Positions 1-64,000 of a stretch of 64,000 nucleotides of DNA are shown here, piece after piece; the stretch's first letter is position 1; each line of letters starts with the position of its first letter. Source of the stretch: Mumia xiangluensis (GTDB lineage: Bacteria; Actinomycetota; Actinomycetes; Propionibacteriales; Nocardioidaceae); assembly GCF_010994095.1 (NCBI RefSeq), contig NZ_WJYO01000006.1:62001-126000 (forward strand), written 5' to 3'. Both the position numbers and the translations under genes were made by a program. Under the pieces are notes generated by a model. It did no database searches and had not been told where the DNA came from. It saw only the letters and a program-made list of their open reading frames with translations.

Positions 1-45
1 CTCGCGCACACTGTCCGACGTCGTAGGACCGCCACAGGAGTCCGC

Positions 46-1557
46 ATGAACCTATCGCCCTTGCTGACCAACAGCACCGCCGACGAGTACGCCCGGACGG
101 TGCACGCCGTGGTCGAACGGATCGCCGGCCAGGTCCGTGACTGCGACGCGCCCTTCTCCGGGACCGCGCGGGAGGTCCTCGAGCGCAAGGTCACGAGCGT
201 CGACCTCGACGGCTCGCCGATCGGCACCGACCGTGCCCTCGACGAGGTCGACGCCTTGTTCGTGCAGGACGCCGTGTGGTTCCACCACCCCGCGTACGCC
301 GCACACCTCAACTGCCCCGTCGCCATCCCGGCCGTCGCCGCGGAGGCCGTCCTCGCCGCGGTCAACACCTCGGTCGACACCTACGACCAGTCGACCGTCG
401 GCACGTACATGGAGCGTCACCTGATCGGCTGGACCGCTCGCCGGATCGGTTTCGACGGGGGCGCGGGCGTGTTCACCTCCGGCGGGACCCAGTCGAACCT
501 CCACGCTCTCTTCCTCGCCCGCGAGCACGCCCTGTCAGTCCACGGGTCCGGGGTCCTCGCGGCGGCCGAGCGCAGCACGCTGCAGCAGCGGATGCTCGTC
601 CTCGCGACGGAGCACAGCCATTTCAGCGTCCAGAAGTCGGCCCTGCTCCTCGGGCTCGGCGAAGGCGCCGTCATCTGCGTGCCGACCGACCGGGACGGGC
701 GGATGGACGCGGACGCTCTCCGGCTGACGCTGGACGTCATCGAACGGACGGGACGCATCGCGATGGCGGTGGTCGCCACCGCAGGCACGACCGACCGGGG
801 ATGCATCGATCCGCTCCGAGGCGTCGCGGACGCGTGCGACAGCGCCAGGACCTGGATGCACGTCGACGCCGCGTACGGGGGTGGCCTCCTCGTGTCGCCG
901 ACCCGCCGCCACCTCCTCGACGGCATCGAGCGTGCGCACTCCGTGACGGTCGACTTCCACAAGAGCTTCTTCCAGCCCGTCTCGTCGAGTGCGATCCTCG
1001 TCCGAGAAGCAGCGGACCTGGCACGTTCGGGGTGGCACGCCGACTACCTGAACCCCGACGACGCCGACGAGCCGAACCAGGTCGACACCTCGCTCCAGAC
1101 CACCCGGCGCTTCGACGCCCTCAAGCTCTGGACGACGCTGCGGGCCCTGGGCGCCGATCGGATCGGAGCGATGTTCGACCGCGTGCTCGACCTGACGGTC
1201 CAGGTCCACCGCATCGTGGAGGACGCCCCGGACCTGCACCTTCTCGCGCGGACGGACCTCAGCACCGTCCTGTTCCGCTACCAGCACGGAGGCATGTCCG
1301 ACCTGGAGGCGGACCGCCTGGTGCCGGTGATCCGCGCCGCCATGCTGGCGTCCGGTCGGGCCCTGGTCGCGAAGACGGTGGTCGACGGCCGGCCGTGCCT
1401 CAAGCTCACTCTCCTCAACCCGGACACTACGGCGGAAGACGTGCGCGGCGTCCTGGCGATCGTGAGGGCGACAGGGGAGCGGGGTCTCGACTCCCTGCGT
1501 TCGCTCGACCTGGCGGAGGATCGCGCGCTCCTCGCGAGCGGGGCGGTGGCGCGATGA
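46..1557 (+). CDS. desA: PLP-dependent lysine decarboxylase of desferrioxamine synthesis (DesA-like)
   Basis: Probable L-lysine decarboxylase making cadaverine, the first step of hydroxamate (desferrioxamine-type) siderophore synthesis in the cytoplasm. The 503-residue protein is a group II pyridoxal-phosphate decarboxylase: a TSGGTQSN cofactor-phosphate motif near residue 150, HVDAAYGG near 275, and the Schiff-base lysine in DFHKS (Lys306). An AGGAG ribosome site ends five bases before the ATG. The stop overlaps the next start as ATGA, and the five following genes are chained the same way, so this is the first visible gene of the operon. Substrate choice (lysine rather than diaminobutyrate or ornithine) is inferred from the neighbours. 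Only 45 bases precede it and no IdeR/DmdR1-like iron box is visible in them; the promoter lies outside the window. Confidence 0.9.
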   Translation: MNLSPLLTNSTADEYARTVHAVVERIAGQVRDCDAPFSGTAREVLERKVTSVDLDGSPIGTDRALDEVDALFVQDAVWFHHPAYAAHLNCPVAIPAVAAEAVLAAVNTSVDTYDQSTVGTYMERHLIGWTARRIGFDGGAGVFTSGGTQSNLHALFLAREHALSVHGSGVLAAAERSTLQQRMLVLATEHSHFSVQKSALLLGLGEGAVICVPTDRDGRMDADALRLTLDVIERTGRIAMAVVATAGTTDRGCIDPLRGVADACDSARTWMHVDAAYGGGLLVSPTRRHLLDGIERAHSVTVDFHKSFFQPVSSSAILVREAADLARSGWHADYLNPDDADEPNQVDTSLQTTRRFDALKLWTTLRALGADRIGAMFDRVLDLTVQVHRIVEDAPDLHLLARTDLSTVLFRYQHGGMSDLEADRLVPVIRAAMLASGRALVAKTVVDGRPCLKLTLLNPDTTAEDVRGVLAIVRATGERGLDSLRSLDLAEDRALLASGAVAR

Positions 1558-2888
1558 CGTACGACATCGTCGGCATCGGCATCGGGCCGTTCAACCTCGG
1601 CCTCGCCTGCCTCACAGACCCGCTCGCCGACCTCGAGGCGGTGTTCCTCGACGAGTCACCCGGGTTCCGCTGGCACCCGGGGATGATGATCGAGGGCGCG
1701 ACGATCCAGGTCCCGTTCCTCGCCGACCTCGTGACCATGGCGGACCCGACCTCCCGCTTCTCCTTCCTGAGCTTCCTGAAGGCCAGCGGCCGCCTCTACC
1801 CGTTCTACATCCGGGAGAGCTTCTACCCTCTGCGGGCGGAGTACGACGCGTACTGCCGGTGGGCGGCGGACCAGCTCACGTCGCTGCGGTGGGGGCGGCG
1901 GGTCGTGGCGGTCGAGCACGACCCCGGCGGCGACACGTACGTCGTGCGCGCGCGGCTCGGTGACGGGACCGTCGAGGCGTACCGGGCAAGGCACGTCATC
2001 CTCGGCACCGGCACGCGACCGACGCTCCCGAGTGCTGCGCGGGACCTCGAAGGACCGTGGCTGCACAGCGCCGACTACCTCACGCACCGTGACGCGCTGC
2101 GCTGCGCAGGCTCCGTGACGATCGTGGGGAGCGGTCAGTCCGCGGCGGAGATCTACCGTGACCTCCTCGAGGATGCGGACGACCACACGTACCGGCTCGA
2201 CTGGATCACTCGATCGCCGCGCTTCTTCCCGATGGAGTACACGAAGCTGACGCTCGAGATGACGTCGCCGGAGTACACCGACCACTTCCACGCGCTGCCG
2301 CTCGAGCTGCGGCAGCTCCTCGGACGCGAGCAGCGCGGTCTCTACAAGGGGATCAGCGGCGACCTGGTCGACGACATCTACGACACGCTCTACCGCAAGA
2401 GCGTCGCAGGCCCGGTGCCGACGACGCTGCTCACGGACACCGCCCTCGTCGACGCGCGGTGGGAGGGAGGCGAGTTCGTCCTGACGCTGCGGCACGAACA
2501 GCTCGGCGAGGAGCACACACGGCGGACCGACCGCCTGGTCCTGGCCACCGGGTACGCCGCCACGGTCCCGGACTTCCTCGACCCGGTGCGCCACCGGCTC
2601 GCGTTCGACGAGCTCGGTCGGCTCGCGGTCGGCCGCGACTACTCGGTCGACGGGGGACACCGGCGCGTCTTCGTCCAGAACGGTGAGGAGCACACGCACG
2701 GGCTCACCGCACCCGACCTGGGGTTCGGCGCCTGGCGCAGCTCCACGATCCTCTCCGCGATCGCGGGACGCGAGGTGTATCCGATCGAGCACCGCATCGC
2801 GTTCCAGGAGTTCGGGGTGCCGGCCGGCGCCACGACGATCGCGGCCCAGGCCCGGTCCCAGGCCCGATCACGAGCGAGTGTTCGATGA
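1554..2888 (+). CDS. desB: Lysine/cadaverine N-monooxygenase (DesB-like)
   Basis: FAD- and NADPH-dependent N-hydroxylating monooxygenase of the IucD/SidA family, expected to convert cadaverine to N-hydroxycadaverine. The 444-residue protein starts with a FAD-binding fingerprint (VGIGIGPFNLGLA, residues 5-17), has an NADPH-binding segment IVGSGQSAAEIY near residue 190, and the family's late LATGY motif. The ATG overlaps the stop of the decarboxylase by four bases, and its own stop overlaps the acyltransferase start. Reading-frame extension upstream is long but would run antisense-style through the decarboxylase in another frame; the ATGA junction and the immediate FAD motif fix the start. Confident about family; the precise amine substrate is inferred from context. 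Confidence 0.9.
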   Translation: MTYDIVGIGIGPFNLGLACLTDPLADLEAVFLDESPGFRWHPGMMIEGATIQVPFLADLVTMADPTSRFSFLSFLKASGRLYPFYIRESFYPLRAEYDAYCRWAADQLTSLRWGRRVVAVEHDPGGDTYVVRARLGDGTVEAYRARHVILGTGTRPTLPSAARDLEGPWLHSADYLTHRDALRCAGSVTIVGSGQSAAEIYRDLLEDADDHTYRLDWITRSPRFFPMEYTKLTLEMTSPEYTDHFHALPLELRQLLGREQRGLYKGISGDLVDDIYDTLYRKSVAGPVPTTLLTDTALVDARWEGGEFVLTLRHEQLGEEHTRRTDRLVLATGYAATVPDFLDPVRHRLAFDELGRLAVGRDYSVDGGHRRVFVQNGEEHTHGLTAPDLGFGAWRSSTILSAIAGREVYPIEHRIAFQEFGVPAGATTIAAQARSQARSRASVR

Positions 2889-3457
2889 ACGCGCGTCACC
2901 ACACCGCGGTCAGCGGCATCGGGCAGATCTCGCTCGAGCCCGTGGAGCCCGCTCGCGACGCAGCCGTGGTCCACCGGTGGCTCCGCGATCCGCACGCCGA
3001 GTTCTGGCGGATGGGCGGTCTCGATGTCGGCGCGGTGGAGGAGTACCTCTCCGGCATCGCCGCTGACCCGCACCAGGACTCGTGGCTGGGCAGGATCGAC
3101 GGTCGCCCGACCTTCCTCGCCGAGACGTACGATCCGGCGCACGTCCTGCTCGTCGGAGTCCACAAGCCCGAGCCCGGTGACCTCGGGATGCATCTGCTCG
3201 TCTCGCCGCCAGGCGACCGTCCTCGCAGCGGACTGACAGGCGCGGTGATGGCGGCGGTGATGCGGTGGTGCTTCGACGCCCTCGGCGCCGCACGGGTCGT
3301 CGTGGAGCCGGACGTGCGCAACGCAGCCATCGGCCGCAAGAACGCCGACGCCGGGTTCCGGGTGGTCCGCGACGTCGTGCTCGGCGACAAGGTCGCTCGC
3401 CTGTCGACGTGCACCCGGGACGAGTTCGCCCGCAGCATCCTCGGAGGTCCACGATGA
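2885..3457 (+). CDS. desC: N-hydroxycadaverine acyltransferase (DesC-like, IucB/RhbD family)
   Basis: Cytoplasmic acyl-CoA-dependent acyltransferase expected to acylate N-hydroxycadaverine (acetyl- or succinyl-CoA), producing the hydroxamate units joined by the NIS synthetase. The 190-residue protein carries the siderophore GNAT pattern: LHRW-like WLRDPHAEFW near residue 32, GDLGMHLLVSPP in the middle and VVEPDVRNAAIGRKN near residue 140, which is typical of IucB-like Acetyltransf_8 proteins. Four-base overlaps on both sides. It is a paralogue of the acyltransferase at the end of the operon, with which it shares the EPDV(R/G)NA motif. Which acyl donor each uses cannot be told from sequence alone. 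Confidence 0.87.
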   Translation: MNARHHTAVSGIGQISLEPVEPARDAAVVHRWLRDPHAEFWRMGGLDVGAVEEYLSGIAADPHQDSWLGRIDGRPTFLAETYDPAHVLLVGVHKPEPGDLGMHLLVSPPGDRPRSGLTGAVMAAVMRWCFDALGAARVVVEPDVRNAAIGRKNADAGFRVVRDVVLGDKVARLSTCTRDEFARSILGGPR

Positions 3458-5259
3458 GCCACGACGCCCCCCACCTGCAGCCGCACACGATGGAGAACGC
3501 GCAACGCCACCTCGTCGCGAAGGCGCTGTCGGAGTTCGCGCACGAGCGGCTGCTCGCCCCTGTGCCGGTCCCGTCCCCGGCCCCCGGTGCCGACGCGGGC
3601 GGCGCGGACGCGGACGCGTACGAGGTGCCGCTCGTCGGCGGATCGGTCGTCTACCGGTTCTGCGCGTGGCGGCTCGCGCTCGAGCACTGGGTCGTCGACG
3701 AGGGCAGCCTGACCCGGACGGTCGACGGCGAGCCACGGGCGCTCGACGCGGCAGAACTGGTGAGGGAGCTGCAGCCACTGCTGGACATCCCCGACACGCT
3801 CCTCGCCACCTACCTCGAGGAGGTGGCGGCGACGCTCGCCGCCGCGGCGTACAAGAAGCACCAGGGCGGTCCGACGGCGACCGAGCTGCTCCACGCGGAC
3901 TTCCAGGACGTCGAGTCGGCCATGACCGAGGGGCACCCCGGGTTCGTCGCCAACAACGGGCGGATCGGGTTCGGGCTCGACGCCTACCGCCGGTACGCCC
4001 CCGAGGTCGGGCGCCCCTTCGCGCTGTTCTGGCTCGCCGCGCGCAAGGACGTCACGCACCTCGCGCTCGGTGCCGGACTCGACGAGACGACGCTGTACGA
4101 GGGTGAACTCGACGTCTCGGAGCGGGCACGATTCGTCGACCGGCTGCTCGACCTCGGTCTCGACCCTGCTTCGTACCGGTTCCTGCCCGTCCACCCGTGG
4201 CAGTGGGACACACGGATCTCCGTCACCTTCGCGCCCGACGTCGCCCGTCGCGACCTGGTCCCGCTCGGTCCCGGCGCCGACGCCTACCAGGCCCAGCAGT
4301 CCATCCGGACGATGTTCAACCGGTCACGGCCCGACCGTCACTACGTGAAGACGGCGCTCGCGATCCAGAACATGGGCTTCCTGCGCGGTCTCTCGCCGGC
4401 GTACATGCGCGCGACGCCGGCCATCAACGACTGGGTCGCAGACCTCGTCTCCACCGACGCGACGCTCGCCGAGTGCGGGTTCTCGGTGCTGCGAGAGCGG
4501 GCGTCCATCGGCTACACAGGCGACGTCTACCACCGGACACCGACGCCGTCCGCGCACCGCAAGATGGTCGCGGCGCTCTGGCGGGAGAGCCCGGTCACGC
4601 GGGTCGCCCCTGGGGAGCGTCTCGCGACGATGGCGTCGTTGCTGCACCGCGACGACGACGGGCGGGCCTACGCGACCGCGCTGGTGCGAGCGTCAGGGCT
4701 GAGCGCGCAGGAGTGGGTGGGCGCGTACCTGGACGCCTATCTCCGTCCCGTCGTGCACTGCCTGCTCGCGCACGATCTCGCCTTCATGCCGCACGGCGAG
4801 AACGTCATCCTCGTCCTCGCGGACCACGTGCCGCGCCGGGCGATCATGAAGGACATCGGGGAGGAGGTCGTCCTGCTGCGCGAGCGCGCCGTGCCGGAGG
4901 GCGTCGCTCGGATCGTCCAGCCGGTCGACGACGCCGAGAAGGCGCTGGCCGTCTTCACCGACGTGTTCGACGGGGTGCTGCGGCACCTCGCGGGGATCCT
5001 GCACGTCGACGGCGTGCTCCGCGAGGACGCGTTCTGGACCGTCGTCGCCGACTGCGTAGGCCGCCACGCAGCCGACCACCCCGATCTGGACCCGCGGGTC
5101 GACCTGAGGGCCGACCGGTTCGCGCACTCGTGCCTGAACCGGCTCCAGCTGCGCAACACTCTCCAGATGGTCGACCTCTCCAGCCAGTCGGGCTCGCTCA
5201 TCTACGCCGGTACGCTCGCCAACCCGATCGCACGGACCGCGATCCGGGTGCCGGCATGA
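3454..5259 (+). CDS. desD: NRPS-independent siderophore synthetase (DesD-like, IucA/IucC family)
   Basis: ATP-dependent NIS synthetase that oligomerises and can macrocyclise N-hydroxy-N-succinylcadaverine units to desferrioxamines. The 601-residue protein shows the IucA/IucC hallmarks in order: HPGFVANNGRIGFG (substrate/ATP region, near residue 157), LPVHPWQWD near 245, KTALAIQNMGFLRGLSP near 298, PHGENVILV near 447 and KDIGEE near 466, with the FhuF-like C-terminal part after residue 480. Length is normal for the family. CGGAGG precedes the ATG, which lies in the stop of the acyltransferase (ATGA). Type C (hydroxamate) NIS synthetase is inferred from the presence of desA/B/C-like genes upstream. 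Confidence 0.92.
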   Translation: MSHDAPHLQPHTMENAQRHLVAKALSEFAHERLLAPVPVPSPAPGADAGGADADAYEVPLVGGSVVYRFCAWRLALEHWVVDEGSLTRTVDGEPRALDAAELVRELQPLLDIPDTLLATYLEEVAATLAAAAYKKHQGGPTATELLHADFQDVESAMTEGHPGFVANNGRIGFGLDAYRRYAPEVGRPFALFWLAARKDVTHLALGAGLDETTLYEGELDVSERARFVDRLLDLGLDPASYRFLPVHPWQWDTRISVTFAPDVARRDLVPLGPGADAYQAQQSIRTMFNRSRPDRHYVKTALAIQNMGFLRGLSPAYMRATPAINDWVADLVSTDATLAECGFSVLRERASIGYTGDVYHRTPTPSAHRKMVAALWRESPVTRVAPGERLATMASLLHRDDDGRAYATALVRASGLSAQEWVGAYLDAYLRPVVHCLLAHDLAFMPHGENVILVLADHVPRRAIMKDIGEEVVLLRERAVPEGVARIVQPVDDAEKALAVFTDVFDGVLRHLAGILHVDGVLREDAFWTVVADCVGRHAADHPDLDPRVDLRADRFAHSCLNRLQLRNTLQMVDLSSQSGSLIYAGTLANPIARTAIRVPA

Positions 5260-7436
5260 CGGCGCGCCTGTTCCGTGACGCGTACGGCGTGCCCCACGTC
5301 CGTGCCGACACCTGGCTCGAGGTTGCGGGGGCCCAGGGTCGCGTGACCGCGCTCGATCGCGGCGGGCAGATCCAGGTCGAGCACTGGCGGTCCACGGGCA
5401 CGCTCGCGGAGCACATCGGTGCTGAGGGCGTCCCGTGGGACAGGTTCGCGCGCGCTGCGCGGCTCGCCGACACCGCGAGCCGCGCGTACGACGCGCTCGA
5501 CGCCGAGGACCAGGACTGGGTCGCCGCGTACGTCGGCGGCGTGAACGCCGTGCTGCCGGAGGCCGACTGGCCGGACTGGGCGCCCCTGGGCATCCTCCAT
5601 GTCGCCCACGTCCTGTTCTCCGACCTCCCGACGCTGCTGTGGCGCGAGCACGTGGACCGGGCCCTTGGGCCGGTCCTCGGTGACGGCGCTGCCGACCTGT
5701 TCCAGCGGGACGTCAGCGGATCGGGCAGCAACGCCTGGGCTCTCCACGGGAGCCGGACGCGCTCCGGACGGCCGCTGCTCGCCGGCGACCCGCACCGGGT
5801 CATCGAGATCCCCGGCGTCTACCAGCAGATCCGCCTCGCGGGACCGGACGGGGACGTGCTCGGGCTGGCCTTCCCCGGCGTGCCGGGCATCGCCCACTTC
5901 GGCCACGCCGGCACGGTCGCATGGGGCATCACGAACGCGATGGCGCACCACGTCGACGTGTTCCGCGAACTCCTGCGCGGGACTGACGCCGGCGGCGTCG
6001 AGGCGTACGGTCCGTCCGGCTGGGAGCCCGCCGCGGTCGGCCGGGAGCGGATCAGGGTGCGAGCCGGTGCTCCGGCCGACGGCGGTGTCGGTGTCGGTGT
6101 CGGGGTCGGTCCCGGTGTCGACGATGCCGCAGGCGATCGTGCCGACGAGTCTGTCGACGCGTTCTGGGTCGAGACACGGCGCGGCCTCGTGGTCGCGGCG
6201 CTCGACACCCTGCCGCGAGCCGGCGTCGAGACGGTCGCGTACGCCGCCCGCATCCCGGCGCGCGCGTCCGCGGACGTCGGCGCCGCGGCACTCCGCCCCC
6301 TCTTGCGGGCACGGTCGACCGCTGACGTGGTCGCGGCGTTCGGGCGGTGGGTCGACCCCGTCAACCGTCTGCTCGTCGCCGATCGTGACGGGACGGTCCT
6401 GAGCCAGACCGTCGGTCGAGTCCCGGCGAGCAGTCATGCGGCGCGCAGGCTTCCGCTCGACGCCTGGGCAGAGCCGGGCGACGAGGTCTGGCGGCCCATG
6501 CCACCGGCGCGTGAGGTCGTCGAGACGCACGTGGACGCGAACGAGCCGCCGGAGGACGCGGCGGTGGATCTCGGGTACGCGTACGCGGCGCCGTACCGCG
6601 CGTCCCGCATCCGCACGCTCCTCGCCGAGCTGATCGAGGACCGTGGGCCCCTGGACGTCGCCGACATGCCGGTCGTGCACGGCGACACGCTGTCCCTCGC
6701 GGCGGACGCGTTGCTGCGTCACCTCCCGGACCCCAGCGGCGCGCCGCTCACCGATGCTGCGCAGGCGCTCGTGACGCGTCTGCGCCGGTGGGACCGACGG
6801 ATGGACGCCGACAGCGCCGACGCCGCGGTCTTCGCCGCCTGGCGGGCCGCGGTCGCCGCACGACTGTCCGCCCACCCGGCGCTCGCACCGCTTCACGCGG
6901 AGCACGGCATGGGGGCGGTGTACGACCCGTGGTGCGACGCGCGCGGACGGATCGGGGACGGCATCCTCGCCCTGGTCGACGGTGCCGCGGTCGTGGCGCT
7001 CGGGATCGACGTACGACCGCTGGCCCGCGAAGCGCTCGAGGAGGTCGCCGCGGGGGAGTGGGGCCAGGCCGACGCCCCGCGATGGGGCGACCAGCACCGG
7101 CTGGAGCCCGTACAGGTGTTGGCCGGCGTGCCCGGTGCGACCTTCGTACGTCTGCCGCCTGCTGGCCAGTCGGATGTCACCCTGTCCGGAGACTCCGACA
7201 CCGTGCGCTCCGCGGCGACGACGCCGGGCGTGAGCGATCTCTGCTGGCGGGGCTCGGTCGCGCGCTGGATCTGGGACCTGTCCGACCGGTCTCGGAGCCG
7301 GTGGGGCGTGCCGTTCGGGGCGGCCGGAGATCCCGCCAGCCCGCACGCCACCGACCAGTACGCGGCCTGGCTCGAGGCCGCCACCGTTCCCGTCGTCACC
7401 GCCTGGGACGACCTCACCGAGGAGCCGCTGCCATGA
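5256..7436 (+). CDS. Penicillin acylase-family Ntn hydrolase inside the siderophore operon
   Basis: Amidase of the penicillin G/aculeacin acylase superfamily, 726 residues. These enzymes are made as one chain that cuts itself so that a serine becomes the new amino terminus and nucleophile; here SGSGSNAWAL gives Ser158 as the candidate, leaving an alpha chain of about 157 residues and a beta chain of about 569. No signal peptide is visible (the chain starts MTARLFRDAYGVPHV), which is unusual because most relatives are exported; a cytoplasmic role is likely. It overlaps desD and the next acyltransferase by four bases each, so it is co-translated with siderophore enzymes. Likely role (inference): hydrolysing or exchanging the acyl/aryl amide on desferrioxamine intermediates. 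Literature I recall names such a gene desG, with a following desH, but I could not verify this. Residues 277-288 are encoded by a hexamer repeat. Confidence 0.85.
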   Translation: MTARLFRDAYGVPHVRADTWLEVAGAQGRVTALDRGGQIQVEHWRSTGTLAEHIGAEGVPWDRFARAARLADTASRAYDALDAEDQDWVAAYVGGVNAVLPEADWPDWAPLGILHVAHVLFSDLPTLLWREHVDRALGPVLGDGAADLFQRDVSGSGSNAWALHGSRTRSGRPLLAGDPHRVIEIPGVYQQIRLAGPDGDVLGLAFPGVPGIAHFGHAGTVAWGITNAMAHHVDVFRELLRGTDAGGVEAYGPSGWEPAAVGRERIRVRAGAPADGGVGVGVGVGPGVDDAAGDRADESVDAFWVETRRGLVVAALDTLPRAGVETVAYAARIPARASADVGAAALRPLLRARSTADVVAAFGRWVDPVNRLLVADRDGTVLSQTVGRVPASSHAARRLPLDAWAEPGDEVWRPMPPAREVVETHVDANEPPEDAAVDLGYAYAAPYRASRIRTLLAELIEDRGPLDVADMPVVHGDTLSLAADALLRHLPDPSGAPLTDAAQALVTRLRRWDRRMDADSADAAVFAAWRAAVAARLSAHPALAPLHAEHGMGAVYDPWCDARGRIGDGILALVDGAAVVALGIDVRPLAREALEEVAAGEWGQADAPRWGDQHRLEPVQVLAGVPGATFVRLPPAGQSDVTLSGDSDTVRSAATTPGVSDLCWRGSVARWIWDLSDRSRSRWGVPFGAAGDPASPHATDQYAAWLEAATVPVVTAWDDLTEEPLP
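6084..6119 (+). repeat. Six tandem GGTGTC-type hexamers in the acylase gene
   Basis: Six consecutive hexamers, four exactly GGTGTC and two variants (GGGGTC, GGTCCC), coding for a Gly-Val run in the acylase beta chain. Copy-number change by slippage would stay in frame, so it would lengthen or shorten a loop rather than disrupt the gene. Confidence 0.8.
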
Positions 7437-8068
7437 CCGTGAGACTCCAGGACCGCCTGCGCACCGGGGCCCCCGGTGCCGTGCTGCGGCACGACGAGAT
7501 CCCCGGCTTCGGGACGGTGACGGTGCGGGTGCTCGACCCGGTCGCCGACCTGGAGACGCTCCACCGGTGGGTGACGCAGCCGCGTGGGCGCTTCTGGGGC
7601 CTCGCCGAGCTGGACCGCGACGAGCTGCGGGACCTGTACGCGTACGTCGACGGCCTCGAGACCCACCACGCCTTCCTCCTGTGCCGCGACGACGAGCCGT
7701 TCGCGCTGCTGCAGACGTACGCGCCGGAGCACGATCCCGTGGGGGAGTGCTACGAACCGCGCGCGGGTGACGTCGGACTGCACTTCTTCCTCGGCGAGCA
7801 GGTCGCCGACCGCGAGACCCAGTGGGCGGTGCTGGTGCGGACGATCGTGGGTTTCGTCCTCGGCCCTCCGGGCGCGCGGCGGATCGTCGTCGAGCCGGAC
7901 GTCGGCAACGCGCGCGCGACCGCGATGCTGGACGGTCTCGGCTTCGAGATCGGCCCCGAGATCGCGCTGCCCGACAAGACCGCACGGCTGGCGTTCCTGG
8001 ACGACGCGCGCGCGAAGTCCCTCGAGGCAGCCGTGTGTCGCGTGCTCGGCGCGGCGTCCGACCACTAG
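7433..8068 (+). CDS. Second siderophore-type GNAT acyltransferase
   Basis: A 211-residue acyl-CoA N-acyltransferase related to IucB/DesC: it has LHRWVTQPRGRFWG near residue 43, a GDVGLHFFLG core, and VVEPDVGNARATAML near residue 148, matching the corresponding blocks of the 2885-3457 protein. It is the last gene of the operon, starting in the stop codon of the acylase gene (ATGA). Two hydroxamate-forming acyltransferases in one operon suggest that more than one acyl group is attached to N-hydroxycadaverine (inference). It could alternatively act as a partner of the acylase, one adding and one removing the same acyl group. After its stop the strand continues for 68 bases to an unrelated membrane protein with its own ribosome site. 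Confidence 0.82.
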   Translation: MTVRLQDRLRTGAPGAVLRHDEIPGFGTVTVRVLDPVADLETLHRWVTQPRGRFWGLAELDRDELRDLYAYVDGLETHHAFLLCRDDEPFALLQTYAPEHDPVGECYEPRAGDVGLHFFLGEQVADRETQWAVLVRTIVGFVLGPPGARRIVVEPDVGNARATAMLDGLGFEIGPEIALPDKTARLAFLDDARAKSLEAAVCRVLGAASDH

Positions 8069-8136
8069 GCTCGCGACCGCATCATCCGCACGCAACGCGT
8101 CGGCCCTCGTCCGGCGGATCATCAGGGGGAGCGCCC

Positions 8137-9261
8137 GTGGGCGACACGTCCGACCAGGTCATCTTCTGGGCTGTGGTGGCCGCTCGCCTGCTGCTGCCGC
8201 TGCTGGTCTTCCGGTACCCGCTGCCCGCGATCATCGCGTGCATGCTGCTCGACGGTGTCGACCAGACGATCTTCCAGACCTTCACCGAGCTCGACCTGAC
8301 GTACTACCAGAGCTATGACAAGGCCCTGGACGTGTACTACCTGTCGCTCGCCTACGTCTCGACGATGCGCAACTGGACGAGTCGTGCGGCGTTCGAGGTC
8401 GCTCGGTTCCTGCTCTTCTACCGCCTGGTCGGGACCACGATCTTCGAGCTGTCCGGCGGCACGGAGCGGTGGCTGCTGCTGATCTTCCCGAACACGTTCG
8501 AGTACTTCTTCATCTTCTACGAGATCGTGCGCCTGCGGTGGGATCCCAAGCGGTTCTCGATGCGCTGGTGGATCGTCGCGGCAGCGATCATCTGGATCTT
8601 CATCAAGCTCCCTCAGGAAGCGTGGATCCACGTCTTCAAGCTCGACCTCACCGACACCATGCGCGACGTCCCGTGGTTCACCCCTGCCCTGGTGGCGGCC
8701 GTGATCGCGTTGCTGCTGGTCTTCTGGTTCGCGGTTCGCCCGCGCCTCGACCCGCCGGACCACGCCTGGCAGGTCGTCGCGCTGCCGGTGCCCGACACGA
8801 TGGACGAGGCGCGCGAGCGCGCCGCCGAGCGGGTGGCGCACGGCAAGGTGTTCGACAGCTGGCTCTTCGAGAAGATCGCGCTCGTCGCCCTGCTGAGCGT
8901 GATCATCGCGAACATCATCCCGAGCGTCGACACCTCTCCCGTCGGCATCGCGATCAGCTGCGCGGTGCTCATCGTGGTCAACTCGTTCGTGGGGCTCTGG
9001 AGCGCCCGACGCGGCGGTGGCTGGGACTCGGTCTTCGCGACGTTCGTGGTCCTGTCGCTGGTCAACATCGGGCTCGTTCTCCTGGCCAGCACGATCGCTC
9101 CGAACGAGACGAAGTTCTTCCTGTCGGCGGGATTCTTCTTCGTCTTCCTGCTGGTGCTGATCGTGACGCTGTACGACCGCTACCGCCCCGTGCTGGACGT
9201 CCGCACCGGCGTCACGCGTGGCGGTGCAGGAGCGGACACCGGCGTAGCCTCGGCTCCATGA
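8137..9261 (+). CDS. Polytopic membrane protein of unknown function
   Basis: A 374-residue integral membrane protein that I do not recognise. Hydrophobic segments are visible near residues 10-30, 85-105, 110-130, 148-165, 188-205, 247-265, 270-290, 305-325 and 328-348, giving roughly eight to nine membrane helices, with a charged loop (DEARERAAERVAHGK) around residue 230. The GTG start is chosen because AGGGGGA lies seven bases upstream; longer in-frame starts would run back through the acyltransferase. Its stop overlaps the asparaginase start by four bases, so the two are translationally coupled. Nothing in the sequence indicates substrate or activity. Confidence 0.75.
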   Translation: MGDTSDQVIFWAVVAARLLLPLLVFRYPLPAIIACMLLDGVDQTIFQTFTELDLTYYQSYDKALDVYYLSLAYVSTMRNWTSRAAFEVARFLLFYRLVGTTIFELSGGTERWLLLIFPNTFEYFFIFYEIVRLRWDPKRFSMRWWIVAAAIIWIFIKLPQEAWIHVFKLDLTDTMRDVPWFTPALVAAVIALLLVFWFAVRPRLDPPDHAWQVVALPVPDTMDEARERAAERVAHGKVFDSWLFEKIALVALLSVIIANIIPSVDTSPVGIAISCAVLIVVNSFVGLWSARRGGGWDSVFATFVVLSLVNIGLVLLASTIAPNETKFFLSAGFFFVFLLVLIVTLYDRYRPVLDVRTGVTRGGAGADTGVASAP

Positions 9262-10280
9262 GCGATGCTTCGGGGCCCGGCCACGCGCGTCGCTCGACGG
9301 GCGGGCCGGGTCTCGGCGGCGACCGTGGTGTCCTCGTGATCGTGACCGGCGGCACGGCGACGATGTCCGGGGGCGCATCCGGCCTCGAGGTCAGCGCCGA
9401 GGGCGTCGACGTGCTCCGTGGCACGGTCGACGCGTGGGCGGCAGCGCGGCGCGTACCCGCCGACTTCGTCCTGGACCTCCCGCTTCGCGACAGCGCGGAG
9501 ATGGGTCCTGCGGACTGGACGCGGTGGCAGCGCCAGATCCGCGCGGCGATCCCGTCGGTTGCCGGGGTGGTCCTGGTCCACGGCACCGACAGCCTCGCCT
9601 ACACCGCGAGCGCGCTCGCGTTCGCGCTCGCCGACGCGCCGTGCCCGATCGTCGTGACCGGCGCGCAACGCGGGCCCCGCGAGGCCGGGACCGACGCCAG
9701 CAGCAACCTCCAGCACGCCCTCGACACCGCGCTGTCCGGCAGCGCCGGCGTGTGCGTGGCGTTCGCGGGGCGCGTCCTCGCCGCAGCCACGGCGTGGAAG
9801 CGGTCGACGACCGACCTCGACGGGTTCGCGGGGGAGACCGGGGCCAGCTCCCGCCGTTCGCCGCACCTTCCGGTGGGCCGGTTCCGCGGCTACGACGCGG
9901 ACCGGTTCGTCGCGTTGGCGACGGTCACGCTCGAGCACTGGCACGACCAGCTGACCTGGTCGCGGGAGCCGGCGGGCGTGGTACTGCGCGTCTTCGGCGG
10001 TGGGACGGCGCCGTACGACCCGCGCGCGGAGGCGCGCCTGCGCGCGCTGCGCGACGCGGAGGTCCCGGTGCTCGCGGTGAGCCAGACCCCGGCGGCGTTC
10101 GTCGATCTCGGACGGTACGGCGCCGGGCGCGCGCTCGTCGAGGGCGGGGTCGTGTCCTGCGGCGCTTTGACGGTGGAGGCCGCGTACACGAAGTCGCACT
10201 ACCTGCTCGGATGCGCGCTGTCGTACGCCGAGATCACGCGGTGCCTCGCCGAGGATCTCGTCGGCGAGGCTCGCAGGTGA
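9258..10280 (+). CDS. L-asparaginase family amidohydrolase
   Basis: Hydrolyses asparagine (or a related amide) to aspartate and ammonia; probably cytoplasmic since there is no signal peptide. The 340-residue protein has both active-site threonine blocks: TGGT at residues 30-33 and HGTD at 108-111 (with Ser instead of the usual Thr at 112), plus VTGAQR and a C-terminal GxGxx-type domain (FGGGTAPYDP). The ATG overlaps the membrane-protein stop (ATGA). A TAGCCT box ends seven bases before the ATG, so a leaderless transcript from an internal promoter is also possible. Family assignment is firm; specificity for Asn versus Gln is not decided. Confidence 0.85.
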   Translation: MSDASGPGHARRSTGGPGLGGDRGVLVIVTGGTATMSGGASGLEVSAEGVDVLRGTVDAWAAARRVPADFVLDLPLRDSAEMGPADWTRWQRQIRAAIPSVAGVVLVHGTDSLAYTASALAFALADAPCPIVVTGAQRGPREAGTDASSNLQHALDTALSGSAGVCVAFAGRVLAAATAWKRSTTDLDGFAGETGASSRRSPHLPVGRFRGYDADRFVALATVTLEHWHDQLTWSREPAGVVLRVFGGGTAPYDPRAEARLRALRDAEVPVLAVSQTPAAFVDLGRYGAGRALVEGGVVSCGALTVEAAYTKSHYLLGCALSYAEITRCLAEDLVGEARR

Positions 10281-10428
10281 CGCGTTCGTCCGAATAGTCC
10301 GTTTGCAAACCCCCTGGGCCTGACCCCGGTACAGAGGGACGCTCGACGGGTGGCAGGCGTCCACCGCCGCCACGCCGGCACTGACGCCGGCGATCTCGGG
10401 AAGATCCGTCATGCGAGGGAGAAGCACC

Positions 10429-12015
10429 ATGGCTACGACCGTCGGGCACGAGACCTCCGCCGGGGAGGAACCTCCACCCACACCCGCCCCCGAACCCACC
10501 ACACCGACCAAGCCGGTCCATCACGGGACGCCGCAGCGCGGTGTCGACGTGATCCCGTCGTCGTCGTTCAAGACCGGCCGGTTCGGACGCATGTTCCGGC
10601 ACCTGCCCGTGTTCGAGCACTCGGCCGAGGACATGGCCGCTCTCGCACAGCGGATGCTCGATCCCGCCGGCCCGCCCGCCGAGAACCCGGACATCCCGTC
10701 GGGGTACACCTATTTCGGGCAGTTCGTCGACCACGACATCACGTTCGACCCTGTCTCCAGCCTGCGGCGCCAGAACGATCCCGACGCGCTGCACAACTTC
10801 CGGACGCCGAGGTTCGACCTCGACTCGCTGTACGGGCGCGGACCGGCCGATCAGCCGTACATGTACGACGACTCCGGCCCGGTCACGAAGCTGCGTCTGG
10901 GGGAGGACGTCGGCGTCGTACCCGGCCAGACCAGCGGCGCCGGCCCCGATCTGCCCCGCAACGAGCCGCGGCAGCGTGACGGCGAGGAGGTGTTCTTCGG
11001 CCGTGCGCTGATCGGAGACCCGCGCAACGACGAGAACATCCTCGTGTCCCAGCTCCACCTGACGATGCTCCAGTTCCACAACCGCGTCGCCGACGTGGTC
11101 GGGGCAACCACGCCACTGACCGGCGACGACGCGTTCAAGGAGACGCAGCGTCTAGTCCGCTGGCACTACCAGTGGGTCGTCGTGCACGACTTCCTGCGGC
11201 GGATCGTCGGAGAAGCCGTCGTGAACGACATCCTGCGGACCGAGACGTACGTGTCCGACGCTGCAGGTTCCACGATCGCGCTGGTCCGTCCGACGTTCCA
11301 GTTCTACAAGCCGGTGAACGACGCCTACATCCCGGTCGAGTTCGCCGTGGCGGCCTACCGGTTCGGGCACTCGATGATCCGTGGGCGGTACCACATCAAC
11401 GACTTCGTCCGGGATGCTCGCGGCGACCAGGGACCGATCCCGATCTTCGGGCCGGAGCTCCCGCCGGACGAGCTGTCGAACCTGAACGGCTTCCGCCGGC
11501 TGCCTCCTCAATGGGCCGTCGAGTGGAAGTTCCTCTTCGACATGCCGGGCGCGGACACCTCGCCGCAGGCGTCGTTGCCGATCGACACCCAGCTCGCCCG
11601 CCCACTCGCGGACCTGCCGCTGTCGGTCGCCGCGCACCCGCCGCACGCGCTCGCCGAGCGCAACCTGCAGCGCGGCGTCGCTCTCGGCCTGCCGGCCGGC
11701 AACACGGTCGCCCGCGCGATGGGCGTCGAGCCGCTGACCGACGACGAGCTCGGGATCAGCGACCTCAGCGAGGACGTGCGGCTGCACCCGCCGCTGTGGT
11801 TCTACATCCTCAAGGAGGCCGAGGTCCGCGCCGAGGGCAAGAAGCTCGGGCCGGTCGGAGGACGGATCGTCGCCGAGGTCCTGCTCGGGATCCTCGCCGA
11901 CGACCCGCTGTCGTACCTGTCGGTGGAGCCCAACTGGAAGCCCCAGGCTCCGATGGCACGCGACGACGGTTCGTTCGACGTGCCTCAGCTCCTGCGGTTC
12001 GCCAAGGAGGCCTGA
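10429..12015 (+). CDS. Animal haem peroxidase-type protein
   Basis: Haem-dependent peroxidase of the animal (myeloperoxidase/peroxidasin) superfamily, 528 residues. The distal haem histidine lies in GQFVDHDITFD (His102) and the proximal histidine in YRFGHSMIRGRY (His314), both at family positions; an Arg-rich LRRIVGE helix and PRNDEN segment follow the expected order. No signal peptide is seen; the N terminus is a short Pro/Thr-rich stretch (PPPTPAPEPTTPTKP), so a cytoplasmic or non-classically exported enzyme is likely. The start at 10429 is preferred because GGGAG sits seven bases upstream; an ATG 18 bases earlier with GGGAAG upstream is possible. Physiological substrate unknown (halide, lipid or phenolic oxidation in relatives). 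It runs tail-to-tail with the M20 peptidase. Confidence 0.85.
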   Translation: MATTVGHETSAGEEPPPTPAPEPTTPTKPVHHGTPQRGVDVIPSSSFKTGRFGRMFRHLPVFEHSAEDMAALAQRMLDPAGPPAENPDIPSGYTYFGQFVDHDITFDPVSSLRRQNDPDALHNFRTPRFDLDSLYGRGPADQPYMYDDSGPVTKLRLGEDVGVVPGQTSGAGPDLPRNEPRQRDGEEVFFGRALIGDPRNDENILVSQLHLTMLQFHNRVADVVGATTPLTGDDAFKETQRLVRWHYQWVVVHDFLRRIVGEAVVNDILRTETYVSDAAGSTIALVRPTFQFYKPVNDAYIPVEFAVAAYRFGHSMIRGRYHINDFVRDARGDQGPIPIFGPELPPDELSNLNGFRRLPPQWAVEWKFLFDMPGADTSPQASLPIDTQLARPLADLPLSVAAHPPHALAERNLQRGVALGLPAGNTVARAMGVEPLTDDELGISDLSEDVRLHPPLWFYILKEAEVRAEGKKLGPVGGRIVAEVLLGILADDPLSYLSVEPNWKPQAPMARDDGSFDVPQLLRFAKEA

Positions 12016-12024
12016 GGCCGCCCG

Positions 12025-13338
12025 TCAGGCGTGGTTGCGGAGCAGCGTGCGGAAGAACGCCACACCGCGCTCGAGATCCTCGATGCGCAGGTACTCGTTC
12101 GCGGTGTGGATGCTGTCACGCTGCTCCCGCGACATCATGAACGGCGAGAAGCGGTAGACCGCATCGGTGTGCACGGCGAAGTGCCGGCTGTCGGTGGCAC
12201 CGTTCTGGACGTACGGCACGACAGCGGCGTCCGGGTACGTCGCCGTGATCGTGTCGCTCAGGAGCGCGCAGGCGTCGTTGTCGGTGCGTGACACCGGCGA
12301 CGGGTCCATGCCTTCGCGCACGCTGATCGAGACCGACCCGTCGGCGACCACCGAACGGATGCGCTCCACGACGGACGCTACCGTCTCGCCGACCGCGATC
12401 CGGATGTTCACGTTGGCCCACGCGCGCGACGCGATGACATTCGCACCGGGGCTGCCGGAGAGCTGGGTCGTCGTGGTGGTCGTGCGTACGACGGCGGCGG
12501 TCTCGACCCCGACCTTCGCGAGGATCTGGGCGACGGGCCTGTTGAAGCGGTCGGCGTTCGCGAGCAGCTGGCGCAGCGGCGGCGGTGTGTGGGGGGCGAT
12601 CGCCTCCAGCATCTGCACGACCGGTGCCGACAGGCGCGCGGGGAACGGGTGGTCGTCGATCCGGACGATCGCGCGGGCCAGACGAGCGGTCGCCCCGTTC
12701 CGTGCCGGGGTCGACGCGTGCCCGCCGGGGGCGGTCGTCTCGAGGACGACGTCGACGATGCCCTTCTCGCTGACCCCGACCATGGCGGTCGGGACCTTCA
12801 CCCCGGGGAAGGCGCCCTGGACGACGGCGCCGCCCTCGTCGTTGACGAGCCAGGGCCGGACGCCTTGGGCCGCGAGGTGGTTCGCGATGTCCTCGGCGGT
12901 CTCGCCGGAGATCTCCTCGGTGTCGCCGAAGCAGAGGTAGACGTCGTGCGCGGGGGTGAAACCGTCGGCCAGCAGCGACTCCACCGCCTCGGCGACGGCG
13001 ACCAGGTGACCCTTGTCGTCGAGCGCGCCGCGCCCGTGGACCGCGCCGTCGGCGATCTCGCCGCTGAACGGGTCGCGGTCCCAGTCCTCGGGGACGACCG
13101 GCACCACGTCGTAGTGCGCCATCAGCACGACCGGGCGCTCGCTCGACGCGCCGCGCCAGCAGAACAGGAGACCGCCGCCGAAGCGCGTCAGCTCGAGGTC
13201 GGCGTGCAGGCGGGGATAGAGCCCGGCGAACGTCGTACGGAAGCGTTCGAACTCCGCCGGGTCGCTCCCGTCGGCGTCCCGCGAGGAGACGGTCCTGCAA
13301 CCGATGAGGGCGGACAGGTTCTCGGCAGCGGTGCTCAC
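12025..13338 (-). CDS. M20 family zinc peptidase (PM20D1/carboxypeptidase-like)
   Basis: Dinuclear-zinc M20 metallopeptidase, 437 residues, expected to hydrolyse dipeptides or N-acyl amino acids in the cytoplasm. Metal-site blocks appear in order: VVLMAHYDVVPV (His), GRGALDDKGHL (bridging Asp), GDTEEISG (catalytic Glu pair), and DSRHF near the C terminus; GGHAS marks the dimerisation domain. The order and spacing resemble the PM20D1/CPS1 branch. The GTG start overlaps the stop of the upstream transporter (GTGA), indicating a two-gene operon in which the MFS protein could import or export the peptide substrate or product (inference). Confidence 0.85.
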   Translation of the reverse strand: MSTAAENLSALIGCRTVSSRDADGSDPAEFERFRTTFAGLYPRLHADLELTRFGGGLLFCWRGASSERPVVLMAHYDVVPVVPEDWDRDPFSGEIADGAVHGRGALDDKGHLVAVAEAVESLLADGFTPAHDVYLCFGDTEEISGETAEDIANHLAAQGVRPWLVNDEGGAVVQGAFPGVKVPTAMVGVSEKGIVDVVLETTAPGGHASTPARNGATARLARAIVRIDDHPFPARLSAPVVQMLEAIAPHTPPPLRQLLANADRFNRPVAQILAKVGVETAAVVRTTTTTTQLSGSPGANVIASRAWANVNIRIAVGETVASVVERIRSVVADGSVSISVREGMDPSPVSRTDNDACALLSDTITATYPDAAVVPYVQNGATDSRHFAVHTDAVYRFSPFMMSREQRDSIHTANEYLRIEDLERGVAFFRTLLRNHA

Positions 13339-14786
13339 ACGTGCTCCTCAGGAGTGGCGGGGGCGGGATCGGCGTGCGAGAACGCACCCCGCGGGACGAA
13401 GACGAGACAGAGCGCGGCGACCAGGGCCGTGACGCCGCAGATGGCCCACACGGTCAGGTAGCCGTGCAGCGGCGCAGCCGTGTCGTCGGAGTCGGCCGTC
13501 ACCCCGGACGCGAGCGCGAGGGCGAAGACGCTCGAGGCGAACGCGCCTCCCAGCGTCTTGGTCGTGTTGGTCAGGCCGGTCGCGACCGCGGTGCCGCCAG
13601 GCGGTGCGGCGGAGGCTGCCGCCGCGGGAAGGGCCGCGACGAGCGCGCCGGAACCCACACCGGCCGTCGCCATGCAGACCACGACCTCCGCCAAGGACCC
13701 GTGCAGGAGCAGGAGGCCGAGATAGCCGATGCCGACGAGCGCGGCTGCACCGATCAAGGTTCGGCGAGGGGTGAGGGCCGCGGAGACGCGGGCGAACAGC
13801 GCGGCACCGACGAGGAGCGACAGGACGTACAGCCCGATGACCGGCGCCACACCGCCCGCGGACAGCCCGAGCCCGTAGCCGTACTCGTCGGGATCCGTGC
13901 GGGCGTACGTCGAGAGCGGGATCTGGGCGCCGAGGATGCTCACACCGAAGAGCAGGGCCGTCAGCTGCACCGGCCACATCGAGGGCTGCCGCATGACCTC
14001 GAGGTCGATGAGCGGGTCGTCGTGACGTCGCTCCTGACGGGCGAACGGCACCAGCAGGGCGAGACCGAGGACGAACGCGAGCCACGGCCACGGCGAGGCG
14101 AGCCCGTCGACGCGGATCAGCATCAGGCCGCCCACGACGAGAAGGAGGCTCGTGCTCAGCAGCGCGGCGCCGACGAGGTCGACGGATCCGTGGCTGTGCG
14201 GCTCGTGGGCGTCGGGCACCCAGCGCAGGATGACGACCACGACCGCCGTGGTCGCCACCGCCGGGACGGAGAGGACGAGCACGAGGTTGTCGTCGAACAC
14301 CGACGAGAACAGACCGGCGCTGAGCGCACCGAGGATGGCGCCCGCCTGCAGCGCGGCGACGATGATCCCGGTCGCGCGGCGTGTCGTCGCAGCCGGGTCC
14401 GCCTCGCGGGCCGATCGGATGTGGATCAGCGCGACCTCGAGCGGCAGCCACACCGTGAAGATGCCCTGCGCGGCCCAGAAGACGAGGTAGCTGCTGAAGC
14501 CCGGCGCGAACGCGACACCCCAGGTCGCGACGGCGGTGACGACCGCCGCCACGACGAGGAGCCGGCGGTGGCCGTAGAGGTCGCCGAGCTTGGACAGCAC
14601 CGGGACGAGCATCGCCGACACCAGCAGCTGGGCTGCCTCGAACCAGTTCACGTCGGCGTCGTGGATGTCGAGGTTCCGTGCGATGTCGGTCATCAGCGGC
14701 GTGTAGTAGCCCTGCAGCATGCCGCTGACCAGCTCGACGAAGAACAGCGCGCCGACGATGCCGCCGACGGCCTTGGGGGTGCTCAC
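13335..14786 (-). CDS. MFS transporter, DHA2-like
   Basis: Major facilitator, 483 residues with about 14 hydrophobic segments, consistent with the EmrB/QacA (DHA2) type of drug or metabolite exporters. Motif A of the family is present as SKLGDLYGHRRLL near residue 60. The GTG start is selected because AGGAGG lies seven bases upstream and the protein enters the first membrane helix at once; the open frame extends well beyond but across the neighbouring gene. It is followed by the M20 peptidase with a four-base overlap. Substrate unknown. Confidence 0.82.
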   Translation of the reverse strand: MSTPKAVGGIVGALFFVELVSGMLQGYYTPLMTDIARNLDIHDADVNWFEAAQLLVSAMLVPVLSKLGDLYGHRRLLVVAAVVTAVATWGVAFAPGFSSYLVFWAAQGIFTVWLPLEVALIHIRSAREADPAATTRRATGIIVAALQAGAILGALSAGLFSSVFDDNLVLVLSVPAVATTAVVVVILRWVPDAHEPHSHGSVDLVGAALLSTSLLLVVGGLMLIRVDGLASPWPWLAFVLGLALLVPFARQERRHDDPLIDLEVMRQPSMWPVQLTALLFGVSILGAQIPLSTYARTDPDEYGYGLGLSAGGVAPVIGLYVLSLLVGAALFARVSAALTPRRTLIGAAALVGIGYLGLLLLHGSLAEVVVCMATAGVGSGALVAALPAAAASAAPPGGTAVATGLTNTTKTLGGAFASSVFALALASGVTADSDDTAAPLHGYLTVWAICGVTALVAALCLVFVPRGAFSHADPAPATPEEHV

Positions 14787-14841
14787 CGGGGGCCTCCTGG
14801 AGATGTGCCGGGGGTCACGCCCGGGGTGGGGGAATCGTAGA

Positions 14842-15648
14842 TCAGCGTCCGAACGCGCGTGCGAGGAACTGGGGGGCTTCGTGACGGGCGTTGGCCGCGC
14901 GGGCGATGGCGGCGTTCTTGGAGAGCAGCATCGCGAGCTGGAGGCGGCGCTCGACGGCGAACGCTCGGCGTGGCGATGCGTGGCGGGTGCGGTTGAGCAG
15001 AACCTTGGACGCCGCGACGGAGTCGGGCGACCGCTCCTTGAGCGCTGCCACCAGCTCCGCTGCGGGCAGGGCCGGGTCGTCGGCGACGCCGGACGCGAGG
15101 CCGTACGCATGGGCGGCCGTCCCGTCGATGACCTCGCCGGTCATCGTGAGGCGGCGGGCGACGTCACCACCGACGAGCTCGCGCAGGCTCACCGTGCCGC
15201 TCATGTCGGGGACCAGTCCCCACTTCGCCTCGAGGACCGACCATCGGGCGTCCGGGGTCGTGAACCGGAAGTCGGCAGCGGTCGCGAGCTGCAGGCCGGC
15301 GCCGTAGCAGTAGCCGTGGACGACGGCGATGACTGGCACGGGCAGCTCGCGCCAGGTCCAGAACGCGTGCTGGAACAGGTTCTGGCCGCGCAGCGGGGAC
15401 GGCGCGAACCCCCGGACGATCTTGGTGGGACTCTTCAGCACGGACGCGAAGTCGAGCCCGGCGCAGAACGCGTCGCCGGACCCTCGCAGGACGACGGCTC
15501 GGACATCGCGGTCGGCGCGCACGGCGCGTGCGGTGGCGACGAGCTCGTGCAGCATCGGGAGGTCGACGCCGTTGAGCTTGTCGGGCCGGTTGAGCGTCAC
15601 GGTGGCGACCGCGTCGGAGATGTCGAGCAGCACACGGGGTTCGGACAT
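14842..15648 (-). CDS. Enoyl-CoA hydratase/isomerase (crotonase family)
   Basis: Crotonase-fold protein of 268 residues. The oxyanion-hole segments are visible as GSGDAFCAGLDF near residue 57 and VHGYCYGAGLQLA near residue 110. The position of the first catalytic glutamate is held by other residues in the SVLEAKWGLVPDMSG block, where a Glu/Asp-rich pattern typical of the wider superfamily is seen, so hydratase versus isomerase activity is open. ATG at 15648 is preferred over an in-frame GTG six bases upstream; no good ribosome site precedes either. Stand-alone gene, not in an obvious beta-oxidation operon. Confidence 0.8.
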   Translation of the reverse strand: MSEPRVLLDISDAVATVTLNRPDKLNGVDLPMLHELVATARAVRADRDVRAVVLRGSGDAFCAGLDFASVLKSPTKIVRGFAPSPLRGQNLFQHAFWTWRELPVPVIAVVHGYCYGAGLQLATAADFRFTTPDARWSVLEAKWGLVPDMSGTVSLRELVGGDVARRLTMTGEVIDGTAAHAYGLASGVADDPALPAAELVAALKERSPDSVAASKVLLNRTRHASPRRAFAVERRLQLAMLLSKNAAIARAANARHEAPQFLARAFGR

Positions 15649-15725
15649 GCGCACATGTTACTCATCGGTAGTGCGCGGTCTGCAGGTCTCCGGTGCGCGG
15701 CGGCCTCCGCGGCTAACTTGGGGTG

Positions 15726-16544
15726 ATGGGCGCGCCGCGGGTGCGAGTCGGGATCTCGGGCTGGAGCTACGCGCCCTGGCACGGCGACTTCTACCCGGCA
15801 GGTGTCCGTCGGGTCGACGAGCTGGCGTACGTCGCAGGCCGTCTCGCGGCGGTCGAGATCAACGCGAGCTTCTACCGGCTGCAGCGACCCACGACGTACG
15901 CGCGGTGGTACGAGGAGACGCCGCGCGGGTTCCGGTTCGCCGTGAAGGGGAGCCAGCTGCTGACCCACCTGCGACGGCTGCACCAGCCCGAGGAGCCGCT
16001 CGCGACGTTCCTCGCGTCCGGTGTGCTCGCTCTGCAGGAGAAGCTCGGCCCGGTGCTGTGGCAGCTTCCGGCGCGTGGAGCTCCGACACCCGAGGCCCTC
16101 GACGCGTTCTGCGACCTGCTGCCGCGCACGTACGGCCGCGCCGCAGCGCTGGCGCACGAGCACGGACCGCAGGTCACCGGCGACCGGGTGTGGCTGCCCA
16201 CCACCTCGGTGGGGTCGCAGCGGCGTGTCCAGCACGCCGTCGAGGTCCGGACCAGCGACGGGCTCGACGAGGTCGTCGACGTCCTGCGGCGCCACCGGGT
16301 CGCCTTGGTCGTCTCCGACGGTGCCCGGCGCTGGCCGGTCGTCGAGCACCGGACGGCTCCGTTCGCCTACGTGCGACTGCACGGCCACACCCAGCTCTAC
16401 CGCGGCGGATACTCGGAGCGGCGGCTGCGCACCTGGGCGGACCGGATCCGGTCCTGGGACCTGCCGACCTGGGTCTTCTTCGACAACGACGCCGACGGAC
16501 GCGCGCCGTACGACGCCGTGGCCTTGTCACGCCTGCTGGACTGA
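15726..16544 (+). CDS. DUF72 (YecE-like) protein
   Basis: A 272-residue member of the DUF72 family, a TIM-barrel-like fold of unknown biochemical role. The diagnostic start GISGWSYAPWHGDFYP (residues 8-23), VEINASFYRL near residue 44 and the C-terminal YVRLHGHTQLYRGGYS / DNDADGRAPYDA blocks are all present. TAACTT lies six bases before the ATG at 15726, fitting a leaderless transcript and favouring this ATG over the overlapping GTG at 15723. Complete in length. Confidence 0.82.
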   Translation: MGAPRVRVGISGWSYAPWHGDFYPAGVRRVDELAYVAGRLAAVEINASFYRLQRPTTYARWYEETPRGFRFAVKGSQLLTHLRRLHQPEEPLATFLASGVLALQEKLGPVLWQLPARGAPTPEALDAFCDLLPRTYGRAAALAHEHGPQVTGDRVWLPTTSVGSQRRVQHAVEVRTSDGLDEVVDVLRRHRVALVVSDGARRWPVVEHRTAPFAYVRLHGHTQLYRGGYSERRLRTWADRIRSWDLPTWVFFDNDADGRAPYDAVALSRLLD

Positions 16545-16563
16545 CCGCCCGGGGTCGCGCACG

Positions 16564-16959
16564 TCAGTCGCCGGCGGTCCGGGTCGCGCGGGTGTTGCGG
16601 GTGTCCCGCGTCGGAGTGGTGGCGTCGGCGCGGGTGGTGGTCCCGCGCGTCGCGGCAGTCGCTCGGGTGACGGCAGTCGCGCGGGTGGCGCCGGTGGCGC
16701 GCGTCGCGGCAGTCGCGCGGGTGACTCCGGTGGCAGCCGTCGCCCGAGTCACGCCGGTCGCGTCGTCGGCACGGTCGTCATCGTCGTCGTCGGCGACCAC
16801 GACGGCGCTGTCGTCGCCGTCGAGGCGCTTGGTGACAGCCGGCTCGGTCCCACCGTCGGGGCTGGCGCTGGCCATCGACGTCGCGCCCCACGCCACTCCT
16901 CCGAGGGCGACCGACAGGCCGAGTGCTGCGACGCCGGTACGGATCAGGGTGCTGCTCAT
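16564..16959 (-). CDS. Secreted low-complexity protein with acidic block and ATxxTR repeats
   Basis: Unrecognised 131-residue protein. It starts with a convincing Sec signal (MSSTLIRTGVAALGLSVALG, then a likely cut after AWGATSMASA, residue 32). The mature part has an acidic stretch (ADDDDDDRADD, residues 56-66) followed by a basic, Thr/Ala/Arg-only tail built from near-hexapeptide repeats ATGVTR, ATAATR, ATGATR, ATAVTR (residues 67-110). GGAGAACACC precedes the ATG. The acidic then basic halves suggest a disordered surface or wall-associated polymer-like protein; this is inference only. It could also be over-predicted repeat DNA, but the signal peptide and ribosome site argue that it is expressed. 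Confidence 0.65.
   Translation of the reverse strand: MSSTLIRTGVAALGLSVALGGVAWGATSMASASPDGGTEPAVTKRLDGDDSAVVVADDDDDDRADDATGVTRATAATGVTRATAATRATGATRATAVTRATAATRGTTTRADATTPTRDTRNTRATRTAGD
16630..16761 (-). repeat. Degenerate 18-bp coding repeats (ATxxTR)
   Basis: About seven imperfect copies of an 18-base unit encoding ATxxTR in the secreted protein. On the plus strand the unit reads as repeats around GCGCGGGTGACGGCAGTC. Likely to vary in copy number between strains. Confidence 0.7.
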
Positions 16960-17132
16960 GGTGTTCTCCTCGTCGTCTGCCGGCCGGGGCCGGCATGATC
17001 GCTTGCTGACACGCCTGACTCTGGGCGGCGGCGGTGAGATCCGTGTGAGCCGTCGGTGAGAGGGGTCTCATCTCCGCTCACCGGCGCCCTCAGCGAACGG
17101 CGTACCGGCGGCTGCCGCCCTAGAGTTCCTGG

Positions 17133-18272
17133 ATGGATCGCCTCGACGTCGTCGCCCTCGTCCTTGCCGGCGGGAAGGGCAGCCGGCTCGGAGACCTCAC
17201 CGAGCGCCGCGCCAAGCCCGCGCTGCCCGTCGCGGGGACCTACCGGCTGATCGACGTCGTCCTCTCGAACCTCGTGCACAGCGGGATCAGCGACGTGTGG
17301 GTGATCGAGCAGTACCTCCCCGGGTCTCTCAACGAGCACCTCGCCCACGGTCGTCCGTGGGACCTGGACCGTTCGTGGGGCGGTCTGCGGGTCCTCCCGC
17401 CGTTCGAGGGCGCCGAGGGCAGCGGGTTCGCGCAGGGCAACGCCGACGCCCTCGCCCGCCAGGTGGAGGCGCTGCGCGAGCGAGCACCGGACGTGCTCCT
17501 CGTGCTCAGCGCCGACCACCTCTACACCCTCGACCTGCGCGACGTCCTCGCGACGCACACCGGCGCCGACGCCGACCTCACCATCGTCACCACGACCGGC
17601 GTCCCGGAACCGTCCCGCCACGGCGTCGTCGAGGCCGAGGAGGACGGCCGGGTCACGGGCTTCGCGTACAAGCCGGACAAGCCTGCCACCGACGTCGTGG
17701 CCGCCGAGATCTTCGCGTACCGGACGACGACCCTCCTCGCCGCGATCAGTGACCTGCTGGAGACGCATGACCAGCTCGACGACTACGGGCATGAGCTGGT
17801 GCCGTACCTGGTCGAGACCCGGCGCGTGGTCGAGCACCGCCTCGACTCCTACTGGCGCGACCTCGGCACGGTGAACGGCTACTGGCGCGCGCACATGGAC
17901 GTGCTGGACCGCGCCGGGATCGATCTCGAGGACCCGAAGTGGCCGATCCGCACGGCTGCACCCGTACGGCTCCCGGCGAGGATGGCGCCCGCGGCGGAGG
18001 TGCACGAAGCCCTGGTCACGTCCGGCTGCCGCGTCGCGGGCTCCGTCCGGCACAGTGTCGTCGGGCCGGACTGCGAGATCGCCGAGGGGGCGGAGGTCCT
18101 GGACAGCGTCCTCCTCGAGGGCGTGCGCGTCGGGCCGGGCGTACGGCTCGTCGGCGTCGTCGCGGACGCCGGCGCGGAGATCACCGGCGGCTCCGTCCGC
18201 GGGTCCGACGACGTCGTCACCCTGGTCGGCACCGACGGCACGGTGACCGATCGCCAGCCGCGCGAGGCGTGA
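17133..18272 (+). CDS. glgC: Glucose-1-phosphate adenylyltransferase
   Basis: ADP-glucose pyrophosphorylase, making ADP-glucose from ATP and glucose-1-phosphate for glycogen synthesis. The 379-residue protein has the nucleotidyl-transferase signature LAGGKGSRLGDLT (residues 10-22), RAKPALPVAGTYRLIDV, the metal-binding SADHLY (about residue 125), DSYWRDLGTV near residue 230, and a C-terminal left-handed beta-helix with VAGSVRHSVVG-type hexapeptides. Slightly shorter than the roughly 405-residue typical enzyme. TAGAGT ends six bases before the ATG, so translation is probably leaderless; no Shine-Dalgarno is present. No glgA or other glycogen gene is adjacent. Confidence 0.85.
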   Translation: MDRLDVVALVLAGGKGSRLGDLTERRAKPALPVAGTYRLIDVVLSNLVHSGISDVWVIEQYLPGSLNEHLAHGRPWDLDRSWGGLRVLPPFEGAEGSGFAQGNADALARQVEALRERAPDVLLVLSADHLYTLDLRDVLATHTGADADLTIVTTTGVPEPSRHGVVEAEEDGRVTGFAYKPDKPATDVVAAEIFAYRTTTLLAAISDLLETHDQLDDYGHELVPYLVETRRVVEHRLDSYWRDLGTVNGYWRAHMDVLDRAGIDLEDPKWPIRTAAPVRLPARMAPAAEVHEALVTSGCRVAGSVRHSVVGPDCEIAEGAEVLDSVLLEGVRVGPGVRLVGVVADAGAEITGGSVRGSDDVVTLVGTDGTVTDRQPREA

Positions 18273-18319
18273 GCCGGGTGTGCGCCGCGTCGGGGCCGCG
18301 GTGAACTAGGCTGTCGGCC

Positions 18320-18886
18320 GTGAGGACGGCGACCGACGGAGGAGACCGCGTACGCCGCTGGCGTGCCGTGCGCGCCTGCGTCGCAGCGTCCACGGCCCTC
18401 GCCGTCGCCGTGGCCGGCCACCTCGCCGGCGGTGCCGCAGCCCCGCCCGCATCGGCCGTCCTCGTCGCGGGAGGACTCGCGTCCGTCCTCGCGTACGGGC
18501 TCTCGGCCCGTCGGTGGTCGGTGCGTACCCTGACCGGTCTCGTGCTCGGCGTCCAAGGCGTCGTCCACCTGTGGTGCTCGATGGCCGCCACCTCGCCCGT
18601 CGGCGCAGGTGTCGAGGCTGCCCCCGGCCCCGCGATGCTGCTCGGGCACGCCCTCGCGACGGTTGCGACCGTCGCGCTGCTCCACCGCGGCGAGGCAGCC
18701 CTGCTCGCCCTGGGCGACGTCGTCGTCGCGCGCCCGGTTCGTCGCCTCGCGTACGCGCTCCGGCCGCGCCTCGTGCCGCAGCGCGTCGGCGCTCCGCACT
18801 CCGGGGGCGCGGCGCCCCCCGGCCTCCGCCCTCTGATCATGCTCGGTGCGACGCTGTCGCGCCGAGGCCCGCCGGTGCTTGCCTGA
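18320..18886 (+). CDS. Small membrane protein heading the copper operon
   Basis: Unrecognised 188-residue protein with about four hydrophobic segments (near residues 23-40, 45-62, 75-92 and 105-122) and a basic, Pro/Gly-rich C-terminal tail. It lies 42 bases upstream of the YcnI gene on the same strand and likely belongs to the same copper-related unit. The GTG start follows a TAGGCT box by seven bases, suggesting a leaderless transcript and thus the operon promoter. Histidines in VVHLWC and LLGHALATV could be metal ligands, but that is speculation. Confidence 0.65.
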   Translation: MRTATDGGDRVRRWRAVRACVAASTALAVAVAGHLAGGAAAPPASAVLVAGGLASVLAYGLSARRWSVRTLTGLVLGVQGVVHLWCSMAATSPVGAGVEAAPGPAMLLGHALATVATVALLHRGEAALLALGDVVVARPVRRLAYALRPRLVPQRVGAPHSGGAAPPGLRPLIMLGATLSRRGPPVLA

Positions 18887-18928
18887 CCCGCTGTCACGCA
18901 CACCCACCTTGATCAGAAAGCACCCGTC

Positions 18929-19600
18929 ATGAAGACGTTCGTCCTGCGCTCCACCCTGATCGCCAGCGCCGCCGCTGCGATCGCGATCCTTCCGTCCAGC
19001 CCTGCCGCCGCTCACGTCGGCGTCGACGCCCCGGACGCCACCCAGGGAGGCTGGTCCACGCTGTCGTTCCGCGTCCCGACCGAGTCCGACACCGCCAGCA
19101 CCACCGCGCTCACGGTGACCTTCCCGGAGGGGGTCGACTTCGAGTACGTCGCCACCCGGACCAAGCCCGGCTGGACGGTCACCCAGGTCGAGGGCGAGTC
19201 CGTCACCTGGACCGCGGCGAAGGGCACCGGCATCGCCCCGGGGGAGTTCGACGTGTTCGACCTGCGGGTCGGCCCGATGCCGACCGACACGGACACGCTC
19301 ATGTTCCCTGCGACGCAGGCCTACTCCGACGGCACGACCGTCGCCTGGGACGAGCCGACGCCCGAGAGCGGTGAGGAGCCCGAGCGGCCCGCGCCCGTCG
19401 TGACGCTGGGCGAGGCGACCGCAGACGGGCACGGCGCCCACGGCGCCGGGTCCGACGACAGCGCTGCGTCCGACGACAGTGCTGAGAGCGGCACATCGTC
19501 GGACGGCGTCGACGGCTGGCTCGCCGCCGGCATCGGCGTGCTCGCGCTCGCGGTGGGCGCGCTCGGAGCGAGCCTGATCCGCAGGAGGCCTCGCAACTGA
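18929..19600 (+). CDS. YcnI-like copper-binding protein (DUF1775)
   Basis: Membrane-anchored extracytoplasmic copper protein. The 223 residues comprise a Sec signal ending PAAA, a predicted mature N-terminal histidine (His29) that acts as a copper ligand in this family, a DUF1775 beta-sandwich (residues 29-140), a His/Ser/Asp-rich linker (DGHGAHGAG) and a C-terminal membrane helix followed by RRRPRN. The stop overlaps copC as TGATG. With CopC and CopD it forms the YcnI-CopC-CopD copper acquisition/homeostasis set. Confidence 0.87.
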   Translation: MKTFVLRSTLIASAAAAIAILPSSPAAAHVGVDAPDATQGGWSTLSFRVPTESDTASTTALTVTFPEGVDFEYVATRTKPGWTVTQVEGESVTWTAAKGTGIAPGEFDVFDLRVGPMPTDTDTLMFPATQAYSDGTTVAWDEPTPESGEEPERPAPVVTLGEATADGHGAHGAGSDDSAASDDSAESGTSSDGVDGWLAAGIGVLALAVGALGASLIRRRPRN

Positions 19601-20145
19601 TGCGCTGGATCGCACGCTGTCGACGCTCGGTGGTCTCGAGCGCCCTCGTCTGCGTGGCCGTCGTCGGGCTGCTGCTGGTCGGCAGCCCGACGGCGGTCGG
19701 TCACGCCGTCCTCGTCTCGACCTCGCCCGCGGACGGTTCCACGACCGCGACTCTGCCCGAGGAGATCGTCTTCACCTTCAACGAGCGCGTGACGACGCCG
19801 GCGTTCGTCGTCGTCGAGGCGCCCGACGGGACCCAGGTGACGTCGGGTGACGCGCGCACCGACGACAAGTCCGTGGTCGCGACGCTGTCCGACGCGGACA
19901 TCGCGGGGGAGTACCGAGCGTCGTACCGCGTGGTCTCCGCCGACGGCCACCCGATCAGCGGCTCGGTGTACTTCACCGTCAGCCAGGGGCGTACCGTCGA
20001 GAAGACCCGGGACGACGAGGGAGCCGACGAGACGAGCTTCATCCACGAGCACCGCGCACACTTCCTGTGGGGCGCGGCCGGAGTCGTCGCAGCCGCGGCG
20101 CTCCTGCTGTGGCCACGGCGCCGGGAGGACAAGGAGGAGACGTGA
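19600..20145 (+). CDS. copC: CopC-domain copper-binding protein
   Basis: Extracytoplasmic copper carrier of 181 residues. The signal peptide ends near PTAVG, leaving His35 as the new N terminus, the first ligand of the CopC Cu(II) site; the site is completed by the DGHPISG motif near residue 123. The family opening HAVLVSTSPADGS is clear. A C-terminal membrane helix and RRRED stop-transfer tail anchor it, as is typical of actinobacterial CopC. It overlaps both ycnI (TGATG) and copD (TGATG), so the three are made together. Confidence 0.88.
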   Translation: MRWIARCRRSVVSSALVCVAVVGLLLVGSPTAVGHAVLVSTSPADGSTTATLPEEIVFTFNERVTTPAFVVVEAPDGTQVTSGDARTDDKSVVATLSDADIAGEYRASYRVVSADGHPISGSVYFTVSQGRTVEKTRDDEGADETSFIHEHRAHFLWGAAGVVAAAALLLWPRRREDKEET

Positions 20146-22193
20146 TGTCCGCGTCCGCACGCTGGACTCTCGGGGCGTTCCTGGCAACGTTCACGACGCT
20201 GTACGTGGCGATGGTGGTCGGTGGTGCCGCGCCGGAGCCGCCCGCGCCCGGGCTGCCCGACCCCGGACCGTTCGTCGGCTGGGCGATCCCGGTCGTGAAG
20301 GTCGTCGCCGACCTCGCCGGCATCGTCACCGCCGGGTTCCTGGTGACCGCGACGTTCCTGCTCCCGTCGAGCGCCCGCGACGTCCAAGGACTGTCCGCCC
20401 GCGCGCTGCGGCGCGCGTCGACGACGGCGTTCGTCTGGGCGGGCCTGACCCTGGTGCTGTTCGCGCTCAACGCGGCCGACCTGCTGCTCATCCCGGTCGA
20501 CCAGCTGTCGTGGAGCGTGCTTCGGCAGTTCTTCGACGGTACGGAGCTGGGCTGGGCGCTGGTCGCGCAGACGGTGATCGCCCTTCTCGTGGCGGTGCTC
20601 GCACGGCGGACGTTCAGCGTTCGAGCGGCCGCCCTGCTCCTCGGACTGACGCTCGGCGGCTTCGTGCCGCAGGCGTTGTCCGGGCACTCGGCGGGCTCGG
20701 GCTCGCACGACCTGGCCGTCGTCAGCCTCCTGCTCCACCTCGTCGGTGCAGCGCTGTGGGTCGGCGGCCTGGCGGGCCTGGCGTGGGTCGCGGTGCGGGG
20801 GAGCCGGCGCCTTCCCGAGGGCGTCACGCGGTTCTCGACGCTGGCGCTGTGGTGCGTCGCCATCATCGGCGTCTCGGGCGTCGTGAACGCCGCCACCCGG
20901 ATCCAGGGCTTCGGCGACCTCGACTCCCAGTACGCCGTCCTGGTGTGGGCGAAGGTCGTCGCCTTCGTGGTCCTCGCCGCCTTCGGGCTCGTGCACCGCC
21001 GCCGTACGGTCGTGGCTCTCGAGGCGGTCGGCGACCAGGACGACGAGACGGCGGACGGCGGCCCCGCTCGGGGGCGTGCGCGTTGGCTGTTCCTGCGGGT
21101 CGCCGCGGTCGAGCTCGTCATCATGGGCATGACGGTCGCGGTGGCGGTCGCACTCTCGCGGACTCCCACGCCCCGGCCCGCCGACCTCTACCAGACGCCC
21201 GCCGAGGCGATCCTCGGCGGAGCGCTACCGCCGGAACCCACGCTGTGGCGGCTCCTGTGGGGCTTCACACCTAACGGGGTCGGCCTCGCCGTGGTCGGGC
21301 TCGGTCTCGCGCTGTACGTCGCCGGCCTCCGCGTCATGCGACGCCGCGGCGACGCGTGGCCGGTCGGACGCACGCTCTCCTGGATGACCGGCCTGGTCGT
21401 GATCGCCTGGGCGACCTTCGGCGGGCTCGGCGTCTACTCGCACGTGCTATTCAGCGCCCACATGGTGTCGCACATGATGCTCAGCATGGTGGCACCGATC
21501 TTCCTGGTGCTGGGTGCGCCGGTGACGCTGGCGCTGCGGACCCTGCCGGGCCCCCGCCAGAAGGGCGACGTCTCGCCGCGGCAGATGCTGGTGTCGTTCC
21601 TGCACTCGCGCTTCACCAAGGTCGTGACGTTCCCGCTGTTCGTCGCGCTGGTGTTCGTCGGGAGCCTGTACGGCCTCTACTTCACGCCGTTGTTCGAGCT
21701 CGCCATGGAGAGCCACATCGGGCACGGGCTGATGGAGCTGCACTTCCTCGCGGCCGGCTCGCTGTTCTACTACGTGATCGTCGGCGTCGACCCGTCGCCG
21801 CGCACGATCGCCCCGTTGTGGCGGTTCGTGATCCTCATGGTGACGATCCCGTTCCACGCGTTCTTCTCGATCGCCCTGATGTCCATGACGACCGTGGTCG
21901 CCGAGAACTTCTACCTGTCGCTCGACCGCCCGTACGCCACCGACCTGCTCGCCGACCAGTACCTCGGCGGCGGCATCGCGTGGGCGATGGGCGAGGTCCC
22001 GCTGGTGATCGTGATGGCCGCGCTGTTCGTCCAGTGGTTCCGCTCGGACGCGCGGGAGGCGGAGCGGCACGACCGCGCAGCGACACGCAACGACGACGCC
22101 GACCTGGCGGCGTACAACGAGTACCTCGCGAGGCTCGGCGAGCAAGCAGAAGCCCGGCCGACCACGAAGGCCGACCGGGCTCCTGAGCGCTGA
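20145..22193 (+). CDS. CopD-CtaG fusion membrane protein
   Basis: Polytopic protein of 682 residues that joins a CopD copper-transfer domain (about residues 1-330, including GHSAGSGSHD and HLVGAALWVGGLAGL) to a caa3-type CtaG cytochrome oxidase assembly domain (about residues 360-640, including SHMVSHMMLSMVAPIFLVLGAP and SHIGHGLMELHFLAAG). CopD takes copper from CopC across the membrane; CtaG-type proteins help deliver copper to cytochrome oxidase. The fusion suggests that copper taken up here is passed on to respiratory enzyme assembly (inference). The ATG lies in the copC stop. The 3' end converges on sodA with three bases between the stops. Confidence 0.85.
   Translation: MSASARWTLGAFLATFTTLYVAMVVGGAAPEPPAPGLPDPGPFVGWAIPVVKVVADLAGIVTAGFLVTATFLLPSSARDVQGLSARALRRASTTAFVWAGLTLVLFALNAADLLLIPVDQLSWSVLRQFFDGTELGWALVAQTVIALLVAVLARRTFSVRAAALLLGLTLGGFVPQALSGHSAGSGSHDLAVVSLLLHLVGAALWVGGLAGLAWVAVRGSRRLPEGVTRFSTLALWCVAIIGVSGVVNAATRIQGFGDLDSQYAVLVWAKVVAFVVLAAFGLVHRRRTVVALEAVGDQDDETADGGPARGRARWLFLRVAAVELVIMGMTVAVAVALSRTPTPRPADLYQTPAEAILGGALPPEPTLWRLLWGFTPNGVGLAVVGLGLALYVAGLRVMRRRGDAWPVGRTLSWMTGLVVIAWATFGGLGVYSHVLFSAHMVSHMMLSMVAPIFLVLGAPVTLALRTLPGPRQKGDVSPRQMLVSFLHSRFTKVVTFPLFVALVFVGSLYGLYFTPLFELAMESHIGHGLMELHFLAAGSLFYYVIVGVDPSPRTIAPLWRFVILMVTIPFHAFFSIALMSMTTVVAENFYLSLDRPYATDLLADQYLGGGIAWAMGEVPLVIVMAALFVQWFRSDAREAERHDRAATRNDDADLAAYNEYLARLGEQAEARPTTKADRAPER
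22151..22181. terminator. Hairpin at the copD/sodA convergence
   Basis: Inverted repeat inside the last copD codons: AGCCCGG pairs with CCGGGCT, the stem continues with CG and CC pairs past two mismatches, and the loop is ACGAA. No T-run follows. Its position between two convergent stops fits a bidirectional terminator. Confidence 0.5.
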
Positions 22194-22196
22194 CGG

Positions 22197-22820
22197 CTAC
22201 GGGGTGTAGAGCGTCGTGGTGTTCGTGCGCGCGGCCTCGAAGCGCGCCTGCACGTCCGCCCAGTTGACGATGTGCCACCAGGCCTTGACGTAGTCGGCCT
22301 TCACGTTCTGGTACTGCAGGTAGAACGCGTGCTCCCACATGTCGAGCATGAGGAGCGGGACCAGCCCGACCGGCAGGTTGCCCTGGTGGTCGTACAGCTG
22401 GCAGATGATCGGCCGCTGCGCGAGGGTCTCCCACGCGAGGATCGACCAGCCGGAGCCCTGGATGCCGAGGGCGCTGGCCTCGAAGTGGGCGCGGAACTTG
22501 TCGAACGAGCCGAAGAAGTTGTCGATCGCCGCGCCGAGCTCGCCGTCCGGCTTGTCGCCGCCCTCAGGCGACATGTTGGGCCAGAACACCGAGTGGTTCA
22601 CGTGACCCGCCAGGTTGAACGCGAGGTTCTTCTCCAGCAGGTTGACGGTGCCCAGGGACTCCTTGTCACGCGCCTCGGCCATCTGCTCCAGGGCCGTGTT
22701 GGCGCCGGTGACGTAGGCCTGGTGGTGCTTGCTGTGGTGCAGCTCCATGATCTTGCCGGAGATGTACGGCTCGAGAGCTCCGTAGTCGTACGGCAGATCG
22801 GGCAGGGTGTAGTCAGCCAC
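22197..22820 (-). CDS. sodA: Mn/Fe superoxide dismutase
   Basis: Converts superoxide to oxygen and hydrogen peroxide. The 207-residue protein has the four metal ligands at standard positions: His28 (MELHHSKHH), His76 (HVNHSVFW), Asp160 and His164 (LDMWEHAFY). Gly/Gln patterns (GIQGSGW and DHQGN) favour the manganese-type cluster, though metal use cannot be settled from sequence. GTG start with TGGAGGA six bases upstream. Cytoplasmic by lack of a signal; some actinobacterial homologues leave the cell without one. Confidence 0.92.
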
Positions 22821-23001
22821 GTGTCCTCCATCGATTCTCTTGAGTTGTCTTCACAGTCTCTCAGCCCCCGCGCGACTGCAACCGTCGGGTTCGCCAGGTG
22901 ATCCGCAAGGTGGCTGGTGGCAACGGTTAGTCTTGTCAACGCCCACGAGATCCGCGTGAGCGACGCACCCCCAGTGAAGCCACACCGTAGACAGGACGCC
23001 A

Positions 23002-23601
23002 GTGACCGCCGCCCCGAACCCGTCGAGTGCCGAGCGCGTCCTGACGATTCCCAACGCGTTGAGCGTCGTCAGGCTGTTGGGCGTGCCGGTGTTCCTGTGG
23101 CTCGTCCTGGGCCCCGAGGCCGACGTCCTCGCGCTCGTCGTCCTCGTGATCTCCGGCTTCACCGACTACCTCGACGGCTACCTCGCGCGACGGCTCGGCC
23201 AGACCTCCAAGCTCGGGGCGCTGCTCGACCCGATCGCCGACCGGATGTACATCCTCGCCGTCGTGTTCGGGCTCGCGATGCGCGACATCATCCCGTGGTG
23301 GCTGGCGATCATCCTGCCGCTGCGCGACGTGATGCTCTTCGGGCTCGTGCCCTTCCTGCGGACCCGGGGCTACAGCTCGCTGCCGGTGCACTTCCTCGGG
23401 AAGGCCGCCACCGCCGGGTTGCTCTACGCGTTCCCGCTGCTGCTGCTCGGCGACGACACCGGCACGGTCGCGGGCCTCGCCAACGTCTTCGGCTGGGCCT
23501 TCGCGATCTGGGGTGTCGGGCTCTACTGGTGGGCCGGCATCCTCTACGTCTGGCAGGTCCGCCGGCTCATGGCCACCGTGCCGCCGCTGAAGGCGCAGTA
23601 G
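23002..23601 (+). CDS. CDP-alcohol phosphatidyltransferase (PgsA-like)
   Basis: Membrane enzyme moving a phosphatidyl group from CDP-diacylglycerol to an alcohol. The 199 residues contain the full CDP-alcohol phosphotransferase signature DYLDGYLAR...G...D...D (residues 54-79), with about five to six membrane helices. It is the positional equivalent of pgsA2 (Rv1822) at the head of the conserved block. GTG start after AGGAC. Only eight bases separate it from the DUF881 gene, so they are probably co-transcribed. The acceptor alcohol (glycerol phosphate or other) is not determined. Confidence 0.83.
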   Translation: MTAAPNPSSAERVLTIPNALSVVRLLGVPVFLWLVLGPEADVLALVVLVISGFTDYLDGYLARRLGQTSKLGALLDPIADRMYILAVVFGLAMRDIIPWWLAIILPLRDVMLFGLVPFLRTRGYSSLPVHFLGKAATAGLLYAFPLLLLGDDTGTVAGLANVFGWAFAIWGVGLYWWAGILYVWQVRRLMATVPPLKAQ

Positions 23602-23609
23602 GGGCGGAC

Positions 23610-24461
23610 GTGGCGGATCGTCGTGCGGAGTCGGGTGCGGAGCCGGCATCGGGGACCGGGTCGTCCGACGACGTGACCGGCAACTCGATGACGCTGCTCC
23701 AGAACATCATCGACCACCCGCTCGACGACGACTACTACACGCACGAGCCGCACGAGCGGTCGGCACGAGGTCGTACGGCCGCCGTCGTCGTCATCGCGTT
23801 CTTCGCGCTCCTGATCACCCTCGCGGTCCTGCAGACCCAGGCCGCGAAGCCGGAGGAGGAGACCGAGCGGGCGGTCCTGATCACCCAGCTCGAGAAGCGG
23901 ATGGAGTCGATCGACACCCGCAAGGAGGAGGTCGCCGACCTCGGTCGGGCGGTCGGCCGGCTCCAGCGGGTGCAGGCGGGCGCCGAGGCCCTGGCTCGGG
24001 CACAGGAGCAGCGCGCCGTGGTGGGCACGATCGCGGTGAGCGGCCCGGCGCTGCGGGTGACCGTCGACAACGCGGGCGACTCCGACGACAACCCGGCCGG
24101 CCGCGTACGCGACAAGGATCTCCAGGTGCTCGTCAACGGGCTCTGGGCGGCGGGCGCCGAGGCGATCGCGATCAACGGCAACCGTCTGACGGCGATGTCG
24201 TCGATCCGTGCAGCGGGGGAAGGCATCACGGTGAACTATCGTTCGTTGACGACGCCGTACGTGGTGACGGCGATCGGCAATCCGCGTACGCTTCCGGGCA
24301 ACTTCGTGGAGACGAGCGCGGCTCAGACCTGGACCGTTCTGAAGGAGAATTTCGGCATGCGGTTCGACGTCACCGAACGCGACCAGGCGGAGCTGCCTGC
24401 AGCGCCCCGACGTGCGTCCACGATCCGCCACGCGACGGTGCTGGAGGTGAGCGACCAGTGA
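23610..24461 (+). CDS. DUF881 membrane-anchored protein (Rv1823-type)
   Basis: A 283-residue protein with a cytoplasmic N-terminal tail, one membrane helix (residues 58-78), a short coiled coil (LEKRMESIDTRKEEVADLGRAVGRLQ) and a DUF881 extracytoplasmic domain (SGPALRVTVDNAG, VNGLWAAGAEAIAINGNRL). DUF881 proteins are widespread and of unclear function; in Gram-positives they occur in division/cell-envelope neighbourhoods. The GTG start eight bases after the previous stop matches the domain layout. It overlaps the small basic protein gene by four bases (GTGA), and a second DUF881 gene follows, exactly as in Rv1823-Rv1825. Confidence 0.8.
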   Translation: MADRRAESGAEPASGTGSSDDVTGNSMTLLQNIIDHPLDDDYYTHEPHERSARGRTAAVVVIAFFALLITLAVLQTQAAKPEEETERAVLITQLEKRMESIDTRKEEVADLGRAVGRLQRVQAGAEALARAQEQRAVVGTIAVSGPALRVTVDNAGDSDDNPAGRVRDKDLQVLVNGLWAAGAEAIAINGNRLTAMSSIRAAGEGITVNYRSLTTPYVVTAIGNPRTLPGNFVETSAAQTWTVLKENFGMRFDVTERDQAELPAAPRRASTIRHATVLEVSDQ

Positions 24462-24790
24462 TCGCCGTGCTGGGCCTCGTCGTCGGTGTGGCGCTGGGCC
24501 TCCTCTTCGAGCCGACGGTGCCTGCCGGCCTTCAGCCGTACCTCCCGATCGCGGTCGTCGCCGCCCTCGACGCCGTCTTCGGCGCGATCCGTGCGTATCT
24601 CGACGGCCGCTTCGACGACAAGGTGTTCGTCGTGTCGTTCATCTCGAACGTCCTCATCGCGGCGCTGATCGTGTTCGTCGGTGATCAGCTGGGCGTCGGC
24701 TCCCAGCTGTCGACCGGTGTCATCGTCGTGCTCGGCATCCGCATCTTCTCGAACGCCGCCGCCATCCGAAGGCACCTGTTCCATGCGTAG
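24458..24790 (+). CDS. sbp: Small basic protein Sbp (DUF1290)
   Basis: A 110-residue membrane protein of the Sbp/DUF1290 family, with about four short helices and the conserved VVAALDAVFGAIRAYLDGRFDD-type block (residues 34-55) and FISNVLIAALIVFVGDQLG. In Bacillus it lies beside division genes; in mycobacteria it is Rv1824. Function is not established. GTG start overlapping the upstream stop; it ends 35 bases before the second DUF881 gene. Confidence 0.85.
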   Translation: MIAVLGLVVGVALGLLFEPTVPAGLQPYLPIAVVAALDAVFGAIRAYLDGRFDDKVFVVSFISNVLIAALIVFVGDQLGVGSQLSTGVIVVLGIRIFSNAAAIRRHLFHA

Positions 24791-24825
24791 GCGCACGGGC
24801 AAGCACAGGGGCGAGGTGGACCGCC

Positions 24826-25569
24826 GTGGCTGAGGGAAAGGCACCTGACACGTCGAAGGCGTGGGCGCGGGTCAAGCACGCGCTGACGGGGCGTCCGTCG
24901 CGGGGCCAGTGGGTCGTGGCGGCGCTGTTCCTGGTCCTGGGGTTCGCCGCGGTGACTCAGGTCCGTGCGACGAACGACGACGACTTCGCGGGCATGCGCC
25001 GCGACGAGCTCGTGACGCTGCTCGAGACGCTGGACAGTGCCGACGAGCGCCTCACGCAGCAGCGTGCCGAGCTCGCCGAGACGCAGCGTCGCCTCCAGCA
25101 GAGCTCCGAGCGCAACCAGGCCGCCATCGACGAGACCCGGCGTGCGGCCGACACGCTCGCGATCCTGGCCGGCACCGCGCCGGCGGTCGGGCAGGGCGTG
25201 GTCATCACGATCGAGGACCCCGACGAGACGGTGCTCGCCGGACCGATGCTGAACGCCATCGAGGAGCTGCGCGACGCCGGAGCCGAGGCCATCCAGGTCA
25301 ACGGTGTCGTCCGCGTCGTCGCGCAGTCGTACGTGACCGACGACGCGAACGGCGCCGTACGCATCGACGGACGCGAGATCAAGCGACCCTTCGTGATCGA
25401 GGCGATCGGCGACTCCCATACGCTGGACCAGGCCGTGATGTTCCGAGGCGGTCTCGCCGACCAGGTGGAGGCGCTCGGAGGAGAGGTCGACGTCGAGCAG
25501 GTCAAGTCGCTCGAGGTGACCGCACTGGCTGAGGAGCGCGAGGCCGAGTACGCTCAGCCCGCACGTTGA
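24826..25569 (+). CDS. DUF881 membrane-anchored protein (Rv1825-type)
   Basis: A 247-residue paralogue of the 23610-24461 product: one membrane helix (residues 27-44), a longer coiled coil (residues 55-110, LVTLLETLDSADERLTQQRAEL and following), then the DUF881 domain with VGQGVVITIEDPDE and LRDAGAEAIQVNGVVRVV. GAGGTGGA precedes the GTG. The two DUF881 proteins may form a hetero-oligomer across the envelope with Sbp (inference from invariant gene order). Confidence 0.8.
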   Translation: MAEGKAPDTSKAWARVKHALTGRPSRGQWVVAALFLVLGFAAVTQVRATNDDDFAGMRRDELVTLLETLDSADERLTQQRAELAETQRRLQQSSERNQAAIDETRRAADTLAILAGTAPAVGQGVVITIEDPDETVLAGPMLNAIEELRDAGAEAIQVNGVVRVVAQSYVTDDANGAVRIDGREIKRPFVIEAIGDSHTLDQAVMFRGGLADQVEALGGEVDVEQVKSLEVTALAEEREAEYAQPAR

Positions 25570-25584
25570 CGACGAGGAGCGACC

Positions 25585-25962
25585 GTGATCCCCGAAGACC
25601 TGCAGTACACCGCCGACCACGAGTGGATCCGGTTCGAGGGCGACATCGCCACGATCGGCATCACCGACTACGCGCAGGACCAGCTCGGCGACATCGTCTA
25701 CCTCCAGCTGCCGGCTGTCGGCGAGACGGTCGAGGCCGGTGCCGTGATCGGCGAGCTGGAGTCGACGAAGTCGGTCAGCGACCTGTTCGCGCCGGTCTCG
25801 GGCGAGGTCGTGACGGTCAACGAGGCGCTCGAGTCGAACCCCGAGACCGTCAACTCCGACCCCTACGGCCAGGGCTGGCTGATCACCGTCCGGGTCCCGG
25901 AGTCGAGCGGCTCGGACGATCTCATGAGCGCCTCCGCCTACCAGGCTTCGATCGACTCCTGA
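25585..25962 (+). CDS. gcvH: Glycine cleavage system H protein
   Basis: Lipoyl carrier of the glycine cleavage complex, shuttling the aminomethyl group from GcvP to GcvT and L. The 125-residue protein has the lipoyl-lysine in GELESTKSVSD (Lys62) and the family blocks HEWIRFEGD and GDIVYLQLP. GTG start with GAGGAG six bases upstream. It is separated from gcvP by four regulatory/enzyme genes, as in mycobacteria; gcvT and lpd are not in the window. Confidence 0.92.
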   Translation: MIPEDLQYTADHEWIRFEGDIATIGITDYAQDQLGDIVYLQLPAVGETVEAGAVIGELESTKSVSDLFAPVSGEVVTVNEALESNPETVNSDPYGQGWLITVRVPESSGSDDLMSASAYQASIDS

Positions 25963-25991
25963 ACCCGTGTGCCGCCGGTCCCGTGTGTCGG

Positions 25992-26020
25992 TTGACCGCC
26001 CCCCGGCAGGCACGTAGGTT
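25992..26020 (+). promoter_or_regulatory. Predicted SigA-type promoter of garA
   Basis: TTGACC (25992-25997), 17-base spacer, TAGGTT (26015-26020), followed by a leader of about 50 bases to the garA ATG. Close to the housekeeping consensus for high-GC actinobacteria. Confidence 0.6.
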
Positions 26021-26079
26021 TCACACCAACAGCCGTCAAGCACCAGCCCGGGTTCAGAGCACTAAGGGGATCCCCGCCA

Positions 26080-26550
26080 ATGTCGCGCACGAACGAGGAC
26101 GATCCGACGCAGGACGTCCCCGAGAGCCCTTCTGAGACGACGTCGACCATCTCGTTGCCCCCGACGTCGGACACCGATCTCGGGTCGGGCGGCGGGCTCA
26201 GCGCCGACGACGCCGCGGCGCTCGACGCGCTGCCGCCGGGCTCTGCCCTGCTGGTCGTCCAGCGTGGTCCGAGCGCGGGCTCCCGCTTCCTGCTCGACAC
26301 CGACGAGGTGTCGGCCGGGCGTCATCCCGACAGCGACATCTTCCTCGACGATGTGACCGTGTCGCGGCGTCACGCGGTCTTCCGCCGGACGGACTCCGGG
26401 TTCACCGTCAGTGACGTGGGCAGCCTCAACGGCACGTACGTCAACCGCGACCGCATCGACGACGTGCTCCTCAACAGCCGCGACGAGGTCCAGATCGGCA
26501 AGTTCCGTCTGGTGTACTACCCGAGCTCTGCGAGGAGCGCCACGTCGTGA
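26080..26550 (+). CDS. garA: FHA-domain metabolic regulator GarA/OdhI
   Basis: Phospho-switch protein that in mycobacteria and corynebacteria inhibits 2-oxoglutarate dehydrogenase and glutamate dehydrogenase when unphosphorylated and is switched off by Ser/Thr kinases PknB/PknG. The 156 residues contain the N-terminal phospho-acceptor motif SETTST (residues 19-24, the ETT motif) and a C-terminal FHA domain with GRHPDSD, SRRHAVF and GSLNGTYVNRD. The spacing between the ETT motif and FHA domain is normal, allowing the intramolecular closure known in the family. Own promoter at 25992-26020. Confidence 0.92.
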   Translation: MSRTNEDDPTQDVPESPSETTSTISLPPTSDTDLGSGGGLSADDAAALDALPPGSALLVVQRGPSAGSRFLLDTDEVSAGRHPDSDIFLDDVTVSRRHAVFRRTDSGFTVSDVGSLNGTYVNRDRIDDVLLNSRDEVQIGKFRLVYYPSSARSATS

Positions 26551-26565
26551 TTGAGGCGGCATAGC

Positions 26566-27291
26566 GTGACCCAGGCCGCGTCGCACGCCGCTCGACTGAG
26601 CATCGGTGAGGTGCTCGACGAGCTGCGCGCGGACTTCCCGGACGTGTCGATCTCCAAGATCCGCTTCCTGGAGACCGAGGGTCTGGTCGAGCCCGAGCGG
26701 ACGCCGGCCGGTTACCGCAAGTTCTCGCGGGCCGACGTCGAGCGGCTGCACCTGGTGCTGAGGGTCCAGCGCGACACCTACTGGCCGCTGAAGGTGATCC
26801 GCCAGAAGCTCGACGACCTCGACCGTGGCGTCGTCGCACCGGACGACGAGGGCGTGCTCCAGGTCCCGCGGGTGATCTTGTCGTCCGAGGGCCTGCCCGG
26901 TCCCGACGCGTTCGCGAGCCGTCCGCAGGACATCAGGTTCCGACGCAGCGAGCTCCAGCAGGCGTCGGGCATCGCGGACGACCTGTTGGCCGAGGCCGAG
27001 GAGTTCGGGCTCGTCATCGCGTCTTCGGGGTCCTACACGGAGGCCGACGTGGTGATCGCGAAGACGCTGGCCGAGCTGGCGTCGTTCGGTCTGGGGCCGC
27101 GTCACCTGCGCGGCGTACGCACGGCCGCTGACCGCGAGGTCGGGATGATCGAGCAGATCATCGAGCCGCTGCGCCGCCGCCGCGACCCCGGTTCTGCCGC
27201 GCGCGCCGACGAGACGGCGTACCACGTGGCGTCCCTCTCCGTGCTGCTGCACACGATGCTCGTCAAGAACGGACTGCATCGCCGGGGGTAG
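26566..27291 (+). CDS. ftsR: MerR-family regulator FtsR (Rv1828-like)
   Basis: DNA-binding regulator, 241 residues, equivalent in position and sequence type to Rv1828 and Corynebacterium FtsR, which activates ftsZ. The N-terminal winged helix is clear (SIGEVLDELRADFPDVSISKIRFLETEGLVEPERTPAGYRKFS pattern, residues 13-55), followed by a helical region and a C-terminal effector/dimer domain lacking the cysteines of metal-sensing MerR proteins. The GTG at 26566 is preferred over an upstream TTG at 26551 because GAGGCGG lies between them. It follows garA by 15 bases. Confidence 0.87.
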   Translation: MTQAASHAARLSIGEVLDELRADFPDVSISKIRFLETEGLVEPERTPAGYRKFSRADVERLHLVLRVQRDTYWPLKVIRQKLDDLDRGVVAPDDEGVLQVPRVILSSEGLPGPDAFASRPQDIRFRRSELQQASGIADDLLAEAEEFGLVIASSGSYTEADVVIAKTLAELASFGLGPRHLRGVRTAADREVGMIEQIIEPLRRRRDPGSAARADETAYHVASLSVLLHTMLVKNGLHRRG

Positions 27292-27300
27292 GCTGAAGTC

Positions 27301-27774
27301 GTGCGCGAGCTCGATGTCGTGGGAGTCCGGGTGGAGATGCCCACCAACAACCCTCTGGTGCTGCTCCGTGAGGTCTCGGGGCCGCGCTACCTGCCGATCT
27401 GGATCGGTGCGGTCGAGGCGACGGCGATCGCGTTCGCCCAGCAGGGTGTCGTGCCTCCGCGGCCGCTGACGCACGACCTGCTGAAGGACGTGATCGAGGC
27501 GCTGGGCGACGAGCTCACCGAGGTCCGGATCACCGAGGTCAAGGACCATGTGTTCTACGCCGTGCTGGTGTTCGCCTCAGGCGCCGAGGTGGAGGCGCGT
27601 CCGTCGGACTCGATCGCGCTCGCGCTGCGCACGGGCACCCCGATCTACTGCGCCGAGGACGTCTTGACCGAGTCGTCGGTGGGGGTTCCCGACGAGGAGG
27701 AGGAAGAGGTCGAGAAGTTCCGGGAGTTCCTCGACGAGATCACTCCGGAGGACTTCGAGCAGGGAGGATCCTGA
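27301..27774 (+). CDS. Bifunctional nuclease (BFN) domain protein
   Basis: Small 157-residue BFN/DUF151 protein, Rv1829 equivalent; relatives show DNase/RNase activity but the physiological role is unclear. Family blocks LLREVSGPRYLPIWIGAVEA, RPLTHDLLKDV and ARPSDSIALALR are present, then an acidic tail (DEEEEEVEKFREFLDE). A TAGGCT box made from the ftsR stop region (27289-27294) ends six bases before the GTG, suggesting leaderless expression from an internal promoter. Confidence 0.85.
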   Translation: MRELDVVGVRVEMPTNNPLVLLREVSGPRYLPIWIGAVEATAIAFAQQGVVPPRPLTHDLLKDVIEALGDELTEVRITEVKDHVFYAVLVFASGAEVEARPSDSIALALRTGTPIYCAEDVLTESSVGVPDEEEEEVEKFREFLDEITPEDFEQGGS

Positions 27775-27793
27775 CCTAGGGCTCATCCTGGAC

Positions 27794-27863
27794 TTGAGGT
27801 TGAGGGTCGCTCCGGCGAGTCGCGTCGGATGTCGTTGACCACCTGGGGGAGCAGACCTACCGT
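27794..27863 (+). promoter_or_regulatory. Promoter region of the MerR gene with tandem TTGAGG hexamers
   Basis: Two adjoining TTGAGG hexamers (27794-27805) lie upstream of a good promoter: TTGACC at 27835-27840, 17-base spacer, TACCGT at 27858-27863. The hexamers resemble half-sites used by MerR/SoxR-type regulators, so FtsR or the MerR product itself may bind here (inference). Confidence 0.5.
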
Positions 27864-27901
27864 GAACGGGCAAGACAGACGGTGTTGAGACGGAGGCTTC
27901 G

Positions 27902-28495
27902 GTGGGCAGCAAGCAGCACTCGACGGACCGGCACGACAGTGCCGGCGCTGCCGCGCACGAGAGGGCGGGCGACCAGGGCCTCCTGTTCGACGACGACGTG
28001 GCGGCACTTCCCGAGGACTCCGGATTCCGCGGCCCGACGGCGTGCAAGGCGGCAGGCATCACCTACCGCCAGCTCGACTACTGGGCCCGCACCGAGCTCG
28101 TCGAGCCGTCGATCCGCGACGCCAGCGGCTCCGGCACCCAGCGTCTCTACTCCTTCCGCGACGTGCTCCTGCTCAAGATCATCAAGCGTCTCCTCGACGC
28201 CGGCATCTCGCTCCAGCAGATCCGCACGGCGATCCAGCACCTGCGCGAGCGCGGCACGGACGACCTCACGACCGTGACGCTGATGAGCGACGGAGTGTCG
28301 GTGTACGAGTGCCGCTCCGCCGACGAGGTCATCGACCTGCTCCAAGGCGGTCAGGGCGTTTTCGGGATCGCGATCGGCGGTGTGTGGCGCGAGATCGAGG
28401 GCACGCTGTCCGATCTCCCCAGCGAGCGCGCTGCCGCGTCCGAGGACCCGTCCGACGAGCTCGCGGCTCGACGCAAGGCCCGCCGCGTCAGCTGA
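27902..28495 (+). CDS. MerR-family regulator (Rv1830-like)
   Basis: A 197-residue MerR-type regulator. After a 40-residue polar leader comes the winged helix (GPTACKAAGITYRQLDYWAR, then LVEPSIRDASGSGTQRLYSFRDV), followed by the LLDAGISLQQIRTAIQHLRERG dimerisation helix and a C-terminal domain (LMSDGVSVYECRSADEVIDLL). It matches Rv1830, whose mycobacterial counterpart is linked to division and drug tolerance. GTG start with CGGAGG seven bases upstream. Two hairpins and the gcvP riboswitch follow. Confidence 0.85.
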   Translation: MGSKQHSTDRHDSAGAAAHERAGDQGLLFDDDVAALPEDSGFRGPTACKAAGITYRQLDYWARTELVEPSIRDASGSGTQRLYSFRDVLLLKIIKRLLDAGISLQQIRTAIQHLRERGTDDLTTVTLMSDGVSVYECRSADEVIDLLQGGQGVFGIAIGGVWREIEGTLSDLPSERAAASEDPSDELAARRKARRVS

Positions 28496-28530
28496 GCGAT
28501 CTCGTACGGCGGCGGCGCGGCCCCTCGTAC

Positions 28531-28554
28531 GGGCGGGGTGACCGACCCTCGCCC
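28531..28554 (+). terminator. Hairpin terminator candidate after the MerR gene
   Basis: GGGCG-GGGT pairs with ACCCTCGCCC across a GACCG loop, one bulged base, 35 bases after the MerR stop. GC-only stem without T-run, as is common in this phylum. Confidence 0.5.
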
Positions 28555-28569
28555 GGCGGCGGTGACCCT

Positions 28570-28599
28570 GGTCCCACCCGGAGCACTTCGCGTGGGACC
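28570..28599 (+). terminator. Second hairpin upstream of the gcv promoter
   Basis: Perfect 8-base inverted repeat GGTCCCAC / GTGGGACC with a 14-base loop. It either reinforces termination after the MerR gene or serves as an operator-like element upstream of the gcv promoter. Confidence 0.45.
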
Positions 28600-28662
28600 C
28601 AGCTCACCGCGGGCGCCGGTCCGAAACGCGGCGCGCTGCGTCCTCGGCACCAACCCGGCTGC

Positions 28663-28668
28663 TAGCCT
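28663..28668 (+). promoter_or_regulatory. Predicted -10 element of gcvP transcript
   Basis: TAGCCT about 20 bases upstream of the riboswitch aptamer; no convincing -35 at 17 or 18 bases. A start near 28675 would place the aptamer at the very 5' end of the mRNA. Confidence 0.45.
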
Positions 28669-28687
28669 GAAGACGTACGGCCGAGCA

Positions 28688-28804
28688 TGTCACGCGGGAG
28701 AGCCCGCGCTGCGCCGCGGCGCCGAAGGGGCAATTCCTCCCCGGAACCTCTCAGGCACCAGGACCGCGTGACCGAGGCACTCTGGAGCGCAGCGACGCGT
28801 GACA
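28688..28804 (+). ncRNA. Glycine riboswitch (gcvT element), single aptamer
   Basis: The conserved glycine aptamer strings appear in order: GGGAGAG at 28696-28702, GCCGAAGGGGCAA near 28721, CCCGGAACCTCTCAGGCA spanning 28740, then GGACCGCG and CACTCTGGAG near 28779. The ends TGTCACGCG (28688-28696) and CGCGTGACA (28796-28804) are perfectly complementary over nine bases and close the P1 stem. Only one aptamer is seen, not the classic tandem. Glycine binding should switch on gcvP downstream. Confidence 0.9.
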
Positions 28805-28807
28805 GAG

Positions 28808-28834
28808 GGGGAGGGTTGTCGACCGACCCACCCC
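28808..28834 (+). promoter_or_regulatory. Riboswitch expression-platform hairpin candidate
   Basis: GGGGAGGGT (28808-28816) pairs with ACCCACCCC (28826-28834), one A-A mismatch, nine-base loop, starting three bases after the aptamer P1 stem. It ends 20 bases before the gcvP ATG. It could be a terminator controlled by P1 formation, or shape access to the ribosome site GGGAG at 28843. Confidence 0.5.
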
Positions 28835-28854
28835 GAGCCAGCGGGAGATCGCGA

Positions 28855-31740
28855 ATGAGCGAGCAGACCACGTCCTTGTCCAGCCTGAGCGACCTTGCCG
28901 GCGTCGCGCCGTTCTCGAGCCGCCACATCGGCCCGGACGCGGCCGAGCAGGCACAGATGCTCGACCTGCTCGGCTACGACTCGTTGTCCGCCCTGATGGC
29001 TGCGGCGGTCCCGAAGGGGATCCGCCTCGGCGACACGCTGTCGTTGCTGCCCGCGATGTCCGAGCCGGAGGTCACGGGCGCGCTCCGCGAGCTCGCCGAC
29101 CAGAACAACCCCGGCGTGGCGATGATCGGGCTCGGCTACCACCCGACGGTGACGCCCGCCGTGATCCGCCGCAACGTGCTCGAGGATCCCCGCTGGTACA
29201 CCGCCTACACGCCGTACCAGCCCGAGATCTCCCAGGGCCGCCTCGAGGCCCTGATCAACTTCCAGACCATGGTCGCCGACCTCGCGGGTCTCCCGACCGC
29301 CAACGCGTCCCTTCTCGACGAAGGTACGGCGGCCGCCGAGGCCATGACGTTGACGCGCCGCGCCGTCCGGGCCAACGCCGACAAGCCCTTCGTCGTCGAC
29401 ACGGGCTGCCTCCCGCAGACCCTCGCTGTCGTCCGCACGCGGGCTGAGGCCATGGGCATCCCGCTCGTCGAGGCCGACCTGTCCACCGGGCTCCCGGAGG
29501 GCGACCTGTGCGGCGCCCTCATCGCGTACCCGCGGCACGACGGTGCGATCGCTGATCCGACCGAGGTGATCGCCGCTGTCCACGAGCGCGGTGGCCTGGC
29601 CGTCGTCACCACGGACCCCCTCGCACTCACGCTGCTGGCGTCGCCCGGCTCGCTCGGAGCCGACGTCGTCGTGGGGTCCAGCCAGCGCTTCGGTGTCCCG
29701 ATGTTCTACGGCGGTCCCCACGCGGGATTCATGGCCGTCAAGGCCGGGCTCGAGCGTCATCTCCCCGGCCGGCTGGTCGGGGTGTCGGTGGACGCCGAGG
29801 GGCGCCCGGCGTACCGCCTCGCCCTGCAGACCCGCGAGCAGCACATCCGACGTGACCGCGCGACCTCCAACATCTGTACGGCGCAGGTGCTCCTCGCGGT
29901 CGTCGCGTCGATGTACGCGGTCTACCACGGACCGGAGGGCCTGCGGCAGATCGCGTACCGCGTGCACCGCTCCGCCGCCGTCCTCGCCGAAGGGCTGCGG
30001 CAGCACGGGATCGAGGTCGTCCACGACACGTTCTTCGACACCGTGCTCGCCCGCGTCCCGGCGCGCGCGGACGAGGTGGTCGCATCGGCTCGCGAGGCAG
30101 GCATCCACCTGCGCCGCGTCGACGCCGACCACGTCGGGATCTCGACCTCCGAGGTCACGACTCCGGCGCACGTGGAAGCGGTGTGGGGAGCGTTCGGCAT
30201 CGACGGTGCGGACCTTCCCGCGATCGATCGTGCCGCACCCGACGCCTTGAGTGCGGCGCTGCGCCGCGACGACGACGTCCTCACCCACGAGGTGTTCAAC
30301 ACCCACCACTCCGAGACCGAGATGCTGCGCTACGTGACGCGGCTCGGTGACCGTGACTACGCGCTGGACCGCGGCATGATCCCGCTCGGATCCTGCACGA
30401 TGAAGCTCAACGCGACGACCGAGATGGAGCCGGTGAGCTGGCCACAGTTCGCGGACCTGCACCCGTTCGTGCCTGCGGAGGACGCGCGCGGCACGCTCCA
30501 GCTGGTCAAGCAGCTCGAGTCGTGGCTCGCCGAGGTCACCGGCTACGCCGCCGTGTCGGTGCAGCCCAACGCCGGTTCGCAGGGCGAGCTGGCCGGCCTG
30601 CTCGCGATCCGGGGCTACCACCGCAGCCGTGGCGACGTGCACCGCGACGTCTGTCTGATCCCGTCCTCCGCCCACGGCACCAACGCGGCGTCGGCGGTGA
30701 TGGCGGGCATGCGGGTCGTCGTCGTGAAGGCGGCCGACGACGGCGAGGTCGACCTCGACGACCTGCGTAAGCAGTGTGCCGAGCACGCCGACGACCTCGC
30801 GGCGATCATGGTCACCTACCCCTCGACCCACGGCGTCTACGAGCACGGCATCTCCGAGCTGTGCGACGTGATCCACGCGGCGGGCGGCCAGGTCTACGTC
30901 GACGGCGCGAACCTCAACGCGCTGCTCGGTCACGCGAAGCCTGGCGAGTTCGGGGGCGACGTCAGTCACCTGAACCTCCACAAGACCTTCTGCATCCCTC
31001 ACGGCGGCGGTGGCCCCGGCGTGGGCCCTGTCGCGGTCGCGGAGCACCTGAGGCCGTTCCTGCCCAGCCACCCGCTGGCGCCGCTGCCCGAGGACCGGGA
31101 GGGGATCGGCGCGATCAGCGCTGCCCCGCACGGCTCTGCGGGCATCCTCCAGATCTCGTGGGCGTACGTCGCGCTGATGGGCGCCCAGGGTCTGACCGAC
31201 GCGACGTCGGTGGCGGTGCTGAGCGCCAACTACGTGGCTCAGCGGCTGCGGGGCTACTACCCGATCCTGTACGCCGGCGACCACGGCCTGGTCGCGCACG
31301 AGTGCATCCTCGACGTCCGTCCGCTGACGAAGGCGAGCGGCGTCACCGTCGACGACGTGGCGAAGCGGCTCATCGACTACGGCTTCCACGCGCCGACGAT
31401 GAGCTTCCCGGTCGCGGGCACGCTGATGGTGGAGCCGACCGAGTCGGAGTCGCTGACCGAGATCGACCGCTTCTGCGACGCGATGATCGCGATCCACGCA
31501 GAGATCGAGGCTGTGCAGCGCGGCGACGTCGCCGTCGAGGACAGCGCGCTGCGCCGCGCGCCGCACACGCTGAAGGCGCTGGCGGGGGAGTGGGACCGCG
31601 CCTACGACCGTGACGCCGGCGCCTTCCCGTCCGGCAGCCACGTCGACAAGTACTGGCCGGCAGTTGCTCGCATCGACCAGGCGTACGGCGACCGCAACCT
31701 TGCGTGCGCCTGCCCGCCTCCGGAAGCATTCGCGGAGTGA
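28855..31740 (+). CDS. gcvP: Glycine dehydrogenase (decarboxylating), P protein
   Basis: PLP enzyme of the glycine cleavage system: decarboxylates glycine and passes the aminomethyl group to lipoyl-GcvH. The 961-residue single-chain form contains both halves; the functional lysine is Lys710 in [29 protein letters not shown] at residues 21-33 is the family start and [13 protein letters not shown] the substrate loop. The ATG at 28855 has GGGAG eight bases upstream; the frame stays open upstream through the riboswitch but that part is RNA leader, not protein. Controlled by the glycine riboswitch. Its stop overlaps the serine hydrolase start (GTGA). Confidence 0.94.
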
Positions 31741-33092
31741 CCTCGCTGCCCGACGCGTCTCCCGTCCTCCCGTCGACCGCCGTCCATCTCGAGGCCGCCG
31801 TGGCGGCGGCGCAGGCTGGCAGCAGGGTCCCGTCGCTCAGCGTGGCGGTCCTCCGCGACGGCGCGGTGGCGTGGTCCGGGGTGCGCGGCACCGCGGTCCG
31901 TGACGGGGAGTCGGCACGGCCCACGCGGGACACGCAGTACCGCATCGGGTCGATCACCAAGACCCTCACCGCCGCACTGGTGATGCAGCTCCAGGAAGAG
32001 GGCGCGCTCGACCTCGCAGACACGGTCGGCACCTACGTTCCCGAGGGGCCGTTCGCCGACGCCACGATCCGCGGCCTGCTCTCGCACGGCGGCGGGCTCC
32101 CCGCGGAGCCGGCCGGGGCCTGGTGGGAGCGCAGCCGCGGCACGTCGTACGAGGCGCTGGTGGCCGCCAACGCCGAAGCCGTGCGTGTCCTCGCGCCGGG
32201 GGAGCGCTACCACTACTCGAACCTCTCGTACGCCATCCTCGGCCACATCGTCGAGGTGCTGCGTGACGCGCCCTGGAGCGAGGTGCTCGACGCCACGATC
32301 CTCGGCCCGCTCGGGATGTCGCGCACCACGTACGCCGCGTCAGCCCCGCACGCGGACGGCCGTTCGGTCGAGGCCCTGACCGGCCTCCTCGTCGCCGAGC
32401 CGCACCAGGACACAGGCGCGATGGCCCCCGCCGGCCAGCTGTGGAGCACCCCGGCCGACCTGTGCCGCTGGCTGGCCGAGCTCGCGCGACCGACCCTGCT
32501 CAGCCCGCGTTCCGTGGTCGCGATGACCACGCCGCAGTCGGGCGACCCGGACGAGAAGGGCGCCGGTGCCTACGGGCTCGGAGTCCGCCTCTCGGTCGCG
32601 GGCGAGCGTGTCCTCGTCGGGCACGGCGGGTCGATGCCCGGCTTCCTCGCCGGGGCGTACGTCGACCGCGAGAGCGGGGTCGGTGCGGTCGTGCTCGCGA
32701 ACACGGCGTACGGACTGGACGTCAGCGCCCTCCCGAGAACGCTCATCGAGACCGTGCTCACGCACGAGCCGGTCATCGCTCCGGAGTGGACTCCGACCCG
32801 CGAGGTGCCCGACGGCGTGCGCGAGCTGCTCGGAACCTGGCACTGGGGCCACCAACCGTTCACGATGTCGTACGACGGCGAGGCGCTGGCGCTCGCGGCC
32901 GATGGCGGTCGCGCCTTCCGGTTCGCCTCCGCGGGCGCCGACACGTGGACCGGGCTGAGCGGCTACCAGCTCGGCGAGACGCTGCGGGTCGTACGCCGTG
33001 AGGACGGCGCGATCAGCCACCTCGACGTCGGCACGTTCTGCTACACCCGCATCCCGTACGACCCGATGGTGCCGATCCCCGGCGGAGCCTGA
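31737..33092 (+). CDS. Serine hydrolase of the beta-lactamase class C/penicillin-binding family
   Basis: A 451-residue S12-type hydrolase. Active-site motifs: GSITK (Ser72, Lys75), HYSN (Tyr160, Asn162) and VGHGG replacing the usual KTG box. The C-terminal 110 residues form a separate beta-barrel-like domain ([14 protein letters not shown] onward), as in EstB/D-aminopeptidase-type proteins. No signal peptide, so it is more likely a cytoplasmic esterase/peptidase than a true beta-lactamase. GTGA overlap with gcvP places it under the glycine riboswitch transcript, an unusual pairing. Confidence 0.83.
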
Positions 33093-33167
33093 CGACGACC
33101 GTCTCGACAATCCCGCTGCCATGACGCCGGAGATGCCGAGACGCTCGTGCGGGCGCTCGTGCGGGCG

Positions 33168-33800
33168 CTACCCGCCGAGGAGGCCGCGCTCGTACGCGGT
33201 GGCGACCGCGGCGGCGCGGTCCTTCACGCCGAGCTTCTCGTACGCGTGCCCGAGGTGGGTCTTCACGGTCGCCTCGCTGACGAAGAGCAGCGTGGCGATC
33301 TGGCGGTTCGAGTGACCTCGGGCGACCAGTGCCAGGACCTCGGCCTCGCGGCTGCTCAGCTCCTGGGATCGAGCGCGCACCCGCGACACGACACGCGTCG
33401 CCACTGCGGGCGACAGCACCGACTCGCCGCGCGCCGCAGCACGGATGCCGGCGAACAGGTCGTCGCGCCGCGCGTCCTTGAGGAGGTAGCCGGTCGCTCC
33501 CGCGTCGAGTGCGGCCATGATGTCGCGATCGGCGTCGTACGTGGTCAGGACGAGCACGTGACCTGCGAAGTCGCGTTCGCGCAGCGCCGTGATCGCCTCC
33601 ACGCCGCCGCCTCCGGGCATGCGGAGGTCCATGAGCACGACGGCGGGGTTGAGCGACATCGCGAGCCGGACGCCGGTCTCGCCGTCGGACGCCTCGCCGA
33701 CGACCTCGAAGTCGCGTGCGGCCTCGAGCATGCCGCGCAGGCCGTCACGGACCACGGGGTGGTCGTCGACCAGCAGCAGCCTCAGGACGGTGTCAGACAT
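33168..33800 (-). CDS. LuxR/NarL-family response regulator
   Basis: Two-component regulator of 210 residues: receiver domain with acidic pocket DDH (residues 12-14), phospho-acceptor Asp58 in VVLMDLRMP, switch Thr in VLTTYD and Lys in YLLKDA, then a LuxR helix-turn-helix (ELSSREAEVLALVARGHSN, residues 145 onward). It overlaps the histidine kinase gene by eight bases, so the pair is cognate. A TACCCT box nine bases before the ATG could add an internal promoter. Likely controls the ABC exporter upstream in the same unit. Confidence 0.9.
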   Translation of the reverse strand: MSDTVLRLLLVDDHPVVRDGLRGMLEAARDFEVVGEASDGETGVRLAMSLNPAVVLMDLRMPGGGGVEAITALRERDFAGHVLVLTTYDADRDIMAALDAGATGYLLKDARRDDLFAGIRAAARGESVLSPAVATRVVSRVRARSQELSSREAEVLALVARGHSNRQIATLLFVSEATVKTHLGHAYEKLGVKDRAAAVATAYERGLLGG

Positions 33801-35046
33801 CGCAGCCCGAGGGTACGCGGAGCGAGACAGCCGTCCCGCCTCCGGGCTCGGACTCGACGATCAGGGCGCCGCCGGCCCGCTCGGCGCGGCGCCGCATGCC
33901 GTCCAGCCCGAACCCGCCGCGGTTGCCGCGAGGCGTGGTCACCCTGACGTCGAACCCACGGCCGTCGTCGCGGACGTCGAGCACGATCTCGTCGTCGGTG
34001 TACGACAGCGTGATGCCGACGCGCGACGCCTCGGCGTGGCGCGCGACGTTGGTGAGCGACTCCTGGACGACCCGCAGGACCACGGCCTCGACGGCGGGGG
34101 AGAGCGTCTCGGGCTCGCCGGTGACGACCACCTCGGCACGGACGCCGTTCTCCGCTGCCCACTCGCGGACGCGTGCTCGCACGGCCTCGACGAGCGCGAG
34201 GTGCTCGAGTGCTGCCGGGCTCAGCGCTTCGACGGAACGCCGGGTCTCGTCGAGCGACGCGCGGGCCAGCTCGGCGGCGCGCTTGCGGTGCTCGGCTGCC
34301 GCGGCGTCGTCGTACGCCTCGTCGGCGGCCTGCAGCTGCGTGACGATCCCAGCCAGTCCCTGGGCGATCGTGTCGTGGATCTCCGCGGCGAGCCGCTCGC
34401 GCTCCTCGTGGATCCCGGCCTCCCGCGCCCGCGTCACGAGCGCCTCCTGGAGCGCGGCGTTCTCCTGCATCGCCTCCTCCAGCCGGGCGTTGGTGCGCTC
34501 GAGCTCGGCGATCGTGGCGACCCGTTCGTCGGCCAGCTCGGTCTCCTGCCGGGCGATCGCGGTGAAGATGAGCACGAGCACGAGGTTCAGCGCGAGCAGT
34601 CCGAGGAACACCAGCGTCTGCGTCGTCCCTGACGGCGGGAAGCCGCCGGCCTGAGAGCCCGCCATGGTCACGGCGGTGATGCCGAGGACCACCGGGATCC
34701 AGCGACCCTTCGCGTACGTGGTCGCGTCGAAGTAGGCGACGAACGCGAACACCGCGCAGAACGGGTTGAGCCACGACATCACGAAGGCCGCGAGCGTCCG
34801 TGCCGCGAGGTACACGTGTCCGAGCCCGTCGTCGAGAGGCCCCTCGTCCCAGCGTCGGTCGACGCACCACCAGTGGCCGACGGCGACGAGCGCCGCCAGC
34901 GCCAGGACGTACGGCAGCTGGTCGACGAACCCCAGCGGCGCGGCGGTCATCGCGGCCAGGACCGTGGCGAGAGCGAGCAGTGCGTACGGTCCACGGCGCT
35001 GGAGCACCGCCCAACGCTGCTCGACGCGTACTGCCAGCTCGCTCAT
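33793..35046 (-). CDS. NarL-type sensor histidine kinase
   Basis: Membrane sensor kinase of 417 residues. Five to six helices (residues 20-165) are followed by a coiled coil (residues 168-205), a HisKA_3 dimerisation domain with the phospho-histidine in AAEIHDTIAQGL (His224) and a HATPase domain with the N-box VVQESLTNVARHA and G-boxes DDGRGFD and GGFGLDGM. There is almost no extracytoplasmic loop, so it probably senses within the membrane, typical of kinases paired with ABC exporters. Lies 35 bases downstream of the permease gene. Confidence 0.9.
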   Translation of the reverse strand: MSELAVRVEQRWAVLQRRGPYALLALATVLAAMTAAPLGFVDQLPYVLALAALVAVGHWWCVDRRWDEGPLDDGLGHVYLAARTLAAFVMSWLNPFCAVFAFVAYFDATTYAKGRWIPVVLGITAVTMAGSQAGGFPPSGTTQTLVFLGLLALNLVLVLIFTAIARQETELADERVATIAELERTNARLEEAMQENAALQEALVTRAREAGIHEERERLAAEIHDTIAQGLAGIVTQLQAADEAYDDAAAAEHRKRAAELARASLDETRRSVEALSPAALEHLALVEAVRARVREWAAENGVRAEVVVTGEPETLSPAVEAVVLRVVQESLTNVARHAEASRVGITLSYTDDEIVLDVRDDGRGFDVRVTTPRGNRGGFGLDGMRRRAERAGGALIVESEPGGGTAVSLRVPSGCDV

Positions 35047-35080
35047 CGTCTCCGCCTCGTCGCGACCCGTGCCGTACGGG

Positions 35081-35833
35081 TCACTCCCACCGGAAGTATC
35101 GCGCAGCCAGTGCGCCGAGCCCGACCGTCCACGCCAGCAGCACCAGGACGTGCAGCATGTCCGGCATCCTCCCGGCGGCCGCCTCGTCGAGAGCGAGCGC
35201 TGCCGCTCCGTTCGGCGTCAGGGCGATGACGTCGCCCAGGAGGCCGGGCAGGACGGTGACCGGCACCCACACACCTGCCGTGAACATCGTCGGGAAGAAG
35301 ACCACGGTCCCGATCGCCGCCGACGCCTTGGTCGACGGCGCGAGTCCGGAGATCAGGCCGCCCGTCGACAGGTTGGCCAGCACCGCGAGGACGAAGATCC
35401 CCAGGTACGCGATCGGGGAGCCTGGCAACGACACGTCGAAGACGAGCCGGCCGACCGTGACGGCGAGGATGGACCCCGCGAGGATCCCTGCGCCGTGGAT
35501 CACCCACTGCGCCATGAGGATCTGCGTCGGTCGCGCCGGCGTCGTGGCGTAGCGCCGCAGCACCAGGTTCTCGCGGTACCCCGAGATGACCGCGGGCATG
35601 GACTGCAACGACGCCATGATCGCCGACAGCAGGACGACGATCGGGACGTAGAGGTCGATGACTCGGACGCCGCCCAGGTCGTCGCTCACCTCCCGGAAGG
35701 AGGGGATCGCCCCCAGGACGCAGAGCAGGATCGTCGGGAAGAAGACGATCCAGAACATCGCGCCGGGCTCGCGGAGCATGAGACGGCCCTCCGTGCGCAG
35801 CATCGCGACGGCCGGGGAGGTGGCGGTGCTCAT
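35081..35833 (-). CDS. ABC-2 type exporter permease
   Basis: A 250-residue ABC-2 permease with six helices and the usual amphipathic start (MLRTEGRLMLREPGAMFW). The YRENLVLRRYATTPARP segment is characteristic of DrrB/NodJ-type permeases of drug or antibiotic exporters. ATG overlaps the ATPase stop by four bases. Forms an exporter with the ATPase; the substrate, probably a drug, peptide or lipid, is unknown. Confidence 0.87.
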   Translation of the reverse strand: MSTATSPAVAMLRTEGRLMLREPGAMFWIVFFPTILLCVLGAIPSFREVSDDLGGVRVIDLYVPIVVLLSAIMASLQSMPAVISGYRENLVLRRYATTPARPTQILMAQWVIHGAGILAGSILAVTVGRLVFDVSLPGSPIAYLGIFVLAVLANLSTGGLISGLAPSTKASAAIGTVVFFPTMFTAGVWVPVTVLPGLLGDVIALTPNGAAALALDEAAAGRMPDMLHVLVLLAWTVGLGALAARYFRWE

Positions 35834-36792
35834 CGGATCGACTCCTTGTCGGTCGCGCCGGTGGTGTCGTCTGCGGCGTCATCTGCGGTGATGAGGTCGA
35901 GGTAGGCCTCGTCCAGCGACGACTCGGTGATCCGGAGGTGCTCGGGACGCACGCCGTGGTCGCGGAGCCAGTCGAGCACGACGAGCACTGCCCGGTCGTC
36001 GCAGGCGACCTGGAGACGGCCACCCCGCTCCATCACGTCCGACACCCCGCCGAGATCGTTGAGCGCGGCGTGGTCCAGGGTTCCGCCCGGGACGAACGAC
36101 ATGACCAGCGGGGCCGCCGTACGTCCGATCAACCCGTCGGGCGTGTCGACCACGAGGATCCGTCCACGCTCCACCAGGGCGATGCGGTCGCACAGGTGCT
36201 GCGCCTCCTCCATCAGGTGAGTGACCAGCAGGATGGTGGTCCCCTCGGCGCGCACCTCCTCGATGAGCTCCCACACGTCGCGTCGCGACCGGGGGTCGAG
36301 GCCGGTGCTGAGCTCGTCGAGGAGCGCGACACGGGGGCGCCCGACGAGGGCCAGAGCGATCGCGAGCCGCTGCTGCTGACCGCCGGAGAGCTTGCGCCAG
36401 GGATGGTCGAGGCGTTCGCCCAGGCCCAGGCGGGTCGCGAGCTCGAGCGGGTCGCGTGGATCGTCGTAGAACGACGCGAACAGGTCGAGCGCCTCCCGGA
36501 CCCGCAGCTTGGGCTGGAGTCCGGCGCTCTGCAGCTGCACACCGACCGAGCGCTTCACCGCGTCACGGTCGGCGACGGGATCGAGACCGAGGATGCGGAC
36601 CGTGCCCGCGTCGGGGAGCCGCAGACCCGCGATGCACTCGACCGTCGTGCTCTTGCCTGAGCCGTTCGGACCGAGCACCCCGAAGATCTCACCCTCGGCG
36701 ACGGTGAGGTCCACGTGGTCGACGGCCACCACCGGGCCGTACGTCTTTCTCAGTCCGCGCACCTCGATCGCGGGCGCTGATGTCGTCGTCAT
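35830..36792 (-). CDS. ABC transporter ATPase (DrrA-like)
   Basis: Nucleotide-binding subunit, 320 residues: Walker A GPNGSGKST (residues 43-51), signature LSGGQQQR, Walker B VALLDELSTGLD, and a C-terminal extension (residues 225-310) typical of the DrrA family. The start at 36792 opens directly into the ATPase domain; longer in-frame starts lack support. First gene of the minus-strand unit ATPase-permease-kinase-regulator. Confidence 0.9.
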   Translation of the reverse strand: MTTTSAPAIEVRGLRKTYGPVVAVDHVDLTVAEGEIFGVLGPNGSGKSTTVECIAGLRLPDAGTVRILGLDPVADRDAVKRSVGVQLQSAGLQPKLRVREALDLFASFYDDPRDPLELATRLGLGERLDHPWRKLSGGQQQRLAIALALVGRPRVALLDELSTGLDPRSRRDVWELIEEVRAEGTTILLVTHLMEEAQHLCDRIALVERGRILVVDTPDGLIGRTAAPLVMSFVPGGTLDHAALNDLGGVSDVMERGGRLQVACDDRAVLVVLDWLRDHGVRPEHLRITESSLDEAYLDLITADDAADDTTGATDKESIR

Positions 36793-36888
36793 CCATCCAT
36801 CCCATCGCGTACGCCGCTGCTGGCACATCCCCCGACCGGGTCGGGCGTGGTCCACCGATCGGCTGGGCAGGGGTCACCACGCACGGGC

Positions 36889-37464
36889 TCAGATCCGGTC
36901 GTAGACGAGCACGGCATTTCCCCCGGGGAACGTCGTGAGGTCGGTCAGGTCGAAGGAGACCGGCGCGAACGGTGCGCCGCCAAAGGCGGAGATCCCCGCG
37001 CCGGCGACCACCGGGTAGCGCTTGACGACGATCCGGTCGATCTCCGGAAGCACTGTCGCAGCCAGCCTGCTACCGCCGGCGAGGTAGACGTCGAGTGGAG
37101 CGTCCTCGGCTTTGAGGCCGCGTACGAGGGCGAGCGGGTCGTCACGCACGATCGTCACGTCGGCGGAGAGCTCCTCCTGTGTCGAGGAGACCACGTACTG
37201 GCGCAGGTGCGGGTACGGGCTGGCCATGCCCAGGGCGAGCCCAGGTTCGTACGTCCGCCGGCCCATCACGACCGTGTCGAAGTGGCGATTGGGGGCGTCG
37301 GTCAGCCCGACCTGGGTCCGGCCGAGGGAGGGGAGGACGTCGGGGTACTCCTCAAGCATCCACGCCGCATACGCGTCGGACGAGGGGAAGAAGTCGACCT
37401 CGTCGCTGGGGCCGGCGATGTAGCCGTCGATGGACACGGCGACGAGGTAGGTGAGGCGTCTCAT
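36889..37464 (-). CDS. Dihydrofolate reductase-like (RibD C-terminal) protein
   Basis: A 191-residue member of the RibD_C/DHFR-fold family, predicted NAD(P)H-dependent reductase. LTYLVAVSIDGYIAG at the start, VVMGRRTYEPGLA near residue 67 and DVYLAGGSRLAATVLPEIDR (cofactor loop) are diagnostic. The chemical role of these single-domain proteins is mostly unknown; they are not the housekeeping DHFR. Divergent from the LysR regulator, which probably controls it. One of three paralogues in the window (also 46199 and 61035). Confidence 0.8.
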   Translation of the reverse strand: MRRLTYLVAVSIDGYIAGPSDEVDFFPSSDAYAAWMLEEYPDVLPSLGRTQVGLTDAPNRHFDTVVMGRRTYEPGLALGMASPYPHLRQYVVSSTQEELSADVTIVRDDPLALVRGLKAEDAPLDVYLAGGSRLAATVLPEIDRIVVKRYPVVAGAGISAFGGAPFAPVSFDLTDLTTFPGGNAVLVYDRI

Positions 37465-37557
37465 GGCTCCAGCCTCGTCGGGGCCGGCGTCGGGACCAAC
37501 ACGTCCTTTTGGCAGGATCGATAACCCACGGGTGATCGGAGCGGAGGTCGTACGGCG

Positions 37558-38448
37558 GTGGAGCTGCGGGACATCGAGATCTTCCTCACCCTGGCCGACG
37601 AGCTCCACTTCGGGCGTACGGCCGAGCGCCTCAACGTCTCCCAGGCACGGGTCAGCCAGGCGATCGCGAAGCAGGAGCGCCGGATGGGCACCGTCCTGTT
37701 CGAGCGGACGAGCCGGCAGGTGAGCCTGACGCCGGTCGGGGCACGGTTGCGTGACGACCTGCGTCAGGGGTACGAGCTCATCCAGTCGGGCCTGGCACTC
37801 GCGAGCCGGTCCACCAGTACGCCCAACGGTGTCCTCACGCTGGCCACGATGGGGGCTGTCGGCCACCACATGCGACCGGTCGTCGACGCGTTCGTCGCGC
37901 GTCACCCGACCTGCTCCGTGGAGCCCCGTGAGTTTCACTTCAGCGACCCGTTCGGCAGGCTGCGGCGCGGTGAGGTCGACGTCCAGGTGACCTGGCTGCC
38001 GGTGTCCGAGCCTGATGTGCGGGTCGGTCCGCGGGTGCTGACCGAAGGTCGCGTCCTCGCCGTGCCGAGCAGCCATCCCCTCGCCACGGAGGGTGAGGTC
38101 TCGATCGAGGTGCTCGGCGACGAGATGGTGTTCGACATCGGCGCCGAGGCGCCGGGGTACTGGGAGCAGGCGATGCTGCCACGCCGGACGCCCGCCGGGC
38201 GGCCGGTGATCCGCGGCCACGGGGTGCGGACGTTCCACGAGGTCCTGACGCGGGTCGCCGCGGGGGACGGCGTGACACCGCTGAACGCCCACGTGTGCCG
38301 CTACTACACCATGCCGGGCGTGACCTACGTCCCCATCACAGACGTGCCGGACACCGAGTGGGCGCTGATCTGGCTCGCCGAGCGTGAGACCCCCGAGATC
38401 CGCGCGTTCGCCGACACCGCTCGGTCGCTCGGGCCCCGAGCGTTCTGA
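37558..38448 (+). CDS. LysR-family transcriptional regulator
   Basis: A 296-residue LysR regulator: N-terminal winged helix (DIEIFLTLADELHFGRTAERL, residues 5-25, then QARVSQAIAKQERRMG) and a type 2 periplasmic-binding-like effector domain from residue 90. GCGGAGG precedes the GTG. It is divergent from the DHFR-like gene with 93 bases between, the usual LysR arrangement with its target. Effector unknown. Confidence 0.87.
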   Translation: MELRDIEIFLTLADELHFGRTAERLNVSQARVSQAIAKQERRMGTVLFERTSRQVSLTPVGARLRDDLRQGYELIQSGLALASRSTSTPNGVLTLATMGAVGHHMRPVVDAFVARHPTCSVEPREFHFSDPFGRLRRGEVDVQVTWLPVSEPDVRVGPRVLTEGRVLAVPSSHPLATEGEVSIEVLGDEMVFDIGAEAPGYWEQAMLPRRTPAGRPVIRGHGVRTFHEVLTRVAAGDGVTPLNAHVCRYYTMPGVTYVPITDVPDTEWALIWLAERETPEIRAFADTARSLGPRAF

Positions 38449-38451
38449 TCG

Positions 38452-39237
38452 TCAGCCGGCGTCGGCGCCCGTGCGGCGGCGCGACCACCACTCCTGGAGC
38501 GCGTCGACCGCAGGACCCGGCGACTTCGCCCACGAGAGGTGGTCGATGCGCGCACCCTCGGGCGCAGCATCGCGGTGATAGTCCCACCAGGTCACGGCGT
38601 CGTCCTTGACGGGCCGGACCAGCGCGCGTGCCGCTCGCGGCACCGACAGCTGATCCCCCTCGACCTGCAGGACGAACGTCGGGATGTCGAGCACCTCGCG
38701 GGGAAGTCGGCCCGCCGGGTAGGGGAAGCGTCGCCGCCGGACGAGGCGCGACCACTCACGCATCAGCGTGCGCGGCTGCGGACCACCGAAGCCCCAGGCG
38801 GGCCAGTATCCGTAGAGCGCCGTCACGGGCGGAACCGCGGCGGCGAGAGCCCAGATCCCCCAGAACCGCTTGCCGTAGCGGCGGTAGTACGGCTCCGAGG
38901 CGCCAGCGAGGACGAGCCCGTCGACCTGCCCGCCGGTCAGTGCGTACCCGAGCGCCGCCTGACCGCCCAGACTGTGCCCGAGGACGACGACCGGGATGCC
39001 GGGGTGCTGGCTCCGGATGCGCGAGGCGTGCTCGTCGAGCGCGGCGACCAGCTGGGCGTACCCCCAGTCGTTGCGGCGTGACGGCGCCTCGGTGTCGCGG
39101 TCGATCCCACGTGCGGCGAGCGTGCAGGCGCTCCAGCCGATCGCCTCGAGCGCTGCTGCGAGCTCGCGGTAGTAGGCGGAATGGACCCCCATCGCGGCCG
39201 CGATGACGACGTGGGGTCGGGTCGAGTCTGTGTGCAC
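38452..39237 (-). CDS. Alpha/beta hydrolase (serine aminopeptidase/lysophospholipase-like)
   Basis: A 261-residue alpha/beta hydrolase with nucleophile elbow VLGHSLGGQAA (Ser near residue 100), an acid in QVEGDQLSVP and histidine in RIDHLSW. A cap region rich in aromatic residues lies between. The GTG start has no ribosome site, but TAGACT ends eight bases upstream, suggesting a leaderless transcript; that box contains the stop of the preceding aldo/keto reductase gene. Substrate unknown. Confidence 0.78.
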   Translation of the reverse strand: MHTDSTRPHVVIAAAMGVHSAYYRELAAALEAIGWSACTLAARGIDRDTEAPSRRNDWGYAQLVAALDEHASRIRSQHPGIPVVVLGHSLGGQAALGYALTGGQVDGLVLAGASEPYYRRYGKRFWGIWALAAAVPPVTALYGYWPAWGFGGPQPRTLMREWSRLVRRRRFPYPAGRLPREVLDIPTFVLQVEGDQLSVPRAARALVRPVKDDAVTWWDYHRDAAPEGARIDHLSWAKSPGPAVDALQEWWSRRRTGADAG

Positions 39238-39248
39238 GAGGGGGAAGT

Positions 39249-40112
39249 CTAGGACGGGCCGGGGTCGTGCAGGTCGTTGAGGGCATCGAGTCGGCGGAGG
39301 TGGTCCCCGGTGAGGGTGACCTGCCCGGCGGCGACGTTCTCCTCGAGATGCGCGACCTGCTTCGTCCCCGGGATGGGGACGAGCGCGGCGGAGTGCGCGA
39401 GCAGCCAGGCGAGCGCGACCTGCGCGGGCGTGGCGCCCACCTCCCGGCCGATCGCCGCCACGGCGGTGGCAGCGGCCGATCCCGACGCGGCCCCGGCGAC
39501 GGGCCTCCACGGGAGGAAGGCGACGCCGGCCGCCTCGCAGGCGGCGAGCACGGGTTCGTACTCCCGGTCGAAGACGCTGTAGCGGTTCTGGACGGACGCG
39601 ACGTCGGCCACGTCTCGCGCCACCTGAAGCTGCTCGACGCTCACCTCGGACAGGCCGATCCGCGCGATCTTGCCCTCGCGCCGCAGCTCGTCCAGCGCGC
39701 CGACCTGGTCAGCGAGAGGTGTTGCCGGATCGACACGGTGCAGCTGAAGCAGCGCGATCTGCTCGACCCGCAGTCGTCGCAGCCCCTCGTCGACCTGCCG
39801 ACGAAGCGACTCCGGTCGCCCGTCGTACGTCCAGTCGCCGGTCGCGGCGTCGCGCACCACCCCGACCTTGGTGGCGACCATCACCTCGCTGGGCCAGGGG
39901 TGCAGGGCCTCGGCGACGAGCTCCTCGTTGGCGCCCCACCCGTAGAGGTGTGCGGTGTCGACGAGCGGCACGCCCAGCGCGACCGCGCGCCGAAGGACGG
40001 CTGTCGAGGCGTCGCGGGCGGCTCCCGGCGAGGTCGGCAGCTGCATCGCCCCGAACCCGATCCTCCTGGCCGCGTGATCTCCATCGGCGAGGAAGGTGCG
40101 GGGCGTCTCCAT
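39249..40112 (-). CDS. Aldo/keto reductase
   Basis: NADP-dependent aldo/keto reductase of 287 residues. The catalytic tetrad is visible: Asp and Tyr in DTAHLYGWG, Lys in VATKVG, His in LLQLHRVD. The TIM-barrel cofactor segment IPGTKQVAHLEEN is near the C terminus. TAGGGT, which includes the fdhD stop codon, ends eight bases before the ATG and suggests a leaderless internal promoter. Eleven bases from fdhD on the same strand. Confidence 0.83.
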   Translation of the reverse strand: METPRTFLADGDHAARRIGFGAMQLPTSPGAARDASTAVLRRAVALGVPLVDTAHLYGWGANEELVAEALHPWPSEVMVATKVGVVRDAATGDWTYDGRPESLRRQVDEGLRRLRVEQIALLQLHRVDPATPLADQVGALDELRREGKIARIGLSEVSVEQLQVARDVADVASVQNRYSVFDREYEPVLAACEAAGVAFLPWRPVAGAASGSAAATAVAAIGREVGATPAQVALAWLLAHSAALVPIPGTKQVAHLEENVAAGQVTLTGDHLRRLDALNDLHDPGPS

Positions 40113-40123
40113 GCGGCCCCACC

Positions 40124-40978
40124 CTAGGGTGCGTCGAGGGTCGGGTCCGCGTAGACGACCACGCGACCGTCGCGCGCGAAGCCGGCCAGCGTGAGGCCCG
40201 TCCTGTCGCACAGGCGCGCGGCAAGGGTCGTCGGTGCACCGACCCCGACCACGGCCGTCACGCCCGCGACCGCAGCCTTCTGCACGATCTCGAACCCGAT
40301 CCGCCCGCTGGTGCACAGCGCCAGCCCGGCAGTCGGGAGCCCCTCGCGGAGGCTGCCCTCCAGAAGACAGTGGCCGACGGCCTTGTCGACCGCGTTGTGC
40401 CGGCCCACGTCCTCCCGGACGACCACCACCGTGCCGTCAGGCCTGAAGAGGCCGGCGGCGTGGGCGCCTCCGGTCCGGTCGAAGTGGCGCTGGTGCCGCC
40501 GCAGCTCGTCGGGCAGCGAGGCGAGCGCGAACGGCTCCCAGGCGCCGTCCACAGCGACCGGACGCTCGGGCAGGCCCGCCACGAGCGTCTCGACCTCGTC
40601 CAGCGAGTCCGTCCCGCAGACACCGCACGCCGACGTGGCGCGCAGCGAGCGCTCCTGCCACGTCCGGGTCGGGGGACCGGTGAGAGCGACGGTCACGACG
40701 TTGAACCGCTGCGCGTCGGTCAGGTCGGCATCGGTGCAGTACGCGATCCCGGCGAGGTCGTCGCGGCTGTTGACGACGCCCTCGGCGAGCACGAGGCCCG
40801 CCGCGAGCTCGAAGTCGTGTCCCGGTGTGCGCATGGTCACACCGAGCCGGCGGTCGCTCGAGCCGGGTGCGGAGATGCGGATCTCCAGCGGCTCCTCGGC
40901 GATCAGCCGGTCCTCGTGCGCCCGCGAGACGCCGTCGACCCATTCGACGACGCGACGCCGCGAGGTGGGTGCGGTCAT
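40124..40978 (-). CDS. fdhD: Formate dehydrogenase accessory sulfurtransferase
   Basis: FdhD moves sulfur from IscS to the molybdenum cofactor of formate dehydrogenases. The 284-residue protein has the sulfur-carrying CGVCG motif (Cys118, Cys121), the EEPLEIRI start block and VVREDVGRHNAVDKAVG. TAGGCT ends six bases before the ATG, indicating a leaderless transcript divergent from the glutaryl-CoA dehydrogenase gene. No formate dehydrogenase gene is in the window. Confidence 0.9.
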   Translation of the reverse strand: MTAPTSRRRVVEWVDGVSRAHEDRLIAEEPLEIRISAPGSSDRRLGVTMRTPGHDFELAAGLVLAEGVVNSRDDLAGIAYCTDADLTDAQRFNVVTVALTGPPTRTWQERSLRATSACGVCGTDSLDEVETLVAGLPERPVAVDGAWEPFALASLPDELRRHQRHFDRTGGAHAAGLFRPDGTVVVVREDVGRHNAVDKAVGHCLLEGSLREGLPTAGLALCTSGRIGFEIVQKAAVAGVTAVVGVGAPTTLAARLCDRTGLTLAGFARDGRVVVYADPTLDAP

Positions 40979-41028
40979 GCCCCAAGCCTAGGTCCGGGGG
41001 CCTGGAGCACCAGGTCTAGCATCGAATC
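40979..41028. promoter_or_regulatory. Compact divergent promoter region with a palindrome
   Basis: Fifty bases separate two divergent starts. TAGGCT (minus, 40985-40990) serves fdhD and TAGCAT (41017-41022) serves the dehydrogenase, each six bases before its ATG. Between them CCTGG-AGCA-CCAGG (41001-41014) is a perfect inverted repeat, a possible shared operator. Confidence 0.5.
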
Positions 41029-42228
41029 ATGACGATGCACCGGGCGCCGGCCCTCGACCCTGCAGATCCGCTCGGGATCGACGACCTCCTCGAAGCCGAC
41101 GAGGTGGCGATCCGGCAGAGCGTCCGCGCGATGCTCGACGCGGAGGTCGAGCCGCACGTCGCGGGTTGGTTCGAGACCGGTGACCTCCCCGCCCGGGACC
41201 TGATGCGCGAGTTCGGCAAGCTCGGCCTGCTCGGCATGCACCTCGAGGGCTACGGCTGCGCGGGGACGAGCGCGACGGCGTACGGCATCGCGTGTCTCGA
41301 GCTCGAGGCGGCCGACTCCGGGATCCGCTCGATGGTGTCGGTGCAGGGATCGCTCGCGATGTTCGCGATCTGGGCGTACGGGTCGGAGGAGCAGAAGCAG
41401 ACCTGGCTGCCGCGGATGGCCGCCGGCGAGGCGGTCGGCTGCTTCGGCCTGACCGAGCCCGACGCTGGTTCCGACCCTGCGAGCATGCGCACGAACGCCC
41501 GGCAGGACGCGGGGGGTGACTGGATCCTCAACGGCTCGAAGATGTGGATCACGAACGGCTCGATCGCCGACGTCGCCGTCGTGTGGGCGCAGACCGACGG
41601 AGGGGTGCGTGGCTTCGTCGTACCCACGGACACACCGGGCTTCACCGGCACCACGATCAAGCACAAGCTGTCGCTGCGCGCCTCGGTCACGGCCGAGCTC
41701 GTCCTCGACGGCGTACGCCTTCCCGCCGACGCCGTGCTTCCCGAGGTGACCGGGCTCAAGGGGCCGCTGTCGTGCCTCAGCGAGGCCCGCTACGGGATCG
41801 TGTGGGGGGCGATGGGCGCCGCTCGTGCGTCGTACGACGCGGCGCGTGACTACGCGGCCACCCGGACCCAGTTCGGGGCGCCGATCGCGGCGTTCCAGCT
41901 GACGCAGGAGAAGCTCGCGACCATGTCGCTGGAGCTCAACAAGGGCATCCTTCTCGCGCTGCACCTGGGGCGCCGCAAGGACAAGGTCGGGCTGCGTCCC
42001 GAGCAGGTGAGCTACGGCAAGCTCAACAACGTGCGCGAGGCGCTGGAGATCTGCCGCACGGCACGCACGATCCTCGGCGCGAACGGCATCTCGCTCGAGT
42101 ACCCGGTGATCCGGCACATGAACAACCTCGAGTCCGTCCTCACCTACGAGGGCACCTCCGAGATGCACACGCTGATCATCGGGCAGGCCCTCACCGGTAT
42201 CCCGTCCTACCGTCCGCCGCAGGCCTGA
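41029..42228 (+). CDS. Glutaryl-CoA dehydrogenase-like acyl-CoA dehydrogenase
   Basis: FAD enzyme of 399 residues, probably converting glutaryl-CoA to crotonyl-CoA in lysine/tryptophan degradation. Acyl-CoA dehydrogenase signatures CFGLTEPDAGSDP (residues 138-150) and KMWITNGSIADV are present, with the catalytic base Glu374 in LTYEGTSEMH. The long RTILGANGISLEYPVIRHMNNLE block is characteristic of glutaryl-CoA dehydrogenases. Leaderless by position of TAGCAT. Follows no obvious pathway operon; two small membrane proteins are downstream. Confidence 0.83.
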   Translation: MTMHRAPALDPADPLGIDDLLEADEVAIRQSVRAMLDAEVEPHVAGWFETGDLPARDLMREFGKLGLLGMHLEGYGCAGTSATAYGIACLELEAADSGIRSMVSVQGSLAMFAIWAYGSEEQKQTWLPRMAAGEAVGCFGLTEPDAGSDPASMRTNARQDAGGDWILNGSKMWITNGSIADVAVVWAQTDGGVRGFVVPTDTPGFTGTTIKHKLSLRASVTAELVLDGVRLPADAVLPEVTGLKGPLSCLSEARYGIVWGAMGAARASYDAARDYAATRTQFGAPIAAFQLTQEKLATMSLELNKGILLALHLGRRKDKVGLRPEQVSYGKLNNVREALEICRTARTILGANGISLEYPVIRHMNNLESVLTYEGTSEMHTLIIGQALTGIPSYRPPQA

Positions 42229-42237
42229 GGCCGCCCG

Positions 42238-42600
42238 ATGTCCCTGTGGTTCGCCTGGTTCGTCGCGCTCGCCGCGGTCGGGGTCGCCGCGTACGCCGCG
42301 TACCTCCTCGTCCGTGACAGGCCGGTCGACAACCCGCTCTTCTACCTGGCGTCGGCGCTCGAGGTCCTCGTGCTGGTGCAGCTCGTGGCCGGCTGCGTCG
42401 CCCTCGCCGGCACCTCGCGCGACGTCGAGGGGGTCACGTTCGTCGGCTACCTGCTCACGTGCGCCGTGATCCCGCCCGCCGCGGTCGTGTGGGGCGTCGC
42501 TGAGAAGACCCGGTGGGGGACCGGCGTCGTCGTCGTCGGGATGCTGACCGTCGCCGTGCTGGTCGCGCGGCTCGTCCAGATCTGGGGTGGACATGCCTGA
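42238..42600 (+). CDS. Small four-helix membrane protein
   Basis: Unrecognised 120-residue hydrophobic protein with about four helices and few polar loops (RDRPVDNP, SRDVEG). Nine bases after the dehydrogenase stop and overlapping the next membrane protein gene, so the three likely form one transcript. Confidence 0.65.
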   Translation: MSLWFAWFVALAAVGVAAYAAYLLVRDRPVDNPLFYLASALEVLVLVQLVAGCVALAGTSRDVEGVTFVGYLLTCAVIPPAAVVWGVAEKTRWGTGVVVVGMLTVAVLVARLVQIWGGHA

Positions 42601-43006
42601 GCAACCCGCCGAGACCGGGTCCGGCTTCGGCCGCGTGCTCGTGGCCGTCTACGCCGTGTTCGCGATCTCGGCCACGGCCCGCTCGCTGGTGCAGCTCGTG
42701 CTGCACTTCGACGAGGCCCCGCTCGCGTACCTGTTGTCAGCGTTCGCCGCGGCCGTCTACATCGTCGCGACGATCGCCCTCGCGCGGCGCGGCCCGACGT
42801 CGTCGAAGGTCGCCACGGTGGCGATCGGCGTGGAGCTCGTCGGCGTCCTCGTCGTCGGCACGCTCACCGTCCTCGACCCCGAGCTGTTTCCCGACGCCAC
42901 GGTGTGGTCCGACTTCGGGGCCGGTTACGGCTACGTCCCGCTCGTCCTCCCGGTCGTCGGGATGTGGTGGGTCCTGCGTACGCGAGCACGCCAGCGGAGC
43001 GCCTGA
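42593..43006 (+). CDS. Small membrane protein
   Basis: Unrecognised 137-residue protein with about four helices (near residues 15-35, 45-65, 75-95, 112-128) and a basic tail. ATG at 42593 follows GGGGTGG; an in-frame GTG at 42587 is possible. Overlaps the previous gene by eight bases. The pair may form a heteromeric membrane unit. Confidence 0.65.
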   Translation: MPEQPAETGSGFGRVLVAVYAVFAISATARSLVQLVLHFDEAPLAYLLSAFAAAVYIVATIALARRGPTSSKVATVAIGVELVGVLVVGTLTVLDPELFPDATVWSDFGAGYGYVPLVLPVVGMWWVLRTRARQRSA

Positions 43007-43061
43007 CCCGGGGGAGCACCGGCCTCGCTCCGCCTGGTGACCGGCGGGTAGTCTCGTCCGC

Positions 43062-43463
43062 GTGAATGAGCGCACGGTGATCACCTTCGGCACGTTCGAC
43101 GTCTTCCACGTCGGGCACGTCCGCATCCTCGAGCGAGCAGCCTCGCTCGGCGACCGACTTGTCGTCGGTGTCTCCGCAGATGCCCTGAACGTGCGCAAGA
43201 AGGGCCGTGCCCCGGTCTTCTCCCAGGAGGAGCGGATCGAGATCGTGTCGGCGCTCCGCTGCGTCGACGAGGTCTTCGTCGAGGAGAGCCTGGAGCTCAA
43301 GGGCGACTACATCCGCAAGTTCGAGGCGGACGTGCTGACGATGGGTGACGACTGGAAGGGCCGGTTCGACGAGTTCTCGTCGCTGTGCGAGGTCGTCTAC
43401 TTCCCGCGTACGCCGTCGGTGTCCACCACGGCCCTCATCGAGCACATCGCGTCCATCACCTGA
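43062..43463 (+). CDS. Glycerol-3-phosphate cytidylyltransferase-like protein
   Basis: Nucleotidyltransferase of the TagD/cytidylyltransferase family, 133 residues. The HxGH nucleotide site is in GTFDVFHVGHVRIL (residues 9-22) and the second site RTPSVSTT replaces the usual RTxGISTT. Expected to make CDP-glycerol or another CDP-polyol for wall polymer or lipid synthesis; the exact polyol phosphate is uncertain. TAGTCT ends seven bases before the GTG, suggesting a leaderless transcript. Confidence 0.83.
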   Translation: MNERTVITFGTFDVFHVGHVRILERAASLGDRLVVGVSADALNVRKKGRAPVFSQEERIEIVSALRCVDEVFVEESLELKGDYIRKFEADVLTMGDDWKGRFDEFSSLCEVVYFPRTPSVSTTALIEHIASIT

Positions 43464-43477
43464 CGGCCCCACGCCTG

Positions 43478-44122
43478 TCAGGGCTCTTCGGGCAGTCCCG
43501 CCTGGCGACGTCGGCGGACCTGGATGACCCGGACGACGAGGAACGCGGCGATGGCGACCAGGGCCAGCACGAGGACGATCTTCGAGTAGGTCCCGACGAC
43601 GTCGCTCACCGTCTCCCAGCGGTTGCCCAGCCCGTAGCCGAGCATGATGAACAGCGTGTTCCAGATGGCGCTCCCTAGCGCGGTCAAGGTCAGGAACACC
43701 CGCAGCGGCATGCGTTCGAGGCCGGCCGGGATCGAGATGAGGCTGCGGAAGATCGGCACGAACCGCCCGAAGAAGACCGCCTTGGTGCCGTGCTTGGCGA
43801 ACCACGCCTCCGTCTTCTCGACGTCGGTGACCTTCACGAGCGGCATCCGGGCCACCACGGCGTACAGGCGGTCGCGTCCGAACCACTGCCCGATCCAGTA
43901 GAGGGCGAGCGCGCCGACGATCGAGCCGATGGTGGTGCAGACCAGGGCGGCGGCGAGGTTCATGTCGCCGACGCTGGCGGTGAAGCCGGCGAGCGGGAGG
44001 ATCACCTCGCTGGGGATCGGAGGGAAGATGTTCTCCAGCGCGACGGCCAGCCCGGCCCCGGGCGCGCCGAGCCAGTCCATCAGGTCGGCTGCGAAGCCGG
44101 CGATCCCTCCGATGTCACTCAC
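43478..44122 (-). CDS. DedA-family membrane protein
   Basis: A 214-residue DedA/SNARE-associated (VTT) family protein; relatives act as undecaprenyl-phosphate or phospholipid flippases. ENIFPPIPSEVILPLAG (residues 30-46) and the re-entrant FFGRFVPIFRSLISIPAG block are diagnostic. About five hydrophobic segments. TAGGCT ends six bases before the GTG: leaderless type. Tail-to-tail with the cytidylyltransferase gene. Confidence 0.88.
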   Translation of the reverse strand: MSDIGGIAGFAADLMDWLGAPGAGLAVALENIFPPIPSEVILPLAGFTASVGDMNLAAALVCTTIGSIVGALALYWIGQWFGRDRLYAVVARMPLVKVTDVEKTEAWFAKHGTKAVFFGRFVPIFRSLISIPAGLERMPLRVFLTLTALGSAIWNTLFIMLGYGLGNRWETVSDVVGTYSKIVLVLALVAIAAFLVVRVIQVRRRRQAGLPEEP

Positions 44123-44156
44123 GCGTAGAGCCTAGCGATGACCCCTGAGGGTCCTC

Positions 44157-44624
44157 TCAAGCGCTCCGCCGTGCCCGTCGACGCTGCGACCAGCGCTCGG
44201 CCTCGACGTCCACGTCCCGGGTGGGTGTGATCACCGGGGGCCCGCCGCGCAGCTGGCGACGCGCCTCCACGACACGGCTGTTGAAGGCCGCGACGGCGTC
44301 GCGGACCGCCGCCTCTGTGGGCAGACGGTCGAGTGCCGCGTCAAGGTCTGCATCGTCCTTGCGGAGCTGCAGCGCCTCCGGGAGGACGCCGCTGATCTGC
44401 TCGCGGTCGATCAGCCGCTTCACCCACCAGTCCGGGTCGTGGGTGTCGCCGAGGCCCGGGATCGGCTTGCCGTGGAGCGGCAGGTCGTCGAACTCGCCCC
44501 GGGCCATCGCGGCGCGGATCTGCTGGTCGACGTACGACGCCTTCTGAACGGCGAGCGTCTCCGGGTCGATGCGGGCGGTGCGGTTGGTACGGGCGCTGTC
44601 GGCGCGGCGGTCGCGGTCACTCAC
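44157..44624 (-). CDS. DUF1992 (DnaJ-homologue subfamily C28-like) protein
   Basis: A 155-residue soluble protein carrying the DUF1992 domain: YVDQQIRAAMARGEFDDLPLHGKPIPG near residue 32. Function unknown despite the DnaJ-like label used in databases. GGAGG lies seven bases before the GTG at 44624, so that start is chosen over a GTG six bases further upstream. Confidence 0.8.
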   Translation of the reverse strand: MSDRDRRADSARTNRTARIDPETLAVQKASYVDQQIRAAMARGEFDDLPLHGKPIPGLGDTHDPDWWVKRLIDREQISGVLPEALQLRKDDADLDAALDRLPTEAAVRDAVAAFNSRVVEARRQLRGGPPVITPTRDVDVEAERWSQRRRARRSA

Positions 44625-44730
44625 GGTCACACCTCCGTCTCCAGGCTAACCGGGGTCATCCTCCGGGGGTGATGCCGTGTGCGGACCGACGTCGGACGAT
44701 GTGAGGGCCGAGGAGTGAGGGGGCATCAGC

Positions 44731-45555
44731 GTGAACGTGGTCATCGGCGTGCTCTTCGTGGTGGCGGTGACCGCCCTGACGGTCACCGTCATGCTCGTCG
44801 TCCGCAAGCGCGCGCCGGAGGGCAGCTACTTCTCCGACGGGGATCGCGCCTCGGGGGTCTTCGGCGTTCTCGCGACGGGGTTCGCGGTCATCCTCGGCTT
44901 CATCATCTTCCTCGCCTTCGAGTCGTACGACGCCTCGCGCACCGGTGCTGAGACCGAGGCGCTGGCCGTCGTCCAGCAGGTGGAGACCGCCCAGTTCCTT
45001 CCGCCGGAGATCGGTGAGGAGCTCACGGGCATGCTGATCTGCTATGCGCGGTCGGTCATCGGGACGGAGTGGCCGGCGATGGACGCGGGCACCCTCGGCG
45101 ACGCCTTCAACCCCTGGGGGGCCGAGCTGTTCAGGACGATGCGGGCGTACGAGCCGGAGACGGCGGCCGAGCAGTCGGCGTACGACCGGTGGATGGATCA
45201 GACCGGCGCGCGGGAGGAGGCGCGGATCGACCGGGTCCACGGCGTCGAAGGCGTGGTGCCGCTGCCCATCTGGTTGGGCCTGTTCGTCATCGCGGCGGTG
45301 ATCTTCGCGTACATGCTGTTCTTCGCCGACCGGGCCGAGCGAGCACGGACCCAGGCGATGCTGATGGGGAGCGTCACGTTCGTCATCACCCTCCTGCTGC
45401 TCCTGCTCGTCTTCTTCGACAACCCCCACGGCGACGGTGTGGGCAGGCTCGAGCCCACCGCGATGGAGCGCTCCCTGCGCCTCGTGGACGCCGCCCTCGT
45501 GGTCGCCGGTGTCGACCCGACGATCCCGTGCGACGGCGATGGCCGAGCACGCTGA
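44731..45555 (+). CDS. DUF4239 membrane protein
   Basis: A 274-residue bestrophin-like-domain (DUF4239) membrane protein: two N-terminal helices (residues 4-24 and 45-63), a soluble middle segment (residues 70-165) and two C-terminal helices (residues 178-197 and 208-227). FAVILGFIIFLAFESYDASRTGAE is the family's typical block. Function unknown, possibly channel-like. The next membrane gene overlaps its 3' end by 17 bases. Confidence 0.75.
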   Translation: MNVVIGVLFVVAVTALTVTVMLVVRKRAPEGSYFSDGDRASGVFGVLATGFAVILGFIIFLAFESYDASRTGAETEALAVVQQVETAQFLPPEIGEELTGMLICYARSVIGTEWPAMDAGTLGDAFNPWGAELFRTMRAYEPETAAEQSAYDRWMDQTGAREEARIDRVHGVEGVVPLPIWLGLFVIAAVIFAYMLFFADRAERARTQAMLMGSVTFVITLLLLLLVFFDNPHGDGVGRLEPTAMERSLRLVDAALVVAGVDPTIPCDGDGRAR

Positions 45556-46189
45556 GCCGTCCCGCGAGCGGGGCACCGTGTTCCGCGACCTCGTGGTCAC
45601 GGTCCTCCTCGTGGTCGCGGCGGTCGCGACGTCCTGGAGCAGCTATCAGGCCGCCCGCTGGCACGGCGAGCAGGCCGAGGCTGCGAGCCGTACGAGTGCG
45701 ATCCGGTTCGAGGCCGCTCGCGAGCAGGGGTTGGCGGAGGCCCAGAACGAGATCGACGTGGCGACGTTCATCGCCTGGGTCGACGCGGACCGTACTGGGG
45801 AGCCGGAGCTGGCGGCGTTCTACGAGGCCAGGTTCCGGCCGGAGTTCCAACCTGCGTTCGAGGCGTGGAAGGCGACGGACCCGTTCACCGACCGGGCGGC
45901 GCCGCCGACACCGTTCGCGATGCCCGAGTACGACGTGGCGGCGAGCGCGAAGGCCGACCAGCTCGACCGCGAGGCCGACGCGTCGGCTGCGGAGGTACGG
46001 GAGGACATCCAGCGGGCGGGCAACTACGTGCTGACGGTCGTCCTGTACGCGGTCGCACTGTTCTTCGCCGGCATGAGCACGAAGATCGGCAACCGGCGCC
46101 TGCAGACGGTCATGATCGTCGCCGGCTACGTGGTGCTCGTCGGCGCGATCGCCTGGGTCGCGACGTTCCCCGTCAGCATCGCCGTCTGA
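45539..46189 (+). CDS. Membrane protein partner of the DUF4239 gene
   Basis: Unrecognised 216-residue protein: one helix near residues 18-36, a long helical extracytoplasmic or cytoplasmic insert (residues 40-155, rich in Ala/Glu/Arg), then two helices (residues 160-178 and 188-208). Overlap of 17 bases with the DUF4239 gene implies co-translation and probably a shared complex. Confidence 0.7.
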   Translation: MAEHAEPSRERGTVFRDLVVTVLLVVAAVATSWSSYQAARWHGEQAEAASRTSAIRFEAAREQGLAEAQNEIDVATFIAWVDADRTGEPELAAFYEARFRPEFQPAFEAWKATDPFTDRAAPPTPFAMPEYDVAASAKADQLDREADASAAEVREDIQRAGNYVLTVVLYAVALFFAGMSTKIGNRRLQTVMIVAGYVVLVGAIAWVATFPVSIAV

Positions 46190-46198
46190 TCTGCGCCG

Positions 46199-46759
46199 TC
46201 AGTCGAGCACCGGTGCGTAGGTGAGGAGCACGTTGCCGCCGTCGAACTCCCGCAGCCCCGTTCGCCTCAGCGGCACCGGTCCGGCGAGCCCGCCGAGCAC
46301 GCTCTGGCCCTGCCCGAGCGCGACCGGGTTCACGATGATCCGCACCTCGTCCACGACGCCGGTCGGGAGCAGCTCGGCGACGAGGGTCGAGCTGCCGAAG
46401 ATGGCGATGTCCTTGCCCGGCTTCTCCTTGAGCGACCGGACGTGCTCGGCGATCCCGTCCGGCACGAACGTCGTCGGGCCCCATGCATGCTCACTCATGG
46501 TGCGCGACGCGACCACCTTGGGCAGGTCGTTCATGAAGCCGGCGACGACCGGGTCCTCCGCGTACGCCTCTGGGGTCGGCCAGTAGGAGGCCATCATCTC
46601 GAACGTGACGCGCCCCATCACGATCGTGTCGATCTGGCCCTCCTGCGAGCGCGAGTACTCCTCGAACTCCTCGTCGATGTCGAACCACTCGGTGCCTCCT
46701 CCCGCGTCGGCGTGGTATCCGTCCACCGACGTCAGCAAGAACGCGTACACAGTGCGCAT
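46199..46759 (-). CDS. Dihydrofolate reductase-like (RibD C-terminal) protein
   Basis: A 186-residue RibD_C family reductase. It has VYAFLLTSVDGYHADAGG at the start, IVMGRVTFEMMASYW near residue 45 and IAIFGSSTLVAELLPTGVVDE as cofactor loop. GGAGG lies upstream of the ATG. Typical of actinobacterial accessory reductases with unknown substrate. Stands alone between the DUF4239 unit and a divergent dehydratase gene. Confidence 0.82.
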   Translation of the reverse strand: MRTVYAFLLTSVDGYHADAGGGTEWFDIDEEFEEYSRSQEGQIDTIVMGRVTFEMMASYWPTPEAYAEDPVVAGFMNDLPKVVASRTMSEHAWGPTTFVPDGIAEHVRSLKEKPGKDIAIFGSSTLVAELLPTGVVDEVRIIVNPVALGQGQSVLGGLAGPVPLRRTGLREFDGGNVLLTYAPVLD

Positions 46760-46843
46760 GGACCCTCCTCAGGTGCGGTTGCTCCTGGAGATGACGGTGC
46801 AGGACGGGCGAACTCATCGGTGCGCGGTGGCAGACTCGGCAAG

Positions 46844-47839
46844 ATGACCGACACGTACGCCGTACCGACCGCTTCAGGGCTTCCCGACCACGCCGACCTC
46901 CTCGACGCCACACGCACGGTCCGTCAGGTGTTTGCCGCCACGCCGCAGCAGGTGTGGCCGCTGCTGTCCCAGGCCTTGGGGACCACCGCCTGGGTCAAGC
47001 ACGAGAACCACACGCCGCTCGGCGCCTTCAAGGCACGCAGTGCGCTGGTCTACTTCGACCGGTTGGCGCGCAGCGGGGAGCTGCCGGCCGGCGTCGTGTC
47101 GGCGACGCGTGGCAACCACGGCCAGGCACTGGCGTTCGCCGCGGCGCAGCACGGGATCCCGGCGACCGTCGTCGTGCCGCGGGGCAACAGCCGTGAGAAG
47201 AACGCCGCCATGCAGGCGCTCGGTGCCGATCTGGTCGAGTACGGCGACGACTTCCAGGAGTCGCTCGAGCACGCCGCCCGGATGGCAGACGAACGCGGGA
47301 TCGCGCTCGCGCCGAACTTCCACCCGTGGCTGGTGGCCGGCGCAGGGACGTACGCGATGGAGCTGTTGACGGCGGTGCCGGACCTCGACGTGGTCTACGT
47401 GCCGATCGGCCTGGGCTCCGGGGTGTGCGGCATGCTCGCTGCCAAGGCGGCACTCCGGCACCCCGTCGAGGTCGTCGGCGTCGTCTCGGCGGGTGCGACG
47501 GCGTACGCGGACTCCCTAACCGCCGGGACGCTGGTGTCCTCGCCCGTGACGACGCAGATCGCCGACGGGATGGCCTGCCGCACCCCCGTCTCGGAGGCTC
47601 TCGCGCTCATCCGGGACGGGGTCTCGCGACTCGTCGTGGTGAGCGACGAGGAGGTCGCGGATGCGATGCGGCTGCTGTTCCGCGCGACACACAACGTCGC
47701 CGAGGGGGCCGGAGCCGCTGCCACGGCCGCCGCCGCGCAGGACCGGGCCCGCAACCAGGGCCGTACGATCGGCGTCGTCGTCACCGGCGGCAACGTCGAC
47801 ACCGACGTGTACGCCGCTGCGCTCGGGCGACCGGCATGA
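46844..47839 (+). CDS. Threonine/serine dehydratase-like PLP enzyme
   Basis: Fold-type II PLP enzyme of 331 residues. Schiff-base lysine in HTPLGAFKARSAL (near residue 64), the phosphate-binding glycine loop GLGSGVCG and the substrate loop SATRGNHGQ are present. Related to threonine dehydratases and the hydroxyectoine-catabolic EutB group; without context the substrate is open. CAGACT ends seven bases before the ATG, possibly a leaderless start. It overlaps the DUF1801 gene as ATGA. Confidence 0.82.
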   Translation: MTDTYAVPTASGLPDHADLLDATRTVRQVFAATPQQVWPLLSQALGTTAWVKHENHTPLGAFKARSALVYFDRLARSGELPAGVVSATRGNHGQALAFAAAQHGIPATVVVPRGNSREKNAAMQALGADLVEYGDDFQESLEHAARMADERGIALAPNFHPWLVAGAGTYAMELLTAVPDLDVVYVPIGLGSGVCGMLAAKAALRHPVEVVGVVSAGATAYADSLTAGTLVSSPVTTQIADGMACRTPVSEALALIRDGVSRLVVVSDEEVADAMRLLFRATHNVAEGAGAAATAAAAQDRARNQGRTIGVVVTGGNVDTDVYAAALGRPA

Positions 47840-48261
47840 GCGGCCGGTCGGTCGACGAGCACCTCGCCGCGGTGACGCCCGCCAAGCGACGGCGCGACGC
47901 GGAGACGCTTCTGGCGATGATGGCGCGGGTCACGGGGGAGGAGCCCACGATGTGGGCGACGATCGTCGCCTTCGGTAGCTACCACTACCGGTACGCGAGC
48001 GGCAGGGAGGGCGACGCGCCGGCGGCGGGCTTCGCACCCCGCAAGGCCGCCACGACGATCTACCTGGCGGACGGCGTCGACACGTACGCCGCTGAGCTCG
48101 CGCGGCTCGGTCCCCACAGCACCGGTGTCGGGTGCCTGTACATCAAGGACCTCGAGGCGGTCGACCTCGACGTGCTGGAGCAGATCGTGGCGGCGTCGTA
48201 CGCGCGGGTGACCGAAGGCACGTTCGGCGAGCGTGCTCGCGACGGCGGCGCCGACGCCTGA
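47836..48261 (+). CDS. DUF1801 protein
   Basis: A 141-residue DUF1801 (YdhG-like) protein: VDEHLAAVTPAKRRRDAETLLAMM at the start, FGSYHYRYASGREGD and the LYIKDLEAVDLDVLEQIV C-terminal block. Relatives include the iron-chaperone frataxin-like YdhG, but function here is unknown. Translationally coupled to the dehydratase gene. Confidence 0.8.
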   Translation: MSGRSVDEHLAAVTPAKRRRDAETLLAMMARVTGEEPTMWATIVAFGSYHYRYASGREGDAPAAGFAPRKAATTIYLADGVDTYAAELARLGPHSTGVGCLYIKDLEAVDLDVLEQIVAASYARVTEGTFGERARDGGADA

Positions 48262-48270
48262 CGCGGGGGC

Positions 48271-48840
48271 TCAGAGCATCCGTCGGAGGAAGCGGTCGCG
48301 GTCGACGAGCTGGTGCTTGAGCGCGAAGCCGACGTGGAGGGCGATCGCCGCATACAGCACGAGGTGGCTCGCCACGTGCAGCGCGACCAGGGTGTCGTCG
48401 TCGGCGAACGACCACGGCGCCTGCCACTCGCCCTTGTCGCTGGTCTCGAAGTCCTCGCCGGAGCCGAGCACCAGCGCCAGGCCCGTCAGCGGGACGACGA
48501 ACAGCAGCGCGTAGAGGGAGCGCTCCACCACGGTGGCGAACCGCCGCTCGCGGGGTGTGAGAGTCGGCGGCCACGGCGGCAACGTGGTGATGAGGCGCCA
48601 GGCGAGGCGCACCACGGCGAGAGCGAGGATGGCGAGCCCGAGCGCCATGTGCAGCGGCAGCAGGAGGTCCTCGTCACCGTCGTACGCGCTGTCCACCCAG
48701 CCGTCGAGCGGCCCTCCGCCGCCGGTCATGGTGTAGCCGACGAGGAGCTGGGCCACCAGGGCGAGCACCGTCACCCAGTGCAGCAGGCGTGCGACGACGC
48801 CGTGCCGGGCCACCGTGGGAGGTGCCGCGCTGACGACCAC
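48271..48840 (-). CDS. Cytochrome b561
   Basis: Membrane dihaem b-type cytochrome of the prokaryotic b561 family, 189 residues with four helices. Haem-ligand histidines are likely those in RLLHWVTVLAL (helix 1), LPLHMALGLAIL (helix 2), LHVASHLVLYAAIALHVGFALKHQ (helix 4). It moves electrons from quinol to an acceptor such as superoxide. GTG start chosen because GGAGG lies four bases upstream; the frame is open further upstream without support. Confidence 0.8.
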   Translation of the reverse strand: MVVSAAPPTVARHGVVARLLHWVTVLALVAQLLVGYTMTGGGGPLDGWVDSAYDGDEDLLLPLHMALGLAILALAVVRLAWRLITTLPPWPPTLTPRERRFATVVERSLYALLFVVPLTGLALVLGSGEDFETSDKGEWQAPWSFADDDTLVALHVASHLVLYAAIALHVGFALKHQLVDRDRFLRRML

Positions 48841-48969
48841 CGGGCCTCCGATCGCGACGAGGGGACAGGCGCTCAGGATCGCTGCCCGGCGGTGCGTCCG
48901 CAAGGCGTCGATGAGTCCCGCGCGCGGATGCGGTCGTACGAGCAGACCGACTCCCACCGGAGGTGCACC

Positions 48970-49317
48970 ATGGCGACCGGAGCCGAGCGGGCGCAGACGG
49001 CCCAGCAGATGTTCGACTCGTACCGTGCTCAGGACCGCGCGACGGCGGAAGCGCTCATTGCTCCGGACTTCGTGTTCACGAGCCCGCAGGACGACCACAT
49101 CGACCGCGCGGCGTACTTCGAGCGGTGCTTCCCGACCGCCGACCGCTTCACGCGCCAGGAGCTGCTGCACGTCGTGGAGGTAGGGGCCGAGGACGTGGTG
49201 ATGGTCTACGAGTACGACGTCCGTGACGGCGGCACGTTCCGTAACGCGGAGCTCCTCACCGTCGTGGACGGCCGGCTCACGGAGGTCCAGGTGTTCTTCG
49301 GCGGCGCCGCGCGCTGA
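48970..49317 (+). CDS. SnoaL/NTF2-like protein
   Basis: A 115-residue cone-shaped NTF2-fold protein of the SnoaL_2 group: YRAQDRATAEALIAPDFVFTSPQDD and VVMVYEYDVRDGGTFRNAELLTVVDG are typical. Enzyme or binding function unknown. CGGAGGTG precedes the ATG. Divergent from cytochrome b561 across 129 bases. Confidence 0.78.
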   Translation: MATGAERAQTAQQMFDSYRAQDRATAEALIAPDFVFTSPQDDHIDRAAYFERCFPTADRFTRQELLHVVEVGAEDVVMVYEYDVRDGGTFRNAELLTVVDGRLTEVQVFFGGAAR

Positions 49318-49326
49318 GGCGGTGGC

Positions 49327-49830
49327 TCACTTCGGCGCCCATCCGAACATCTCTGCCGCGGGGAGGGTCGCGCCGTCGAGTCGGCCGAGCGCGTCGACGA
49401 TCCGGCGTTCCTCCCAGCGAAGGTGCGACTCGAGCACGGAGGCGAGGCCGGCGACCTCGCCGCGGAGGCGTTCGTGGGCTGAGTGATCGGCATCCGCGGC
49501 CTCGGACGCCAGGTGCTCGATCCGCCCGAGAAGGTGAGCCACCAACGTGTGGTCGTGCTCCAGCTCGGCGAGCACGGGTGCCAGCTCGGGAACGACCGCG
49601 GCGAGCGCTGGGAAGGCGGTGCGGTCCTCGCTCGAGTGGTGCTGCGTGACGGCGGTGCAGAACGCGAGGCAGTGCTGGCGGAGCGAGCGGGGGAGCAGGG
49701 GAGCGGCGCTGTCGGAATCGGGAGAGTCGAAGGCGTCGACGAGTCGGTCGAGGTGGGTCCGCAGCTCGTCGTGCACCGCGACGAGGGCGGTCCCGAGAGC
49801 GAGGGCGCGGTCGGATTCTTGGGAAGGCAT
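49327..49830 (-). CDS. Hemerythrin HHE-domain protein
   Basis: A 167-residue four-helix protein with putative di-iron ligands: His in ALVAVHDELRTHLDRL, HHSSED, EHDHTLVAHLL and HLRWEERRI. Such proteins bind oxygen or protect iron centres; also used as sensors. Start ATG at 49830 opens the domain. Tail-to-tail with the SnoaL-like gene, head-to-head with the hydrolase gene. Confidence 0.85.
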   Translation of the reverse strand: MPSQESDRALALGTALVAVHDELRTHLDRLVDAFDSPDSDSAAPLLPRSLRQHCLAFCTAVTQHHSSEDRTAFPALAAVVPELAPVLAELEHDHTLVAHLLGRIEHLASEAADADHSAHERLRGEVAGLASVLESHLRWEERRIVDALGRLDGATLPAAEMFGWAPK

Positions 49831-49891
49831 AGGCGGCAAGTCTCGACGGCCTGACGGGACGAGGGCAAGCCGCGCTGGGAGACTCGTGCCC

Positions 49892-50734
49892 ATGGGCTCC
49901 TTCACCGCGTTCGACGGGACCTCGCTCGCCTTCCACGCGTCGGGCAACGGTGACCCGCTGGTCTGCGTCCCGGGCGGCCCCATGCTGGACTCCGAGTACC
50001 TCGGCGACCTCGGTGGGCTCGCCACGCACCGACAGCTGATCCTCCTCGACCCGCGAGGGACCGGGGCGTCGGCGGTTCCCGATGATCCGGCCTCGTACCG
50101 CTGCGACCGTCAGGTCGACGACGTCGAGGCGCTCCGCGAGCATCTTGAGCTCGAGCGGCTCGACCTTCTCGGGCACTCGGCCGGAGCGAATGTGGCCGTA
50201 CGCTACGCGGAGCGCCATCCCGGACGCGTCGACCGGCTCCTCCTGATCACGCCGAGCACCATGGCGCTCGGTGTCACGGTCTCAGCGGCGCAGCGGGTGC
50301 AGACGGCGCGTCTGCGGCAGGGCGAGCCGTGGTTCGCCGAGGCGTTCCGTGCGCTCGAGGACGTGCTGGCCGGCACGGCGGGGCCAGATCCGCGCCACGC
50401 CGTCGAGCCGTTCTGGCACGGGCGCTGGGATGCTGCGGCCCAGGCTCACCACGCTGCGCAGGGGCAGCGACGCGCTGCCGCCGACGTCGTCGACGCGTTC
50501 GTGGCCGACGGGGCGTTCGCACCACGAGCCACACGTACGGCGCTGGCCTCGTTCGACCGCCCTGTCCTCGTGCTCGCCGGAGAGGTCGACCTGAACTCCC
50601 CGCCATCGGCGATGCGGGACGTCGCCGCAGTCTTCCCCGGCTCACGTCTGGTGGTGCAGCCCGGGGCGGGGCACTACCCGTGGCTGGACGACGCGAACGC
50701 CTTCGTCGCGACCGTGGAGGCGTTCCTCAGCTGA
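49892..50734 (+). CDS. Alpha/beta hydrolase (proline iminopeptidase-like)
   Basis: A 280-residue alpha/beta hydrolase: oxyanion motif CVPGGPMLDSEYLG, LLDPRGTGAS, nucleophile elbow LLGHSAGANVA (Ser near residue 95), Asp in VLAGEVDLNSPP and His in PGAGHYPWLDD. The PGGPG-like start resembles proline iminopeptidases. The 3' end overlaps the GNAT remnant on the other strand by eight bases. GAGACT ends seven bases before the ATG, possibly leaderless. Confidence 0.82.
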   Translation: MGSFTAFDGTSLAFHASGNGDPLVCVPGGPMLDSEYLGDLGGLATHRQLILLDPRGTGASAVPDDPASYRCDRQVDDVEALREHLELERLDLLGHSAGANVAVRYAERHPGRVDRLLLITPSTMALGVTVSAAQRVQTARLRQGEPWFAEAFRALEDVLAGTAGPDPRHAVEPFWHGRWDAAAQAHHAAQGQRRAAADVVDAFVADGAFAPRATRTALASFDRPVLVLAGEVDLNSPPSAMRDVAAVFPGSRLVVQPGAGHYPWLDDANAFVATVEAFLS

Positions 50735-51023
50735 GGGTCTGCTCGGCGGCCAGACGGGCGTGAACGTGCATGTCGTGCCCCCCGTCGGCGTGCAGGGCGG
50801 CCGAGCGCCGCGTCCCCTCGAGCGGGAACCCCGCATGGGTCGCGACGCGGCACGAGGCGGGGTTCGCGGTCGAGTGCTCGATCTCGAGCCGGTGGAAGCC
50901 GACGTCGTGGAGCAGCCGTGACGCCGCGGCGCGTACGGCGCGGGTGGCGACGCCACGTCCTCGCGCCGAGGCGAGCGCAGAAACGTCGATCGGTCGCCAC
51001 GGGCGGAACGTGAGCTCGTCCAC
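50727..51023 (-). pseudogene. GNAT acetyltransferase remnant with internal deletion (RimJ-like)
   Basis: The 98-residue frame begins like a RimJ-type acetyltransferase (VDELTFRPWRPIDVSALAS) and then jumps directly to the acetyl-CoA site (ARGRGVATRAVRAAASRLLHDVG, then NPASCRVATHAGFPLEGTRR). About 60-80 residues that normally lie between these blocks, including the central beta-strands, are missing while the frame is kept. It is probably a deleted, non-functional gene; a small functional fragment is less likely. Overlaps the hydrolase gene tail by eight bases. Confidence 0.65.
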
Positions 51024-51083
51024 AGTGATGGTGGGTTTCGAAGCCGTCGGGCGCGAGCGTCGTGAGCGCCCTACCCTGAACCG

Positions 51084-51428
51084 ATGGGGACCGTCGACGA
51101 CTACGTGTCCGAGCTCGAGGAGCCGCGCCGCACGGTGATCGCTGCCTTGTACGCCGCGGCGGCCGAAGCCGTCCCTGAGGCGGAGCAGGGCAAGGGGTAC
51201 GGGATGCCGGCGCTCGTCTACCGCGGCAAGCCGCTCGTGAGCGTGATGGCGACGAAGAAGCACCTGTCGCTGTTCCCGTTCAGCAGCGACGTCGTGGCGC
51301 AGTTCGAGAAGGATCTCGACGGCTTCGACACGGCGAAGGGGACGATCCGGTTCCAGGAGGAGGAGCCGCTCCCGACGGGCCTGGCCGCGCGGATCGTCGC
51401 TGCCCGACGGGCACAGATCGACGGCTGA
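51084..51428 (+). CDS. DUF1801 protein (YdhG-like)
   Basis: A 114-residue DUF1801 protein: VDDYVSELEEPRRTVIAALYA, KGYGMPALVYRGKPLVSVMATKKHLSLFPF and IRFQEEEPLP are the family blocks. This form resembles the YdhG/frataxin-like iron chaperone type more than the 47836 paralogue. TACCCT ends six bases before the ATG, so the transcript is likely leaderless. Confidence 0.83.
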   Translation: MGTVDDYVSELEEPRRTVIAALYAAAAEAVPEAEQGKGYGMPALVYRGKPLVSVMATKKHLSLFPFSSDVVAQFEKDLDGFDTAKGTIRFQEEEPLPTGLAARIVAARRAQIDG

Positions 51429-51444
51429 CGCCCGCCTGCGCAGG

Positions 51445-51897
51445 TCAGTGGACGGGCGCCACCAGGCCGCCGACCACGTCGACGAGGGTCTTGAGCTCCG
51501 GCACCGCGCGGGCGTCCTCCAGGGTGCGTTCGAGCACCTCGTCGTGGACGGGCCGCGCCTTCTCGAGGAGCGCTCGCCCTTGTGGTGTCAGCTCGGTGTA
51601 GATGCCGCGACGGTCGTCGGCGCACAGGATCCGCGTGAGGATGCCGCGGTCCTCGAGCCGGTTGACGAGGCGGGTGGTCGCGGAGGGGGAGAGGGCCGCG
51701 GCGCGGGAGAGCTGCTGCATCCTCATGTGCCAGCCGTCCTGCCGGCCGAGGGCGTCCATCACGGTGAACTCCACGACGGAGAGACCCACCTGCGCGCTGA
51801 GCTGACGCTCGAGCTCGGTCTCGATCAGAGCGTGGAGCGACGCCAGCGTGCGCCAGCCCTGGGACCGGACCTCGACGGCGTCGTCGGAGATGCCCAT
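51445..51897 (-). CDS. MarR-family transcriptional regulator
   Basis: A 150-residue MarR repressor with winged helix (MQQLSRAAALSPSATTRLVNRLEDRGILTR, then CADDRRGIYTELTPQG wing) and flanking dimerisation helices. GAGGTGG lies upstream of the ATG at 51897. Divergent from the MFS/aldo-keto reductase operon, whose expression it probably represses through palindromes at 51918-51973. Ligand unknown. Confidence 0.87.
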   Translation of the reverse strand: MGISDDAVEVRSQGWRTLASLHALIETELERQLSAQVGLSVVEFTVMDALGRQDGWHMRMQQLSRAAALSPSATTRLVNRLEDRGILTRILCADDRRGIYTELTPQGRALLEKARPVHDEVLERTLEDARAVPELKTLVDVVGGLVAPVH

Positions 51898-51917
51898 GTG
51901 TGCCACCTCACCTAGAT

Positions 51918-51973
51918 AGTTGCTTGCGCGGCCTATTGCTGCGTGCAATCGTCAATAGTGCGCGTGTGCAACT
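51918..51973. promoter_or_regulatory. Nested inverted repeats, probable MarR operator
   Basis: Three concentric or overlapping inverted repeats lie between marR and the MFS gene: ATTGC-TGCGT-GCAAT (51935-51949), CTATTG...CAATAG (51933-51958) and AGTTGC...GCAACT (51918-51973). The first has the size and symmetry of MarR sites. Confidence 0.65.
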
Positions 51974-52019
51974 ACCAGCGTACGCGGTCCATACCGGCTC
52001 CACCAGCAAGGAATCAGAG

Positions 52020-53237
52020 ATGCCTGCAGGACTGATCGCGCTCGCCCTGGGCGGGTTCGGCATCGGCCTCACGGAGTTCGTCATCATGGGCCTGCTGCCC
52101 GAGGTCGCCACCGACTTCGGAGTCAGCGAGGCGGCGGCAGGATGGCTCATCACGGGCTACGCGTTGAGCGTCGTCGTGGGGGCGCTGGGCCTGACCGCCG
52201 CCACGACGCGTCTACCGCGCAGGCGCGTGCTGCTCGGGCTGCTCGTGCTGTTCGTCGCCGGGAACATGACGTCGGCTCTCGCCCCGTCGTACGAGGTGAT
52301 GCTTGCAGGGCGCGTCATCGCCGCCTTGTGCCACGGGGCGTTCTTCGGGATCGGCGCGGTCGTCGCGGCCAGCTTCGTGCCCGCAGAGAAGAAGGCGGGC
52401 GCCGTCGCGATCATGTTCACCGGCCTCACCGCCGCGAACGTCTTCGGTGTGCCGTTCGGGACCTTCCTCGGCCAGCAGCTCGGGTGGCGCTCGACCTTCT
52501 GGGCGATCACGGTGATCGGCGTGGTCGCCTTCCTGGGCGTCCTCGCCCTCGTGCCGGACGACCGCAGAAGTCATGTGCCCACGCGCCTGCGGGAGGAGTT
52601 CCACGCCTTCCGCAGCGGCCAGGTGTGGTTGTCGCTCGTCGTCACCGTCCTGGGGTTCGGCGGCATGTTCGGCGCTTTCACCTACATCGCATACACCCTG
52701 ACGGAGGTCTCAGGTTTCGCATCCTCGTCCGTACCGTGGCTCCTGGTGCTGTTCGGGCTCGGGCTCCTGGTCGGCAACGTCCTCGGCGGACGGTTCGCCG
52801 ACAGGGCGATCGACGCGACCCTGCTGGTCGTGCTCGCCGGGCTGGTCGCCGTGCTCGTGGCGTTCGCGCTGACGGCGCAGAGCCGGACCGCGACGACGGT
52901 CACGGTGTTTCTCATGGGTGGCCTCGGGTTCGCCACCGTCCCGGGCCTCCAGACCCGGATCATGCGGTACGCGGTGCACGCGCCGTCGCTCGCCTCCGGG
53001 GCCAACATCGCGGCGTTCAATCTCGGCAACGCGCTGGGGGCGTGGATCGGCGGCGTGACGATCACCGCCGGGCTCGGATACACGTCGCCGATCTGGGCGG
53101 GGGCCGTGATCACGTCCCTCGCGCTGATCGTCATGGCGGGCGCGGCGGCCGGAGCGCGTCGTACCGTCCGACAGGAGAAGCTCGCCCCACTACACCCGAC
53201 GTCTTCCCACCAGCTCTCGACAGAAGGAATCGCATGA
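52020..53237 (+). CDS. MFS transporter (DHA1, AraJ-like)
   Basis: A 405-residue major facilitator with 12 helices, of the sugar-efflux/drug-export DHA1 branch: GGFGIGLTEFVIMGLLPEVATDFGVS (residues 10-35, given here as the first helix) is typical of AraJ/Cml-type exporters. AAGGAA precedes the ATG. It overlaps the aldo/keto reductase gene by ATGA. Likely MarR-controlled export of a toxic small molecule, with the reductase modifying it (inference). Confidence 0.87.
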   Translation: MPAGLIALALGGFGIGLTEFVIMGLLPEVATDFGVSEAAAGWLITGYALSVVVGALGLTAATTRLPRRRVLLGLLVLFVAGNMTSALAPSYEVMLAGRVIAALCHGAFFGIGAVVAASFVPAEKKAGAVAIMFTGLTAANVFGVPFGTFLGQQLGWRSTFWAITVIGVVAFLGVLALVPDDRRSHVPTRLREEFHAFRSGQVWLSLVVTVLGFGGMFGAFTYIAYTLTEVSGFASSSVPWLLVLFGLGLLVGNVLGGRFADRAIDATLLVVLAGLVAVLVAFALTAQSRTATTVTVFLMGGLGFATVPGLQTRIMRYAVHAPSLASGANIAAFNLGNALGAWIGGVTITAGLGYTSPIWAGAVITSLALIVMAGAAAGARRTVRQEKLAPLHPTSSHQLSTEGIA

Positions 53238-54058
53238 CCATCCCCACCGTGACTCTCAACGACGGCGTCACCATGCCGCAGATCGGATTCGGCGTCTTCC
53301 AGGTCCCCGGCGCGGAGACGACGGCAGCGGTCAGCTCGGCCCTGGAGGCCGGCTACCGCAGCATCGACACGGCCGCGGCCTACCGCAACGAGACGGGCGT
53401 CGGTCAGGCACTCGCGCAGTCCGGGCTCGCGCGGGACGACCTCTTCGTCACCACGAAGCTGTGGAACACCGACCAGGGGCGCGACAACGCCCGCCCCGCC
53501 CTCGAGGCCAGTCTGGAGCGCCTCGGCCTCGACCGGGTCGACCTCTACCTGATCCACTGGCCGGCCCCGGGCCGCGGCCTGTTCGCCGAGACATGGGAGG
53601 CGTTCGAGGAGCTGCGCGCCTCGGGCCTCACGCGGTCGATCGGTGTCTCGAACTTCCTCCCCGAGCATCTCGACGCCATCATCGCCCTCGGCGGTCCGGT
53701 GCCCGCGGTGAACCAGATCGAGGTGCACCCCGAGCTCCAGCAGCGCAGCGTCCAGGACGCCGGCGCCCTGCACGGGATCGTGACCGAGGCGTGGAGCCCG
53801 CTCGCACAGGCAGGGGTGCTCGGCGACCCGGTCGTCGCCGAGATCGCCGCGGCACACGGCCGGACCCCCGCGCAGGTGGTGCTGCGCTGGCACCTCGAGC
53901 AGGGCCGCGTCGTGATCCCGAAGTCCGTCACGCCGTCGCGGATCGCGGAGAATCTCGCCATCACCGACTTCACGCTGACCTCGGACGAGGTGACGCGCAT
54001 CGACGGTCTGGAGGCCGGTCGGCGCACGGGGCCGGACCCGGCGACCTTCAACGGCTGA
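53234..54058 (+). CDS. Aldo/keto reductase (AKR5-like)
   Basis: NADPH-dependent reductase of 274 residues. Catalytic Asp/Tyr in SIDTAAAYRNE, Lys in VTTKLWN, His in YLIHWP; cofactor loop IPKSVTPSRIAEN. Similar to 2,5-diketo-gluconate reductases. Translationally coupled to the MFS gene, so probably under MarR control. Confidence 0.9.
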   Translation: MTIPTVTLNDGVTMPQIGFGVFQVPGAETTAAVSSALEAGYRSIDTAAAYRNETGVGQALAQSGLARDDLFVTTKLWNTDQGRDNARPALEASLERLGLDRVDLYLIHWPAPGRGLFAETWEAFEELRASGLTRSIGVSNFLPEHLDAIIALGGPVPAVNQIEVHPELQQRSVQDAGALHGIVTEAWSPLAQAGVLGDPVVAEIAAAHGRTPAQVVLRWHLEQGRVVIPKSVTPSRIAENLAITDFTLTSDEVTRIDGLEAGRRTGPDPATFNG

Positions 54059-54061
54059 GCG

Positions 54062-54511
54062 TCAGCCGATCCCGTGCGGGGTCTCAGGCGGCTCCGGGGG
54101 AACCGGCGGGCCGGGCGGTCGGACGCGGCGGCGGCGTACCTTCAGGGCTGCCGCGCCGGCCAGAGCGGTGCCGGCGAGGATCGTGGCCACGATCGCGGGA
54201 TTGAGCCGCCAACGGCTCCCAGGTGTGTCCGTCGTGGCGGCGCACTCGTGCAACGGGAACCGGTCGCCCCCGTGGAACACGGTCGTGAGCTCGGCCGAGA
54301 CGTACGCGAAGGAGCCCGCCGGAAGGCCGAAGGTGGACAGCGTGCGGTACCACCGGCCGTTGGACCGGTCGATCCAGCAGGTGACGTTCGCGTGCGAGCC
54401 CGGTCCGTCGGGTGGTTCGAGGTGGGCGATGACGTGTCGCGCGCCGTCCCAGACCGGTACACGGTGCGGCACGGTCGTCACCACCGCGGGGTAGTCGGCA
54501 TCGAGTCCCAT
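54062..54511 (-). CDS. Membrane-anchored protein of unknown function
   Basis: Unrecognised 149-residue protein. The first 105 residues are soluble (WDGARHVIAHLEPPDGPG, two cysteines at CWID and HECAA), one membrane helix follows (PAIVATILAGTALAGAAALK) and a Pro-rich tail ends the chain. No signal peptide, so the soluble part is probably cytoplasmic. Tail-to-tail with the aldo/keto reductase gene. Confidence 0.6.
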   Translation of the reverse strand: MGLDADYPAVVTTVPHRVPVWDGARHVIAHLEPPDGPGSHANVTCWIDRSNGRWYRTLSTFGLPAGSFAYVSAELTTVFHGGDRFPLHECAATTDTPGSRWRLNPAIVATILAGTALAGAAALKVRRRRVRPPGPPVPPEPPETPHGIG

Positions 54512-54584
54512 CTGCCGACTGTAGACCGGGTCGGGTCCCGGGATACCCGCGCTTGCGTGGGCATCCCCTCGTGCTGACGGGTCG

Positions 54585-55412
54585 TCAGACGGCGCGGAGC
54601 GAACCGGCTCCGCGCCTGCGCAGCGACTCGAGCGCGGTCGTCGTCGCGTCGTCCGCCGGCACCAGCACCATGATCTGCTGCCCGTCAGCGACGGGGAGGT
54701 CGAGGATCTCGCAGTCGAGGCGCAGCTCGCCTGCCGACGGATGGGTCCAGCGCTGCGCCTGGCGCGCCAGCGAGGCATGGCGCTCGAGTCGGCGGGTGAA
54801 CGCGTCACCGACCGTGACGGTCATCTCCGAGACGAACGCCCGGGAGCGGTCGGTCGACGGGCCGCGCCAGAGCTCGGCCACGCGCTCGTCGGCGATCCGG
54901 TCCCACTCGGGGAAGGCGCGTCGGGCTCGCTCGTCGGTGAACACGTATCGCGTGAGGTTCGGTTCGTGCGTGTCGAGCACGCCGAGCGGGCGTACGAGCT
55001 GGTCGAAACCCGTGGTCAGAGCGAGGATGTCGCCGATCCGGTTGACGACGGCGGCGGCGCCCGGCTCGAGCTGGTCGAGGATCGCCTGGACCGCAGGTCG
55101 GACCGAGGTCCGGTGCGGGACCACGCTGACGCACTCGCCGGAGGTCGCCTTCGTGAGGTTGCGCAGGTGTTCACGGTCGTCGACGTCGAGGCGGAGGGCC
55201 TCGGCGAGAGCGTGCACGACCTGGATGGACGGGTTGCGGTCGCGACCCTGCTCGATGCGGGTGAGGTACTCGACGCTGATGCCGGCCAGCGCGGCCAGCT
55301 CCATGCGGCGAAGGCCGGGGGCCCGGCGCCTGCCGACCGGGGTGAGACCGAGGGACTCGGGCGAGGTGGCGTCGCGACGTGCGCGGACGAAGTCGCCGAG
55401 GGGCGTGCTCAT
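54585..55412 (-). CDS. XRE-family regulator with MmyB-like domain
   Basis: A 275-residue regulator: helix-turn-helix (RRMELAALAGISVEYLTRIEQGR, residues 35-58) plus an MmyB-like PAS-type ligand domain (residues 100-260) that in relatives binds fatty acids. GLTPVGRRRAPGLRR is the family's conserved leader. Divergent from an FMN reductase gene with a perfect 17-base palindrome between, so it likely regulates that gene and itself. Confidence 0.87.
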   Translation of the reverse strand: MSTPLGDFVRARRDATSPESLGLTPVGRRRAPGLRRMELAALAGISVEYLTRIEQGRDRNPSIQVVHALAEALRLDVDDREHLRNLTKATSGECVSVVPHRTSVRPAVQAILDQLEPGAAAVVNRIGDILALTTGFDQLVRPLGVLDTHEPNLTRYVFTDERARRAFPEWDRIADERVAELWRGPSTDRSRAFVSEMTVTVGDAFTRRLERHASLARQAQRWTHPSAGELRLDCEILDLPVADGQQIMVLVPADDATTTALESLRRRGAGSLRAV

Positions 55413-55457
55413 GCGCCCACAGTACGGCGTGGCGTGCAGGTTCCACGGCGGCGAGCG

Positions 55458-55474
55458 TGGCCCTGCCAGGGCCA
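55458..55474. promoter_or_regulatory. Perfect palindrome between regulator and FMN reductase
   Basis: TGGCCCTG-C-CAGGGCCA: eight-base arms around a single base, in the middle of the 111-base divergent intergenic region. Best read as the operator of the MmyB-type regulator. Confidence 0.55.
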
Positions 55475-55523
55475 GCCTGAGCGCGGTCTGGTTGCATCCG
55501 CCGACGCGTTCCAGGCTGGCTGC

Positions 55524-56123
55524 ATGAGCGAGAAGAGCAGACTTGTCATCCTCGTCGGAAGCGTCCGAGAGGGGCGATTCGGCCCCGTCGTCGCGTCGTG
55601 GGCCGCCGAGCAGGCACGGGAGCACGGGGGATTCGACGTGGACGTCGTCGACCTGGCGGAGATCGACGTCCCGCTGGCGCTGCCGGCGGAGTCCCCGAAG
55701 CTGGCCGGCGACGCCTACCCGCGCCCAGCCGGGATGTCCGCGCTGACGGAGCGCCTGGCGGCCGCCGACGCGTTCGTCATCGTGACCCCTGAGTACAACC
55801 ACAGCTATCCCGCGTCGCTCAAGGCAGCGATCGACTGGCACTTCAGCCAGTGGACGGCCAAGCCGGTCGCGTTCGTCAGCTATGGGGGTGCGGCCGGTGG
55901 ACGTCACGCCGTGCTGCACCTCGAGAACGTCCTCACCGAGCTGCACGCGGTCACGATCCGGGACGGGCTGGCGTTCCCGAACTACTACCTGAACTTCGAC
56001 CTCGAGGCCGGTCTGCCGCACGACGAGCAGGCGGCCGTGTACGCCAAGGGGATGTTCGCGCAGCTCGACTGGTGGGCCACCGCCCTGAAGGACGCCCGAC
56101 AGCGGGTGCCCTACCCGGGGTGA
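55524..56123 (+). CDS. NADPH-dependent FMN reductase
   Basis: Flavodoxin-fold reductase of 199 residues: FMN-phosphate loop LVGSVREGRFGP (residues 10-21) and VIVTPEYNHSYPASLKAAIDW near residue 85. Reduces quinones, azo compounds or supplies reduced flavin. CAGGCT ends six bases before the ATG, suggesting a leaderless start. Converges with the ECF41 sigma gene. Confidence 0.9.
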   Translation: MSEKSRLVILVGSVREGRFGPVVASWAAEQAREHGGFDVDVVDLAEIDVPLALPAESPKLAGDAYPRPAGMSALTERLAAADAFVIVTPEYNHSYPASLKAAIDWHFSQWTAKPVAFVSYGGAAGGRHAVLHLENVLTELHAVTIRDGLAFPNYYLNFDLEAGLPHDEQAAVYAKGMFAQLDWWATALKDARQRVPYPG

Positions 56124-56146
56124 CAGTCCCCGCGCGCGTGGTCTGG

Positions 56147-57019
56147 CTAGCGCACGAGCAGTGCCTCCCGGTCGAGCCGCGCGAGCTTCTCGGGGTTCCA
56201 GATCCCGTACGCCTTCGTGATCCGCCCGTCCTCGACGGTGAGGCTGATCGCGCCGCTGAGCACCCCGCCGAGCTCGAGCCGGATGCCAGGCGCACCGTTG
56301 AGCCAGATCGGCTCGCCGGTGAGCGGGGCGGGTCGCCGGGAGTGCGCGATCGTGAAGAACCTCGCGAACTTCTCCGCGCCGATGATGGGCTTGCGCGCCG
56401 CCTGCACGAGGCCACCGCCGTCGGAGACCACGACGACGTCGGGTGCGAGGACGTCCATCAGTGCCTGGACGTCGCCCGTGACGAACGCGGCGAGGAACCG
56501 TTCGACGACCTCCTGCTGCTCGCGGCGCCCGACCTCCATGCGCGGGCGCCGCGCGGCGACGTGCTCGCGCGCACGGTGCGCGATCTGCCGTACGGACGCC
56601 GAGGTCCTGCCGACCGCCTCGGCGATCTCGTCGTACGGCGTCTCGAAGACCTCGCGGAGCACGAAGACCGCCCGTTCGACAGGGCCGAGCGTCTCCAGGA
56701 CGGTGAGCATCGCGATCGAGACGCTCTCGGCGAGCTCGACGTCATCGGCGACGTCGGGGGTGGTCAGCAGCGGCTCGGGCAGCCACTCGCCGACGTAGTC
56801 CTCGCGTCGACGCGCCAGCGTACGGAGGCGGTTGAGCGCCAGGCGGGTGACGATGCGGACGAGGTACGCCCGTGGGCTCGCGATGTCGGACTGGTCGACG
56901 TCCGCCCACCTCAGCCAGGTCTCCTGCACCACGTCCTCGGCGTCGGCGGCGGAGCCGAGCATCTCGTACGCGACCGTGAAGAGGAGACTGCGGTGGGTGA
57001 CGAACGGGTCGTCGCTCAT
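56147..57019 (-). CDS. ECF41-type RNA polymerase sigma factor (SigJ-like)
   Basis: Extracytoplasmic-function sigma factor of 290 residues with region 2 (LLFTVAYEMLGSAADAEDVVQETWLRW), region 4 (VERAVFVLREVFETPYDEIAEAVGRTSASVRQIAHRARE) and the C-terminal SnoaL-like extension that replaces an anti-sigma factor. The extension carries both diagnostic ECF41 motifs: DGGG (near residue 200) and NPEKL near residue 278. It overlaps the carboxymuconolactone decarboxylase gene by ATGA, the known ECF41 genetic partner. Confidence 0.93.
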   Translation of the reverse strand: MSDDPFVTHRSLLFTVAYEMLGSAADAEDVVQETWLRWADVDQSDIASPRAYLVRIVTRLALNRLRTLARRREDYVGEWLPEPLLTTPDVADDVELAESVSIAMLTVLETLGPVERAVFVLREVFETPYDEIAEAVGRTSASVRQIAHRAREHVAARRPRMEVGRREQQEVVERFLAAFVTGDVQALMDVLAPDVVVVSDGGGLVQAARKPIIGAEKFARFFTIAHSRRPAPLTGEPIWLNGAPGIRLELGGVLSGAISLTVEDGRITKAYGIWNPEKLARLDREALLVR

Positions 57020-57609
57020 GCGGGCGACACTACGTCCTGGACGGGCTGGGGGAGCGGGGGCAGACCGCAGGACTCGGCGAACTCCTCCGAGCGGATGCCG
57101 AGGGCCACGTTCGCGCGGGCGGTGAGGTTCATCGTCCCGACCCTGCCGGTGAGCTCGATCAGCCCCGCGGGGCCGAGCTCGTCCAGGAGTGCAGCCGACA
57201 TCTCGTCGGTGACGGCGAGCGGGGTCTGGCACATCGCCTCGGCGTACTCCATCACCCGGCGTTCGAGGGGCGTGAACACATCGGACTCGCGCCACCGCGG
57301 GACCTCGCGAGCCTTGGCCTCGTCGAGTCCCTTGTTGTGGCTCATGAAGTAGTGCAGGTCGAGGCAGAAGCTGCACCCGATCGCGCCGGCCGCGGCCATG
57401 CTGGCGTACGAGGCGAGCTGCGGGTCGAGGGCGTCCCACTTCTCGACCTTGCGCCCGAATCCCATCATGTCCTTGAACGCGGTGCGGTGGTGCCACATCA
57501 CCCCCGTCGACTCCGGCACCTTTCCGAGCATCCTGCGGGCCATCGTCTTGAGCAGCGCCCCGTACAGCCCGGTGATCTCGGTCTCGGGGACGCGTGTCGT
57601 GCTGGTCAT
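57016..57609 (-). CDS. Carboxymuconolactone decarboxylase/AhpD-family protein
   Basis: A 197-residue CMD-fold protein with the AhpD-type redox centre CSFC (Cys79, Cys82) and a nearby histidine (LDLHYF). These proteins act as peroxidase-like reductants. It precedes and overlaps the ECF41 sigma gene, the standard arrangement in which the sigma factor drives its partner. AGGAGGAG lies upstream of the ATG, and an ECF41-type promoter lies at 57644-57670. Confidence 0.88.
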   Translation of the reverse strand: MTSTTRVPETEITGLYGALLKTMARRMLGKVPESTGVMWHHRTAFKDMMGFGRKVEKWDALDPQLASYASMAAAGAIGCSFCLDLHYFMSHNKGLDEAKAREVPRWRESDVFTPLERRVMEYAEAMCQTPLAVTDEMSAALLDELGPAGLIELTGRVGTMNLTARANVALGIRSEEFAESCGLPPLPQPVQDVVSPA

Positions 57610-57643
57610 GTCTCCTCCTGAGGTGGCTTGCTCTCGGCATGAA

Positions 57644-57670
57644 GACACCGGTCGCGCGACTCCTGTGACA
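57644..57670 (-). promoter_or_regulatory. Predicted ECF41 promoter
   Basis: On the minus strand TGTCACA (57670-57664), 16-base spacer, TGTC (57647-57644). The published ECF41 consensus is TGTCACA-N16-CGTC, so only one -10 base differs. Thirty-four bases separate it from the decarboxylase ATG. Confidence 0.75.
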
Positions 57671-57698
57671 CCAGGAGCGCCGCCTTCTCCGATCAATG

Positions 57699-57759
57699 CG
57701 CAACCGATGGTTGCGATTGGACGCGGGGTGGGCTAGCCTCATACGCAACCAAAGGTTGC
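57699..57759 (+). promoter_or_regulatory. SRPBCC-arsR promoter with two identical-arm operators
   Basis: Two perfect inverted repeats, GCAACC-GAT-GGTTGC (core of 57699-57715, arms extend to CGCAACC/GGTTGCG) and GCAACC-AAA-GGTTGC (57745-57759), centres 45 bases apart. Between them a promoter fits: TTGCGA at 57711-57716, 17-base spacer, TAGCCT at 57734-57739. Operator 1 covers the -35 and operator 2 abuts the ribosome site. Confidence 0.8.
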
Positions 57760-57770
57760 AGGAGGATGTC

Positions 57771-58232
57771 ATGGAGTTCGGAACCATCGAGCGCGAGATC
57801 TACGTCGACGCGTCGCCCGAGATCGTCTTCGAGGTCGTGAGCAGTCCCGACCATGTGAAGCAGTGGTGGCCGGACGACGCGGCGTACGAGGTCAGGCCCG
57901 GCTCGCAGGGGGAGATCGTCTTCGGTGACCGCGACACCGACGGGACCGTCGTCGCCTTCGCCGTCCTGGAGGCGGACCCGCCTCGGACGTTCTCGTTCCG
58001 ATGGACGCACCCGGCCGACGAGGACGCGGGGGAGGGCAACTCGTTGCTCGTCACGTTCGACCTCACGCCGAAGGGCGGCGGCACGCTGCTCAAGATGACC
58101 GAGACCGGCTTCCGCGAGATGGGCTGGGAGGCCGCCGTCCTCGAGCAGCAGTACCACGAGCACGTCACGGGTTGGGACTTCTACCTCGCGCGGATCGCGC
58201 CGTACGTGGCGACCCTGGAGACGCGCCGATGA
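57771..58232 (+). CDS. SRPBCC (AHSA1-like) domain protein
   Basis: A 153-residue START/Bet v1-fold protein with hydrophobic ligand pocket: REIYVDASPEIVFEVVSSPDHVKQWWPDDA and the C-terminal WDFYLARIAPYVA helix. GGAGG five bases before the ATG. Overlaps the ArsR gene by ATGA; this SRPBCC-ArsR pairing is common in actinobacteria and may sense or bind a small hydrophobic compound. Confidence 0.85.
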   Translation: MEFGTIEREIYVDASPEIVFEVVSSPDHVKQWWPDDAAYEVRPGSQGEIVFGDRDTDGTVVAFAVLEADPPRTFSFRWTHPADEDAGEGNSLLVTFDLTPKGGGTLLKMTETGFREMGWEAAVLEQQYHEHVTGWDFYLARIAPYVATLETRR

Positions 58233-58579
58233 GCCTCGCGGTTGCCGAGGACGTCGACGACGAGCTCTGGTCGGCGGTCGGCGACCCCACGCGTCGCCGG
58301 ATGCTCGACCTGTTGCTGGCGTCCGGGCCAGGCACGGCAACGTCCTTGAGCGACCAGCTCCCCGTCACGCGACAGGCGGTGGCCAAGCACCTGCAGGTCC
58401 TGGACCACGCCGGACTCGTGCACGGGACGACGGCCGGGCGCGAGCGTCGTTACCAGGTCGATGAGGCGCAGCTCGCCCGCGCCGTCGCTCAGCTCGCCTC
58501 GGTCGGGGCCAGCTGGGAAGCACGACTGCAGCGCATCAAGCGGATCGCCGAGGCGATCCAACGCGACCGGGAGGTCTGA
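58229..58579 (+). CDS. ArsR-family transcriptional regulator
   Basis: A 116-residue ArsR/SmtB winged helix: LWSAVGDPTRRRMLDLLLASGP, then SDQLPVTRQAVAKHLQVLDHAGLV recognition helix and RERRYQVD wing. No CxC metal motif, so it is not a classical metal sensor; ligand may be bound with its SRPBCC partner. Probably represses the twin-operator promoter at 57699-57759. Confidence 0.9.
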   Translation: MSLAVAEDVDDELWSAVGDPTRRRMLDLLLASGPGTATSLSDQLPVTRQAVAKHLQVLDHAGLVHGTTAGRERRYQVDEAQLARAVAQLASVGASWEARLQRIKRIAEAIQRDREV

Positions 58580-58663
58580 ACCCGGTCGTCACCCACGAAC
58601 AGCCCACCGCACACCGTGGTGGGACGGATCAGTGCGCCCTGCGCACCGACGAGAGGAAAGAAG

Positions 58664-59110
58664 ATGGTGGACATCTTGCACAGGGTCGGAGTCGAGACGA
58701 CGTCGCCCGAGAAGGTGTACGACGCGCTCGCGACGATCGACGGGCTCGCCGGCTGGTGGACCGAGGACACGACGGGGAAGCCCGACGACGTCGGGGGAGT
58801 GGTCGAGTTCCGCTTCCCGCTCGGCGGCTTCGACATGGAGGTCCAGGACCTCCGGTCGTCCGAGCACGTCGGATGGAAGGTCGTCGACGGGCCGGAGGAG
58901 TGGGTCGGGACGACGATCGACTGGGACCTCCGTCAGGAGGGCGACTACACGATCCTGATGTTCGCGCACCGCGGCTGGAAGGAGCCGGTCGAGTTCATGC
59001 ACCACTGCAGCACCAAGTGGGCGACGTACATCATGAGCCTCAAGTCGCTCGTCGAGACCGGTGCGGGCGCGCCCTGCCCCCACGACGTGCACATCGCAGA
59101 CCAGGACTGA
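58664..59110 (+). CDS. SRPBCC domain protein
   Basis: A second Bet v1-fold protein, 148 residues: HRVGVETTSPEKVYDALATIDGLAGWWTED, WDLRQEGDYTILMFAHRGW and SLKSLVETGAG. GAGAGG precedes the ATG; it lies 84 bases after arsR and may be in the same transcript. Different from the first SRPBCC protein in the pocket-lining residues. Confidence 0.83.
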   Translation: MVDILHRVGVETTSPEKVYDALATIDGLAGWWTEDTTGKPDDVGGVVEFRFPLGGFDMEVQDLRSSEHVGWKVVDGPEEWVGTTIDWDLRQEGDYTILMFAHRGWKEPVEFMHHCSTKWATYIMSLKSLVETGAGAPCPHDVHIADQD

Positions 59111-59183
59111 GGGGCTGGCTCGGACCCGGGTGGTCAGCACCGTGAGCCGTCGCCCTGGCGCCGGGGCGGCGGCTCGACGCGCG

Positions 59184-60398
59184 TCATGACGAGCCGCTCC
59201 GATCGAGGGCCCGCACACGGGCGGCCTGGCGTACGAGGTGGTCGCGCTCCGCGACGTTCGTGGCCAGCCGCGCCGCCTCCGCGTACGACGAGGCGGCCGC
59301 GGGCAGGTCTCCTTCGAGCTCGTGCAGATGTCCGCGCACGGCGTGCCATCGGTGGCGGTCTCCGATCACCTCGCGCACTCGATCCGTCTCGCGCAGACCG
59401 GCGGCTCCACCGAGGACGTGGCCGACCGCGATCGCGCGGCCGAGCACGGCGGCGGGGTGCTCGCGGACTGGGTCGTCGTGCAGCGCGACGAGATCGTCGT
59501 ACCACGCGAGGATCTGCGGCCAGTCGGTCTCCTCGGCGGACGCGGCGTCGTCGTGCAGGGCCGAGATCGCAGCCTCGACCTGGTAGCGGCCCGGGGGAGC
59601 GGCGTCCGTCCGCACCGCGAGAGTCGACTGCAGGACGCGAACCCCTTCAGCGATCTCGCGGACGTCCCACAGGCTGCGGTCCTGCCGGTCGAGCGTCACG
59701 ATGCTGCCGTCGGGGGCGATCCTCGCGGGCAGCCGAGCGTGGTTGAGCAGCATCAGTGCGAGCAGTCCGCGTGCCTCGGGCTCGTCGGTGGCGAGCGTGA
59801 GCTGGCGGGTGAGCCGGATAGCCTCGGTGGCCAGGTCGACCCGGTCGGTGTGGCCGGTGGTGTAGACGAGGTACAGCACGCGCAGCACGACGGCGAGGTC
59901 ACCGGGCTGGTCGAGCCGACGCCCGCGCAGGCTGCGCTTCGCGCGGCTGATGCGCTGCGCCATCGTCGCCTCCGGGACGTAGAAGGCATCGGCGATCTCG
60001 CGCGTCGTGAGGCCGCCCACGGCACGGAGCGTCAGCGCCACCTGCGAGGCGGCGGACAGGTCCGGGTGGCAGCAGCAGAAGAGCACGAAGAGCGTGTCGT
60101 CCCCAGCCTCGGTGCCGCCAGGCCGCGGCTGCGCGTACGTGGTCTCCTCGCGACGGAGACGGGCGGCCTCGCTACGACGGGCGTCCACGAGGCGCCGCAC
60201 CGACACGGTCGTCAGCCACGCGAACGGGTCCCGCGGAGGGTGCTCGGGCCAGACCCGCGACGCTTCCACGAGTGCCTCCTGGAGCGCGTCCTCCGCGGTG
60301 TCGAAGTCCTCGCCGCGGCGGACGAGGCCGGCGAGCACCCGGGGGATGAGGGCGCGTAGCGCCCCCTCATCCAACCCTCGTGCAGGCTCGTCTCGCAC
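59184..60398 (-). CDS. ECF42-type RNA polymerase sigma factor
   Basis: A 404-residue sigma factor with region 2 (DFDTAEDALQEALVEASRVW), region 4 (LTLRAVGGLTTREIADAFYVPEATMAQRISRAKRSL) and a long C-terminal helical/TPR extension (residues 190-404, including LALMLLNHARLPAR). This domain order and its neighbour, a YCII/DGPF protein, identify ECF42. GTG start with GGAGGA eight bases upstream, four bases after the partner's stop. Confidence 0.92.
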   Translation of the reverse strand: MRDEPARGLDEGALRALIPRVLAGLVRRGEDFDTAEDALQEALVEASRVWPEHPPRDPFAWLTTVSVRRLVDARRSEAARLRREETTYAQPRPGGTEAGDDTLFVLFCCCHPDLSAASQVALTLRAVGGLTTREIADAFYVPEATMAQRISRAKRSLRGRRLDQPGDLAVVLRVLYLVYTTGHTDRVDLATEAIRLTRQLTLATDEPEARGLLALMLLNHARLPARIAPDGSIVTLDRQDRSLWDVREIAEGVRVLQSTLAVRTDAAPPGRYQVEAAISALHDDAASAEETDWPQILAWYDDLVALHDDPVREHPAAVLGRAIAVGHVLGGAAGLRETDRVREVIGDRHRWHAVRGHLHELEGDLPAAASSYAEAARLATNVAERDHLVRQAARVRALDRSGSS

Positions 60399-60402
60399 CC
60401 GG

Positions 60403-60813
60403 TCAGTCCTCCGCCGGAGGGAGGGTCATGACCTCCCGTACGTCGATCCACTCGTACAGCGGGTCACCACCAGGGCCGGGCTCGGAAGAGACGTACGCCG
60501 CGACCTCGAGCGCACGGTCGTGAGACTCGACGTCGATCATGAACCAGCCGGCGACGAGGTCGCTGGTCTCCGGGTGCGGACCGTCCGTGGTGACGGGCGC
60601 TGCGTCCGGGCCGCCGTAGCGCACCCAGGTGCGGCTCGGCACGAGCGCCTGGGCGTCGACGAGCTCACCGTTCTTCTGCAGCATGTCGTTCACGTGCCAC
60701 TGGAACGCCATGTGCGCCTCGACGTCCTCGGGCGCCCACTGGTCCATCGGCGGAACAGGACGGTGCGGCTCCGGGCCGCCGCTGTAGTGCTTGAGGAGCA
60801 GGTACTTCGGCAT
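60403..60813 (-). CDS. YCII/DGPF-domain protein
   Basis: A 136-residue ferredoxin-like YCII protein with the DGP motif in TTDGPHPETSDLVAGWF, the expected target and partner of ECF42 sigma factors. YLLLKHYSGGPEPHRPVPP is the family start. Co-transcribed with the sigma factor gene; a TGTCGA element lies upstream at 60885-60890. Confidence 0.9.
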   Translation of the reverse strand: MPKYLLLKHYSGGPEPHRPVPPMDQWAPEDVEAHMAFQWHVNDMLQKNGELVDAQALVPSRTWVRYGGPDAAPVTTDGPHPETSDLVAGWFMIDVESHDRALEVAAYVSSEPGPGGDPLYEWIDVREVMTLPPAED

Positions 60814-60867
60814 GGTGACCTCCTGGTCTCGTAGGCCGCGTTGTGCGAGCCCTTCACCTGGAGAGCG

Positions 60868-60890
60868 GAGCGGGTGCGCGGTTCTCGACA
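60868..60890 (-). promoter_or_regulatory. Predicted ECF42 promoter (-35 element)
   Basis: TGTCGA on the minus strand (60890-60885), the conserved -35 of ECF42 promoters, about 72 bases before the YCII ATG. After 17 bases CGCTC occurs where CGA/TC is expected, so the -10 is only approximate. Confidence 0.55.
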
Positions 60891-61034
60891 TCGTGGGCTC
60901 GTCGTGAGCGTAAGACCTCGACGCGGGGTAGTGGTGTGGTCAGGTGCCGACCCGGCAGCAGACCGTGTGACCGATGAGTTATCTGCGCGGCGGTGGTCTG
61001 TACGCCGAGTACCGAGTCGCGGGAGGCTGACGCC

Positions 61035-61598
61035 GTGCGGAAACTGACCTTTGCCATGAATCTGAGCCTGGACGGCTACACCGCCGCGCCCGGGGACGAC
61101 CTCGGCTGGAGCGTGCCGAGCGACGAGCTGTTCCAGTGGTGGTCCGACCGGGTCGGCGGGACGGGCCTGGCGCTGTACGGGCGCAAGGTGTGGGAGGAGA
61201 TGAGCTCCCACTGGCCGACCGCGGACCAGCAGCCCGGCGTCACACTGGCGGAGATCGAGTACGCCCGTCGCTGGCGGGCCATGCCGAAGGTGGTGTTCTC
61301 CTCGACGAGCAGGCCGGTCGACTGGAACACCCGCTTGGTCACCGGCGACGCTGTCAGCGAGATCACCCGGCTCAAGGCCGAGGATGGCGGGCCCATGGAC
61401 ATCGTCGGCGCGACACTCGCCGCGGCGGCCATGCGGGCCGGACTGATCGACGAGTACGTGCTGGTCACCGCGCCGGTCCTGGTGGGCGGCGGCACGCCGT
61501 TCTTCACGGCCCTGGACAGCTGGGTGAACCTGAACCTGGTGGAGACGCGGAGGTTTCCCGAGGGCGTGCTCCTGACCAGGTACGAGACCACGCGTTGA
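61035..61598 (+). CDS. Dihydrofolate reductase-like (RibD C-terminal) protein
   Basis: A 187-residue RibD_C reductase, third paralogue in the window: LTFAMNLSLDGYTAAPGDDLGW, LALYGRKVWEEMSSHWP and GGPMDIVGATLAAAAMRAGLIDEY. GGGAGG lies nine bases before the GTG. Divergent from the ECF42 unit. Substrate unknown. Confidence 0.83.
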   Translation: MRKLTFAMNLSLDGYTAAPGDDLGWSVPSDELFQWWSDRVGGTGLALYGRKVWEEMSSHWPTADQQPGVTLAEIEYARRWRAMPKVVFSSTSRPVDWNTRLVTGDAVSEITRLKAEDGGPMDIVGATLAAAAMRAGLIDEYVLVTAPVLVGGGTPFFTALDSWVNLNLVETRRFPEGVLLTRYETTR

Positions 61599-61627
61599 AG
61601 ACCCGAACGCGGACCGAAAGGAACGTG

Positions 61628-61655
61628 GATTGACATAATGTCGCTTATCGGCGCG
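61628..61655. other. dif: Chromosome dimer resolution site dif
   Basis: Read on the minus strand, the 28 bases form a XerC arm CGCGCCGATAA, centre GCGACA and XerD arm TTATGTCAATC. The CGATAA/TTATGTCAA arms and 11-6-11 layout match bacterial dif sites, specifically the actinobacterial form. It lies in a non-coding gap between the DHFR-like and MetF-like genes. XerC/XerD with FtsK would act here to separate chromosome dimers. Confidence 0.82.
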
Positions 61656-61663
61656 CCAATTCT

Positions 61664-62584
61664 CTAGCGACGAAGCTCCCGGTCGAGCTGCTGGGCAAGC
61701 TTCACCGAGGCCTCGATCTCGGCGAGACGGATCGAGACGCTCTCGACGTTGATCCCGAACGGGACCTCCATGCGTCGGCAGTATCGGATCAGCTCGCTTG
61801 CTGCTGCAAGCGACTGCTCGTACGACATCTGAAGCGTGTCCTCTGCGTGGCGCAGGTCGTTCTGGAGCCACCGAGGCACGTCGACGCCGAGCCACCGCAG
61901 GAACTCCAACGTCTTGACGGAGCCGCACACCGAGAACGTGAACACGATCGGCACGGGCTCGAGGCCACGTGCGGCGCACTCGTAGCGGTAGTCGGACACG
62001 AGGTCCTTCGCCGCGTTGACGTCGTAGACGACCTGCGTGACGAAGAACGAGCACCCGGCTTGCTGCTTCGCGATCAGGCGCAGATGCTCTTCGCCCCGGC
62101 GCGTGTGTCGCTCTGGAATGGCGACGCCCCCGAGCTGTACGTCGGGTCGTGTCTGCGCCCACAGCTCCTGGGCACGAACCAGCGAGGTCGCTGACTGCTT
62201 GTGCCGCGACGAGGCGCCGACGAACACCGTCAATGCCTGGTCGGCGTCCTGGGACTCCAGCCACGCCTGGAGACCGCTCTCCTGGTACTTGCTGACTGCT
62301 CGGTACACCACGACTGGTGCGTGCCAGTCGTTCAGGTGCTGGGCCCGGAACGTGGCTGGGTCCATCGTGGGCAGGAAGGGAAAGGGTCGCTCGTCCGGGT
62401 TGCGATCGCTCTCGTCGTCGATGTCGTAGAGGACGAGACCATCGACCCGCAGCGGGGCCAGGCGCTTCTGGGTCACGTCGGCGATCTCCTGCGCCCGCTC
62501 GGTAGAGACGGTGAGTCGAGGGGGCGTCAGTGCGAAGAGCAGGAACTCGCTCCCCCGCGCCGCGATTCGTTGCGCCAAGCTCAT
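61664..62584 (-). CDS. Methylenetetrahydrofolate reductase-family protein
   Basis: A 306-residue MetF-type TIM barrel: GGVAIPERH, GCSFFVTQVVYDV and the flavin/folate motif PFGINVESVS near residue 283. The N-terminal FxFFPP block is altered to FALTPPRL, so it may be a MetF relative with changed substrate rather than the housekeeping enzyme. TAACTT ends six bases before the ATG (leaderless). Its stop lies nine bases from dif. Confidence 0.75.
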   Translation of the reverse strand: MSLAQRIAARGSEFLLFALTPPRLTVSTERAQEIADVTQKRLAPLRVDGLVLYDIDDESDRNPDERPFPFLPTMDPATFRAQHLNDWHAPVVVYRAVSKYQESGLQAWLESQDADQALTVFVGASSRHKQSATSLVRAQELWAQTRPDVQLGGVAIPERHTRRGEEHLRLIAKQQAGCSFFVTQVVYDVNAAKDLVSDYRYECAARGLEPVPIVFTFSVCGSVKTLEFLRWLGVDVPRWLQNDLRHAEDTLQMSYEQSLAAASELIRYCRRMEVPFGINVESVSIRLAEIEASVKLAQQLDRELRR

Positions 62585-62605
62585 GGGGCGAAGTTAGCTG
62601 ACGGA

Positions 62606-63289
62606 TCAGGTGTCGCGTCGGGCGACGAGCACGACGAGCGGGCCCTGCTGGCCCTCAGCCGGCAGCCGGAGATCCGCAACGACGCGCAACCCGACGTCGT
62701 CGAGAAGCTCAGTCAGCCGTTCCGGTCGCCACTGGTACGTCGTCCACGTCACCGGGACGCCACCGTACGCCTCGGTCCGAGCCACGTCGTCGTCTCCGAC
62801 GTGAGTCGCGATGATCGCGTGGCCGCCGGGCACCAGGGCGTCGTGGAAGGTCGCCAGGACACCCGCCAAGACGTCGCGCGGCAGATTGAAGAGCGACCAC
62901 CATCCGAGGATGCCTCCGAGCGAAGCCGGCTCGAGGTCGAGCTCGGTGGCCGATCTGACGGCGAACCGGCACCCGGGGTGAAGGCGTGCGGCGTGCTCGA
63001 TCATGCGAGGTGACAGGTCCACGCCCGAGACGTCGAGGCCGCGCTCCTGCAGGTAGGCCGTGACGGTCCCCGGACCGCAGCCGACGTCGAGGACAGGGCC
63101 GAGACCGTGGACCGAGTCGGCGAACGTGTCGACAGCGGCCCGCAGCCACGGCGTGGTGCGGATGTCACCCATGCCCGTGGTGGCGAGCAGGTGGACGTAG
63201 CTGTCCGCGACCCGGTCGTACGAGTCACGGACGACATCGAGATCGGTCGGTCGTGCGGGCGCAGGCCGGGTGGGAGGAGGAAGGCTCAC
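62606..63289 (-). CDS. SAM-dependent methyltransferase
   Basis: Class I methyltransferase of 227 residues: SAM motif I VLDVGCGPGTVTAYL (near residue 60), GVDLSPRMIEHAARLHPG motif and FHDALVPGGHAIIATHVG post motif. GTG start with TAGGGT seven bases upstream, leaderless type. Substrate unknown. Divergent from a second methyltransferase gene. Confidence 0.83.
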   Translation of the reverse strand: MSLPPPTRPAPARPTDLDVVRDSYDRVADSYVHLLATTGMGDIRTTPWLRAAVDTFADSVHGLGPVLDVGCGPGTVTAYLQERGLDVSGVDLSPRMIEHAARLHPGCRFAVRSATELDLEPASLGGILGWWSLFNLPRDVLAGVLATFHDALVPGGHAIIATHVGDDDVARTEAYGGVPVTWTTYQWRPERLTELLDDVGLRVVADLRLPAEGQQGPLVVLVARRDT

Positions 63290-63379
63290 CGGACCGACCC
63301 TAGAGGCAGGCACCGTCTCTTTCTGACCTGCTCGTCTCCCGCGGGCAGCCTGCTCGCCTCTGCCAGAATCGACGCCACC

Positions 63380-64000
63380 ATGGACCTTCCCCGGATCTTC
63401 ACCATCCGCGAGAGCGGCTTTCGCATCCACAACCCGCTGACTCCTGCGAAGTACGCAGCGCTGGGCGAGGCGCTTCGCCTGGCACCCGGGACACGGGTAC
63501 TCGACCTGGCGAGCGGCTCCGGCGAGATGCTGTGCACCTGGGCGCGTGACCTGGGGTTCACCGGCCCCGGCGTGGACATCAGCACGGTGTTCACCGACGA
63601 GGCACGGGCCCGCGCTCACGAGCTCGGCGTCGCTGACCGGGTGGAGTTCGTCCACGGCGATGCCGCCGGCTACGTCGCGGACGAACCGGTCGACCTCGCC
63701 GCCTGTGTCGGGGCCAGCTGGATCGGCGACGGCATCGCCGGCACGGCTGACCTGCTCAGCCGCAGCCTCCGCCCGGGAGGCGTGATGCTGATCGGCGAGC
63801 CGTACTGGCGGCGGACTCCGCCGGACCAGGCCGCCGTGGAGGCCTGCCACGCCACGAGTCCCACCGACTTCCTGCCGCTCCCCGGGTTGATCGAGCAGTT
63901 CAGCGACCTCGGGTACGACGTCGTGGAGATGATGCTGGCCGATCAGGACAGCTGGGACCGGTACACCGCGGCGCAGTGGCTCAACCTCCGCCGCTGGCTC
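63380..64000 (+). CDS. SAM-dependent methyltransferase (cut by window end)
   Basis: Open frame from ATG at 63380 to the window edge without a stop, at least 207 residues. Motif I VLDLASGSGEMLCTWA near residue 40, GVDISTVFTDEAR and LRPGGVMLIGEPYW identify a class I methyltransferase. It is not a shadow: codon use is normal and the motifs are in order. The C terminus lies beyond the window. Confidence 0.8.
   Translation, partial: MDLPRIFTIRESGFRIHNPLTPAKYAALGEALRLAPGTRVLDLASGSGEMLCTWARDLGFTGPGVDISTVFTDEARARAHELGVADRVEFVHGDAAGYVADEPVDLAACVGASWIGDGIAGTADLLSRSLRPGGVMLIGEPYWRRTPPDQAAVEACHATSPTDFLPLPGLIEQFSDLGYDVVEMMLADQDSWDRYTAAQWLNLRRWL

Follow-up and report, generated by a model that had tools for sequence, protein, structure and literature searches.

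What is the 28-bp sequence at positions 61628–61655 of the stretch of Mumia xiangluensis DNA analysed here (64,000 nucleotides, hereafter the window)? Its layout is that of a site for the tyrosine recombinases XerC and XerD, and the question is whether it represents the dif site of the chromosome, a remnant of an inserted element, the dif of another replicon or a chance resemblance. As detailed below, the evidence indicates that it is almost certainly the dif of the chromosome in this actinobacterium.

The 28-bp site and its neighbourhood

The plus-strand letters of 61628–61655 are GATTGACATAATGTCGCTTATCGGCGCG, and the minus strand reads CGCGCCGATAA-GCGACA-TTATGTCAATC. In this minus-strand reading, a predicted XerC-binding arm (CGCGCCGATAA, 61645–61655) is followed by a 6-bp central region (GCGACA, or TGTCGC on the plus strand, 61639–61644) and by a predicted XerD-binding arm (TTATGTCAATC, 61628–61638), the assignment of the two arms being an assumption that we take over from the convention for Escherichia coli. 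The arms mirror each other at only 4 of 11 positions, namely the inner ATAA/TTAT. Compared with the predicted dif of Frankia alni, given in passages of PMC3025954 as CACGCCGATAATGCACATTATGTCAAGT, the site is identical at 22 of 28 bases (10/11 in the XerC arm, 3/6 in the centre and 9/11 in the XerD arm), while the runner-up scores were 18 on the same contig, C6, and 19 in 620 kb of contig C1. The first-pass annotation, made from the letters of the window, had described an 11-6-11 layout with CGATAA and TTATGTCAA arms in a short non-coding gap and had taken it for a probable dif marking the terminus at the right end of the window. Both the layout and the gap are present, and the reading is supported by the match to F. 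alni and by a reversal of motif polarity within about 3 kb of the site, described below.

The gap measures 65 bp (61599–61663, as set by the ends of the open reading frames) and separates two convergent genes. On its left lies a plus-strand gene with a RibD C-terminal domain (60993–61598, exact start not settled; PF01872, E 3.4e-18), and on its right a divergent methylenetetrahydrofolate reductase-like (MTHFR-like) gene on the minus strand (61664–62584; PF02219, E 5.4e-7; TIGR00676, E 1.1e-8, far under the cut-off). When the flanks were compared at 42 dif-bearing loci, using about 1.5 kb on each side where the contig allowed, the left flanking protein was matched at 4 of them (L001, which is the window locus itself, L012, L013 and, weakly, L017) and the right one at L001 only; therefore the neighbours of dif are not conserved in that set.

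Gene order at a larger scale was compared with a same-genus relative assembled as a single 4.65-Mb contig (G005), using alignments of more than 300 bases. Contig C6 is broadly collinear with it over most of the 100 kb on each side of dif, with the order broken between about −7.5 and +5 kb of the site; three short alignments run across dif with reversed orientation. This broken order is compatible with small-scale inversions and with turnover of genes near the terminus. Set against G005, a small plastic zone thus covers about 54100–64000 of the window and continues to ~5 kb past dif.

Position on the chromosome and polarity of GGGGGAG

With the window genome itself in 9 contigs, the arc between origin and dif was taken from relatives assembled in one contig. 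DnaA was sought in 71 genomes (19 + 52); of the 47 that were in one contig, 46 had a dif match. Between the best DnaA and the best dif of each, with 34 of the 46 chromosome lengths rounded to 0.1 Mb, the arc had a mean of 0.478 of the chromosome and a minimum of 0.417; it reached at least 0.45 in 42 relatives and at least 0.40 in all 46, where random placement would give 0.25. The strand of dif was the same as that of dnaA in 25 of these relatives and opposite in 21, so that the relative orientation of the two is not fixed.

The cumulative GC skew, which the first-pass annotation expected to turn at the site, does so nearby when contig C6 (447,565 bases) is taken as a whole: its maximum falls at 132806 and dif starts at 123628, 9.2 kb away. 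Because this peak lies ~6.8 kb past the right end of the window, no turn is visible inside the window alone. On the origin side, the C1 stretch shows the opposite turn, a skew minimum at 621,729 with dnaA at 609,970. In 200-kb stretches from two relatives, the distance from GC-skew peak to dif was 0.8 kb (G005) and 72.8 kb (G018), and GC skew is a weak signal in these genomes. The AT skew over C6 has no turn at dif, its minimum being at 189823 and its maximum at 54253. It should be borne in mind that dif may differ from the point where replication terminates, as stated in a passage of PMC13342612.

A sharper transition appeared when octamers were counted relative to dif in C6, the top group being built on GGGGGAG. 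This heptamer occurs 131 times in the contig, with 38 copies on the plus strand to the left of dif, 93 on the minus strand to the right and no exception, and its polarity flips between −2035 and +922 bp of the site. It was the most polar among the 4327 heptamers with at least 60 copies in C6, and rearrangements of the same letters were less polar (GGGGAGG, 67:29; GGGAGGG, 48:35). Within the window, all 22 copies to the left of dif (7052–59599, the first starting at 7052 and the last at 59593) are on the plus strand, and the sole copy to its right (62550–62556) is on the minus strand; every one of them points toward dif. The motif behaves similarly in the two relatives: of the copies within 200 kb, 64 of 65 (G005) and 80 of 82 (G018) are directed at dif, and the three wrong-way copies lie 20.7, 31.8 and 82.0 kb from it, none within 20 kb.

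GGGGGAG is also denser on this side of the chromosome, where C6 has on average a copy every 3.4 kb, than near dnaA, where a stretch of 620 kb contains 49; its polarity is imperfect toward the origin, in the C1 stretch around dnaA. To the right of dnaA (G000 C1:612882–828816), 13 of 14 copies run opposite to what the mostly positive GC skew would lead one to expect, and beyond ~840 kb of the same contig 15 of 20 copies are on the plus strand. Possible causes of this odd orientation are an error in the assembly, an inverted segment or selection that is weak close to the origin.

Two motifs from other bacteria were tried as polar motifs in C6 and rejected. The E. coli KOPS, GGGNAGGG, was partly polar only (56 leading vs 22 lagging), and the Bacillus subtilis SRS, GAGAAGGG, was not polar (10 vs 16).

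A motif that turns without exception in 447.6 kb lends independent support to the terminus landmark. Replication forks would accordingly travel rightward over 1–61627 of the window, making the plus strand the leading one there, and would travel leftward on the far side of dif. The replication orientation that the first-pass annotation had wished to read from the site thus gains a second footing in the heptamer counts (22:0 plus over 1–61627, 1:0 minus after dif), and dif supplies the genes of the window with both a terminus landmark and a leading strand.

Recombination genes, copy number and alternative readings

The genome encodes the proteins that such a site would need. XerD is encoded on C6 itself (TIGR02225, 342.8 bits, over the equivalog cut-off of 329.6), between frames resembling alanine dehydrogenase and ParA, whereas the XerC homologue, on contig C5, has TIGR02224 as its best model with 313.2 bits, under the cut-off of 335.15, and adjoins a DprA-like frame (all these neighbours were named by eye). 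Contig C5 also carries an FtsK-gamma domain (E 7.4e-24). Tyrosine-recombinase domains were matched 11 times in the genome (10 over the cut-off); the four recombinases that were classed comprise XerD, the XerC homologue and two others that exceed no Xer-model cut-off. Several features by which a dif is recognized are found together: an 11-6-11 match, a single copy, a nearby turn of skew, converging polar motifs and genes for XerD, a XerC homologue and FtsK-gamma.

In E. coli, chromosome dimers are resolved by the FtsK–XerCD–dif system. By analogy, sister chromosomes of this actinobacterium that had fused into a dimer would be brought to order at the septum by FtsK pumping DNA toward dif, a movement probably guided by GGGGGAG-type polar motifs. 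FtsK would then contact XerD at dif in an FtsK-directed synapsis, and XerD followed by XerC would exchange strands across the 6-bp centre, yielding two monomers. XerCD recombination at 61628–61655 is accordingly given here as a predicted role, as judged from sequence. Likewise, GGGGGAG makes a good candidate for the sequence that guides FtsK in this clade.

The first-pass annotation anticipated exactly one copy of the site in the genome and regarded several dispersed copies as grounds for abandoning the dif reading. The assembly (4,622,342 bases in 9 contigs, 98.64% complete) yielded a single match to the 23-bp dif core at ≤3 mismatches, in keeping with that expectation, and in the window the degenerate pattern TTGACATAATGTNNNTTATCGGC matched once at ≤3 mismatches. 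The site is widespread among relatives. At the same threshold a dif pattern with a free centre matched in 377 of the 391 Propionibacteriales genomes searched vs 3 of 391 for a reversed control; by hand count, 14 genomes had no match, 330 had one and 47 had at least two, the second match in many cases carrying 3 mismatches. Exact matches to the free-centre pattern were present in 17 of 39 relatives, and the five same-genus relatives (G001–G005) have one dif match each, all with the TGTCGC centre and ≤1 mismatch to the search pattern. In a 1.6-Mb genome of the order (G251) the dif pattern was matched seven times on the forward strand at ≤3 mismatches. Another relative, G012, has two exact cores by contig ends (C13:446 and C56:19), which may reflect a break in the assembly or else an element inserted at this site.

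These data bear directly on the possibility that an integrative element using the Xer recombinases left an attachment scar (attL or attR) at this position, so that the 28-mer would not be a working chromosomal dif. Elements do target dif in Vibrio and Neisseria, according to passages of PMC5357621, and the few kilobases around the site are not the same in G005 as in the window genome. However, the 4.62-Mb assembly, 98.64% complete, yielded no second dif-like site at ≤3 mismatches, the next-best arm match in C6 has 5 of 18 arm bases wrong, and all five same-genus relatives share the core and its centre. In that same search, the second, partly degenerate dif flanking inserted DNA that marks an integrative element exploiting Xer (IMEX) was not found in the genome at ≤3 mismatches. 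The scar reading is therefore largely refuted and we consider it very improbable; the first-pass suggestion that the spot could serve as an integration target for Xer-using phages or plasmids found no counterpart in the window genome, where no such use was seen.

Much the same degree of improbability attaches to the idea that C6 is part of a large secondary replicon, a chromid, and that the site is the dif of this chromid and not that of the main chromosome. The unclosed state of the assembly, in 9 contigs, gives the idea some room, but no other dif was found at ≤3 mismatches in that 98.64% complete assembly, around dif the order of C6 is broadly that of the one-contig 4.65-Mb chromosome of G005, and C6 carries xerD. 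A chance AT-rich motif, or a promoter whose −35 box would be the TTGACA at 61630–61635, identical to the sigma-70 −35 consensus, can be dismissed as having next to no probability, since the TTGACATAATGTNNNTTATCGGC pattern matched none of 100 dinucleotide-preserving shuffles of the window at ≤3 mismatches, the site is conserved across the order, and the gap lies between convergent gene ends with no TATAAT-like box 17 bp downstream (by eye). We therefore retain the chromosomal dif reading. The finding is then an ordinary one with good support: it adds an example to a familiar class, set off by polarity of unusual clarity, and the presence of a dif is in itself expected biology.

Dif-like sites in relatives and comparison with known systems

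Sites resembling dif but bearing altered centres were sought in 341 genomes of the window's family with the pattern GACATAAVNNNNNTTATCGG, which keeps the window arms and requires that the first centre base is not T. It retrieved 15 sites in 12 genomes, the reversed control 0 in 341, and none of the sites was in the window genome or its five same-genus relatives. Some of the 15 are not accessory: the contigs that carry three of them measure 2.9 to 4.5 Mb, and G373 has no dif match other than its site. The remaining 12 are on contigs of 4.0 to 308 kb, sizes that are due in part to fragmented assemblies. A wider scan of contigs for altered centres returned at least 118 stretches, in which probable chromosomal dif sites of other genera are mixed with candidates, and was left out of the counts.

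Two of these genomes contain inverted pairs. On contig C7 of G091 (69,434 bases; L248 = 54000–69434), sites at 7173 and 11039 of L248 lie 3.9 kb apart with centres GATCTA (plus strand) and CGATCA (minus strand, one arm mismatch). A run of three genes (7212–10984; 603, 276 and 364 aa) fits closely between them; the first two proteins have no Pfam match, and the 364-aa one combines HTH and IrrE/M78 domains. Just outside the pair is a toxin-antitoxin-like gene pair with Xre/MbcA/ParS and RES domains. On contig C4 of G113 (L252 = 48000–61000), sites at 1247 and 6764, 5.5 kb apart, have the same two centres, GATCTA and CGATCA, with one arm mismatch each, and surround genes including DUF305 and DUF4396.

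Further groups of sites differ from these pairs in sharing one orientation. Contig C8 of G040 (168 kb; L249 = 12000–28000) has three, at 6889 and 8973 of L249 with a third at 49132 of the contig, whose centres are CGATGG, TCTAGG and GATAAG. A Cellulomonadaceae metagenome-assembled genome (JAIRQO010000006.1, L170) has three direct sites at 29, 3283 and 4686 with centre CAGGCA; their spacings of 3.3 and 1.4 kb could be those of tandem Xer-integrated elements, and the first interval holds a transposase-like frame (by eye). In a 6462-bp contig of Gordonia jacobaea (NZ_LDTZ01000031.1, L204), sites at 721 and 3692 have the centres CGTAGA and GGTAAA.

Viral records were also inspected. The dif pattern occurs in 17 IMG/VR stretches; beyond these 17 exact matches, allowing up to 3 mismatches added 10 more, spread over 6 of the records: two with 1 mismatch (G561 and G568) and eight with 3. 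Since the reversed control gave 4 matches on 3 of these records, the 3-mismatch matches mean little. The two 1-mismatch pairs are in L082 and L089, whose frames were read by eye; in L089 (IMG/VR 2529293221) dif at 6081 and a one-mismatch site at ~9936 share one orientation and are separated by 3.9 kb, and the interval holds three related frames that resemble surface proteins.

Acinetobacter plasmids are known for their pdif (dif) modules. It is conceivable, at odds that we would place a little short of even, that XerCD/dif chemistry serves a pdif-type module system on accessory DNA in the window's family, a proposal based on the arrangement of sites and genes. A search of 72,556 plasmid records retrieved relatives of the XRE-IrrE protein in 337, including 83 from Acinetobacter, which is weak support for the pdif reading given that the family is widespread. 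If the proposal holds, Actinobacteria would have a mobile-module system like that of Acinetobacter plasmids, and the dif-like module pairs in relatives merit separate study; no such module was seen in the window genome itself. The titles and abstract openings that the literature survey covered included no report of pdif-like modules in Actinobacteria; the XER modules of Arthrobacter, according to a passage of PMC6305408, encode their own recombinases.

With respect to known systems, the dif of F. alni, which stands at the start of the actinobacterial dif profile, has the same 11-6-11 layout as the window site and shares 22 of 28 bases with it, but its centre is TGCACA where the window has GCGACA, and the outer arm ends are altered. 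The polar motif is not new either, being in print as a corynebacterial architecture imparting sequence. As described in passages of PMC2830990 and PMC3219685, which credit Hendrickson and Lawrence for such sequences, dif was located in Corynebacterium aurimucosum and C. variabile by means of (T/C)GGGGGAG and G(A/T/C)GGGGGA, and the polarity of these GGGGGAG-containing octamers flips at dif as it does in the window genome. What sets the latter apart from Corynebacterium is a heptamer with 0 exceptions among 131 copies in the 447.6 kb around dif, and more toward the origin. The greater density of GGGGGAG in C6 than around dnaA resembles the rise toward the terminus in abundance and strand bias of architecture sequences that is reported in a passage of PMC5993296. 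Finally, the pairs in G091 and G113 are like the Acinetobacter pdif modules in being inverted pairs of altered-centre dif-like sites around genes, and unlike them in having actinobacterial arms.
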